Position numbers and translations under genes: made by a program
Shown here: positions 1-64,000 of the stretch, one piece after another
Numbering within the stretch: the stretch's first letter is position 1
Layout: each line of letters opens with the position of its first letter
Origin: Muricea muricata
Lineage: Eukaryota; Cnidaria; Anthozoa; Malacalcyonacea; Plexauridae
NCBI GenBank assembly: GCA_963855995.1
Contig: OY979719.1
Coordinates: 18,075,312-18,139,311, forward strand
Reading direction: 5' to 3'
DNA: 64,000 nucleotides
The notes under the pieces: generated by a model
Databases searched by the model: none
Told to the model about the DNA's origin: nothing
What the model saw: only the letters and a program-made list of their open reading frames with translations

Positions 1-790
1 AAAGCAACCAAGGCTTAAGGATTTGTACGAAGATCAACACTAGACATCACAGACTCGGCCATTCGTCGCACTTTATATACGACTCTTGTTCGTTCGCAGC
101 TAGGTTATGGATCACAAGTTTGGGCGCCGCAAACTGTCACCTTAGTCAAATGCACTGAAAGGATATAACGACGCGCTACAAAGTATATCTTGAACCTACC
201 CTTCCGTTGTGATACCATCTACCAACAGAGGCTTCTACTTTTAGACCTTAATCCATTGTGTTATTGGCATGAATTCTTGGACATCTTATTTTATAAACTT
301 ACTTATAAACACGTAAGCATTGACACGGATTTACTGCCATCACCAACAAATATAAACACAAGAGAAGCCAAATCATCAGATCCTGATCATCTAACATTTA
401 CAACAAAGCAATGCAAGACTACGACTTACCAAAAATCTTATTTGAACAGAGTGACCAAGGAACTTAACATCCTTCCAAGGAACTTAACAGGCAAAAACAT
501 CAGCCTAAATATAGACTCTTCAATTACTATAAGTCAGGTGTAAAAAACGTTTACGATGTGGATGATCCACAAAATCTATATGTTTGTCCTGTAACAAGTG
601 TCGTAATCTGTCCTGTAATATTTCGTGTTGTTATTGATTTTAAATGTTCGCTGTATTGTATGTCTATGGGGCCGCTGTAATTGGCGCAAGCTGTAGCTTA
701 TTCCCTGCTAATTGTTTATATTACTGTAAGTTGTGTGCGTAACATGAAATGTGTTGATATATTGGCGAAATTATATAAATAAATATTATT
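1..790 (+). mobile_element. Decayed 3' end of a non-LTR (LINE) retrotransposon
   Basis: Frame-by-frame reading from about position 17 gives the typical C-terminal tail of a LINE reverse transcriptase. It has a GFVRRS block, then RRTLYTTLVRSQLGYGSQVW, then a block with RRATKYILNLPF and an LNPL motif, and runs to a stop near 541. This pattern (LVRSQLEY..VW, QRRAT..IL) is common in CR1/L2/RTE-like elements. A TAA codon interrupts the frame at about 166-168 (IxRRAT, where a Gln is usual), so the copy is not functional. An AT-rich 3' tail with ATAAATAAATATT closes the element at about 780-790. It is 5'-truncated by the window edge and lies in what should be an RBM34 intron. Confidence 0.75.
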
Positions 791-833
791 GATATAAAAC
801 CCTAAATATTTCTTGTTATGATAATTTGTACAG

Positions 834-1801
834 CAGTGGAACCCTGATCAATGATCTTCACATCAGAGTTGACCGGGTGGATGACAGTGCAAAACAGGTG
901 AAATAAATAAATAGTATGTAAAGAGCTATCACTAATACATTGTTGTAAGTTCTGCTACATGTTTTATTCGATATAAAAATAATTTCTTGCTTGTCTCCTA
1001 CTAGCATGATCACAAGAGGTCAGTGTTTGTTGGAAACTTGATGTTTGGTATGATATTTGTCATAGTTTAATGTTTTTCTAAGCTCGGATTACTTAATTTT
1101 AACTGAAAATATGGCTGAGATTTAATAGATAATCACTGTGGAAGAGTAGAATCTATTTTTCTGTTACAGATATCAAAGAAGAAGTCTTAAGCAAGTTCTT
1201 TTCTCCATGTGGAGAGGTACAAAATGTTCGTGTTATAAGAGATTCAATTACGGGTATTGGAAAAGGCTTTGGTTATATCCTTTTTAAGGTATAGTACAGA
1301 CTGTTTTTAAGTACATGCGTACAGTATGTGAGGAGTGTTAAAATCATTCTAACTTGCAGCTGATGTACAAAAGCTAAGCTAAGTTTTGATTGGTCTTTTT
1401 TGGTGTACAATTAAATCATTTCCTTTGTTTTAGGATTCAAGTTCTGTTGCTCTTGCACTAAAACTAAACAACTCTGAACTTTGTGGACGAAAGATACGAA
1501 TACAGAGGTCACAAGAAAATCCCAAAAGTACTAAGTCTTGATTTTTTTCTTAGAATTTGTTTTCTTGTTTTGACTTTTAACAGCTCTTCTTACAACTGAA
1601 TTTTCAGGTTCATCAACATCTAAAGAAGGAAAGATGAAAACCTTCAGTGGCATGAAAGCCAAAGAGAACTTTTACGAGAAACGGAAGATGTTGAAACAAC
1701 AGAAAAAGTTTGGTCTGTCAACAAAAAAAACTACATCGTCGAAAGCTAAAAGGAAAAATAATAATCGTACATCTTTTAAGCAGAGAAAGAAAGAAACATA
1801 G
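834..1801 (+). CDS. RBM34: RBM34-like RNA-binding protein, C-terminal exons
   Basis: Five exons with GT/AG borders keep one frame: 834-897 (start could be 837), 1005-1047, 1170-1288, 1434-1527 and 1608-1801, with TAG as stop. The protein reads HIRVDRVDDSAKQ, then HDHKRSVFVGNL (RNP2 of the second RRM), then a block with RVIRDSITGIGKGFGYILF (RNP1) and ALKLNNSELCGRKIRI. It ends in a very basic tail rich in Lys and Arg (QQKKFGL, KAKRKNNN, QRKKET). This matches the second RRM and basic tail of RBM34 (yeast Nop12 family), a nucleolar RNA-binding protein linked to 60S ribosome maturation. The first RRM and N terminus lie upstream of the window. No clear AATAAA follows the stop; an ATTAAA occurs near 2134. 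Confidence 0.9.
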
Positions 1802-2600
1802 ATCCACTGGTCTGAGTCAACTAAACTAATGGAGTATTGCTCTATTTATAAAGATATTGTTGCTGGAAGTTTTCCTCCGAATATTATTCGAACAAGTTGA
1901 GAAGCAACTTTTGTATCTTAGACTGAACCATCCACTAGCTCATTTCTTTCAGAAAAGAGGATAAAACTCACTATAATTAACAGCAAAAGTTGCAAATTGA
2001 TTAGGAGGGGCCAACGTGAAATGGTACTCCCCCCTAATATTATATATTGGGATTCAACTGTTCAATAATTTGCAAGGGCTCAGCAATAACATCCACCCCC
2101 TGGATACACTTGTTAGATGAAACATTTCAATTTTATTAAAATATTACAGGTTTAACACTGATGTTTTCGTGTTTATATTCATTTGAAGGCTGATGTGATC
2201 ACGTGACCAATTGTTAATTTGTTACAATCACTGTTGCAATATAAGCATATTGTGTTGCAGTTACAAAAATAGGAATTTGCCATGTTACCATGCCAGTAGA
2301 CTTATTACCACACAGTATTGCGAAAAGAAGGGTACATTTTATTGTATAGTTAATGAATTTCGACCGTGTTTACTATTATTTTGGGGAAAATCCACAGATA
2401 GCGTGATAATAATGAAAACACTTAAAAATACATTATCTTGAAAACGCATGTTCCTCGCTAAAACGTCACGTAAGATCTATTCGCAATGCAAGGGGTGGAA
2501 TTTGAACGAAATACTTCGATATACGCGAAAGAGTTAAAGATTGCAAGGTTGCATAAAAGAAATTCGGGTCTTGCGGATTCAATTTGTTTACAATTTTTCT
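1802..2600. other. Intergenic, RBM34 3' flank
   Basis: AT-rich non-coding DNA between the RBM34 stop and the ARID4 promoter region. It probably includes the RBM34 3' UTR; the only polyadenylation-like hexamer I noticed is ATTAAA near 2134. Short open frames here show no recognisable protein. Confidence 0.5.
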
Positions 2601-2635
2601 GTACGGCGTTAAACAGTCAGCGGTTGCACCCTTAA

Positions 2636-2725
2636 CCGGAAGTTAAAAACGCTCTTTTTCCAAATATGGAAGTCATAAGTAGGAAAAGTTGTTTAATTTA
2701 TGCAAAGAACGGTCGCTGGGCCAAT
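2636..2725 (+). promoter_or_regulatory. Putative ARID4 promoter: ETS and CCAAT motifs
   Basis: CCGGAAGT at 2636-2643 is a textbook ETS/GABPA site. CCAATCAG at 2721-2728 is a CCAAT (NF-Y) box, about 160 bp before the ARID4 start codon at 2884. The stretch from 2600 to 2890 is also locally richer in G, C and CpG than its surroundings, as expected for a housekeeping promoter. Transcription start itself cannot be seen. Confidence 0.5.
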
Positions 2726-2883
2726 CAGAAGCGACGGCCCCCCGAAGTCTCGAGGAAGGAGGGTAGATCGAGCGTCGTTGTGTCGGGAACTGTGATCGCT
2801 TTCGTGTCATGTTGGTAGAAAAATTTACGAAACCACGTTTTTTCTTGTTGTTCTTGTTGATTGAATGTGCTCCCTGATATAGT

Positions 2884-5800
2884 ATGAGTGGAAACAGAAA
2901 GGAGTCGACAAATACACGGCCGGTGAGTTTCCATCTTTTTCAAATTTCCCTGGTGCTCGAATGCTCGTGTGACATCAGAAATCTACATGGCTGGGTTTCA
3001 ATATGGTTGTATACAAATATTTTTTCCTCAAATGCTCTTACTACGAGCCCTAATGGGCGAGTCGGTTGTGTTATTCACTTTTTTCACCTCTTGTTTGTTA
3101 ATGCAGACTTTAATCGTGTATTCAAGCAGTATTTTATGGGGTTTCGTGCGTTGGCCAAATGGATATTCGTTTTGTTTTGAATGCTAGATGCACACACAGT
3201 CGTGACAATGTCAAAGTACTTAAAATTTTTATACCCTAAATATTATGGTCAAACAAACGAATTGGAAATGTTTTTGCCTTTTCATCCTAAGAAACGATTC
3301 CTGTGTTATCTAAACCGTATTTTGCTTTTTAAAAGCTTGAAAATGAATGGCAGATACAGAGAAATAGCTTTCTAATATCAATTTCTCTGTCATATTATTA
3401 AACATCTCTTGTTTATGACCAAGATTATGTTAAAGTCTTGTATTATTTGAAATGTTCTTGTGAGATTTTTAACTCCATTATTGTTTTCAATGTGCCTCCA
3501 TCATATAGGGTGCAAAATGCCTCTATTTGTTCATCTATCCTGGTTCAAATGCACTTTTCAACCGTTGTTTACGAAAATTTCATAATCGATTTGACCCACG
3601 TTGAAACTCGAGCTAACGATATAAAAAACATAAATTTGTATCTTGATGTGAAGTGCGTTGTATCTTAGCCGTTTCTGTATCAATTAATGCCCTCAGAAGT
3701 TATTAAAGTTCAATATTGTAGCATTTCACACTTCCTCTCATGATTTGTAAGATCACAAACCAACACTTCATCAAGTTAATTGTTTTTTCACAATGTAAAC
3801 ATAGGGAAAGCCCTGAATGCCTCAGACTATATTGTGCTTTGCACTTAAGAGGAACTTATGTTGCTTCGATTGACAACAAGGCTGTTATGTATGTCTAAAT
3901 TTAGATTCTGTTGTTACATTTGTGTTAACGACTAAGTTTGTATGTTTTAGGTTGTCGAAGAACCGCCATATTTGGAAGTTGGGACCGATGTAAGCGCAAA
4001 GTATCGTGGGGCATTCTGTGAGGCAAACATTAAGTCAGTGAAGAAATTGGTAAAATGCAAGGTATTGTCTCTTCTAATAATAATTTGGGTCAATTGCTAG
4101 GTATGGTACCATGTATCTGAAGTACAGTTGTACAACTGTTGTTGTCTGGACAAACACCAAACAGACATTGTTGCATGTGCTTTGGAGATGTACCCAGACC
4201 AGACCAATGTCTGGGGGGGGGGGGAGGGGGGAATGTTGCCATAAAGTGAATGCCAGAGTTCAAACCGTGGTTGGTCCTCTACTCAAGGTCTTGAAAAATC
4301 ATGAAGAGAGTATTGCCTTTATGTAGATAAGTCAATGCTCTGTTGAAAGTTGTCAGTTTCCTGTAAGAGGGAAAGTAGGTAATAAGGGCCTGCTGTAATT
4401 GGCATGTGCTGTTACAGTGACCTTGTGGGGAAGCTAATGAATTTTATGCCAGATGTTTGATGGAGGCAATGAACACTTTGCTCATTTTTTGCAGGTGAAT
4501 TTTGAAAATGGTGGTGGTTCTAGTACAGTGACTGATGATTGTATCATCGGTGATTTAAAGGTAATGTACCAGTCAAAATACAAGTCCATGAATTAGTATT
4601 AAAGGTTTTTATATAGTCTATGAATTAGTATTAAAGGTTTTTATATAGTCTATGAATGAGAATTGATCCTTAAATTCTTCTTCCTTTCATAAGGAAATCA
4701 TTTTTAAGCACTGAAAATGGATTTTAAGAAGTTTTCATTGTCCATGTTATGTTCCCTCAATTTGTGAACTTTACATAGTGTCTTTAAACCACTTAAAACT
4801 TAATGCAAATGACCAAATAGTTCTTCTTCAATGACAAATATCATTCCATGTGTTAATTAGAGGATTCCGAGATTCCCCCTGGTAGATTCCACTCCATATT
4901 CATATTAGTAAATTTGACCAGCTCCCAGTCAATGTCTCAGAGCTGTGGGTCAATTCTATAGTTGTTTTCATTATATAATAGTATTTTTTGTGTTAATTTT
5001 ATATCAAGGTTGGTTCAGATGTTAAAGTTAAAGTCCGTGATGGTGAGGATATGGTTGCTACTCTGGTAAAAGTAACAGACTCTAGTTCATATACTGTTGT
5101 CTTTGATGATGGAGATGAAAGAACTTTGAAAAGAACATCCCTCTGTATCAAGGGTGAGAAACACTTCAATGAAAGTGAGACACTGGATCATTTACCACTA
5201 ACAGATCCTGAAAACTTTGGAACACCAGTCATGCAGGTATGTTATACTGATTAGTGTTTGCTCTGAATAATACTAGGATCACCATGATATTGGAACCATT
5301 GCTTATAGTATCTATTCTGCCAGTCTTAGTATTTTTTTATGTGATTGATCATAACTATCAAATGTAAACATGATGTAAAATGTGTATGTGTATCATAACT
5401 ACACTGTGTGTGTTAGGTGACATTATTGTTGAAATGTTCCGCAAATTGTCAAATTTATAAAAATGATCAAAACAATAAAATAAATCCAACCATTGCAAAT
5501 TAAAATTTTGTCCAGTGTCCAATGATACTCAGTAATGCAAGATCTTAACATGTTTTACTTTGTTACCAATGTTTTTCCTTTCAATTTAAGATTGGAAAGA
5601 AATCACGAAAAGGAAGACGGAGTTCACTAAGGTATGATAAGTAAAGAATATTTTATTTTTATGTTGTCTAATGCCTGTATGGTAAATAGTTATGATAATC
5701 ATTTAATATCCATGTAATATCTATTCCAAGTGCTGTATATCAACATTCTTACAATTTATAATAAAATTAACGATAGAAAGGTAACATACATTAATCACTG

Positions 5801-8800
5801 AGAAGCATTTTGAACTTTGCAATGTTTAGTGTGGATGAAACAGAGAGCAAGGAAGAAGATGATGTACCTGCTAGAAAAAAATTAAATGTAAAGGATGAGG
5901 AAAGCATAGCAGACAAGGTATTTGTGACATTTTGCAGTGATGTTTCAGTTGTGTCACCAGGTATGGATAATTTTAACTCTGGAAATGACTTTGTTTTTGT
6001 TACACTTGAAGGTTGTTGTGGTTGAGCTTGTGGAGAAGAAAAAGACTGTTCGACTGCCAGCATTGGTGAGTTGAGTTGCGCAAAAATAGTGATGAGAAGC
6101 AATATTTGACAGCAAATTTTCAAAATTTGCTTAAATGTTTAGTATTGATTTATTTTGACTGTACAGCCATAGTATGTGATGCTTAGCATGGAAACTTAAT
6201 AAATGTGATTTAATAAAATGTTTTGTTAACAAGTTTTTAATGATGATTTCAAGCATATTCGTATACCATAGTAATTTGCTCAATATCCTAGGCAATGAGG
6301 TAACTTATTTCAGATTTTATTCCATTTAAATATCTTTTCTTCATTCTTTCTAGCTTTTGAGTTCTCCTGAATCATATTGTCATGTAAAAAATAGTGAATA
6401 TGTTCGTGTGAGGTCATTTAAAGATGGCAAACAGTAAGTTTTTCAATTAGTTACTGAATATGTTGTACAATAGATAGCCTCTGATGATGACCATGTCAGG
6501 AAATGTAAAGAAAGGACTTGGGTTGTATTATTCTTGCTAATAAACAGAGTAATGTATTCCTTTCAAACAGTTTAAATATAATTTTTTTCATTTTGTTATA
6601 GCATTGAAGTCCACCCAAAACATGTTAAAGAATTTTCGAAAGAAAGTGTCGTAAATGCAACATTAATAAAGGGGGAGAATTCTGCCTTTAAATCAGGTAT
6701 GTAACCTACAGTGAAGTAAGTGTTATTTTTGACTTCAGGCATATCAAAATATCACCATTGCATGTTGGTTAATTTGACAAATTTTACAAAAATATATCAT
6801 GGTCATTTTCAAGAATTTTAATAGAAGGCTTAATTTGCTTCTTTAGCTGTTGAACATGCTGTAAAATATCTTGAAACAAAGCAGTTACCAAGTAACTGGA
6901 ATGATAATGAACCAGAAGGAACCTTAGAATGTTGTGATCATGAATCCTCGTCGAGCGATGCTGAGTCAGATGGAGATGAGAATGATAAACATGAATTCCT
7001 AGAAAAGTTAAATAAATTTCTTGGTGATAAAGGTTAGTTACCATAGTAAAGGTTATATTCTTTACTATGGTATGTTTAGCAATTGTGTTAAAGAACTTAT
7101 CTTAAATAAGGTATCAAATCAAGTAAACCTAAACTGAGTGGATGAGGTTGAATATGTTTCTTTGCTGAATTTTTTCTGAATTCTTTATTTTCAGGCACTC
7201 CACTTGTTCGCTCGCCAGTTCTGGGTCATCGTGATCTAGATTTATATAAATTATATAAAATTGTTTCAAAGATGAAAGGAATGGACAAGGTAAGTTCTTT
7301 TAACGTCTTTATGCTAGCCTGGGGGGGTATCCGTGTGTCTTTGTGTCGACTTTACGCCCCAGCTACAGTACATAAACACAGACAGTCATTGGCGGTGTGT
7401 AGGTGTTAAATTTGAATGCAACATCTCTTTCAGGTTGACTCGTGGTCCACTGTGTACAAAAAAATGAGCATTCCAGTTGTGACGACTACCGCCTCGTACC
7501 ATATTAAGAATGCTTACAAAAGGTAAATGATAGACTGAATATTACCTCAGTTTCATTTGGCTTCCTGCCGTTGCTCTGTTTTTTATTATATACGACTCAC
7601 TTCTGTGCTAAATTATCATGAATTGTTAGATATTTTTAACTTAGCAAGTCGTTTTTCCCCTGTATTTCAGATATTTATACGACTTCGAAATCCACACACG
7701 CCAGGAGGACGAAAATTCTGCTGCAGAGAAATCGAGTTTACAAACTAAAGAGGCAAAAACGTCGGATACTAAAGCGGCAAACTCTAATCAGGATGAAGAA
7801 GTTGAATCAGATTCCGAGAAAGGCTTGAAAGAACTTTCTCTTTGCAATGGTGATAAACCTTCTACACAGCCCAAGACAACTGCAAGGAAGGGCAGGGGTA
7901 AACGGAAAGCCAGGTCTGACCGAAGCAAGTCGTTAAAGTCTCCAAATTCTCCTACTTTATCACCGTTGTCTCCTTGTTCTCCAAGGTCTATTAGCTCAGT
8001 TAGTGCGTCTGAATCTTTAGGTTGCCCAAGCCCCGCGGACAATTATTGCGACGTTCGGGAACTACGCGGAAAAATAGATTTAGTTCTTAGTAAAAGTAAT
8101 GACAAAACTGTTACCAAAAGCGATGATGTTAACGACAGTAAAAAAGATTTTCCTGATAAAGGAAATAAGGCTACGGGCACTTCTAGTAATAAGGCAAAGA
8201 GAGAAACAATTAAGGAAGCTGAAATTGTGGTGAAGCTAGAGAAGAATGTGGCAAGTCTGGGGAGGAAAATAGAAGGTGAGGCTAAAACTTGTGATGGCTT
8301 TCCAAAAGATACCGAATCTACTTGCGAGGAATTAGGCGAGGACGAACAGAAAAATTGTAAAAATTCTGAAAGGGAAGAAAGTTTGAAGAGAAATTTTGGA
8401 ACTGTGGAAAGTTCCAAAGATCTCAAAGATGACGGGAATCCTTTGGATAAAGGTGGTGGTGATGAACATCCGGGTGAGGGTAATAAGGGTGAAACAGTAC
8501 ACATAGATACAATCATGGATAACCAGGAGCAGGAAGGCTCAGATGTGGAAGATACAGTTGATGTTGTAAATAGCCCGAGTGGCACATCGGAAACTGTCGA
8601 CAGTGACGACAGAGAACGGAAGGCGGACAAAAAGTCGAAGAAAAAAGGCGAGGGGAAGGATGGGAGCAAGAGTACTGACACCAGTGATGACCTAGATGAG
8701 TTAGCCTATAAATTAAATGATCGAATTGAAGTCCGATATGGTCGGGGGCGCAATGCAACTATTTATCATGCCAAGGTATGTTTGGCGTGCTGCTTAGAAA

Positions 8801-11800
8801 GTTCACCTTTATATTATGAAATTTTTACAAAGCAGCCTTACAAAGCTATGCTAGTTGTGTTTACTGTTTTCTTCGAATTTCTTGTTTTCGCAGATAACAT
8901 GTGTTGATCCTCAGGCCGATGAAGGACTTTATTATTTAGTTCATTACCAAGGATGGAATGCAAGGTACATGGCTGTTAATGTTTGTATTTAAGTTTCGCG
9001 GCGTTGTTTGAAACTTGTCAGTGTTTCGAAATTTAGGTTTCATGATCTCGGGAAAGAAAGCTGCTTATTGTTGTGGTCTTATGGAAGTTCTCCGCTAAGT
9101 TGAAGGCTTTGTTCAAAGCAACTACATACGTATTTTCTTTAAAGGTTTCACAAATGTATGTATGGAAACTTGGAGTACCCCGAGTGAAAAGATTAACCAG
9201 ACTTTGTTCGGTGACGAAGGGTTACGTGATAACCGCACGTGCGATTCGTGTACTCCCCCCCCCCCCCTTCCGAGCTCCCTATTACCTTTGTTCTTCTAAT
9301 TTATAGACATGACGAGTGGATTGGCAACGAGAGAATAATCGGTCACGAGAAAACCGCCCCGCGTTGCGTGAAGCAAACTCGAACGCGAACCATTAAAGAG
9401 CCGGCGAAGGGCTTAAAACCGACACCAAAACCTACGGCGAAACCAGTTCCCAAGCCAGCAGCAGCGAAGAAGAACGGCAAGAATGGGTCAGCACATACCG
9501 GGAAACCGCTTAGTGGCAAGGCTCGTAAGAGAACGCCGTCGCCACCCTTGAATATGATCGCTTCGAGTAGAAATGGTAACGGACGAGCATGTAAGAATCG
9601 TAAAGATAACTCCAGTGAGAAGACGGAACCAAGTTCAGAAGGCGGTAAATGTCATGTTCAAGACTAACTTTATTTATGACTGTTTTTTTTTTCATGTTTA
9701 TGTTTTACTTTCATAGGTAAATATCCTGCTCGAGTAACCAGACGGAATTCGCTGACTTTACCAATGGAGACTTCAGGTATGGAGTAAACCAAGTCTATTT
9801 TAGTTCAAAAACCTTTACCACCAGACAATTTAATAAAATACGAGAAAAAAGATACTTGGAAGAACAACATCTTGTGAACTTTAGCTATGAGCTGTGACAA
9901 CAAGGCAACAATTTTGCGTTGATTTTTCAACTCTACTTTTTCGAAATATAATAAAAAGAGTCGAAATATCACCCAATATAAAAAAAATAAAAAGAGTCGA
10001 AAATAATATAATTGTTATCATAGCTCATATGTTGAGTTTACAACATGTTATTTCATCGCAGTATTTTTTTCTTCTATTTCAGTTATTAATATCTTCTTTT
10101 TTAGTTATTAATAGCGTTTTCATTGATTTAAATAACTAGTCACTTTTTCCTATGTGAGGCTGTAATAAAACAGTAACTTAGTAATTTATATGTTGTGTTT
10201 TCCGTGACAAAATGGTGAAATAGTACTCTAACATCGTAATCATATATTTTACATTCAGAACAAGATTTCCTCGATGAGAAAAGTTCAGACACGAAGGCAG
10301 ACAACGAGATCCATTCGGTGTCAAGTCCTAATGCTCAAACTCAACGAAATTCAAAATCACCATCGCCCAAACGTCACATTGACAAAGCTGCTGAATCCAC
10401 CGTAGAGAAAGACGAGATCCTGGAAGAGGTGAAATCAGGAGATAGTGTCACAGCGGAGAAGAAGGAAGAATCGACGGATGAAAAGTCTGTTGAGAACAGT
10501 CCTAGTGAAATGGATACTGATAGTAAAGTTAAAGTAGAGAAGGCCTTGAAACGACCGCGGGAGGAAGACACAGGTTTGTATCTCCTAAAACATACTGTAC
10601 ATTGTAAATCGACCATTTAAGCGGCTGTCCAAAGCTAGTTGGATCCACTGTTTTAGTTTTCGCATTTCTACACGCACGTTCATTTGAAATTGTGAAAGCT
10701 GAGTAACTAAAACCACTGTTCATCCAGACAAGATTTCTGAAGAAATATTTCTGAGCTTATAAAACAAAACGCTGATGGATTCTCTAGATGCATAATGCCG
10801 ACCGTGTTTTGATCAACCATTCTTTAGGTAGCTTTATTTCAAGTATTTTATTAATATTCGTCCAGAAATCTGTGCGTATTGTATTAACTTACAATAACCT
10901 TAATGTACAATAACCTTTGTGTTTTTAGACACTTCATCTAGTGGTTCTCCTCCGGCAAAGAAGAAACCGGACGACAAAGACTCCTCGACAGAAGATGTCT
11001 TTGAAAGCGAAACAGCAAAAAGTCCCACTGAAAAAGAAGCGAATGAGCACGAACCTGAACCGATAGTCGACGACCCGAACGGACCCGATTTAACCTGTTC
11101 CGAGCAATTGCCGACGAACTGCGCGTCGCCCGATCCGTACAGCGGCGAGTTTCAGGGAGGCGAACGCTTTTATGGAAACGGCGTTGAAGACGCGTCGACG
11201 GTAAATGGTGCCAAGGAAAAGGAAAGTTCATCTTCGTTAGATGAAGGAAAGGTCAGTCAGAGTTTTGTCCGTTTTATTTTATAAATATCTTAGACCAAGT
11301 GAGCTCCGTAATAGAATTGAACGATAAATTGGCCGTTATCTTTGAAGCCAAATCGACGTTGAAGTGCTAGTCCCTTTATTGTTTCTGGGGGTTTTCACAA
11401 ACTTTAACTGGGATTTCGAATGAACTCTAAAATTGCTTTCAGCGATAAAAATCACAGGTGTGTCGATTAATTATTCATTGAGCCACACGCGTAGTTGACA
11501 GTCTAGAAACACGCAACTCAAAATTACAATTACCAAAGTGAAATTTAGTTCATTTGTGAGATTTTCGTGTGGTTTTATGCAGTTCTTTGGAAGTAACTAA
11601 AGAAGACAAAGACAAATTGAGGTTTATGTTCCCAGTGTTTACAGGTACCATTCGTTAACTATTACCAGAAATCACTCGCATATAGAATTGATCACAAAGC
11701 TAACTGTACTACTTCTTGAATACGGTTTGATTATTTCTCTCGCACAATTGACTTGCTTGATGCAATTAGATTTGTTCTTAATAGTTTCATAAAGATTCTC

Positions 11801-13062
11801 TTACGTTTGGCGAAATATTTTTTGGAATATTTGAATGCGTTCAAGAGGCGTTCGATTGTTTTTTGACCGTGTTATTTCTTGTATTTATTTGATACGGATT
11901 CTTTAGGAGCTAGTTTCGATGGCAACACGTTCTTCTGAATTCCCTGAAAGCCGTGTTCGTGATGTTATTTTGAGTTTATATCCTGAAAATTATGACTAAC
12001 CTAATGACTGGAAATAGCTGTCAATTGGTACGCAAGTCCCGTTTCTTTCTCCTGTCACGCCATTGTCCTGTTGTGTACCATGTGCTGTTTATTTCATGTA
12101 AAGTATTATATAGTGAGAAAGTTAAAAGCTAATCCAGTTACCCAATACTCTGCCAACTGAGAATCCAACTCAGGTGGATTCGAGTGTTTGATTTCCTTCG
12201 ATATCGATGTAATCATGATTATTATGTGTCCAGATAGCCCTGATCCCAAAATCTGTGAACATTCTGTGCAAGTTTAATTTATCGACTACATTGTTAAAAT
12301 TACGTTGTTGGCTACAACTTGTTATTCATACTGAACAATCTTTCGATTTTTCTAGGTTGAAAAACCAACTACGCCAAGTCGCAGGACGAAGTGTCGACGA
12401 GATAGAAAGACCAGGGCGCCCAGCTCACAATCATCAATTGAGACGACAGAAAGTCATAATGGACCATCAAATGGCCCAGCTGTTACTGTGATGTTGTCTC
12501 CCTCTTGGACACCACGCTATAATTTCACAGAAGATTTAGGTAAGACTTTCATGTACCCTGATGTATGTTAATGTACCTTAGCCTTTACATAGCAAAAATA
12601 AACATCTTGTTTCAATGTTGATGAAAAACAGGATGAAAGAACATTGTTGTGCTGCCCACACGATCAATGTTGTTATGCTTTTGTCATAAACAGTGTTTTC
12701 GGGTTGTTTCAGACGAGTTACTAAAGAACGAAGAAAGCTCTGAGAGAATTCGTCTACTGACGGAAAAAATCAAAGATATTCGCAGAGTGTACGGCGAATT
12801 AAAATCTGAAGTTGCCAATATTGACAGAAAGAGGAAGAGAAGACAAAAAAGGAAACGAGAAGGTAAAGCGAGAAGTATGTGTTAAAAAAAACTCTGTTGA
12901 AATAAGTAAGTAATTGTTTGCTTCATAGAGAGTTTATTTGACATTTTAGAAGAGTTATCGAATGAAGAAAACAGCACAAGATCTCCATCGCGTTCATCAC
13001 CGCTGACCACTAACACTGCTACAACATCAGCCAACACGCTAGCCGCTGTCGAATGCAGATGA
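2884..13062 (+). CDS. ARID4: ARID4 chromatin protein (ARID4A/ARID4B orthologue), complete
   Basis: I assembled 21 exons: 2884-2922, 3951-4061, 4495-4560, 5009-5236, 5591-5631, 5830-5917, 6012-6065, 6354-6433, 6602-6696, 6847-7032, 7195-7289, 7434-7522, 7671-8775, 8894-8964, 9307-9644, 9717-9776, 10259-10573, 10929-11251, 12356-12539, 12713-12862, 12950-13062. Phases agree throughout, giving 1276 aa, close to human ARID4A/B (about 1260-1310). Domains: N-terminal Tudor pair, residues 14-148 ([35 protein letters not shown]); RBB1NT-like, about 165-265; ARID, about 315-400 ([13 protein letters not shown] ... AYKRYLYDFE); a long acidic exon; chromo-barrel, about 735-805 ([33 protein letters not shown]). 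An LTCSE (LxCxE) motif sits at 1075-1079, then a conserved C-terminal helix ([20 protein letters not shown]) and terminus AVECR. ARID4 proteins are subunits of the SIN3-HDAC repressor complex and bind RB through LxCxE. The MSGNRKES start follows from frame and splice phase. Confidence 0.95.
2923..3950. other. First intron of ARID4, no feature seen
   Basis: A 1028-bp intron with AT-rich unique-looking sequence. I see no repeat, RNA gene or conserved protein in it. Other ARID4 introns over 300 bp (for example 5237-5590, 9777-10258, 10574-10928 and 11252-12355) look equally plain, except for a 9-base poly-G run near 4214 and a duplicated 31-34 bp segment at about 4589-4655. Confidence 0.6.
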
Positions 13063-13232
13063 TGGCTGATATTGATCAGAATTTTATCAATTGAAAAATT
13101 TTATTTATTTCAAAGAACAAATGATGTAATATCTATATTGAACTGAATCAGAAGGTTCGTATTTATAATGATCAAAGATAAGAAATGGATGCTATATTAT
13201 ATGAAGTATTTGAGACAATATCTATAGTTCCC

Positions 13233-13410
13233 ATAGATTTCCACTGCGGTCAAACGTCAAGTGAGCATGTAGAAACATGGGCGGCCCAACTCACTGTGTA
13301 ATTTCAGGAATATATGGGGATCAGTACGCAGACAAATGTTTATGTGCACACTGATCTCTCTATATTACTGAAACTACACAATGAATTGGGCTGCTATGGT
13401 GGAAATAGCT
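13233..13410. repeat. Foldback element in the ARID4 3' flank
   Basis: GCGGCCCAACTCACTGTGTA (from 13281) is matched in reverse complement by ACACAATGAATTGGGCTGCT ending at 13395. The inner arms match as well (GGATCAGT against ACTGATC). Outer pieces ATTTCCAC and GTGGAAAT extend the pairing. The structure resembles a small MITE and may be transcribed in the ARID4 3' UTR. Confidence 0.55.
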
Positions 13411-13750
13411 GGGAAAACGCACAGCTTTTTCATGTATGACGAAAATAGCATTTGAACAGTGTTTTGCAGCCCTCTTGTTCAATGTTGTCTACAATATTGT
13501 TCAGCATTGATTGCAGGTTAGTTCAGGCTCAATAATGCTGACACATCGTTCATTCCTGTTTTCATCAACCCTTAAAAGTTTGTGTGTGTTTTTTTTCTAT
13601 GAAGTATAATGAAACGGCTGAAATGTAGGCAGAAGAGGTGGAGAAAGTTGTGAGTTTACACTCTCTTAAATCTCTTTATACTTTTTGCTGGTATTTCTAA
13701 GAACACGTTATTTCCAGTCTGCTCACACGTTTGTCCGCGGTGTTCCTGGG

Positions 13751-14140
13751 GCCCGTTGTTCAAAAGTCGGCTAGCTTAACGCAGCAACATGTTTATAAGC
13801 GTGGAAATATTTCTTCAGAAATATTGTCAAGATCAATAGTAGTTTGGTTTGTGAAGTTTCAAAAGAAACAGGCACGTAGAAATACATACAGGAACTAAAA
13901 CAGTGGTTTGAACTTTAACCTAGGGTTGCGTGTATACCAGCATTGAGCAACCAGTCAAGGTGTTCAAAGCAGGATTACCACTAACCCTGGATTAAATTTA
14001 ATCCGTCGATTCAGTTCGTAAATTCTTGCTCGCCCTTTCGTAACAAAACGTTTTGAGTAAAGAAATATATACATGTTCTGTTATCAAAAGTTTTTAAAGT
14101 ATGTTTGAACTTTTGGTGTAGCCAGCTTTTGAACAGCCAG
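13751..14140. mobile_element. MITE-like inverted-repeat element, about 390 bp
   Basis: The left end GTTGTTCAAAAGTCGGCTAG pairs with the right end TAGCCAGCTTTTGAACAGCC. Inside are ACCTAGGGTTGCG and ACCCTGGATTAAATTTAATCC, motifs often seen in such elements. There is no coding sequence, so this is a non-autonomous DNA element at most. No target duplication was established. Confidence 0.55.
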
Positions 14141-14594
14141 TGCCAGCATTCAAAACAGTGGTGTGACCATTCCCCTCCCTCCATGGACACTAAATTAATC
14201 GAAGTTTGGTTTCGCTAAATCACCCCTTCAAATTTACTAAATTGTCTTAACTCACTTGTTTAAATGTGAAAAGATGAAGACCTATACATGTAAATATGAA
14301 GGTGCTATGCATTTTTAAAAATTAGTTTTATTGTAAAATAATATGAGCAATTAATAAGTATGCATACACGACACAAGGTCGACTAGCTTGTTTTAAAATG
14401 CCTAATGTAAATAATATAAATATATCTACAAATATATTTTCCATCTATTTAAAGATGAATGAATTTTAACTTTTGCATTGTCTTGTGATTTATTATGCAG
14501 TTAAAAAAATCTGCGAAAAACAAAGACCCCGATTTTTAGAGCTCCAAATGTCACTCCAGGTATACTATCAAGCTCGCTTTTCTCCAGCATTCTG

Positions 14595-14637
14595 ATTGGG
14601 CTCGCTGTGGTTTTGAGAACAATGATTTGGCGGGAAA
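14595..14637 (+). promoter_or_regulatory. E2F site with CCAAT box
   Basis: TTTGGCGGGAAA at 14626-14637 is a full match to the E2F/DP consensus. ATTGG (inverted CCAAT) stands at 14595-14599. Both lie about 190-230 bp before the first in-frame ATG (14821) of the next gene. The pair is typical of S-phase or mitotic genes. The match is direct; regulation is inferred. Confidence 0.6.
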
Positions 14638-14820
14638 AATAGTTTGGTTTTTTCAAGTTTGTTTACTCTTTGTTTTTCATTTTTTGATGAATATACATTC
14701 TCGCAAAAAAGGTTTACAGGCCAAAATGCTGAAAAAGAAGTTATTAGGTCTTGTTTTCGTTTATTTTCGTTTAAACTGAGGTATCAGAATTTTATTTGTC
14801 TTCTGAATTATCCAATTTAA

Positions 14821-16343
14821 ATGCTAACAAGTGTTTTCAAAAGTTCGATGATGTCGAACAACAAGAAGCGAAGGAAACGAGACTGCGAAGTTTTAAATGT
14901 AAGTATGTTGTAAGTAAAGGTTGTATGGCTTGAAAACAGAAAATATCTATTTCTAAACTTTCTTTCTTTGTCTGTTCAGCGGCAAGAGCTGTATGAAAAG
15001 TATATCCCTCATATAAGTCAGGATTTTGCAAAAATTATCGATAAAAGCAAAAATTACGAATTTAAACAACGCTGTCAACAACATTTAAAGGTATAATAAA
15101 TGGTAAATACTGATAATATGAACTAAATATGTCTATAGTTCTGATCTAAATAGTTCATCTGGACTGTTCCAGGTTGATGATCCAGGCAAGATAGAAGGAG
15201 CAATATCTGAACAGTTATTTAAGTTGACTCTTGGTAAACAAACAAACTTGAATGTATCTTACAAGACACAAGACCAGGTAAGTATGGGTCAAATGTCGGA
15301 TGGCACTGTATGGGCAAATGTCGGATGGCACTGTAGACCAATGGAGATAAATATTATACATCTTCCTCAGACTGTCCTAGCCTCCTAGATAGTGCCTTTC
15401 ACCTCCTTGGCGGTGCCTTACCAATTAAATTCGTGATCTTCCACCCCGAGAACCCCACACACACATCAGATGCACTTCCATGTATTCGCTGAAAACTTTG
15501 ATTCCAGGAAAATGGTGTTGCAAGAGGCAAAGTCAATCAAGCCGATATTCAGTCGTGTTTTGGTGATCTTGCCGATCATGTTGATGATGATATCTGGCCT
15601 GCGTTTGATGAAAGTTCTAGTTTAACTGCGAGATCTGAAGTGAACGCCATTTCCAGCCAGTGTCCACCTACGATGCCCAAAATACATACTCATGAAACCC
15701 GTTCCAGAATACAAGGCACAGGTATCAGACAATCCCTGGAGAAAGGTAAACCCGCACCGCAGAATATTGTAGTTGAAAACCCTCCTTGCTGGGTATAATG
15801 TAGCTAGGGGGTACCTTGCTATCAATATACACGATTCGTTGTAATCAAGGGTGTACTGAGTTTCAGCAAACCTGGTGGGCAAGGAAAATAGAATTATGCG
15901 AGTACTACCCCAGTCATAATAGAACTTAGATAAACCTCCACATTCAGCAAAGGCTATTTGAAAATAACACGTGCGAGAAAAACGATAGATTCGTACTACT
16001 TTAGATCAGGGACGATGACGAGGATTGTACGAGGATACATCTTTTTAATTAATTAGGCAGCGATGTCTCCAGAAAGAATTACAAATTAGATGTGACAGGA
16101 GATGGAATCTCCGATGACGAAAACTTTAACTCTTTGGAACTACATGCGATGCTTGATGAGACGACTTGGCCGAACACTGCAACATGTTGCCCAGGAGATC
16201 AGAGTGTACCATATGGTGATGCGACCGCTACTATATCCCACTATCACCAACCAGTACTACAAGATTCTGGTACCAAAAAACAAGGAAATGCCCCAACAGA
16301 AAGTGATGATTCTCATTTTGAAACTCTTGGGAACTTATTTTAG
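14821..16343 (+). CDS. Unrecognised five-exon gene, likely cell-cycle regulated
   Basis: Exons 14821-14898, 14980-15090, 15173-15277, 15508-15745 and 16057-16343 join in one frame to a TAG stop, giving 272 aa. An in-frame TAA directly precedes the ATG at 14821. ATGs at 14848 and 14851 are alternative starts giving about 263 aa. The N terminus is strongly basic (MSNNKKRRKRDCEVLN) and looks like a nuclear localisation signal. Next comes a predicted helical stretch (RQELYEKYIPHISQDFAKII, YEFKQRCQQHLK), then a Ser/Asp-rich, probably disordered C terminus (DDDIWPAFDESS, LDETTWPNT). I do not recognise the family. Consistent phases over five exons and the E2F/CCAAT motifs upstream argue that it is real. 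A role in replication, repair or the kinetochore would fit the promoter but is inference. Confidence 0.75.
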
Positions 16344-17171
16344 AAACTACCTATATATTTCTCGACAACAAATCCTCGTTTATGATATTGTATGATAATC
16401 TCGACATAATCCTTCAACAGGATATGAGTAACAGTGCATGAGTGACAGTTGTGTTGAGTGAATTCAGTGTTGCGTGAGTGACAATATATCACATGCAGTG
16501 CTGATAGAGTGTATCGTGCCAAAATTCATTGTGTTTTTGAAAAGAAGTTCACATAAACATGGCAAAGGTAGAACAATAGTGGATTATTAATACTACACTG
16601 ATAATGTATACAGTATTGATAGAGATAAAACAAACCGACTCGTTTGGTTCACATAGGGAACTTCCCTGCCTTCGATCGGTATATAAAAATGTTTTCATTA
16701 TTGCTGATTTTTAGCACACCAGAAAGTTATTTCTTAAACACTGTCGAAGAAAAATCGTGGTGTAGAGAACCAGTATAAATTTTAAATGTTATATATGTAA
16801 ACTTGGCAGCTTAAAAATATACAACATTTAAAATTCTAATGAGTTTGGTTTTACTGCATGTTGTTTTTCATTAATCCTTCGCTTAATCTCTCATGCGTTA
16901 CATGTCGAACTGATATTACTAAAGCATGGTCGCTTTTCCGAGGTGATACGAGACATATAGTTGTCGTTTGATTCAGCCATAAAAATTGTTAAACCAAACA
17001 ATCCCCCTCCAGAGAAGAGATTTGGGTTCGAGTTTCGTCGGCAATTACCAGTTTTATACCCGGTTGCTATGCTATTTCATTCCACATTCCTTTGAAGCCT
17101 TAAGTGATATAGCTATTGGCTTGAAGAGAAAGCAGCTTATATATAAAGAAACTTAAAGAGATCTTGCCCTC
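16344..17171. other. Intergenic, no feature seen
   Basis: AT-rich sequence between the unrecognised gene and the C2-domain gene. It should hold the 3' UTR of one and the promoter of the other. I see no clear motif or repeat. Confidence 0.5.
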
Positions 17172-18905
17172 ATGGCGAAAGATGGAACATTTGAAAGTAA
17201 GTAAAGTTAGTGAAATAATTGTTACATGTATGGTACATTGTAGCTGTGTTGTTTCGACGTTCATTTGGGAAATTCTCAACATACTTCGTCAAGTAATTTA
17301 TCTTATCATGCGTAAAGCGAAAGGATGTATTACTCTACAGAATTCTACCGGTTTCTGGACGAAATCCGATAAAACTTGTATACCACACAGCCGAGATATT
17401 GATTCAGGTCTTTTGGTAGAACTTGGTACTTTATATTCAAGATATATTGCTATGTATGAGTACAACAATCTAATTTCGTGACGCAATTCGCTTGAGTAGC
17501 AACTTTAGTGTGCCGTAATTATACGTATAACAATACACTCTCTTCTCAGATCGACTTGAACATCCATGACTTTTGAATTATATATACTCACATTTCTTGG
17601 AAGAGAGACGGGAGACTTGTAGCTTTATACAGACTTAAGTGCTGAATATCCATTTAGTCATAACTGTCGTAAAATATCAACCCAGGTGACTGTGATAGAG
17701 TATCAATATTGTTCCACACTTGATATTGAACACTGACTTGAATACAAGTCAAAAAAGCTAAGAAAAGACAGATTTACATGTTTATACGTTAGATATGGAT
17801 CCTTTTCTACTTGAAAAGTCATAATACAGAATTCGAAAACCCTTCATCGAGCCAGGGCGTTTCTCGACAAAGGTCCTTCGCTTAAGACGTCGAATTCTGT
17901 TTCACGTATTGAGGGAACCCATATTTGTCGTATAGTTTTGATACAAGGTTGGTACAAGATATTTCTGGACGTTGTTGGCCAAATGGGAACTAGGCTGTGA
18001 GGCAATGTTGCACGATGAATTTGCGGTGTCCTAGTGCGCCCGATATTTAATATACAGAAATCATTCTTTTACAGTCGGAAAAACCACGCTTTTAGAACAG
18101 GCTTTTATAAAGTTGGCAGGAGAATCTAAAATTAAAACATTGCAATTTTCTTTTTCTAGTTGTTATTCCTATCGTGTTCCTGGGTGGCGTGATTGTCCTT
18201 GTGATTGTCTTGGTCGTCGTCTACAGAGCAATTGTAAAACAATCCTGTTCTTGTCTGACTGATCCTGGGGGACGAGAAGCCGCCAAGCGCAAGAAGCAAA
18301 AGCAGGAAGGCTATAACAAGGTGACCACATCAGAGGACTCAACAGACGACGACTATTTTGTTCCACCAACCCTGACAGTCGAAAGCGAAGTCGACCCCGA
18401 ATTCGATCAGGTTGTCGAGGCTGGTACCCACTCTCCCTATTCCGCGTACTCGGCCTACGGCGACACCGTTTCCCTTGATCAAACTTATGTTACCGAAAGA
18501 GGACTGGGGAGACTTCGATTGGACATTTCCTATTTTAGCAACGAATCTCTTCTGAAAGTTAAGATAATCGAAGGAGATGGGCTACCCTCGAAAGAACAGG
18601 GGGGTGCTGCGAGCTTTAAAGTACACCTCGCCTTGCTCCCTAAAAGAGAGCAACGTTTTAAGACCAAAACACAAAGCCGTTACTCGCCCAAATTTGATGA
18701 AACTTTCGAATTCAAAAACGTTTTGCAGAAAGATCTCTTTACGACAGCAGTGCGGTTTAGATTATACGGTGTTATTGCAACCGGTAATAAACTGGTCGGT
18801 GAAACGTTTGTTCAATTGGCCGATGTTGCAAAACTGGACAATCAGGTTATTCAAAATACTTGGAGGGCTTTTAGACCGATGAAACAACAAGGAACAAAAA
18901 GATAG
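17172..18905 (+). CDS. Single-C2 membrane protein like synaptotagmin 14/16
   Basis: Two exons, 17172-17196 and 18160-18905, join in phase (MAKDGTFE then IVIPIV) to give 256 aa. Residues about 9-33 form one very hydrophobic segment (VFLGGVIVLVIVLVVVYRAI), followed by Cys-rich KQSCSCL, a likely palmitoylation site. After a charged linker comes a C2 domain at about 123-245: LGRLRLDISYF, KVHLALLPKREQRFKTKTQ, FDETFEFKNV, VRFRLYGV, VGETFVQLADV. These blocks resemble the first C2 of synaptotagmins 14/16, proteins of membrane trafficking. The aspartates that bind calcium are absent in loop 1 (GDGLPSKEQGGAASFKV) and loop 3 (YGVIATGNK), so the domain is probably calcium-independent. A second C2, normal for synaptotagmins, is missing: the stop follows directly. 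The 963-bp intron shows nothing. Confidence 0.8.
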
Positions 18906-21076
18906 AAATATTTTAGTCTGGCGACGTTCTTCGCAAAAAATGGCAATCCTTTGAGAATTGCAGGGGCAAAGACCAGCAATTACTGAAAGCGAATACTGAG
19001 AATTTTATAAATTTAGTTGGGTGGTTGGTTAATTCTTGTTGTAAATATATAGAATCGATGGTTGTCCTATATACAAATTCATACAAAATGAAGTGCAAGT
19101 ATTGATAATACATGTAAAATCACTTATTTCTAATGTACTGTAAATTGGAAAGCAGTTTAAAAGATTTTAATTGGTTTCAAACTTATTATCTGTACACTTT
19201 GTTTTATTTTTTCCGAAACCGCCATTTTATGTTTTTATTCTACTTCTTATGAATCCCAGAATTCTACTGATGGTCGGTATGTGTTTGGTAGATGAAAACA
19301 AGTGCTGACCATATAGTATACTCAGTTGCTTCTCAGTGATCTCCATATATATCTGGAGTGAGAACTCAAGCCAGTGCATAAAGCCAAACTGCCAAATCTG
19401 GTAGGAATGATCAATAACATGTCAATCTCAGTCCTCTGCGCAATCAACATAGTGATATGATAACTATGTTAACAGCGCAGAGGACAGAGATTAGCCTCCT
19501 ATAGCTTCTTCAATTTCTGCCATATTTTCAGTACCATTCTGAAGGCTCAATGACAGGAATCCCCCTACTCCTTCCAGAATATTTTTTTAAAAATTATCTT
19601 TGTTACGCAAGTTTGATTGAATGGAGACCGACCGTAAATATTTTCAAAGTCATGCGTTTTATAGTTATGAAATCCTAACTGATCCTATAGTATTTTTCTA
19701 TTCTAAGCACCTGACGATAAATTGTGGTTGTCGACAACTGAAAAGCAATGTTAGTACCCGCCGAATTGGGACTTAAGGGCACGCCCCCCCCCCCCGCCAC
19801 CGGCTCATACGTTACCAACAAAAGACGTCTATGCAGTGTTTTGATTCGTGGACGACAGCGTATCAACTCATATCAAGTTCAATATGAGCGTTCTCTGACG
19901 TTATTTAAATGTTAATATATAGAAGTTCATAGATGCCGCGCAATCACCGCTGCTTATTCTTCGAAATCCGCCATATTGACCTTTTACTCTTCTACATCAT
20001 TTCAATATTTCTGTCTTTTGTAGCAGACTTGGTTTCCGCGCGCGCATTTTCATTCTTTTGTTTCATTTTCATATCATCTGCGCGTACTCAAGACATTCTT
20101 GAGTATATTGTTACTGAATGACTTCAGCACATACTCTGAACAAAATTTTAAAAGTTCCATCTACAACTCATCTAAAGTATTTGAAGAAAACAAGACGAGA
20201 CAATCATGCTCAGCAACATTACGAAACATTACTTGGACTTAATTATTGTCTCTTGTTGCCTTTTTGACTCTTATTGAGTCAAAATGGAACTTTTATTCGG
20301 AGTATTATGCTCCCATGTGTACTATAGTAAATCATGCACTACACTTAACCTTAACCAGGCAAAGCATAAAGAAATCCAAAATTTATTTCCAATTCCTTGG
20401 AAACTTGTCTTTAATCCTGGTGGTTGAGCAGGGATGCCAGTAAAAGAACCTTAGAAAACAGAGAAAACTTCTGTTTCCTGCAGTTGCTTCAAGTACAACA
20501 CCTAAAGTTTACCGATTCTTTGAACTTGTACTAGTTAGCAATGTACATTACTTTTTGTAATCGAATTTCATGACTGACATAAAACCGTAATTCAACGATA
20601 AGTTTCGACTTTCGAGCATATCGAGCGAAATCCCTTTAATGCCCTTCAACGGGAAATTAAAAGGTATTACCCACACCTACACCCAGTACCATTACTTAAC
20701 CGAATCCGTCAGTTGCTCGCTTAATTTATTCGTTTTTGATATACTTTTGTGGTTGTGGAAACCGGAGTATTTGGTGGAATTCGGAGTGTCTTGCTGAGTA
20801 CTCCAGAGTAAGCTCACAAAACTTTCGCTGTAATGGAAGTCAGAGTACCCGGAAAAAATCCACTATAAATTTTGGTTGATCTCAGAGTCAGGATCTATAT
20901 TTGAACAACTATTCTCTTGAATTAATAAGTTCGTGGAAGCCGGAGTACCCAGAACAATCCATAAAACTCCGCGGTAAGGGACGCCGCAGTACCCGAAAAA
21001 ATCTTCTTGAAATTATATAGTCTGGAATTTGTGTTTCAAATGCCCATTTGTCCACTGCTTTTGACTGTTTTAAATT
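18906..21076. other. Gene-free DNA
   Basis: No gene recognised. It contains a hairpin (19425-19491), a 10-base poly-C run near 19785 and, at about 20750-21000, a few degenerate repeats around GGAGTACCC(A/G)GAA (20773, 20845, 20945, 20988). Short open frames show no family resemblance. Confidence 0.5.
19425..19491. repeat. Short hairpin
   Basis: ATCTCAGTCCTCTGCGCAAT on the left pairs with a right arm that contains GCGCAGAGGACAGAGAT; the inner arms ACATAGT and ACTATGT pair too. About 25 of 29 arm positions match, with a loop of only about 9 bases. It is a possible MITE relic or small-RNA hairpin. Confidence 0.55.
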
Positions 21077-21211
21077 CTGGGGCCGGTTGTATAAAAAAGG
21101 TATTAAAGTTAATTACGATTACGTCAACCAATTAGAACCACGAACTTAATCACTATTTAACTACGAAACTTTGATCAAAAAGTGATTAGCCGTTTATACA
21201 ATCGGCCCCAG
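21077..21211. mobile_element. MITE, 135 bp
   Basis: The terminal inverted repeats are CTGGGGCCGGTTGTATAAA at the left end and TTTATACAATCGGCCCCAG at the right end. The internal sequence is AT-rich and non-coding. This is a classic non-autonomous element. Confidence 0.7.
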
Positions 21212-22055
21212 TAGTTAATTCAACTTTAATTGTAACCACCAGGATTCTATTCTATTTACCTTATACCATTCATTTGTGTCATCGTCAGTCGTCTGGCGTC
21301 GTTCATCTTCTGTATACCATAGGACAATCTTTCATTCCTGTACATCTTCTAAAGGGCAATCTTCCCTTTTCCATCATCCTGTGGAGGTTCCGTGTCATTT
21401 TTTCAAATATTCCATTACATTCTAAGTTTTCCATGCATAAATCTGGCGTTTTTCATGGAAACATTTTGATCGATTGATGGCTACGTTTCTTGTTTTCATA
21501 TTGTGAATCTTTTCATTGTTGATATTTCCTAAGATACATATAACATAGATACATTCTATGGATTTCAGTGACTTTCTGTGAATAAACTTTCATCAAATAC
21601 ATAATGAATCCGTTTCTTACTTCAATTTGTGTCATCTTGTCATCATATGCTTCGTAATTCCGCAATTGAAATCTTTTTGGCTATTTACTATGGACATGGA
21701 CACACTTTTCTTTCATATTCTTCTTGAAAATTTCGCTGATACATTCAGTGTTCCATAATATGAGTTCTCGTGGTTTGAACTGACTGAACCATATGAGGAC
21801 TTTAATAAACAGAGCAAAAAGAATTTTGAGGGGAAAAATTGTCACCATTGATAGAGTACGATTCCAAATGGTAAGATAAGAGATGAATGGTCAGGTATGT
21901 GGAAACTCCGACCGACTAGTTACAAACGGAAGAAAATAATGAATTAATCAGTAAGGTTGTACTGTAGCTTAGGAACCATTATGCATAATGCATCAGGGAA
22001 TGTCCACTCTCGTTCTGGATTTTGGAGACAAAATTATGGTAACAGATATGGTATT

Positions 22056-22317
22056 GGGACTGGTCATAAAGTATAGGGGGGGGGGGCTATGGAAATTGAG
22101 GGGTGGGTCATGAATTTTTCAAGTCACAAATAGGGGTGGGTCGTGAAAACGTTAAGGATATACTGGATGGATATTTAAGAATTTCTAGTGCCAAATAGGG
22201 GGTGGGTAATAATGTATATTTTGTGGGAAAATCAGGGGTGGGCCACACAAAATTAGTAATTAAAAGTAATAATTAAATTTTTATAGCCCCCCCCCCCTAT
22301 ACTTTATGAACAGTCCC
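22056..22317. mobile_element. MITE with poly-G terminal repeats, copy 1
   Basis: It starts GGGACTGGTCATAAAGTATA followed by a G run and ends with a C run, then TATACTTTATGAACAGTCCC. The interior carries spaced GGGTGGGTCATGAA-like repeats. A second copy of the family, in the opposite orientation, lies at 48837-49101 in a RALGAPA intron. Confidence 0.8.
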
Positions 22318-23640
22318 TAACATGTGAAGCAATCATTTACTAACCAGATAACATGTTGATGCGCAGTAATTTCCATGGTGTAGCGAAGATGATTTGAAAT
22401 CATTGAACAATATCAGGACTTACAAGAATTGTTTGTCTCTAAAAAAAGTCCAATTAAATTTTTGAATTCAGTGACCAATTAGGGCAGCAAATATGGTATA
22501 TAACGTGAAGCAATCATTTGGTATTCAAATAACGTATTGTTGCATAATAATTTCCATCATGTATCCTAGGTAATTTGCCATCCTTGAAGAATAAGAAGAT
22601 CTTCTAAGAATAGTTTGTCTAAGAAAAGTCTAATTTGATTTTAGAATCATAATGCATAATTTGACATATTATTGAAGCAAATAAGGACCTTCCAAGAGTT
22701 GTGTGTATCTAATCCTTGTTCACTGTCCATTATAATCATCATGTTTTACCATGCACCTTATGTTTATCATTATTTTATTCATTAATTACCACTAGCCCTA
22801 ACATTATGGAGAGAACCTCAGGGCCCAGGGGCTCTGATGCTAATAATACATTTTAAAATTTCAAACAAATTGCCAGTCGACAACTCATCTAAAATGTTTT
22901 AAGATGAAAGAGTACAGAGTAAGATAACCCCCAAAACATTTGACTGATAAGCTGATGGCAACTATTTCACCTGAAAACAAAATAACTTAATCATTCAGAT
23001 ATTTTATTATAATTAGTACCCTAATGATTGAAGCACAAATTTGTTTGATTTCCTTTAGCAGCTTCTTGGTATTTTCATAGAAACTGTTAAAAGATTTATT
23101 TGACCCTCAGGTGTTTGTTTTTAATTTGTGCTGTGATGAAATCTCTTCATGATGAGCAAGGCATAATTTGATTGGTTGTTTTCACTCATGTGACCATATC
23201 GAGCAATTACCACTGGGTGGACATACACATGAGGAGGGGGGAAGGGGAATCTCCCAAAAAGATGAAAATTCTTAGCAAAAATTCAGATTATCACTGAAAA
23301 GCCTTGCAGGTGCTCACAAAGAGACACAAAATTATCTGCAGCCCCCTAACATATCAAAAATCCATCTCCAGTTGTTCCCAAATATCTTGTATACCCCTCT
23401 TGATCCAAAAATATTTTTATATCACATTGATCAAAACTAAAAATTTGTGCAAAACTATTAAAACTAAAAATATTTACAAAACTATTAAATTCCCATAATT
23501 ATATTAAAGTTTGTAAATATTTGAATGGCTAGAACAACAACCCTGATATTCCTGCGAAGTGCATGCCTCTTTTAGAAGGTCCTGAAGGCATAAAATGGGA
23601 CCTGGAAATTGCCTTATAGATTCCATGCACTGGGACTGGG
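22318..23640. other. Gene-free DNA
   Basis: AT-rich, no gene recognised. Two similar stretches near 22320-22480 and 22500-22680 share TGAAGCAATCATTT..., CCA..., AAGAA(T)AGTTTGTCT and AAAAAGTC(C/T)AATT, suggesting an old tandem duplication of about 180 bp. Confidence 0.45.
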
Positions 23641-23739
23641 ATTATTTGGCCCAAAAAAAAAACCAATAAAAAAGGGAGAAATTGGTTAAAGATTTGGGCG
23701 AAACAGTTACTAGGACTATGGGATTCATAGCCGTAAGAA

Positions 23740-24010
23740 CCACGGGGGCAGGGGTCGAACCCCCCCTAACTTCGAAGGCAGGGGGCTTAGCCCCCCTAAA
23801 ATCTTTTGAGTCTTGAAGTAAAATACACATTTTTAACGGTTTACAGTCTTACACATGTCTTAATCCAATGATTATATGGTAAAACTAACCTCAAAAGTGC
23901 AGAAAAACATGTTTGAGCATGCTAAAAATAGAAAAACATTTCTGGGGGGCATATCCCCGGACCCCCTAGCAGCACTTGTGCCTTCAGGGCTCGAAGAGCC
24001 CCCTAACTTT
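23740..24010. repeat. Cluster of G/C-rich stem-loops
   Basis: Four short stem-loops follow each other: GGGGTCGAACCCCCCC, GGGGGCTTAGCCCCCC, GGGGGGCATATCCCC and GGGCTCGAAGAGCCCC. Three of the four are followed by CTAA, and CTAG follows the remaining one after a short CGGACCCC stretch. The segment is much more GC-rich than its flanks. It may be a repeat-element relic; I cannot name the family. Confidence 0.4.
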
Positions 24011-24059
24011 TTTCATCTTCCAACGGCCTTAACGGGATTTGTGCAATGGTATTTAGTAC

Positions 24060-25099
24060 AATGGTATCTATGCAATATTTTGGCTAAGAAATTGGACTAT
24101 AACTTCCCCCTAGGACCCACCCCATTAGGACCCACCTTTTTGGACAGTTACCCAAAATTCAGTAATTTTGACGCCCAAATTGCACAGAAAATTATCAGTA
24201 TAGTCAAACACGATACCTTTATTCGCTGACAAGTACCATTTCAAGGTCTTTTGTTTTCTTTATCCACTACAAAACTAAAACAAATGGATTTCAGCGCATA
24301 TTTTTTTCTTCGACTAATGCAACATATGAACTTCACAACAAAGGTTCTAGTTTCAATTCGCCGCTAAAAAGCCTAAATTGCACATATTTCCGTTTCAATT
24401 TCGCAAGAGAACCATCCCCTAAACTTTGTAGTCCATGAGAACAAAGTGAAAAGTCAAAACTATACAGAAAGTTTGTTTACAAGTCATCAAATGTACAAAA
24501 GTTAGTGAAACATTCGTCCGCCATTGTGAATTTGTTTTCCAACTTTGGTGTGTCGAAAACCTAAAAGTCTGGATAAAAGATGAACAAGTTACATTCAAAA
24601 ATTACCTTCAATGGCAAAGCACCAGTTCTGTTACTTTTCGTCTTTGCTTTAAGCCCAGTTTTGTTGATTTTTTGGCAGATTTTTCTGGAAAAACTGCAAC
24701 GAAACTTCTCTGGGGCATCAAAAGTTCATTTATCTTTCCCGCCTACACCGTCACATCGAACGTTGATTGGTCGGTGGCATTCTGGTCTCATCGATAACTG
24801 GATTGCTTGCATTTTATTATGTGGAAACTCTCTCACCCGTCGTCGTGGTGCAAAATCAGAAATTAACGTGCCCAAGGTTCAAAAATATAAAAGTCAAAAA
24901 ATTCAGGTCGGTCATTTTGAACATATAGAAAATGTTAATTTTACCTTTTTTGTCAAGAACTAGATTTGGATTTAATTTCATAACACCCAGCCTGCGCCCA
25001 CCTCTCTTTCCTAAGGATAGCTAGCGCGCAACTCCTACCACACTTGATTGTTTTCAAGGTTTCTACCGAATTTACTTCAGAATAAAATGAACGGTTACT
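24060..25099. other. Gene-free DNA
   Basis: No gene or repeat recognised. The 127-codon open frame at 24580-24963 has no family resemblance and no splice or promoter context. Confidence 0.45.
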
Positions 25100-26333
25100 G
25101 GACCCGCCACCATGCAAATACATCTTTGGTCTTTGTTTGAAAACAGATTTGAAGCAAACAAGCTGGCGATTCATACTAATGTTTTTACCACTACCACTCG
25201 TTTTTGCTTCAGTATGCGGTATAAATTACTATATCTTTGGCTTTATTTTGGACCAAAAATTTGGCAAAATATTTCCGTGAGATTTGAACCTAACTGACGG
25301 ACAATTCGCACCTATGCTTTCACCACTAGACCACACGTTCAAGCTTGATCATATGGTATAAATAAATTATTTTCTAATTTACTTTAACCAATCTTTGGTC
25401 TTGATTTTAAGCAAAAATTTTTGCAAAAGACTTTGGCGAGATTTGAACGAGACTAACTTTACACCAATGGTTTCACCACTAGACCAATCATTCCCGATAG
25501 TTTGTAAGGTATTAATTATTGGTTTTGAACAACCTGTGGTCATTATTTAAAAAAAAAATTTGCAGGAGACTACAAGGGGATTTGAACCAGACTACCTGGC
25601 TAACCGCACCAACCGACGCCTTTACCACCAGACCACTTGTTCATGTTTTAACAAATGATGTAAATTATATACAAACTTTGGTCTTTATTTCAAACTAATA
25701 ATTTTGCAAAAGACTGCGGCGAGATTTGAACCAGACAAAGGGAAATTTACCCACATGGTTTTACCCACAAGAACACTCGTTTAATCTTGATGAAGCGATG
25801 AAAACATCGTCTTTAATCATAATTTTTCACCTTTACTTTAAACCAAAATGTTTGGTAAATGACTTAACGAGACTTGAACCAGCTAAAGGGCAATTCAAAC
25901 GAATGGTTTTACCTTTACACCAGACGTGCACTTCTTGAGAACGCGGTATAAATTATTGACTTTACCTAATTATTGATATTAATTTAAGGCAAAATTTTTG
26001 CAAAAACTTAAGTGGTATTTGAACCTGACACATTGCTGATTCATACAACAGCTTTTACCACTAGACCACTCATACATGATGGAATGCGTGATGTAAATTA
26101 TTGACTTCAAAAAACCCCTGTTTGCAAAAATTTTGGCTTAAAATAAAGACAAAAAATTGATTAAAGAAAATGATTTACCTCCTCCACTCAAGCAAATTAA
26201 TAAATGGTCTAGTGGTAATTACAATGGGTTTGATGGGTGTGAATTGCGTGTAAGCCGGTTCAAATCTCGCTGAAACCTTTTACAAAAATTTTGGCTTAAA
26301 ATACAGACAAAAAATTGATTAAAGAAAAATGAG
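25100..26333 (-). repeat. Diverged tandem array of tRNA-like repeats (left edge)
   Basis: About seven monomers, 140-160 bp apart, read on the minus strand. Each has a box-B-like stretch (rev. comp. of GAGATTTGAACC; near 25147, 25280, 25440, 25580, 25722, 25868, 26015) and, 40-55 bp on, a box-A-like stretch (rev. comp. of ACCACTAGACCA). One plus-strand monomer at about 26200-26280 has TGGTCTAGTGG and GGTTCAAATCTC. The monomers differ strongly from one another, unlike those at 38620-46110, but belong to the same family; the spacer pieces AAAATTTTTGCAAAAG and GTCTTTATTT recur. The array is cut at 26333 by the 3.3-kb satellite. Confidence 0.75.
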
Positions 26334-26474
26334 CACTACAGAGACGATAGGTATTAAATAAATGGAAATGTGTTTCGCTGATTGCATAAATGACCACGCA
26401 AATTATATTTTGATGTTTATGATAAAACTTACACAGCACGTTAATAACAGCAGCCTATATATAGATGCATGTGC

Positions 26475-26654
26475 GCATGGCAATAGTGCCCACCTGGTCG
26501 TAATTCAACCACAATCAGTGCAACAGCAAAGCATGACATATATAAATACAAATCGGTCGTACTATAGTATCACCGATTTGTATTTATATACGTCATGCTT
26601 TGCTGTTGCACTAATTGTGGTTGAATTACGACCAGGTAGGCACTATTGCCATGC
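26475..26654. repeat. 180-bp near-perfect palindrome, satellite copy 1
   Basis: Two arms of about 90 bp meet at ACTATAGT (centre 26564/26565). They run outwards to GCATGGCAATAGTGCC and its complement, with few mismatches. Equivalent palindromes lie at 29770-29949, 33065-33244 and 36364-36543. The second, diverged half of the unit has only the left arm (for example 28085-28172). Such a structure could extrude a cruciform or form a long RNA hairpin. Confidence 0.85.
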
Positions 26655-26686
26655 GTGATCATTTGCTTTTCTTCTTTTAAAATATC

Positions 26687-26940
26687 TGCCTGTACTTAGG
26701 GGAAACAGGCAGATCTCTGGAAACAAGAAAGGCTGAACACATCAGAAACGTTAAGGAACATAATAATGGTTCAAACATCGAAAAACGTGCAACGCGAAAA
26801 TCATTGACACAGGGAATTTCCGTAGTCGCCTAACACTAGAAAGTCTAGAATCATGGCATACAGCTGCCAAACACAGCAATGCTGATAACAACTCAAAACC
26901 GCTTCCTCGACAATGTACAATCTTAATAAAGAAAACATAG
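26687..26940 (+). pseudogene. Penelope-like element GIY-YIG remnant, satellite copy 1
   Basis: The frame from 26687 reads CLYLGETGRSLETRKAEHIR and then NVKEHNNGSNI, the YxG and helix region of the GIY-YIG nuclease carried by Penelope-like retroelements. After a frame change it continues NFRSRLTLESLESWHTAAKH and SNADNNSKPLPRQ, typical of the extreme C terminus of these elements. Frame breaks and the absence of a reverse transcriptase show it is dead. Confidence 0.7.
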
Positions 26941-27034
26941 TATCACCTTATCGTATTTCACAGTGCACATGTATACACGTCATATCTAGCTTCATTTCAC
27001 ACTTTCACAGTTTACTGCAATCATTATAAATATA

Positions 27035-27074
27035 CCCGTTGAAGGCTACAGACTGGTGGCCGAAAGCTCGTAAA
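27035..27074 (+). ncRNA. Hammerhead-like ribozyme motif, probably degraded
   Basis: CCGTTGA, then a 6-bp stem GGCTAC/GTGGCC (loop AGACTG), then GAAA reproduces the order of a hammerhead core (CUGANGA, stem II, GAAA). Penelope-like elements are known to carry hammerhead motifs in their terminal repeats. Here the core deviates (C-U-G-A becomes C-C-G-T), so cleavage is doubtful. The motif recurs at about 30330, 33629 and 36928, one per satellite unit. Confidence 0.4.
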
Positions 27075-28879
27075 CAAATAAATATATTTTAGTCAGAGAA
27101 CGTCTCACCCTTTTCATTTATGTCTAATTGACACATCTACGATTTTTAGTGGTTTATATTGTTTAACCGTTTCTTAAAGCTCATTCAGTGAAAAACGGGT
27201 AAAATAGGGCAAGTGTAATAGCCCTCGCGGTCTGGTGGTAAGGCAGTGTGGCGGTAAATAAACAACGCAGCTGAACGATAATTCCCTTGCTCTGAATTCT
27301 TTTCTTGTTTTAGAATTAATTATAGGCTAGAGAAAAGCCCGCTTAAACAATTTAAGTGGCAAGCGCGTGATAGCAAACATATATAGTCTAGTGGCCAATG
27401 CAAAATGTCTCAAGTCAACGAGTTTTTGGTCAAACCTAATTGCCCTTGTCACAAACCCCATAGGTTTTTGTCTGGGGTAAGAATTATTATAAATATACAC
27501 GCTAGATTAAATCAAAGTTATTCGAAGCCATTCGCGAGCTTTTGTTCGCATTTCATCGAATAATATTTAATCATACTCTGTCGAGGAAGACCTTGAAGTT
27601 GCTTTTGAGTGTAATTACATTTATATGCACAAATTTATTTCTAAATAAATCCAATTGAGTCTTTTGCAATATCACAATAACAAAAATGGGTAAGATCACA
27701 ACTTGAGCGTACAGTAGGTTTCTGGTGCTACGAATTTTAAAATCCCATATTTTTGTAAGTAGAACATTTGAAAGATAAATGTGTGTTGAAATCAGCCTTC
27801 TCTTATACTCGGAGAAGACCATGTAAATTCTGATCAAACATACATTTCCAAATTTAATGACCCAGCTATATGACGTTCAATATATACCATTGAACTAAAC
27901 AGATCACTATTTAAATCTAATGTCGAAGAACAATTTTATTGCTGAGGCACTACAGACACGATAAGTATTAAATAAATGGAAATGTTTTTCGCTGATTGCA
28001 TAAATGACCACGCAAATTATATTTTGATATGATAAAACTTATACAGCACGTTAATAACAGCAGCCTATATATAGATGCATGTGCGCATGGCAATAGTGTC
28101 TACCCGGTCGTAATTCAACCACAATCACTGCAACAGCAGAGCATGAGGTATATATATACAAATCGGTGATACTATATCTTGATGGTCTGATTCGAAGATA
28201 CAGGGTTTTAGCACTTACGGTCTGGGGGCCGCTTCTACCCTCCCCTATATTTCGAACCAGAGGTGGTGGAGTTTATGACACAGACGGTTGAGGCAGTCAA
28301 TTCGATGTCGTTGTCGAAAGGCAACCGCATTTGGTGGGTTGTCAAGGCCAATTGTGTGCGAAGCCACCCGTGCGCGCCATCCGTGTGCAAACTTTTATTA
28401 CAATATCCCGGTCCTTTTTACCATCGTTATACATTTCCAAGGCTAATCCTTCGAAGGTAGCAGAATTCCTGACACCTTTTGGAACCTTTTAATTTAAATT
28501 GATTACGCTGGCCGGCGTACAATCTCTTATGACGCTTTTCAATAGCCCTAATGTAAGTGGTAGAGCGTAATTCTTTTCAATTATTTATTTGGGGTTTTTT
28601 CGCCAAAAAAGATGGCTCCCACCTTTAAGAAAAACTATAGCATTTTGAGCACGGTTTTTTGTTCAATTTTTTTCGATGGTTTTTTAGAACTTTTATTTTC
28701 TCCATTTACCAAAAATTTTGCCAGTGCGGTTAACAAGGAAATAATAATTTTTCTTTATCAGACTGTATGATAAAAAGAAGTAATTGTCAAATTGTGACGA
28801 ATTTTTTTCTAAAAAAATTTGCAAAATAGACGAAAAGATACTTTGGAAAGGGTTATTAATTCTTACGCAAGACGAAAAC

Positions 28880-29140
28880 TATTTAATGCATGGCAAGGGC
28901 AGGAATTGATCCTACCCACGTTTGTAGGGTAATTTGTATTTGACCACTGCATTACGTTGGTTATGAGGCTTCGGCAAGTTGGTTTAAGTTGTCTATACGT
29001 TCTTCTAGCCTGTGCTTAATTCTTGAAACTGACGAAGTCCAGAACGATTTTTATCAAAGGTAGGTGTTGCTTCCGGACTCAGTGATTGATTCTGAAGGGA
29101 TACACATTGTCTTTACCACTGGACTATGTTAGTTACAACT
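28880..29140 (-). repeat. Two decayed tRNA-like monomers inside the 3.3-kb unit
   Basis: On the minus strand, TAGTCCAGTGG (near 29125) fits box A and is followed by AGAATCAATC, a poor box B. About 160 bp upstream on this strand GGATCAATTCC (near 28908) and GCAGTGG (near 28948) form a second, weaker pair. The spacing equals the period of the flanking tRNA-like arrays, so the large unit seems to have captured old monomers. The segment recurs in copies 2 and 3. Confidence 0.45.
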
Positions 29141-29981
29141 TTCTATGTTAGTTACCACTTTGACTGGGTTAAGAATTATTATAGATATACACGCTAGATT
29201 AAATCAAAGTTATTCGAAGCCATTCGCGAGCTTTTGTTCGCATTTCATCGAATAATATTTAATCATACTCTGCTTTTGAGTGTAATTACATTTTTAAATT
29301 ATGTACAAATCTATTTCTAAATAAATCCAATTGAGTCTTTTGCAATATCACAAATAACAAAAATGGGTAAGGTCAAAACTTGAGCATATAGTAGGTTTCT
29401 GGTGCTACGAATTTTAAAAGCCTATATTTTTGTGAGTAATAAAACATTTGAAAAATAAATGTGTGTTGAAATCAGCCTTCTCTTATACTCGGAGAAGACC
29501 TTGTAAATTCTGATCAAACATACTTTTCCAAATATAATGACTTAGCTATAGGCGTCCACTATATATATCATTGAACAAAGCAGATCACTATTTAAATCTA
29601 ATTTCGAAGAACAACATTATTGCTGGATCACTACAGAGACGATAAGTATTAAATAAATGGAAATGTGTTTCGCTGATTGCATAAATGACCACGCAAATTA
29701 TATTTTGATGTTTATGATAAAACTTACACAGCATGTTAATAACAGCAGCCTATATATAGATGCATGTGCGCATGGCAATAGTGCCTACCTGGTCGTAATT
29801 CAACCACAATCAGTGCAACAGCAAAGCATGACGTATATAAATACAAATCGGTCGTACTGTAGTATCACCGATTTGTATTTATATACGTCATGCTTTGCTG
29901 TTGCACTAATTGTGGTTGAATTACGACCAGGTAGGCACTATTGCCATGCGTGATCATTTGCTTTTCTTCTTTTAAAATATC

Positions 29982-30235
29982 TGCCTGTACTTAGGGGAAA
30001 CAGGCAGATCTCTGGAAACAAGAAAGGCTGAACACATCAGAAACGTTAAGGAACATAATAATGGTTCAAACATCGAAAAACGTGCAACGCGAAAATCATT
30101 GACACAGGGAATTTCCGTAGTCGCCTAACACTAGAAAGTCTAGAATCATGGCATACAGCTGCCAAACACAGCAATGCTGATAACAACTCAAAACCGCTTC
30201 CTCGACAATGTACAATCTTAATAAAGAAAACATAG
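29982..30235 (+). pseudogene. Penelope-like GIY-YIG remnant, satellite copy 2
   Basis: Same remnant, 3295 bp after the first and virtually identical, with the same frame breaks. The damage therefore predates the amplification. Confidence 0.7.
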
Positions 30236-33200
30236 TATCACCTTATCGTATTTCACAGTGCACATGTATACACGTCATATCTAGCTTCATTTCACACTTT
30301 CACAGTTTACTGCAATCATTATAAATATACCCGTTGAAGGCTACAGACTGGTGGCCGAAAGCTCGTAAACAAATAAATATATTTTAGTCAGAGAACGTCT
30401 CACCCTTTTCATTTATGTCTAATTGACACATCTACGATTTTTAGTGGTTTATATTGTTTAACCGTTTCTTAAAGCTCATTCAGTGAAAAACGGGTAAAAT
30501 AGGGCAAGTGTAATAGCCCTCGCGGTCTGGTGGTAAGGCAGTGTGGCGGTAAATAAACAACGCAGCTGAACGATAATTCCCTTGCTCTGAATTCTTTTCT
30601 TGTTTTAGAATTAATTATAGGCTAGAGAAAAGCCCGCTTAAACAATTTAAGTGGCAAGCGCGTGATAGCAAACATATATAGTCTAGTGGCCAATGCAAAA
30701 TGTCTCAAGTCAACGAGTTTTTGGTCAAACCTAATTGCCCTTGTCACAAACCCCATAGGTTTTTGTCTGGGGTAAGAATTATTATAAATATACACGCTAG
30801 ATTAAATCAAAGTTATTCGAAGCCATTCGCGAGCTTTTGTTCGCATTTCATCGAATAATATTTAATCATACTCTGTCGAGGAAGACCTTGAAGTTGCTTT
30901 TGAGTGTAATTACATTTATATGCACAAATTTATTTCTAAATAAATCCAATTGAGTCTTTTGCAATATCACAATAACAAAAATGGGTAAGATCACAACTTG
31001 AGCGTACAGTAGGTTTCTGGTGCTACGAATTTTAAAATCCCATATTTTTGTAAGTAGAACATTTGAAAGATAAATGTGTGTTGAAATCAGCCTTCTCTTA
31101 TACTCGGAGAAGACCATGTAAATTCTGATCAAACATACATTTCCAAATTTAATGACCCAGCTATATGACGTTCAATATATACCATTGAACTAAACAGATC
31201 ACTATTTAAATCTAATGTCGAAGAACAATTTTATTGCTGAGGCACTACAGACACGATAAGTATTAAATAAATGGAAATGTTTTTCGCTGATTGCATAAAT
31301 GACCACGCAAATTATATTTTGATATGATAAAACTTATACAGCACGTTAATAACAGCAGCCTATATATAGATGCATGTGCGCATGGCAATAGTGTCTACCC
31401 GGTCGTAATTCAACCACAATCACTGCAACAGCAGAGCATGAGGTATATATATACAAATCGGTGATACTATATCTTGATGGTCTGATTCGAAGATACAGGG
31501 TTTTAGCACTTACGGTCTGGGGGCCGCTTCTACCCTCCCCTATATTTCGAACCAGAGGTGGTGGAGTTTATGACACAGACGGTTGAGGCAGTCAATTCGA
31601 TGTCGTTGTCGAAAGGCAACCGCATTTGGTGGGTTGTCAAGGCCAATTGTGTGCGAAGCCACCCGTGCGCGCCATCCGTGTGCAAACTTTTATTACAATA
31701 TCCCGGTCCTTTTTACCATCGTTATACATTTCCAAGGCTAATCCTTCGAAGGTAGCAGAATTCCTGACACCTTTTGGAACCTTTTAATTTAAATTGATTA
31801 CGCTGGCCGGCGTACAATCTCTTATGACGCTTTTCAATAGCCCTAATGTAAGTGGTAGAGCGTAATTCTTTTCAATTATTTATTTGGGGTTTTTTCGCCA
31901 AAAAAGATGGCTCCCACCTTTAAGAAAAACTATAGCATTTTGAGCACGGTTTTTTGTTCAATTTTTTTCGATGGTTTTTTAGAACTTTTATTTTCTCCAT
32001 TTACCAAAAATTTTGCCAGTGCGGTTAACAAGGAAATAATAATTTTTCTTTATCAGACTGTATGATAAAAAGAAGTAATTGTCAAATTGTGACGAATTTT
32101 TTTCTAAAAAAATTTGCAAAATAGACGAAAAGATACTTTGGAAAGGGTTATTAATTCTTACGCAAGACGAAAACTATTTAATGCATGGCAAGGGCAGGAA
32201 TTGATCCTACCCACGTTTGTAGGGTAATTTGTATTTGACCACTGCATTACGTTGGTTATGAGGCTTCGGCAAGTTGGTTTAAGTTGTCTATACGTTCTTC
32301 TAGCCTGTGCTTAATTCTTGAAACTGACGAAGTCCAGAACGATTTTTATCAAAGGTAGGTGTTGCTTCCGGACTCAGTGATTGATTCTGAAGGGATACAC
32401 ATTGTCTTTACCACTGGACTATGTTAGTTACAACTTTCTATGTTAGTTACCACTTTGACTGGGTTAAGAATTATTATAGATATACACGCTAGATTAAATC
32501 AAAGTTATTCGAAGCCATTCGCGAGCTTTTGTTCGCATTTCATCGAATAATATTTAATCATACTCTGCTTTTGAGTGTAATTACATTTTTAAATTATGTA
32601 CAAATCTATTTCTAAATAAATCCAATTGAGTCTTTTGCAATATCACAAATAACAAAAATGGGTAAGGTCAAAACTTGAGCATATAGTAGGTTTCTGGTGC
32701 TACGAATTTTAAAAGCCTATATTTTTGTGAGTAATAAAACATTTGAAAAATAAATGTGTGTTGAAATCAGCCTTCTCTTATACTCGGAGAAGACCTTGTA
32801 AATTCTGATCAAACATACTTTTCCAAATATAATGACTTAGCTATAGGCGTCCACTATATATATCATTGAACAAAGCAGATCACTATTTAAATCTAATTTC
32901 GAAGAACAACATTATTGCTGGATCACTACAGAGACGATAAGTATTAAATAAATGGAAATGTGTTTCGCTGATTGCATAAATGACCACGCAAATTATATTT
33001 TGATGTTTATGATAAAACTTACACAGCATGTTAATAACAGCAGCCTATATATAGATGCATGTGCGCATGGCAATAGTGCCTACCTGGTCGTAATTCAACC
33101 ACAATCAGTGCAACAGCAAAGCATGACGTATATAAATACAAATCGGTCGTACTGTAGTATCACCGATTTGTATTTATATACGTCATGCTTTGCTGTTGCA

Positions 33201-33276
33201 CTAATTGTGGTTGAATTACGACCAGGTAGGCACTATTGCCATGCGTGATCATTTGCTTTTCTTCTTTTAAAATATC

Positions 33277-33534
33277 TGCCTGTACTTAGGGGAAACAGGC
33301 AGATCTCTGGAAACAAGAAAGGCTGAACACATCAGAAACGTTAAGGAACATAATAATGGTTCAAACATCGAAAAACGTGCAACGCGAAAATCATTGACAC
33401 AGGGAATTTCCGTAGTCGCCTAACACTAGAAAGTCTAGAATCATGGCATACAGCTGCCAAACACAGCAATGCTGATAACACTGAACTCAAAACCGCTTCC
33501 TCGACAATGTACAATCTTAATAAAGAAAACATGG
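33277..33534 (+). pseudogene. Penelope-like GIY-YIG remnant, satellite copy 3
   Basis: Same remnant with four extra bases near 33478-33485 compared with copies 1 and 2, giving ADNTELK before an extra A. ADNTELKPLPRQ is closer to the usual Penelope tail, so copies 1 and 2 probably carry the derived deletion. Confidence 0.7.
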
Positions 33535-36500
33535 TATCACCTTATCGTATTTCACAGTGCACATGTATACACGTCATATCTAGCTTCATTTCACACTTTC
33601 ACAGTTTACTGCAATCATCATAAATATACCCGTTGAAGGCTACAGACTGGTGGCCGAAAGCTCGTAAACAAATAAATATATTTTAGTCAGAGAACGTCTC
33701 ACCCTTTTCATTTATGTCTAATTGACACATCTACGATTTTTAGTGGTTTATATTGTTTAACCATTTCTTAAAGCTCATTCAGTTAAAAACGGGTAAAATA
33801 GGGCGAGTGTAATAGCCAACGCGGTCTGGTGGTAAGGCAAAGTGGCGGTAAATAAACAACGCAGCTGAACGATAATTCCCTTGCTCTGAATTCTTTTCAC
33901 GTTTTAGAATTAATTATAGGCTAGAGAAAAGCCCGCTTAAACAATTTAAGTGGCAAGCGCGTGATAGCAAACACATATAGTCTAGTGGCCAATGCAAAAT
34001 GTCTCAAGTCAACGAGTTTTTGGTCAAACCTAATTGCCCTTGTCACAAACCCCATAGGTTTTTGTCTGGGGTAAGAATTATTATAAATATACACGCTAGA
34101 TTAAATCAAAGTTATTCGAAGCCATTCGCGAGCTTTTGTTCGCATTTCATCGAATAATATTTACTCATACTCTGTCGAGGAAGATCTTGAAGTTGCTTTT
34201 GAGTGTAATTACATTTATATGCACAAATTTATTTCTAAATAAATCCAATTGAGTCTTTTGCAATATCACAATAACAAAAATGGGTAAGATCACAACTTGA
34301 GCATACAGTAGGTTTCTGGTGCTACGAATTTTAAAATCCCATATTTTTGTAAGTAGAACATTTGAAAGATAAATGTGTGTTGAAATCAGCCTTCTCTTAT
34401 ACTCGGAGAAGACCATGTAAATTCTGATCAAACATACATTTCCAAATTTAATGACCCAGCTATATGACGTTCAATATATACCATTGAACTAAACAGATCA
34501 CTATTTAAATCTAATGTCGAAGAACAATTTTATTGCTGAGGCACTACAGACACGATAAGTATTAAATAAATGGAAATGTTTTTCGCTGATTGCATAAATG
34601 ACCACGCAAATTATATTTTGATATGATAAAACTTATACAGCACGTTAATAACAGCAGCCTATATATAGATGCATGTGCGCATGGCAATAGTGTCTACCCG
34701 GTCGTAATTCAACCACAATCACTGCAACAGCAGAGCATGAGGTATATATATACAAATCGGTGATACTATATCTTGATGGTCTGATTCGAAGATACAGGGT
34801 TTTAGCACTTACGGTCTGGGGGCCGCTTCTACCCTCCCCTATATTTCGAACCAGAGGTGGTGGAGTTTATGACACAGACGGTTGAGGCAGTCAATTCGAT
34901 GTCGTTGTCGAAAGGCAACCGCATTTGGTGGGTTGTCAAGGCCAATTGTGTGCGAAGCCACCCGTGCGCGCCATCCGTGTGCAAACTTTTATTACAATAT
35001 CCCGGTCCTTTTTACCATCGTTATACATTTCCAAGGCTAATCCTTCGAAGGTAGCAGAATTCCTGACACCTTTTGGAACCTTTTAATTTAAATTGATTAC
35101 GCTGGCCGGCGTACAATCTCTTATGACGCTTTTCAATAGCCCTAATGTAAGTGGTAGAGCGTAATTCTTTTCAATTATTTATTTGGGGTTTTTTCGCCAA
35201 AAAAGATGGCTCCCACCTTTAAGAAAAACTATAGCATTTTGAGCACGGTTTTTTGTTCAATTTTTTTCGATGGTTTTTTAGAACTTTTATTTTCTCCATT
35301 TACCAAAAATTTTGCCAGTGCGGTTAACAAGGAAATAATAATTTTTCTTTATCAGACTGTATGATAAAAAGAAGTAATTGTCAAATTGTGACGAATTTTT
35401 TTCTAAAAAAATTTGCAAAATAGACGAAAAGATACTTTGGAAAGGGTTATTAATTCTTACGCAAGACGAAAACTATTTAATGCATGGCAAGGGCAGGAAT
35501 TGATCCTACCCACTTTTGTAGGGTAATTTGTATTTGACCACTGCATTACGTTGGTTATGAGGCTTCGGCAAGTTGGTTTAAGTTGTCTATACGTTCTTCT
35601 AGCCTGTGCTTAATTCTTGAAACTGACGAAGTCCAGAACGATTTTTATCAAAGGTAGGTGTTGCTTCCGGACTCAGTGATTGATTCTGAAGGGATACACA
35701 TTGTCTTTACCACTGGACTATGTTAGTTACAACTTTCTATGTTAGTTACCACTTTGACTGGGTTAAGAATTATTATAGATATACACGCTAGATTAAATCA
35801 AAGTTATTCGAAGCCATTCGCGAGCTTTTGTTCGCATTTCATCGAATAATATTTAATCATACTCTGCTTTTGAGTGTAATTACATTTTTAAATTATGTAC
35901 AAATCTATTTCTAAATAAATCCAATTGAGTCTTTTGCAATATCACAAATAACAAAAATGGGTAAGGTCAAAACTTGAGCATATAGTAGGTTTCTGGTGCT
36001 ACGAATTTTAAAAGCCTATATTTTTGTGAGTAATAAAACATTTGAAAAATAAATGTGTGTTGAAATCAGCCTTCTCTTATACTCGGAGAAGACCTTGTAA
36101 ATTCTGATCAAACATACTTTTCCAAATATAATGACTTAGCTATAGGCGTCCACTATATATATCATTGAACAAAGCAGATCACTATTTAAATCTAATTTCG
36201 AAGAACAACATTATTGCTGGATCACTACAGAGACGATAAGTATTAAATAAATGGAAATGTGTTTCGCTGATTGCATAAATGACCACGCAAATTATATTTT
36301 GATGTTTATGATAAAACTTACACAGCATGTTAATAACAGCAGCCTATATATAGATGCATGTGCGCATGGCAATAGTGCCTACCTGGTCGTAATTCAACCA
36401 CAATCAGTGCAACAGCAAAGCATGACGTATATAAATACAAATCGGTCGTACTGTAGTATCACCGATTTGTATTTATATACGTCATGCTTTGCTGTTGCAC

Positions 36501-36575
36501 TAATTGTGGTTGAATTACGACCAGGTAGGCACTATTGCCATGCGTGATCATTTGCTTTTCTTCTTTTAAAATATC

Positions 36576-36833
36576 TGCCTGTACTTAGGGGAAACAGGCA
36601 GATCTCTGGAAACAAGAAAGGCTGAACACATCAGAAACGTTAAGGAACATAACAATGGTTCAAACATCGAAAAACGTGCAACGCGAAAATCATTGACACA
36701 GGGAATTTCCGTAGTCGCCTAACACTAGAAAGTCTAGAATCATGGCATACAGCTGCCAAACACAGCAATGCTGATAACACTGAACTCAAAACCGCTTCCT
36801 CGACAATGTACAATCTTAATAAAGAAAACATGG
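36576..36833 (+). pseudogene. Penelope-like GIY-YIG remnant, satellite copy 4
   Basis: Same form as copy 3, including the four extra bases. This supports pairwise homogenisation of copies 3 and 4. Confidence 0.7.
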
Positions 36834-38619
36834 TATCACCTTATCGTATTTCACAGTGCACATGTATACACGTCATATCTAGCTTCATTTCACACTTTCA
36901 CAGTTTACTGCAATCATCATAAATATACCCGTTGAAGGCTACAGACTGGTGGCCGAAAGCTCGTAAACAAATAAATATATTTTAGTCAGAGAACGTCTCA
37001 CCCTTTTCATTTATGTCTAATTGACACATCTACGATTTTTAGTGGTTTATATTGTTTAACCATTTCTTAAAGCTCATTCAGTTAAAAACGGGTAAAATAG
37101 GGCGAGTGTAATAGCCAACGCGGTCTGGTGGTAAGGCAAAGTGGCGGTAAATAAACAACGCAGCTGAACGATAATTCCCTTGCTCTGAATTCTTTTCACG
37201 TTTTAGAATTAATTATAGGCTAGAGAAAAGCCCGCTTAAACAATTTAAGTGGCAAGCGCGTGATAGCAAACACATATAGTCTAGTGGCCAATGCAAAATG
37301 TCTCAAGTCAACGAGTTTTTGGTCAAACCTAATTGCCCTTGTCACAAACCCCATAGGTTTTTGTCTGGGGTAAGAATTATTATAAATATACACGCTAGAT
37401 TAAATCAAAGTTATTTGAAGCCATTCGCGAGCTTTTGTTCGCATTTCATCGAATAATATTTACTCATACTCTGTCGAGGAAGATCTTGAAGTTGCTTTTG
37501 AGTGTAATTACATTTATATGCACAAATTTATTTCTAAATAAATCCAATTGAGTCTTTTGCAATATCACAATAACAAAAATGGGTAAGATCACAACTTGAG
37601 CGTACAGTAGGTTTCTGGTGCTACGAATTTTAAAATCCCATATTTTTGTAAGTAGAACATTTGAAAGATAAATGTGTGTTGAAATCAGCCTTCTCTTATA
37701 CTCGGAGAAGACCATGTAAATTCTGATCAAACATACATTTCCAAATTTAATGACCCAGCTATATGACGTTCAATATATACCATTGAACTAAACAGATCAC
37801 TATTTAAATCTAATGTCGAAGAACAATTTTATTGCTGAGGCACTACAGACACGATAAGTATTAAATAAATGGAAATGTTTTTCGCTGATTGCATAAATGA
37901 CCACGCAAATTATATTTTGATATGATAAAACTTATACAGCACGTTAATAACAGCAGCCTATATATAGATGCATGTGCGCATGGCAATAGTGTCTACCCGG
38001 TCGTAATTCAACCACAATCACTGCAACAGCAGAGCATGAGGTATATATATACAAATCGGTGATACTATATCTTGATGGTCTGATTCGAAGATACAGGGTT
38101 TTAGCACTTACGGTCTGGGGGCCGCTTCTACCCTCCCCTATATTTCGAACCAGAGGTGGTGGAGTTTATGACACAGACGGTTGAGGCAGTCAATTCGATG
38201 TCGTTGTCGAAAGGCAACCGCATTTGGTGGGTTGTCAAGGCCAATTGTGTGCGAAGCCACCCGTGCGCGCCATCCGTGTGCAAACTTTTATTACAATATC
38301 CCGGTCCTTTTTACGATCGTTATACATTTCCAAGGCTAATCCTTCGAAGGTAGCAGAATTCCTGACACCTTTTGGAACCTTTTAATTTAAATTGATTACG
38401 CTGGCCGGCGTACAATCTCTTATGACGCTTTTCAATAGCCCTAATGTAAGTGGTAGAGCGTAATTCTTTTCAATTATTTATTTGGGGTTTTTTCGCCAAA
38501 AAAGATGGCTCCCACCGTTAAGAAAAACTATAGCATTTTGAGCACGGTTTTTTGTTCAATTTTTTTCGATGGTTTTTTAGAACTTTTATTTTCTCCATTT
38601 ACCAAAAATTTTGCCAGTG

Positions 38620-41600
38620 GTAAATAATTTTCTTTAATCAATTTTTTGTCTTTATTTTAAGCCAAAATTTTTGTAAAAGGCTTCGGCGATATTTGAACCA
38701 ACTTACACGCAAATCACGCATTTCACACCCATTACAAATACCACTAGACCACTTGTTCAATTGCTTGCGTGGAGGAGGTAAATGATTTTCTTTAATCAAT
38801 TTTTTGTCTTTATTTTAAGCCAAAATTTTTGTAAATGGCTTCAGCTAGTTTTGAACCAGCTTACAAGCAATGCACACCGGTACCCAATGTTTTACCACTA
38901 GACCACTTGTTTATTTGCAAGCGTGCAAGTGGTAAATAATTTTCTTTAATCAATTTTTTGTCTTTATCTTAAGCCAAAATTTTTGTAAAAGGCTTCGGCG
39001 ATATTTGAACCAACGTACACGCAAATCAGGCATTTCACACCCATTACAAATACCACTAGACCACTTGTTCAATTGCTTGAGTGGAGGAGGTAAATCATTT
39101 TCTTTAATCAATTTTTTGTCTTTATTTTAAGCCAAAATTTTTGCAAAAGGCTTCAGCTAGTTTTGAACCAGCTTACAAGCAATGCATACCCAATGTTTTA
39201 CCACTAGACTACTTGTTTATTTGCTAGCGTGCAAGTGGTAAATAATTTTCTTTAATCAATTTTTTGTCTTTATTTTAAGCCAAAATTATTGTAAAAGGCT
39301 TCGGCGAGATTTGAACCAACTTACACGCAAATCACGCATTTCACAGCCATTGCAAATACCACTAGACCACTTGTTCAATTGCTTGAGTGGAGGAGGTAAA
39401 TCATTTTCTTTAATCAATTTTTTGTCTTTATTTTAAGTCAAAATTTTTGTAAAAGGCTTCAGCGAGAGTTGAACCAACTTACACGCAATTCACACCGATC
39501 ACACCCATTGCAATTACCACTAGACCACTTGTTCATTTGCTTGAGTGGAGGAGGTAAATCTTTTTTTTGATCAATTTTTTGTCTTTATTTTAAGCCAAAA
39601 TTTTTGCAAGAGGCTCAGCTAGCTTTGAACCAGCTTACAAGCAAAGATGGGTGTGAATTGCGTGTAAGCTGGTTCAAATCTCGCTTAAGCCTTTTACAAA
39701 AATTTTGCCTTGAAATAAAGACAAACAATTGATAAAAGAAAATGATTTACCTCCTCCACTCAAGCAAATGAACAAGTGGTCTAGTGGTATTTGCAATGGG
39801 TTTGATGGGTGTGAATTGCGTGTAAGCCGGTTCAAATCTCGCTGAAACCTTTTACAAAAATTTTGGCTTAAAATACAGACAAAAAATTGATTAAAGAAAA
39901 TGATTTACGTCCTCCACTGAAGCAAATTAACAAGTGGCCTAGTGGTAAATACAATGGGTGTGATGGGTGTGAATTGCGTGTGAACCAGCTTACAGGCAAT
40001 TCACACCCATTACAATTACCACTAGACCACTTGTTCATGTGCTTGAGTGGAGGAGGTAAATCATTTTCTTTAATCAATTTTTTTGTCTTTATTTTAAGCC
40101 AAAATTTTTGCAAAATTTAAAGGCTTCAGCTAGCTTTGAACCAGCTTACAAGCAATGCACACCCAATGTTTTTACCACTAGACCACTTGTTTATTTGCTA
40201 GCGTGCAAGTGGTAAATAATTTTCTTTAATCAATTTTTTGTCTTTATTTTAAGCCAAAATTTTTGTAAAAGGCTTCGGCGAGATTTGAACCAAATTACAC
40301 GCAAATCATGCATTTCACACCCATTGCAAATACCACTAAATCACTTGTTCAATTGCTTGAGTGGAGGAGGTAAATCATTTTCTTTAATCAATTTTTTGTC
40401 TTTATTTTAAGCCAAAATTTTTGCAAAAGGCTTCAGCTAGTTTTGAACCAGCTTACAAGCAATGCACACCGGTACCCAATGTTATACCACTAGACCACTT
40501 GTTTATTTGCTAGCGTGCAAGTGGTAAATAATTTTCTTTAATCAATTTTTTGTCTTTATCTCAAGCCAAAATTTTTGTAAAAGGCTTCGGCGAGATTTGA
40601 ACCAACTCACACGCAAATCAGGCATTTCACACCCATTGCAAATACCACTAGACCACTTATTCAATTGCTTGAGTGGAGGAGGTAAATCATTTTCTTTAAT
40701 CAATTTTTTGTCTTTATTTTAAGCCAAAATTTTTGCAAAAGGCTTCAGCTAGTTTTGAACCAGCTTACAAGCAATGCACACCCAATGTTTTACCACTAGA
40801 CCACTTTTTTATTTGCTAACGTGCAAAAGGTAAATAATTTTCTTTAATCAATTTTTTGTCTTTATTTTAAGCCAAAATTTTTGTAGAAGGCTTCGGCGAG
40901 ATTTGAACCAACTTACACGCAAATCACGCATTTCACACCCATTGCAAATAGACCACTTGTTCAATTACTTGAGTGGAGGAGGTAAATCATTTTCTTTAAT
41001 CAATTTTTTGTCTTTATTTTAAGCCAAAATTTTTGTAAAAGGCTTCAGCTAGTTTTGAACCAGCTTACAAGCAATGCACACCGGTACCCAATTCTTTACC
41101 ACTAAACCACTTGTTTATTTGCTAGCGTGCAAGAGGGAAATAATTTTCTTTAATCAATTTTTTGTCTTTATCTTAAGCCAAAATTTTTGTAAAAGGCTTC
41201 GGCGAGATTTGAACCAACTCACACGCAAATCAGGCATTTCACACCCATTGCAAATACCACTAGACCACATATTCAATTGCTTGAGTGGAGGAGGTAAATC
41301 ATTTTCTTTAATCAATTTTTTGTCTTTATTTTAAGCCAAAATTTTTGCAAAAGGCTTCAGCTAGTTTTGAACCAGCTTACAAGCAATGCACACCCAATGT
41401 TTTACCACTAGACCACTTGTTTATTTGCTAGCGTGCAAGTGGTAAATAATTTTCTTTAATCAATTTTTTGTCTTTATTTTAAGCCAAAATTTTTGTAGAA
41501 GGCTTCGGCGAGATTTGAAGCAACTTACACGCAAATCACGCATTTCACACCCATTGCAAATACCACTAGACCACTTGTTCAATTGCTTGAGTGGAGGAGG

Positions 41601-44600
41601 TAAATCATTTTCTTTAATCAATTTTTTGTCTTTATTTTAAGCCAAAATTTTTGCAAAAGGCTTCAGCTAGTTTTGAACCAGCTTACAAGCAATGCACACC
41701 CAATGTTTTACCACTAGACCACTTGTTTAATTGCTAACGTGCAAGTGGTAAATAATTTTCTTTAATCAATTTTTTGTCTTTATTTTAAGCCAAAATTTTT
41801 GTAGAAGGCTTCGGCGAGATTTGAACCAACTTACACGCAAATCACGCATTTCACACCCATTGCAAATACCACTAGACCACTTGTTCAATTACTTGAGTGG
41901 AGGAGGTAAATCATTTTCTTTAATCAATTTTTTGTCTTTATTTTAAGCCAAAATTTTTGTAAAAGGCTTCAGCTAGTTTTGAACCAGCTTACAAGCAATG
42001 CACACCGGTACCCAATTCTTTACCACTAAACCACTTGTTTATTTGCTAGCGTGCAAGAGGGAAATAATTTTCTTTAATCAATTTTTTGTCTTTATCTTAA
42101 GCCAAAATTTTTGTAAAAGGCTTCGGCGAGATTTGAACCAACTTACACGCAAATCACGCATTTCACACCCATTGCAAATTCCACTAGACCACTTGTTCAA
42201 TTGCTTGCGTGGAGGAGGTAAATCATTTTCTTTAATCAATTTTTTGTCTTTGTTTTAAGCCAAAATTTTTGTAAAAGGCTTCAGCGAGAGTTGAACCTAC
42301 TTACACGCAATTCACACCCATCACACCCATTGCAAATACCACTAGACCACTTGTTCATTTGCTTGAGTGCAGGAGGTAAATATTTTTTTTGATCAATTTT
42401 TTGTCTTTATTTTAAGCCAAAATTTTTGCAAGAGGCTCAGCTAGCTTTGAACCAGCTTACAAGCAAAGATGGGTGTGAATTGCGTGTAAGCTGGTTCAAA
42501 TCTCGCTTAAGCCTTTTACAAAAATTTTGGCTTGAAATAAAGACAAAAAATTGATTAAAGAAAATGATTTACCTCCTCCACTCAAGTAAATGAACAAGTG
42601 GCATTTGCAATGGATGTGATGGGAGGGAATTGCGTGTAAGCTGGTTCAAATTTCGCTGAAGCCTTTTACAAAAAATTTGGCTTAAAATAAAGACAAAAAA
42701 TTGATTAAAGAAAACGATTTACCTTTTGCACTTAAGCAAATAAACAAGTGGCCTAGTGGTAAAAACATTAGTTGTGCTTTGCCTGTAACCTGGTTCAAAG
42801 CTAGCTGAAGCCTTTTGCAAAAATTTTGGCTTGAAATAAAGACAAAAAATTGATTAAAGAAAATGATTTACCTCTTCCACTCTAGCAGATGAACAAGTGG
42901 TCTAGTGGTATTTGCAATGGGTTTGATGGGTGTGAATTGCGTGTAAGCTGGTCAAATCTCGCTGAAACCTTTTACAAAAATTTTGGCTGAAAATAAAGAC
43001 AAAAAATTGATTAAAGAAAATTATTTACCTTCTGCACGCAAGCAAATAAGCAAGTGGTTTAGTGGTAAAAACACAGGGTGTGCATTGCTTGTAAGCTGGT
43101 TCAAAGCTAGCTGAAACCTTTTACAAAAATTTTGGCTTAAAATAAAGACAAAAAATTGATTAAAGAAAATGATTTACCTCCTCCACTCAAGCAAATTAAT
43201 AAATGGTCTAGTGGTAATTACAATGGGAGTGATGGGTGTGAATTGCGTGTAAGCTGGTTCAAATCTCCCTGAAGGCTTTTACAAAAATTTTGGCTTAAAA
43301 TAAAGACAAAAAATTGATTAAAGAAAATTATTTACCTCTTCCACTCAAGCAAATGAACAAGTGGTCTAGTGGTATTTGCAATGGTTGTGATGGGTGTGAA
43401 TTGCGTGTAAGTTGGTTCAAATCTCGCTGAAACCTTGTACAAAAATTTTGGCTTAAAATAAAGACAAAAAATTGATTAAAGAAAATGATTTACCTCCTCC
43501 ACTCAAGCAAATTAACAAGTGGTCTAGTGGTAATTACGATAAGTGTGGTGGGTGTGAAGTGCGTGATTTGCGTGTAAGTTGGTTCAAATCTCGCCGCAGC
43601 CTTTTACAAAAATTTTGGCTTAAGATAAAGACAAAAAATTGATAAAAGAAAATTATTTACCACTTGCACGTTAGCTAATAAACAAGTGTTCTAGTGGTAG
43701 AAACATTTGGTGTGCATTGCTTGTAAGCTGGTTTAAAGCTAGCTGAGCCTTTTGCGAAAATTTTGGCTTAAAATAAAGACAAAAAATTGATTAAACCGAA
43801 GAAAATGATTTACCTCCTCCACTCAAGCAAATGAACAAGTGGTCTAGTGGTATTTGCAATGGGTTTGATGGGTGTGAATTGCGTGTAAGCTGGTTCAAAT
43901 CTCGTTGAAACCTTTTACAAAAATTTTGGCTGAAAATAAAGACAAAAAATTGATTAAAGAAAATTATTTACCTTTTGCACGCAAGCAAATAAGCAAGTGA
44001 TCTAGTGGTAAAAACATAGGCTGTGCATTGCTTGTAAGCTGGTTCAAAGCTAGCTGAGCCTTTTACAAAAATTTTGGCCTAAAATAAAGACAAAAAATTG
44101 ATTAAAGAAAATGATTTACCTCCTCCACTCAAGCAAATGAACAAGTGATCTAGTGGTATTTGCAATGGGTGTAATGGGCGTGAAATGCGTTTAAGCTGGT
44201 TCAAATCTCGCTGAAACCTTTTACAAAAATTTTGGCTTAAAATAAAGACAAAAAATTGATTAAAGAAAATGATTTACCTCCTCCACTCAAGCAAATTAAT
44301 AAATGGTCTAGTGGTAATTACAATGGGTGTGATGGGTGTGAAGTGCGTGTAAGCTGGTTCAAATCTCCCTGAAGGCTTTTACAAAAATTTTGGCTTAAAA
44401 TAAAGACAAAAAATTGATTAAAGAAAATGATTTACCTCCTCCACTCAAGCGAATGAACAAGTGGTCTAGTGGTATTTGCAATGGTTGTGATGGGTGTGAA
44501 TTGCGTGTAAGTTGGTTCAAATCTCGCTGAAACCTTGTACAAAAATTTTGGCTTAAAATAAAGACAAAAAATTGATTAAAGAAAATGATTTACGTCCTCC

Positions 44601-46110
44601 ACTCAAGCAAATTAATAAATAGTCTAGTGGTAATTACAATGGGTGTGATGGGTGTGAATTGCGTGTAAGCTGGTTCAAATCTCCCTGAAGGCTTTTACAA
44701 AAATTTTGGCTTAAAATAAAGACAAAAAATTGATTAAAGAAAATTATTTACCACTTGCACGCTAGCAAATAAACAAGTGGTCTAGTGGTAAAAACATTGG
44801 GTGTGCATTGCTTGTAAGCTGGTTCAAAGCTAGCTGAAGCCTTCTGTAAATATTTTGGCTTAAAATAAAGACAAAAAATTGAGTAAAGAAAATGATTTTC
44901 CTCCTCCACTCAAGCAAATTAACAAGTGGTCTAGTGGTAATTACAATAAGTGTGATGGGTGTGAAGTGCGTGATTTGCGTGTAAGTTGGTTCAAATCTCG
45001 CCGCAGCCTTTTACAAAAATTTTGGCTTAAAATAAAGACAAAAAATTGATAAAAGAAAATTATTTACCACTTGCACGTTAGCTAATAAACAAGTGTTCTA
45101 GTGGTAAAAACATTTGGTGTGCATTGCTTGTAAGCTGGTTCAAAGCTAGGTGAGCCTTTTGCGAAAATTTTGGCTTAAAATAAAGACAAAAAATTGATTA
45201 AACTCATTAAAGAAAATGATTTACCTCCACCACTCAAGCAAATGAACAAGTGGTCTAGTGGTATTTGCGATGGGTGTGATGGGTGTGAATTGCGTTTAAG
45301 CTGGTTCAAATCTCGCTGAAACCTTTTACAAAAATTTTGGCTTAAAATAAAGACAAAAAATTGATTAAAGAAAATGATTTACCTCCTCCACTCAAGCAAA
45401 TTAATAAATGGTCTAGTGGTAATTGCAATGGGTGTGATGGGTGTGAATTGCGTGTAAGCTGGTTCAAATCTCCCTGAAGGCTTTTACAAAAATTTTGGCT
45501 TAAAATAAAGACAAAAAATTGATTAAAGAAAATGATTTACCTCCTCCACTCAAGCAATTGAACAAATGGTCTAGTGGTATTTGCAATGGGTGTGAAATGC
45601 GTGATTTGCGTGTAAGTTGGTTGAAATCTCGTCGAAGCCTTTTACAAAAATTTTGGCTTAAAATAAAGACAAAAATTGATTAAAGAAAATTATTTACCAC
45701 TTGCACGCTAGCAAATAAACAACTGGTCTAGTGGTAAAAACATTGGGTGTGCATTGCTTGTAAGCTGGTTCAAAGCTAGCTGAAGCCTTCTGTAAATATT
45801 TTGGCTTAAAATAAAGACAAAAAATTGAGTAAAGAAAATGATTTACCTCCTTCTCTCAAGCACATGAACAAGTGGTCTAGTGGTAATTGTAATGGGTCTG
45901 AATTGCCTGTTAGCTGGTTGCAATCTCGTTGGAATCTCTCACCAAATTGTTGCCAAAAAGTAATACAAATAAGAGCAAAAAGTTTGTTAAGGTCGATAAT
46001 CTACACCTCATGCTCACGAATAAATGATTGGTTTAGTGGTAAAGGCTTTCGTGCGGGTTATTAGCTGATATAGTTTGAGTCTCGCTGAAGATTTTTGCCA
46101 AAAATTTTGG
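38620..46110. repeat. Homogenised tandem array of tRNA-like repeats, about 47 monomers
   Basis: Monomers of 148-162 bp are linked by AAATTTTGGCTTAAAATAAA and GACAAAAAATTGATTAAAGA. Orientation: minus 38620-39645, plus 39650-39985, minus 39985-42465, plus 42470-46110. Two types mostly alternate. Type 1 has TGGTCTAGTGG (box A) and GGTTCAAATCTC (box B) 52 bp apart. Type 2 has box A and GGTTCAAAGC 43 bp apart, the normal tRNA distance. In type 2 the T arm pairs fully (GCTGG-TTCAAAG-CTAGC) and three of four D-stem pairs form, but the anticodon and acceptor stems do not. A TTTT, the Pol III stop, lies about 14 bases after box B. The last monomer (46020-46110) is diverged, as at the left edge. A 924-bp higher-order period is visible (41074 against 41998). 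Confidence 0.9.
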
Positions 46111-46369
46111 CTTAAAATAAAGATAAAAAATGCTTGAAATAAGTCGAAAAGTGCTGAATTTTGTTTTACTTCACTCCAAGAATAAACTGCTTTAATGGTA
46201 CACAAAAGAGTTTAATGATTGCTTAAAATGGTGTCGCATTTGACCTATTTTGAGGCTCTAACCCAGTCTCTCATGAATTCTCTGCCTGCTCGGTCATCTT
46301 GAAAACAAACAAGATGGACACCTTTCAGGAAATTTCAAAATTATAGCAAAGTAAAAATGCAAGGTAAAA
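46111..46369 (+). promoter_or_regulatory. RALGAPA 5' flank with possible upstream ORFs
   Basis: Only 260 bp separate the tRNA-like array from the RALGAPA start. If transcribed, this leader holds three short upstream ORFs: ATG at 46273 (9 codons), at 46314 (10 codons) and at 46357, the last overlapping the true start in another frame. Transcription start and promoter elements are not evident. Confidence 0.35.
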
Positions 46370-49300
46370 ATGTTTCACAGTAAAAAGGCTCAGGTGGATT
46401 TTAAGAGAGTTACGCAGAAGTTTCTGGATGCAAAAAGGGAATCAAGACAGAGAGCTAATGCTCTACGGACTTTGCTAGGTAAGTTGAACCCATCACAGCA
46501 GTTTTTATGGAGCTCTACCCTCTAGGCATTCTAGCAAGGCTGAACTTAATATAGATAAACGGATAGGCTAGCATATTCCAGGAAAAATAATGAATACTGC
46601 TTTAAATTGCCTACACTTGACTTTGGTTGGTGTAGGAAATTGACTTAAATTCACACTTCAGTTTCAAACTGTTCTTCCTAGAGGGACAGTTTCCTGGGAA
46701 AGTAAGGATCATATCTCTTACTGATTCAGTGTTACAACATAAGGGAACCATAACTAAACTAAGTTTATTTCTCGTAAGGATCATCTCTTATTGTTCTAGT
46801 GTTACTACAGGAGGAAACCTGAACTAAACTTTAACTGTTTCCATTGGATACCTCTGTCACTTCTAGACTGTTCTTCCCAGAGGTCCTGTAAGAATCACAC
46901 TTATTGATCCATTATTACTACAGGAGGAACCCTAAACTAAACTAACTCTATTTATACTGGATAGCTCTATCAGTTCTAGACTGTTCTTCTTAGTGGTCCA
47001 GTAAGGATCATCCCTTATTGATCCATTGTTACTGCTGGAGGAAACCTAAACTAAACTACCTCACTGCATTCCATGTATTCCACCCCAGAGATCAACGTGC
47101 ATTTAGCAAATCAGAATTGTCAGTACTAGATATTGGCAAATCACTGGTGTGGATTTTACATAGAATGCACCATGGCTAAACTAACTTTATTTGTACTGGA
47201 TAGCTCTATCAGTTCTAAACTGTTCTTCCTAGAGTTCCAGTAAGAATCATCTCTTATTGATCCAGTGTTCCTACTGGAGGGAAACTAAATAAACTATATA
47301 ATTTTTTTATACTGGTTAGCTCTATCAGTTCTAAACTGTTCGTCCTGGGGGTCCAGTAAGGATTATCTCTTATTTCCAGTGTTACTACAGGAGGAAACCT
47401 AAACTAAACTAACTTTATTTATACTGGGTAGCTCTATCAGTTCTAAACTGTTCTTCCTAGAGGTCCAGTAAGGATCATCTCTTATTGATCCAGTGTTACT
47501 ACAGAAGAAAACCTAAACTAAACTAACTTTATTTATACTGGATAGCTCTATCAGTTCTAAACTGTTCTTCCTAGAGATCCAGTAGGGATCATCTCTTATT
47601 GATCCAGTGTTACTGTTACTGCAAATACTCATATATTATTTTGTATTCTCGTCATGTTTTAATCTGTGTCCTCAGTTTCAAAATGCTAATCTTTGGATTA
47701 TGTTTTACACTCAAAATTTTTTGAAATTGTCAGTTAATGGTTTTTGTATAGATCAAAACTATTGGCTATGAATGGATTTATCCCAGCAACTTATTATTTT
47801 CAGACAACTTCGAAAGCCATGAAGCTAAGGTGTTTTTCCAGCGACATTACTCAGAAATATACTACGTTTGCCACGATTATTTTTCAATAGTTGAAGTCAA
47901 TCTCAGGCAAAAAGGTAACTGTCGTGATAAACAGAATTAACTGTTTAATTTATTCTAATTGTTCTAAATATTCCAAATGAATGTACTCTTGTGGAAAATT
48001 TGCTGTCAACAGTTGCAAAAAAGTGGGTTTCTATGGTGTGGATATTTGGTTTTCTCATTTATAAGCTGTGCAAAAATGGTGGTGTACAGGGGTTTGCTAG
48101 GCCCTTGGGGCACAGTATAGCGAGAATTTGGAGTGGGGGCTCTTGGCAAACTCAAAGTCATTTAAAATTTGATGTAAACATGAATGGTGCAATGGGTTAT
48201 AATATGTATTTGTGGACTTGAATCAAGTCTGTCTCTTGAATATAGTGTGGGTGGGCAAGGCAAGAAATATGAAGCAGAGAGGCAGACTTGTTACCCTATA
48301 ATGCACCAATCTCACTAGTTCAAATTTTTTTCGAGGTGATGAGATAAACGTCACTGCTAATATTACCCATTACAAGGTAGTTTATTTTTTGCCTACACAG
48401 CCACACTAAATGCAAAAGGCAGACTTACAGCAGGTCTATAATATGTAGTACTTGATGTATTCACTATTCGGTTACATAAAGGTTTTGATGTGAAGTGAAA
48501 TGAATGGGCTATGTGGCATATACTATGCTGTACTTACTAGTAACTGTAAATTTAAATGTGTTTGATTTTTTCATAGCCAACAAATCAGTGAGAGAAGATC
48601 TTGACTGTGTGCTGATCATATTTGAGGTAGGCAGACATGAACTGATATTGTAAAACTATTTATGGTGCAAATATATACAAATTATACAGTCTTTAATGTC
48701 TGCTGTATTATAAATTAGTATAGCATGCTCACAGACGTTTTTCTCATTAATATGGCCAGTGTGCATATAAACATAGTGTTCGATACAGTATGTTTGATCA
48801 AAGGTCATTTGCTGTGGTGTTACTAGTGACTAATTAGGGACTGGTCATAAAGTATAGGGGGGGGGGGCTATAAAAATTTAATTGATATTAAAAGGCTAAT
48901 TTTGTGTGGCCCACCCTGATTTTCCTACAAAATATACATGACCCACCCCCTATTTGGCACTAGAAATCCTTAAATATCCCCCCAGTATATCCTTAAAATT
49001 TTCATGACCCACCCCCTTTTGTGACTTGAAAAACTCATGACCCACCCCTCAATCTCCATAGCCCCCCCCCCCCCCCACCCCTATACTTTATGACCAGTCC
49101 CTTCCCCATAAAGGGCCTTTGATTGGAACATGTCATTCCTGGTAGTAGATCTTGTATGTACATATGTATGTTTTTGTTTTTATTATCAGTTCTCCCTTAA
49201 ATTTGTTACTCATTAATTATGTGTACCGCTGCTTAGCCAGTGTGCTAAAGAGAGGCCTTCACCCCCTGAAACTAGTCAATATTGCTACTAAAAATTTTCA

Positions 49301-52300
49301 GGGAGGAGAATGCTTCTCTTTAATGCACTGGGTGAGCTATGAGAAGTTGAACCTCTGTATCCTCTGTGGCTGTACCTCTGCCTGTCCAGTTTCAAGCTGA
49401 CTCTAACCTTTAAATTCACCACAGGCAATACTGTACAGTGTGTCTCATGTACTCACTGTATCTTTTTCAGTAATATTTCTATAATTTGATTATTTCAGAG
49501 AATATTACTGCTGCTTCCAGAACTTGTTCATGAACGATGGCAATTTGCCAGCATAGGTAAGAGTTAACAGAATAACGAAATGCTATAATTAATTTATGTG
49601 CTACAGGTACATAGTGACTTGAAACAAAACTATAGTAATTTCTCTTATCATATGTAAGTATATATTTCCTGGATGTTTTCAAGCATTTTTGTCCACTGTT
49701 GGTTTTTTGAGACAATTGAGTTTTTCAAGGAATGGAATATATAATTTCGGTCCGCATTTTGGCACAAGTATCTCTGGATTCAACAATGAGAATAGTAAAT
49801 ACATAAATGCATGTATATTTGTGTGGCTAAGACATTAAAATTGATAAATTGATAATGATATCTTGTGCGTTTCTTATTACAGATTACATTTGTTGTTTCA
49901 TGAAATACTGCAGGCAGCGTGGGCGATATTGCTTACATCTAACTTTACAAGTGCAAGAATAAATTGTTTTGTAGCTTTTGTATGAAAATAGTTGCCAAAA
50001 TTTCATGTCAGTATATTGTAGAAAAATTATGGAGGAAGATCGAGTTTGAAAACTCAATTGATGATTGAGTTTTTAAGCAGCATCTGCTGGTGGTGGAAAG
50101 GTGCTTGAAAAGGTCATTGTTACTTCAGTTTATTTATATGGAATTTTTTTGTTTGACAGGAAGAACAATGCTGAAACTTCTGCATCATGGAAATGCATTC
50201 AAGGTTTGAAACAAGACCAGAAATTGACTGTACATTGACAAAACAAGACCATTTCTTGCTATCAGCTACAATATTACTAATAATTATACTAAATCTTGAA
50301 GCTAAAGAATAATTAAGTTAATTATACAGACCAAAGGTGACCATTGCTAATCTCTAACTGCTGTAAACAGTTGTCAAGCATTTTATAAAACAACCACCTA
50401 AGCATATCTAGTTTCCTAAATATTTGCAATAGAAGGGTATGTCTTGAAAATATAACTCACTCATGTTTGTCCAAGGAAATGTCAGCAGAGTTAATAAAAG
50501 AAATTGGATATAACTCAGATCCAAAATCATAACTTGCTGAGATAACTCTGCTCTTTATAAGTTAATTGCTCCCAAATTTTGTATACTTTTGTATTAGGGG
50601 CGGAAAAGTGTTGCCACTATGTGGAAATGTGGTAACGCTTTTTCCCTGCGTAATGCAAAAGTATACAAAATTCCCAAACTTTACATTTCTATATTTTTGA
50701 CATTTTACAATATTTTAGAACCAAGTCTCACAATTTCACTAAATTTAGGAAGCTCTTTCCAACAGTGCACAAATTGTTTTTGAATTTAAAATTTTGTTGA
50801 ATTGGGGAATGGTCCATTGAGATTTAAGCTCATTTTCCCTCCGCACTGCTTCCATTTAGCTTCGCAGTGAAGGTATTCGACTTCTGATCCTGTGGCTTCA
50901 AGCACTGCAAGAGAACATGGACATATCCTGTGAAATCATGTTTGCCTGTGTCGTGCCAGGTTTTCCTAACCCTCTCGATACCATCGACACAACAGCCATC
51001 AGCATTCCTGCACATGTCTTGGAAGATATCTGTAATTTCGTCCGAGGAGGCGACGGCGCCACGTCCTCTGGGTCTATGACTTTGCTGCCACTGGATGGAA
51101 AAGAAGGAGGTAAGAATGAACCCAAGTCATTGTATGATGAAAGGAAAGCATTGTTCTGCCAACACCAGAGGTATTTAAGGTTTTGGGGGCTGGGTAGGGG
51201 CTCCCCCCTCAATTTCCAAGGATTTTTTATTTAGGGAGAATTCCACCTGTCCTATACTTTTTTCTTAGGTAGTCTTTAGTTCGCTATTAAATAGAGTTTT
51301 TGTCACAATCACAGTTAGTGCAGACAAATAATTCATTACAGGGCGGTTACTGATGGCACAGAGCAACAGAGGTTCACCTTGCATTAATTATGCATTACCC
51401 CTTGCTTAGCCAGTGTGCTAAAAAGAGGCATTCTCCCCCCTGAAAATAGTCATCATGGATATTAAAAATGGCCAAGGGGGAGAAGGCCTCTTCTTAATGC
51501 ACTGGCTAAGCTAAGAGAAGTTAAATCTCTGTATGCTCTGTGCTGTAGGTGCTAAATGCTGCAACAACACTGACCTTTTGAAGTCCTGACAGTTTGAACC
51601 ACACCCAATCTGGGGGAAATGCTCCCCCCTGGAAAATTAGCTTTTTTAAGATTACAGTGGGAATTTCATTTTTTTTGGGGGGGGGGGGGCTTTCCTTTAC
51701 CCCCTCGTTTGCTAAATAACCCAAAAAACAGCTCTATGCTGTATATTATGAATGGAATCATGCTAGTATACTATTGCAAATGCTATCACTTGATTGGCTT
51801 GTCTACTTGCTATCTATATTCCTTGATAGATAACGAGTAGCAAGCTTAAGCAATAATTTTCCTCGTGTATTTTTTTAATTCAAAGATAATTTGTAGGAGG
51901 AAGGGTGTTAAAAATGGCTTAAATTTTTTTAATCACTGATTCTACTAAAACAATTAGGGCGTGGCACTCATCAACTATCATAAAGTGTGGAAACACTGCG
52001 TGATAAATAAGTTTGCCATGGTAAATTTACATGGTATTTCCACACAATTATACTTTGATGCGATAAATATATTTCTTTGAGTCACCAATCAGTCTTTTAC
52101 AGCAGTGCAATGTTCTCATTTCTGTTCCAGGTACAAACATCTGGTGTTCGCCTGACGAGTTACAAATTCTCGTTCCTTTGATAAACCAAAGTCAGGCAGA
52201 AAAAGTGACGGGACTTGAAGATCTCACTAAAGTATATCTCGACCGAGTACTGGACTATATGATAACACAGGTTCGTATCCAGTTGTTCTGAAAACACGGG

Positions 52301-55300
52301 CAAGTACTAGTTGTCAGATAGAAATCCATTTTTCGGTCCAAATTATTGAATTTCTCATGAAATATAATTTACTTTGTTTGTAAATTTCTGGTAGACTTAT
52401 AATTTCCTTTATTAAAGACAGTTACTAATTTTCAACAAGTTTTACAAAGGAAAACAAAAGATATAAGTGATTAACAACAGCAAAATGGTTTCTATTGGGT
52501 AGCTAGTTCCAGGCCTTTTTCTCACGGTCAGATCAGATGAAGGGAGAAAAAAAGATAAACCTATTTAGTTGCGAGTTAATGAATGATGTCCTACTTTACC
52601 AGTAATGATTTTCTAGCTTTTTCCTTGATTTTGGACATTTATAAAGAGTTAGTCTAATGTGATCTCGAGTAAAAGCCATACACATGAACGAAATTCAAGC
52701 CGGGAACGGTTGTGAAATATTCATCAAATATCTGTCTATCTCTTCAGATTGGTAAAATTGAGTGGTTGGACAAAAGTACACGCAAGAAAGGATTCGAATG
52801 TCTTTTCAATCTCTTCAAAAAATATTATTTGCATCACGTGTTTCCCATGTGGACTCCACGGACAAATTTGTATGCCACCAATCCAGGTAGGTGTGCTGAG
52901 GCTGCTGTGATTGGCTGCGTTCCATCGGGATGACATCACGTCGGTGATGTATCTTTGAGGATGATTCCTGAAGTGGAATCGTAAATCTGATCCGTCTTCT
53001 AACACATGTCCAACACATTCTAGTGATTATGACTTTTTGTGTACCAAAAGTACAACACACAAGCTTTTTTTTATAATATTGCGTTGCGATATTTGTTGTC
53101 AGGGTTGCTTCGTGTTACATTGTTTATATTCTTAGTACAGTATTTGTTCCTAGTAATTTGTGTGCGAGATTGCCTGGTTGGGATTTCGAGTCCGTTCCTC
53201 ACCTCTTATCATTCTCACTTTCTGTTGTAATTACCATAATGTCTCGTTTGCTGTGCCGTAAGATTGTGAGTTTGACTAAGGCTTCTTCTAAATATGTCGT
53301 GGTTTGTATTCAAACAGAGGAACAAGTGCAGGAACTAGACTTGGCCGCAATGAAGAACATGCCAGCACCGAGCAACCTCACGAGGTACGCTGACTCCGTC
53401 GTCAAATGGTTTGTGGCATTTTTATCGAAGATAAAACGCGTAGTGAACGTGGTAAAGATGCAATCTGGAGAGTTACAGTCGCAACGAGGCACCGCTCAAT
53501 CTGTGGACAATCTTAGCGGAGTGTCTAGCAGTGAATCTCAGCTCTCGACTGTGTCAGAAAACAGCCGTGCTGCATCCATGTACGAGGATCTTCTGCTTGG
53601 TGGCGACATCATACTTGACGTCATTTGCTCGACACGCGAGAATGTCCACATTGTCCACGAAGTTTTTAGACAGGTAAAGAGAGGGGTAATAATTCCATGT
53701 TCTCATCATGGCGAATATAAATCTTAATCCAAGCCCTAATCCTAACGCCAGCCCTAATCAACGTTTTATATGTCATGTTTTAACTTTGATGGATTGAAGA
53801 TTTAAAGATTTGATTAGATGTAGGGCTTGGATTATGATTTAATTTCGAGTACTGAGAACATGGAATTATTACCAAGAGGCCTGAACTTGTTATGTTAATG
53901 TGCACTTTCAGACATTTTAGGATTTGTACAATTTAGTACCTTTCCAATGTAATGTATTATTTTAGAGAAAAACTTCATCTTCACAGTGTTATTGGCTGTT
54001 CTATTCTCAGGAACTGACTTCATTTGAGTCATTTTTGAATTAAAACACAATGGAACACTCGTTAACATGAACTTAGATGACATCAACCAAATAGACCATT
54101 TTCTCTATGAATTTATCTTACATTTCCTTCTAGAATTTCCGAAATATTACAAATATTTAAACCTTCAATGGCTGTATGCGCACTTTAACGTGCCTTTGCT
54201 AGCCTCGTTCCCAGGCGCTTTCTAATTTTCTAATCAGGAAAAGTGTATAGGATTGTATATATCGATTTAATATCGTGAATGCGCGCGGGAAACACGCGAG
54301 GAGAAAATAGGGGGGAAGGGAGCGAAAGCGCCTGGCAGAAAATGAATTCAAGATGGCGGAATGCGTGGAGCAGCCACTGCCACGTTTAATAGAAACTCCC
54401 CTCGACGATATAAGCAAAGAAGAGCAGCTTCGAGATTAGATTTCTTAAGGCTTTCGGTAATCTCTTCCCTCTATCAAACACATGTATGGCCAACACACGC
54501 GACTGGAAAACGAAATTCTCAATAAAATACTATCTTATCACTTTTTCGTTGAATCATACACTTTTTTCTGCATTTTCTGCCAGGCCCGACCGCGCGTTTC
54601 CGACTGTGTTTTCCACGCAATACCCACGCAACGGTAACGGTTGGGCCTGGGGACGAGGCTGTGCCTTTGCTTCGTTTATTCAATCCGCACTACATGTTAC
54701 TGTAACTGTATTTATCAAGTCAAAATCGATGGTACCGATCGTTTGCGATCTGTGTCTATTTCAGGCATTTCTTTTGACAATGGACAAAAGCGCCGTTATC
54801 AAGGAAGTTCTAGTAGTTTACCATAATTGGCTTAAGGTTGGTGTACCCTGTTTTGTTTAAAAATCGGGAAGCGACAGTGGTAGTGGTAGAGGAAGTCAAA
54901 TCTGAACCTCTCTAATGTCAAAGGACGAACTTTTCAACAAAGTTTTATATCATTGTTTCAGTACGACAACAAGCCCGCGTTTATGATTGAGCCAGAACTA
55001 GAAACGCTATCAAGCGACGACGATGACGTCAGAGCTGGAATGCAAGGGAATATTCGCTTGCTTATCTATCATTCTGCGTTCATTTTTCTGACACCAATCA
55101 CGGCGAGCTCCATGAAACAAAAGGTGATGGTCCGAAATATACGTACACGCGCAAAAATTGATCAGGTTGATGCAACGTTATTCGCCGAACAACGCTTGAA
55201 GAACATTGTTATCAAGGTTCAGCAATATTTGTTGAATTGACAATGTTGATGAGTATTGTTCGATTAATAGTCGTTCAAGTCGTTTTCGCTTCGTTTTGGA

Positions 55301-58300
55301 ATAGTCAGTTTTCAACTTAGATTCCTTAGTAATTACAAAACCCGCTCTGGCACTGCAAGTTGCCGAAATCGCACTCAAATCTGACTCAAAATGCAATTGA
55401 CTTTCTACACTTCCGGATAAGGGATTTAACATGTTTAAAATTTTGTCGGTGCCTTTCAACAAAAGTTCCCCCCCCTGGCCCTTTTCAGCTTTCGACGTCC
55501 CTGAACTGTAGTTGTTAAGGCGGATTTCCATTCAGTGCAAGTGATCGACTTTTAGCGAGCGCTTTCTTTTGAGTTACAAACAGTCAAGCGGAACAAATCT
55601 CATTAGCTGTGGTTGACTTCACACATTTCAAAAGAAAGCGCTCGCTAAAAATGGATCGCGCTCGCTAAAAATGGATCGCGCGACATTTTGCACTGAATGG
55701 AAATCCGCCTTGTTGGAACAAGAGCCGACAATAGTTGACGAAACAAGCTTGTTGATGTTTGTCAACAATAATTAAACAATGATTGTTGACCGTGAATAAC
55801 CGTAAACAGTGTTTGTTGAGAACAGTTGTTGACGGTTTGTAGCACATCATTCTAGCAAGTTGTTGAAAACATTGGTCAAGTTGTTCATTTTTGCGCGCGT
55901 AAAGCTTTATCTTTTTAAGTGAAATGTTAAAGGCATGCGACTGTGACATGGTTTTCAAGGAATATAAAAATCAGAATCAATTTTTTTATTCACGTATTTA
56001 TTGATTTATTTTGCTCTCAGGTTTACTATTGCGAAAGAGTCATTCTTATGTATCGTAATATTGTTTTGGAGACCACTATGGTAGCAAGAACATGGTGAGT
56101 AATCTATACAGCCTGGTTTCACCATAGATATCTCATATACACTAGATAGCGCATCTGTATATCAGGGTTGCCAGATTTCTTGAATAATTAAGCCAAACCA
56201 TCATTAGTGCTGTCAAAAAAACAAAGAAAACAAAAGGCAAATACAATGAAAAACAAAGAGCATTGTTAAAAGTTTGGCTAATTTATTCATGCAATCTGGC
56301 AACCCTGCTGTATATCAAAAAGTAAAGCCAAAAATCTCAGCGGTATCCCCTCATAACAATAGGCGGCGGCCATATTGGTCGTTCCCACTGTTCAAAAAAT
56401 GCTACAGAAAACATTATACTTTTATGTATTTGAGTATTAAATACTTTTTAGCTGCATAAAAGAGGATTTATTGTCAACTTTGTCCATTTCCGCTATACAA
56501 AATACACAAATTATCATGCTCCGTGTCAGCTCTGTGCGAACGACCAGCACCTGCGATCTGGATTCAATTTTCGCCTGCCCACAGTGTGGGATGCACCATC
56601 TAGTGTATATGAGATATCTGTAGTTTTCATTAGCGACATAAGCATAAGGAAAATAACAAAGGATAACTATCCCTCAGAGGTTTACGAAGACAAAGCAGAA
56701 ATAATTTTCTTTTGAATTTGCTTTTGTTCTGCCGTAGCTTATGGTTGAGGTCTTGTGCTAATGCTTATGTCGATGGTTATGTCGCACACTTCATTGCATT
56801 TCTTTGTTTTGTCTTAGCTTATGCTTATGACGTTAGTAAAAACCAGGCTTAAGCTTTACGAGTCAAAGCAAAGCAATCTAAGAACAGAAAGATATATGGA
56901 TTGCATAATGAAGTACAGTAGAAGCCATTCAAACTGAAGAATAAAGCCTTTTTGAGACAACAGTAATAAGGCTTATGTACAGATTCTTATACATGTAGAA
57001 GTCGATCGCTAAATGTTAAAATTTCTTGAGGGAGGTGGGCTGGTGGGGTGTCTTAGCCCACCTTGTATAATACTTTAAGTCTTTAACTTTCGGTGATTTT
57101 CACTTCTCTTGTAGGGAACAGCTTCTTGTTGTGTTGCTAACGATTGCAAAACATATTCTTGAAGATAAAATAGTAGAACCAAAGTTGTCCAGTTTTGCCG
57201 GACGTCTTGCACCACTTTTGCTTCAGGTATTATTGTAAATACACTTAAGTACTGTAGAAACCACAGGTGGTCCCAAAGCAATGGCATCAGGAACATAGAG
57301 CACGCAGGAGAAAAATTGACTTAATTTTGCTGGTGTTGAACTTTGATATGGATTTTACCAATTACTGGACATGTTGAGAAAGTTTGAAAAAATATCAAAT
57401 GGATTTCATCTTTGTTTGCGCTTCTGTACTGTAATAAACTACTGAAGAAGTCACATACTTTTTTGTTCTTCGCACGCCACGACGTCATCTGTGATCGGGA
57501 CGCACGCAAAAATGAAATTTATTAGTTAAATAACTCACAAAAGAAGAGATCTAGTGTAGACTTCATTAGATTTTCGAGGATGACTGTACTACGACAATTA
57601 CGACCATTGAACTGTAATACAACTGAAACGCTAACTAAATTGAAGCTATTAAAAAGTTACATTTAACATAAAAAATTCAAGACTTCTGACAAAACAGAAA
57701 ATCTTAAAAAATACGAAAACAACTGCAATTTTGCGGAATAGAGCAAATTTCCCTTCATAGTTTAAGTTGTTTTTCTTTTTCCTGAAGCGTCGCAATTTTT
57801 ACACCAAATACACCTTTTTAATACACCTGATATACGACCCAATTTTTGACGTTAAGTATTTAAACGCAAAACTCAGAAAAACTTCAATTCCCCCCCCCCC
57901 CCCGACTTATCGTTTCAGTTTATTTATAGTTCAATGGTTACGACCAAATAGAAACCAGGCATGTAGAGTGAGTACCTGGACTTCGCATCAAAATGATTGT
58001 TTTGAGAATTTCGATTTTATTTGCAGCTTTTGAATTTTCGTTGCAGACGTTGTTTGTGACTTGGATTCGTGCGAATTTGAACGTGACCGTGAGTGTTGAA
58101 TTGTGGGATAGATTTCTGGACGTCGTATCTTGCTTAACACACTGGAGTGAAGTCGTAAGGGAATGGAAGGTGAGATCAACGACATATCTCTCATGAAGAT
58201 ACGTTCTAAACGACTTCTAAATCCAAATTGAATTCACATCTAAATTGAAAAACGTTTTAAGGAACCTCTTAAGGGATCTGTATTATTGCTGGTTTCTAGT

Positions 58301-61300
58301 TGACAAGTTCTATCGTAAATCTAAAAACAAAAAAAAAAAGGAAGAGCGTGAGTTTAGTCCTCTCTTCGTACTGATCAGACTTGATAACAAAGACTTCTTA
58401 GTTCCTACTCACGCCATGCCGGTACGAAACTCTGGCAATGGCAGATCAATACAGTTTGAAACTGTTCACTCTGTACTGTAAAGCCTAGTTGCATCTGATC
58501 AAAGTGAACCATGTGGTAGAGTATGTACGTATCTACACTTAACATGACTAATTTGAATGCGCCACACAAACAAAAATTTGAATCCAGACTGTAGTGCATC
58601 GTCGGGTATGACTTTGCTACGACGTTCCCTGAACGACCAAGTAGAAATTAGGCTTTACTTCATGCTCTTACGGTTAGCCGTGCGGTCGTATGTTTTTTTC
58701 TTCCATGCCGGCATCTATTTTTCATTTCCAGCAAACCATGGATACCTTGACAAGTGTGATAGCTGGCCGGGTCTATGGGCTCAATTTAAAAGATCTCCCA
58801 TTGGACAGACTTAGTGAACAAAAACACAAAAAGCGAAGGCACCTGTTGGGCTCAAAGAACAAACTAAATGCCGCGGAACGCGCTAAGATGGCGCCAAGTC
58901 CTTCCGTTCAAGAATCCAAGCCGGAAGTGGCGTCATCGTCGGCAGCCCCAGTCGCTGTCGTACCCAGTACTTCGGTGAAAACTGCCGAGCCGGCAAAAAC
59001 TGAGGGAAATACAGCGGCTGTGCCAGATAATATGGATAAGTCAGGTATTGGAAGAAAACTATCAAGTGGCAGTTTTAGTATGAATTTGTTAGTATCGGGA
59101 GCCAATTTGGACGTGTATGCCGTAGCAAGCTTGATAATTTTTTTTTTTGGGGGGGGGGTCAGATTCATGTATTCGTGTTCAGGAAGTTATTGTACAGAAC
59201 AGAATATATGAATATATGTTATGAATATATTATATTTCTAGTATTTTATTGTGCTGTTTTGTTTGCAACTTGCAAGTCGTCAATCTTCTTACAATTTATA
59301 TATCAGACTTGTAAAGTTGTCGCAACAAACCTGATACAGACCTGTTAAATAACAAGCCTGTAACAATGCTCAAATCCCGCTCGAGACAACGAATTTTTCG
59401 TTGCTTTCTGCAGTGTCAGCTTAATATGAATTTAGTTTTTCATATCTGTGAGTGTGATTCTGAAATGAAGTTGAATAATGTTTGCAGCCATTGTATGTGT
59501 TGGTATGTTTCAGAAGTAGCAGAGGGACCAGAATCTTCTGAGAATAATGCTGGCCCGATTGATCCCGAAACAGCATCTCAAAACACACTGGAACAAGAAT
59601 CCGAGAAAGGCTACGAGTCCGGCTCCGAAAGTGAACTTAGTTTTGGTAAAACAAAACCCGCGGAAACCGACATGAATATGGACGGATTACTGGGCACAAT
59701 TGATTCCTGGTCGGGTGCTGTCACGAGTGCATCTCGGGAAGGCTCATTGGACGGGGAAAAGGGAGAGATATCTGTGATCCCTGAGGATGAAGACAGTCTG
59801 AACGAAAGTTCCGCAAGTAAGAGTGGCATAGACAGTTCGGCAAATCAAGAAGCTCCGGACGAAGTTGATGGGAGGGGAAGGAGGGATGCAAAGAAGCTGA
59901 GGTCATTTTGGAAAGATAGCGATGGCGGTGAGGAGATTTCGTCGGATAGTGAGAGCGTTCCCGCATCATTTAGCAATCCTATTCACGGTACGTTTATTGT
60001 ATTGTGCGGTTTGGTGGAGGACGTTTTTGTATTAAAAATGCACCTGTCTATCCGTTGTTTCTTCTCAGAGGATACGAGTTTTGACAGTGTAGTTCCAGTC
60101 GCAACGCAAATAATGGACGATCAAAATGTCCCACTGGAAATCGTCGAGCCCTCTGTACACAGTCTGGATATGGATACGGCAGAAGTCAGTGTAGTGTGTG
60201 GGGGCACGAAGGAAGGGTGGACACCCGTTGGTGCTGTTGTACTCTGGACAAGAATGCTGGGTGTTTTAGGAAATGTCAACGATATTGAGAGTGCTTCAAT
60301 ACATGCACAAGTTCTTGATGCACTCTCTGAATTATGGCATTTATTGGCTAAGGTATAGATACCATACCGTACTGTACCATACCATACCATACCATACCAT
60401 ACCATACCATACCATACCATACCATACCATACCATACCATACCATACCATACCATACCATACCATACCATACCATACCATACCATACCATACCATACCAT
60501 ACCATACCATACCATACCATACCATACCATACCATACCATACCATACCATACCATACCATACCATACCATACCATACCATACCATACCATACCATACCAT
60601 ACCACACTATTTCACTACGCCACATTGCACAACACTACACCATGCCTTAATATACCATTAACCCAGTTCAGATTGTCTTCTACAGCAGCAAGCTGTTAGC
60701 CGTCGTGGTTTGTGCTTGGTCTAGGTTAGGAAATACTGTACTAAGATTTGACAGTGTCAATTTTTATATAGATCAGATTGAATCAAGGCATTTCTGAAGA
60801 TAATAAATCAACGCCATCTCTACCCGATCTGTTGCCACCCTTGCATTACTTCGCCTCGTGGTTGTTTCAGGTAAATATGACACCTGTTTGAAGTTCTTCC
60901 TTTGCTAAGACACAGCCATAAAAGCAAGATCTTTCATTCTCGTTACAGGCGGTGTATCTGCCACAGAAATATAAACAAGGGCGACTTACTGCTTACCAAC
61001 TCATCTGTGAAATGACCGTGCGACGACAAGATAACCCGTTGTCCGAAGACTACCTTCGGCATTTTTATCGCTGTTTACATGACGGCCTTACGAACATAGA
61101 TCAGGTATATTGCAGTTACGGAGTTTCTTAAGTACTGCATTTCATTCAAACATGGCGGAACAAATAAACTATTTTACCACTGTTAAATTGGTATTTCTTT
61201 TTTAGGATATAATCAATGCAATCATGGGGAAATGTGGCAATTTCTTTGGCATGGTTCTGCCCAGTTCATCTCTGCTAATTTTGGATTTCATCTACGCGGC

Positions 61301-63801
61301 CAATACAATTATCGATAGTGCAAATACCGCTGTGAGTTTAATAATAAATAAATTCTGGAATAATGAATTGAGAAGGAGGTTGCTCGCCAGAACATGTAGT
61401 GACAGCGAGAATTTTTTTAAAACTGTTGTCAATTTTAGTGGTGGTGTAATAATGTTGTATTGTTATTGTTGTTGGTGGCGGTGTTGTTGTTGTTTTGTGT
61501 TCTTATTTTGTTGTCGTTGTATCGATGTTGTTTTGCCTTTTTTGCGTTTTCGCTTTGTTTCTTTATTTTTGTTATTGTTTTTGTTTTTGTGATTACATCG
61601 TGTTGATTCTTATCTTTCTCGCAGTATCCGAGAACAGAGGCAGTTACTATCCTGGGATCTCTCTTGTGTTATCCCAATGCTTTCCCGAACATGAAAATCT
61701 ATCAAATCGGATGCCCGACACTTAACGATCAACCATCAGTCCTTCACTGTCGGGAGATTAAGGTGCGTAGCTGGTAATGGTTTGTAGAATCCTTTAGTCT
61801 GCGACACATCCAAGGACGTAACTAGAACGTTAATTGGGGGGGGGGGGGGTATAGTCTGCGACACATCCAAGGACGTAACTAGAACGTTAATTGGGGGGGG
61901 GGGGGTATATTCATATATTCATGTTTTGTCCGACAGATTTCTTTTCAAATTGAGAAATTTGAGTTTGATTTGAAAAGAAACTCGTCGCGCAGAACATGAA
62001 TATATAAATATACACCCCCCCCCCCCCCCAATTAACGTTCTAGTTACGTCCCTGGACACACCCTTACTATCAGCTGATCGAACATTCCTGAATTTGAGAG
62101 GGGTCTGAAGTATCCACAGGCTCAACCTGCGAGTTCATAGTGAAGATGCTACTATGTGCCAGCAATTTTTAGCTACCATTTTCATTCTACTGCCCACTAA
62201 CTTTGTGGAACTTTCTTTCAGGACAAGATAAGCGATGCTTTGCATAAAGCTGCTGTCACTGATCCCGATTGTCATGCAAGGTGCGTATATTATGTGTGTT
62301 GTAAACAAAATTTGAAGCATCCATGTTATGAGAGGGTAATTTACTGTATCTTACGGCTTTTCCAAGGTGTACAGCATTATGTGCAATCGGGATATTCATA
62401 GTGGAAGAATTGACTCATAACAAAGGACACAGTCGACTTCACGTTTATACTTCACTTCTGCTAACTTCTGTCATGGTATGTATGTTGGGGATAAAGTTCG
62501 AGTTGTGTAGTCAAGCCTTGAAAAGTTCCCCTCCCCTTTTTCTCTACCCTTTCACCTTCGCTTCATTTCACCCTACCTATACCACTCCCGCCCTCTATTT
62601 TACCCTCTTTAACACTCAATTTACACTTCATACCTCCAATTCACACTCCCATTGCCACTCTTTCCTATTCGCACCCCCTCGCTCCCAATTACCTTCAGTC
62701 CCATTCTTTCATCCTCTCACCCGACCCCCGCTTAGCCCTTTCACGTCCCTCTTGCCTTCTCTCTCGCCCTCCTTCTTTCACACTCACTCTGTTCTCTCAC
62801 CCTTGCTTTCCTTCATGCCTTCCTTACGTCCCTCTATCCTCCCTCTATCCTCCCTCTATCCTCCCTCTATCCTGCCTTCACTTTATATCCCTCTCTGCAC
62901 GTAGGACAAGCCTGTATTAATCTTGCCTTTCCTGTGCATCTCTCCAAACAGTTTAAAAATTGGTCTGTGTCCAGCGTGGCAATTGGGCTCATTCAAAACC
63001 TGTCTGAATATCATCAACAGCTGGCCAATTACGATCAAGATCTGCCATTGAAAATACTACAGGTAAAACATCCCTTTACAAAACATGGCTTGTTCCTACA
63101 TCCGTAGTTGTCCTTCGTAACATTCGTCCATGTTCGTTTATGCTTCACAATTTTCAAAAAGTTGCATAATATTACACTTGGCAGTCGATGGACAGCAATC
63201 CATGTAATTTACAACTGATTCAAACTGCGTTCTCTCTAGGTGCTATGCGAAATTATAAGACGTTGCGTCAATGAAGTATCGGGGACGGACACATTTAATT
63301 ATGTCAAGGTATTGTCAGTAAATGTCGAAAGGGGGGGATTGTAGTGAGGAGGTTCATCTCTTCCAGATTGCAGTGCCAATGCCATCGTTTCAATAGAGGA
63401 AATATATCATGATTTAAATCTCAAATTTTTAGATTCTCAACCCATTAATGTTCTGTCTGCTTGACTGGGTTATGGTGATTCCTCTAAGCTCTTTGCTGAG
63501 GGTGCAAGATGAGAGCCAAACTGCTCTCGCTCAAATTTTTGAGGTGAATAAAGAATTAAGAGTAATTTCGCTAATGAATATCTATTTCGCGTACTCATGG
63601 ATGTTTTTATGACTTACTGTGTATGAAATTTTACATGGCAGGCACTAAAATATGTTGTTTCGAACAAGTCAACGAAAGCTGATCGAGACTTCAGTATTAG
63701 TCGTATGATTTCACGAGAGGATCTGCAGATACACTTGGGTCAAATACATCAAGATATCGTTGACTCAGCGCCTTCCAGCCCTGCTGACTTTGGAGACAGC
63801 G
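46370..63801 (+). CDS. RALGAPA: RALGAPA: Ral GTPase-activating protein alpha subunit, N-terminal two thirds
   Basis: Twenty-seven phase-consistent exons: 46370-46478, 47804-47914, 48577-48626, 49499-49556, 50160-50203, 50860-51109, 52131-52270, 52748-52886, 53318-53673, 54765-54836, 54962-55216, 56021-56094, 57115-57226, 58047-58169, 58732-59044, 59514-59987, 60069-60352, 60772-60870, 60949-61104, 61206-61331, 61625-61762, 62222-62280, 62367-62475, 62952-63062, 63240-63308, 63433-63543, 63642-63801 (open, phase 1). They encode about 1367 aa. Blocks typical of RALGAPA1/2 recur: [99 protein letters not shown]. The family is a helical-repeat scaffold with a C-terminal Rap/Ran-GAP domain that, with RALGAPB, switches off RalA/RalB; that domain lies beyond the window. 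Exons 15-16 encode a Ser/Glu-rich, probably disordered and phosphorylated linker. Confidence 0.95.
46650..47625. repeat. Minisatellite of about 113 bp in RALGAPA intron 1
   Basis: About seven diverged units share CTGTTCTTCCTAGAGGTCCA, AAGGATCATCTCTTATTGAT, TTACTACAGGAGGAAACCT and AACTAAACTAACTTTATTTA. Successive CTGTTCTT motifs near 47219, 47336, 47447 and 47559 are 111-117 bp apart. An unrelated stretch at about 47060-47165 interrupts the array. Confidence 0.8.
48837..49101. mobile_element. MITE with poly-G terminal repeats, copy 2
   Basis: It begins GGGACTGGTCATAAAGTATA plus a G run and ends with a long C run, then TATACTTTATGACCAGTCCC. The interior is the inverted version of 22056-22317 (ATGACCCACCCCC repeats). 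It lies in RALGAPA intron 3. Confidence 0.85.
49231..49395. mobile_element. Foldback element, family B copy 1
   Basis: GCTTAGCCAGTGTGCTAAAG pairs with CTTTAATGCACTGGGTGAGC. The sequence is closely related to 51357-51546, including GAGAAGTT(G/A)AA(C/T)CTCTGTAT on the right. The left end appears truncated. RALGAPA intron 3. Confidence 0.65.
50573..50668. repeat. Hairpin of about 96 bp in a RALGAPA intron
   Basis: AAATTTTGTATACTTTTGTA and GAAAAGTGTTGCCAC on the left match the right arm in reverse complement (GTGGTAACGC, AAAAGTATACAAAATT). The loop is about 10 bases. Confidence 0.6.
51357..51546. mobile_element. Foldback element, family B copy 2
   Basis: Outer ends CACAGAGCAACAGAGGTTCA and TCTCTGTATGCTCTGTG are inverted. 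Inner arms GCTTAGCCAGTGTGCTAAAA and CTTAATGCACTGGCTAAGC pair almost perfectly. The copy looks complete at about 190 bp. RALGAPA intron 6. Confidence 0.7.
53684..53873. mobile_element. MITE, 190 bp, 10 bp after a splice donor
   Basis: GGTAATAATTCCATGTTCTC at the left matches the right end GAGAACATGGAATTATTACC exactly in reverse complement. Inner TTAATCCAAGCCCTAAT and AGGGCTTGGATTATG also pair. It starts 10 bp after the exon 9 donor (GT at 53674). Confidence 0.8.
54196..54668. mobile_element. Inverted-repeat element with CCTCGTTCCCAGG ends
   Basis: CTAGCCTCGTTCCCAGGCGC at the left pairs with GGGCCTGGGGACGAGGCTG at the right, in RALGAPA intron 9. The interior contains a CpG-rich segment (GCGCGCGGGAAACACGCG) unlike its AT-rich surroundings, and a second inner repeat AGGCGCTTTC/GAAAGCGCCT. 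Confidence 0.55.
55516..55711. mobile_element. MITE with one duplicated arm segment
   Basis: AAGGCGGATTTCCATTCAGT at the left and ACTGAATGGAAATCCGCCTT at the right are exact inverted repeats. The inner arm AGCGAGCGCTTTCTTTTGA also pairs. In the right arm the segment GCTCGCTAAAAATGGATCGC occurs twice in tandem. Confidence 0.8.
56110..56852. mobile_element. Three nested inverted-repeat elements
   Basis: Outer element: GCCTGGTTT at 56111 and, after an interruption, GTTTTCATTAGCGACATAAG at 56620-56640 pair with TTATGCTTATGACGTTAG and AAAAACCAGGC ending about 56851. Middle element, 56126-56619: AGATATCTCATATACACTAG against CTAGTGTATATGAGATATCT. Inner element, about 56157-56315: ATATCAGGGTTGCCAGATT against AATCTGGCAACCCTGCTGTA. 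The middle one appears inserted in the left end of the outer one. All lie in RALGAPA intron 12. Confidence 0.7.
60358..60603 (+). repeat. Pentanucleotide microsatellite (CCATA)n
   Basis: About 245 bp of almost uninterrupted CCATA repeats, with two variant units at the start (CCGTA, CTGTA). It begins five bases after the exon 17 donor of RALGAPA (GT at 60353). The complementary strand reads (TATGG)n. The absence of point changes in most units points to recent or ongoing length change. Confidence 0.95.
61798..62053. mobile_element. MITE with poly-G terminal repeats, family C
   Basis: GGACGTAACTAGAACGTTAA followed by TTGGGGGG at the left pairs with TTAACGTTCTAGTTACGTCC at the right. The left end is duplicated in tandem (about 57 bp, 61798 and 61855). 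The centre has a second palindrome around AAATTTGAGTTTG. It lies in RALGAPA intron 21. Confidence 0.8.
62520..62890 (+). repeat. Polypyrimidine tract with CCTCTATCCT repeats
   Basis: About 370 bases strongly biased to C and T on the plus strand, closing with four to five tandem CCCTCTATCCT units (62830-62875). It is intron 23 of RALGAPA. Long CT tracts can form triplex DNA and can disturb acceptor choice. Confidence 0.7.
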
Positions 63802-64000
63802 GTACGTATTGGACATATGATTCCTACTTCATTTCCGCGTGCTGAAGTGTATCCGCACATGAGACACAATCTACGTGTATTTATTCGTTCTTTAAAAATC
63901 CACTTAGCCCAGAGAATTGAAGTACTTGTTTGACATATTGTTAAAGTTTTTTTACTTTTAATGGTTTATTATCACTCTTTATTGCTTTATACTAAGTCGG
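63802..64000. other. RALGAPA intron 27, runs off the window
   Basis: Sequence after the donor at 63802. No acceptor or further exon recognised before the end. Confidence 0.6.

What the first reader, a model, noticed from the sequence alone, without database searches (positions are those of the whole stretch)
38620..46110. Satellite made of about 47 potential RNA polymerase III units
Seen: each 155-bp monomer carries box A (TGGTCTAGTGG), box B (GGTTCAAA...) and a nearby TTTT. In type 2 monomers the boxes are 43 bp apart as in tRNA genes and the T arm pairs fully, yet the acceptor stem is gone. Known: these boxes bind TFIIIC. Inference: the array may make many short Pol III RNAs, or act as a TFIIIC-binding boundary between gene-free DNA and the RALGAPA promoter 260 bp away. 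Box and T-arm conservation across diverged monomers hints at selection or at transcription-dependent spread.
Basis: partly seen in the sequence, partly recalled or inferred. Interest (0 to 1): 0.75.

Follow-up and report, generated by a model that had tools for sequence, protein, structure and literature searches.

The report
Octocoral satellite carrying Pol III boxes
A soft-coral chromosome carries dozens of tandem copies of a short unit that keeps the two DNA signals of a tRNA-gene promoter but not the tRNA itself; such tRNA-like satellites are known from amphibians and reptiles, and whether this one is transcribed or acts as a chromatin boundary is untested.

Summary
The repeat and its boxes are real. 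The array at 38634-46131 holds 51 monomer hits (43 near full length). It has 31 exact pairs of box A and box B on one strand, starts 42-61 bp apart, against 0.01 expected by chance. In the young array the boxes are not better conserved than other DNA (private mutations 9/932 against 53/5505 cells). In seven old, diverged monomers that tile their stretch the boxes are better conserved (pairwise identity 0.84/0.85 against 0.62, p 0.005); 0 of 800 neutral simulations reach the excess, some narrowly. The T stem is not conserved there (18 of 32 cells) and no tRNA is recognised. Constraint, if real, was on DNA boxes rather than on an RNA. Best reading: a tRNA-related satellite of a known kind (newt PolIII/TAN, Xenopus OAX, squamate SINE satellites), in an octocoral. 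Transcription and boundary function remain untested.

The parts
38634..39645 (-). Satellite block (6 near-full monomers and a partial), boxes on minus strand
39641..40015 (+). Short satellite block in plus orientation (1 near-full monomer and 2 partials)
39978..42467 (-). Satellite block, mostly alternating type 1 / type 2 dimers of about 306 bp
42463..45831 (+). Satellite block, mixed type 1 / type 2 monomers, pointing to RALGAPA
45835..46131 (+). Two diverged edge monomers; box A kept, box B degraded
44778..44788 (+). Example box A of a type 2 monomer
44821..44831 (+). Example box B of the same type 2 monomer
39561..39742 (.). Orientation junction, inverted repeat (arms 55 nt, 87% complementary)
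42382..42565 (.). Second, similar orientation junction (arms 56 nt, 91% complementary)
25144..26102 (-). Seven old, diverged monomers of the same satellite in tandem; boxes A and B better conserved than the rest
26118..26322 (+). One and a part young monomers at the left rim of the 3.3-kb array
26331..38619 (.). Unrelated 3.3-kb tandem repeat, about 3.7 copies, 98.8-99.7% identical, lying inside the satellite where its orientation flips

Best explanation
This is a tRNA-related satellite. A small unit with a type II Pol III promoter (a tRNA-like or SINE-head sequence that had already lost its cloverleaf) became tandem. It was spread and homogenised by unequal exchange and inversion, and it kept the two TFIIIC recognition boxes while its RNA fold decayed. 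Shown here: the boxes, their spacing, the T run after box B, the old and young monomer layers, and box-specific conservation in the old layer only. Inferred: the tRNA descent, that the old constraint came from TFIIIC/Pol III recognition, and that intact monomers can still bind TFIIIC and give occasional unstructured RNAs of about 80-100 nt. Such RNAs would be a by-product. A selected role of the young array, as RNA source or boundary, is not shown.
For: 31 exact A-B pairs in the array against 0.01 by chance. T run after box B and none between the boxes. Old monomers: pairwise identity box A 0.844, box B 0.853, rest 0.617, window-pair permutation p 0.005. An alignment of the seven old and two edge copies made without young copies gives p 0.007, with box A ranked 1 and box B 14 of 128 windows. 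Fisher on 152 box cells against 741 others, scored on the old copies' own consensus, p 3e-6, cells treated as independent. Neutral simulations with realignment: 0 of 200 in each of four settings reach the observed excess. Base-matched: C and G sites 0.90-0.92 in boxes against 0.56-0.58 elsewhere. RNA stem not conserved in old copies (18 of 32 cells) and folding z near 0. Rim copies most diverged, as expected of unequal exchange. Precedents in print.
Against: No tRNA model matches: none in the array at E 1, none in the old block at E 10, where the nearest thing is a tRNA-like-structure pseudoknot at E 7.4. tRNA descent therefore rests on the boxes, their spacing and a likeness to tRNA-Glu that is recalled. 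By aligned letters only 2 of 7 old copies keep both boxes to the strict consensus, 6 of 7 at least one; both right-edge copies have a degraded box B. The old-layer test rests on 7-9 monomers of one locus. Other blocks are conserved there too (windows at columns 1-5 and 113). Some simulations come close: largest 0.194 against 0.197 observed (nine rows) and 0.211 against 0.224 (seven rows), both with rate variation. The young array shows no box excess. No interspersed SINE relative could be sought.
Confidence: 0.62

Rival explanations
1. The array is a cluster of TFIIIC sites (extra-TFIIIC-like) that marks a chromatin boundary between repeat-rich DNA and the RALGAPA promoter; binding, not transcription, is what is selected. 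(Shares the origin given in the best explanation.)
For: Conservation in old copies is at DNA boxes and not at the RNA stem. The array ends about 240 bp before the RALGAPA start codon. Extra-TFIIIC clusters with strong box A and B, near heterochromatin edges, exist in C. elegans (PMC6950938: abstract, section headings and passages), and ETC sites act as heterochromatin barriers (PMC12409998, passages).
Against: No sign of box constraint in the young array next to the gene. The monomers nearest the gene have a degraded box B. The box conservation lies 20 kb away. No chromatin data.
Confidence: 0.14
2. The array is a source of many short Pol III RNAs with a role of their own. (Shares the origin given in the best explanation.)
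For: Boxes, spacing and T run fit transcripts of about 66-103 nt, assuming a start 15 nt before box A. Newt PolIII/TAN can be transcribed in vitro, as told in PMC10702118.
Against: Predicted RNAs fold no better than shuffles (mean z +0.61, -0.76, -0.25 for type 1, type 2, old; two monomers were swapped between types in that call). T stem not conserved across groups. Opposed blocks would give both strands.
Confidence: 0.07
3. Plain neutral satellite: boxes are there because one founder had them, and the excess in the old copies is chance or a recombination effect.
For: Private mutations in the young array are as frequent in boxes as elsewhere, and the A-rich spacer is its best-conserved part (columns 124-153, pairwise 0.967). 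The old-layer excess is only just beyond the largest simulated ones.
Against: Old-copy tests; a founder with both boxes by chance is itself improbable (about 0.01 pairs per 7.5 kb).
Confidence: 0.25

Closest known systems
PolIII/TAN (Hirt) tandem family of the newt Cynops pyrrhogaster (Nagahashi et al. 1991; the paper itself not held; seen as described and cited in PMC10702118)
   Same: Tandem repeat with a tRNA-like sequence; no matching SINE known; the cited title says tRNA-Glu, and the box A letters here look Glu-like by recall
   Different: Unit about 360 nt against about 148-167 bp; amphibian; in vitro transcription reported there, not tested here
OAX / satellite I of Xenopus (Ackerman 1983, not held; Lam and Carroll 1983; both as described in PMC10702118)
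   Same: Tandem repeat with a tRNA-derived segment, transcribed in oocytes according to the cited title
   Different: Longer unit; vertebrate; transcription reported there
SINE-derived satellites of squamates (PMC10702118, outline, abstract and passages)
   Same: Units of 67-215 nt in the passages seen, made from SINE pieces, the snake unit with box B; arrays of variable homogeneity
   Different: The source SINE is known there; no source SINE found here
Extra-TFIIIC clusters (C. elegans, PMC6950938, abstract and passages)
   Same: Many box A/B sites close together in repeat-rich DNA
   Different: Defined by ChIP without Pol III; median interval 1207 bp against about 155 bp here; no binding data here
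Long tandem arrays of plant Cassandra retroelements (PMC7215508, search listing only; their 5S-type Pol III promoter is recalled)
   Same: Tandem arrays of a unit with a Pol III promoter
   Different: Retroelement with terminal repeats and a 5S-type promoter, in plants

Membership tests
tRNA-related / Pol III tandem repeat (PolIII/TAN, OAX kind) | Tandem array of one unit | tested here: met
tRNA-related / Pol III tandem repeat (PolIII/TAN, OAX kind) | Box A and box B at tRNA-like spacing on one strand | tested here: met
tRNA-related / Pol III tandem repeat (PolIII/TAN, OAX kind) | Recognisable tRNA similarity beyond the boxes | tested here: not met
   No tRNA by ARAGORN at default or Rfam; acceptor stem absent. 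Relaxed ARAGORN gives 32 weak hits in the window, 12 in the array and 2 in the left block, of mixed anticodon. So it is filed as a satellite with Pol III boxes of this kind, not as a proven tRNA descendant.
tRNA-related / Pol III tandem repeat (PolIII/TAN, OAX kind) | Transcription by Pol III | not testable with these tools
   Needs RNA or in vitro transcription
SINE-derived satellite | Interspersed SINE of matching sequence in the same genome | not tested
   The genome search gave no answer; none in this 64-kb window outside the two blocks at E 0.01
Extra-TFIIIC cluster / boundary | TFIIIC occupancy without Pol III | not testable with these tools
   Needs ChIP
Functional tRNA gene cluster | Recognisable tRNA with acceptor stem | tested here: not met

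The most novel reading that the evidence does not exclude
A cnidarian satellite whose long-lived copies are kept as TFIIIC docking sites, with selection on the DNA boxes and not on any RNA: a satellite-based extra-TFIIIC cluster that marks a domain border beside RALGAPA.
Probability: 0.12. Interest if true: 0.75.

Novelty: new member of a known kind. Interest (0 to 1): 0.42.

Why it matters
The tandem repeats with tRNA-type Pol III boxes that I saw described come from amphibians and reptiles. A cnidarian case with old and young layers side by side lets one ask whether TFIIIC boxes are kept after the RNA fold is lost, a test that needs only octocoral genomes and one ChIP or small-RNA data set.

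Tried and rejected
Functional tRNA genes: rejected. Known Rfam families: the eight sub-threshold miRNA hits at E 1 or better (39593-39710, 39913-40051, 42437-42509) lie at or beside orientation junctions and are best read as hairpins made by opposed monomers (the middle junction was not examined). Structure in predicted transcripts: mean z near 0. T-arm conservation: rejected for type 1 and old copies. Further satellite remnants outside the two blocks: only hits with E 0.28 or worse. Relatives in viral and prokaryotic collections: 0 matches to exact patterns in four scans, as expected for animal DNA.

Own errors found on the way: a first typing rule swapped two monomers (42232, 42711); one search corrects it and gives the same T-stem counts. 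In one search part of the A-B spacing list is wrong because a box of a neighbouring monomer was taken; the box A of old copy 25525 is a shifted match, so its count of 3 old copies with both boxes should be 2. One search recounts the spacing on the alignment. The simulations are somewhat more diverged than the real copies (0.53-0.58 outside the boxes against 0.62).

Full report
Source. The window is animal DNA, most likely from an octocoral. The reading frame at 18111-18902 is 76% identical to a synaptotagmin-14-like protein of Dendronephthya gigantea, the only named one of 19 hits; an unnamed record reaches 91% (lineage). RALGAPA: the frame at 50860-51230 matches two RALGAPA2 chains (E 1e-7 and 9e-7), and an exon starting at 46370 reads like the RALGAPA N terminus by recall.

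Anatomy. An iterated nhmmer profile finds 60 monomer hits in the window: 51 at 38634-46131 and 9 at 25144-26322. TRF gives periods of 158 and 306 bp. Two types exist, 27 type 1 and 16 type 2 among 43 near-full monomers, mostly alternating as dimers in the minus-strand blocks. The type consensus sequences differ at 25 columns, none in columns 114-153 or 1-5. The blocks change strand at about 39645, 39980-40015 and 42465; the first and last junctions are similar inverted repeats. The left block (25144-26322) and the right array are separated by 12.3 kb of an unrelated 3.3-kb tandem repeat (26331-38619; copies 98.8-99.7% identical). The satellite is in plus orientation on the left rim of that repeat and in minus orientation on the right rim.

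Pol III signals. Exact matches to TRGYNNARNNG followed by GGTTCRANNC on one strand: 31 pairs in the array, 4 in the left block (one a shifted match), 0 in three other stretches of 25,000, 12,289 and 17,869 bp; the Markov mean is 0.01 per array length, with a maximum of 1 in 300 runs. 31 of 43 near-full young monomers keep both boxes. Box starts are 52 bp apart in 23 of 27 type 1 and 42, 43 or 48 in all 16 type 2 monomers; 37-47 in the seven old and 43 in the two edge copies. T4 follows box B within 21 nt in 41 of 43 young and 7 of 7 old monomers, and none lies between the boxes in 52. If starts lie 15 nt before box A (about 10 bp in type II genes according to PMC12409998, passages), the RNAs would be 66-103 nt.

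Young copies: the boxes are not special. Pairwise identity is box A 0.950, box B 0.894, rest 0.864, permutation p 0.16, while the spacer columns 124-153 reach 0.967 (51 rows, partial ones included). Private mutations: 9 in 932 box cells against 53 in 5505 others, p 1.0 (43 rows). Old copies: the seven tile 25144-26102 with gaps under 20 bp, so they were not picked for their boxes. Box A 0.844, box B 0.853, rest 0.617; permutation p 0.005. With the two right-edge copies added and an alignment made without young copies: 0.859, 0.775, 0.620, p 0.007, box A first and box B fourteenth of 128 windows. Scored on the old copies' own consensus: 140/152 against 565/741, p 3e-6. Simulated neutral copies, realigned the same way, with and without rate variation: 0 of 200 in each of four settings reach the observed excess, the closest being 0.194 against 0.197 with nine rows and 0.211 against 0.224 with seven. 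Against this: the edge copies have a degraded box B, 2 of 7 old copies have both boxes intact by the strict consensus, and all of it is one locus.

RNA or DNA. The T stem is complete in 14 of 16 type 2 monomers, but all 27 type 1 have 3 or 4 of 5 pairs, and old copies pair at 18 of 32 cells against 9 of 34 to 16 of 31 when slid. Predicted RNAs fold like shuffles. No tRNA is found by ARAGORN at default or Rfam, at gathering in the window, at E 1 in the array or at E 10 in the old block. If the old boxes were under constraint, it was on DNA recognition and not on RNA shape.

Mechanism. Most likely a tRNA-related unit turned satellite and was homogenised by unequal exchange; the diverged rims at both ends fit that. 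In an earlier phase the boxes were held, presumably by TFIIIC/Pol III recognition (inferred). The young array now shows no such filter. Binding of TFIIIC by the intact monomers is plausible; function is not shown.

What is known. PMC10702118 (outline, abstract and passages) lists newt PolIII/TAN, Xenopus OAX, Rana/polIII and Hydromantes Hy/polIII as tandem families with real or doubtful tRNA-like parts, and describes SINE-derived satellites in squamates. PMC12692304 (passages) names SINEs among satellite sources. PMC6950938 (abstract and passages) and PMC12409998 (passages) describe extra-TFIIIC sites and barriers. PMC3744447 (abstract) describes TFIIIC binding to SINEs. The listings of ten paper searches (one search showed 15 of 26 papers, the others all they found) showed no title or abstract start about a cnidarian satellite with Pol III boxes; most subscription papers are outside that library. 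So this is a new member of a known kind; the old-layer box signal is the one point worth a wider test.

Noticed in passing
26331-38619: A 3.3-kb tandem repeat, about 3.7 copies at 98.8-99.7% identity, with a 182-bp palindrome (about 95% self-complementary) and a 725-bp internal duplication (about 89%), sits inside the satellite where its orientation flips.
   Followed up: partly
38634-46131: In the young array, type 1 and type 2 consensus are identical over alignment columns 114-153 and 1-5 (A-rich spacer) but differ at 25 columns elsewhere; this zone may be one of preferred gene conversion or of constraint, and it is not conserved in the old copies.
   Followed up: partly
46774-47614: A separate 114-bp tandem repeat (7.3 copies), probably in the first RALGAPA intron, just after the satellite.
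   Followed up: no
60359-60604: A 49-copy ATACC microsatellite directly after the reading frame at 59315-60358.
   Followed up: no
22056-22320 and 48834-49101: Dispersed inverted repeat of about 270 bp, 87.6% identical, on both sides of the satellite region.
   Followed up: no
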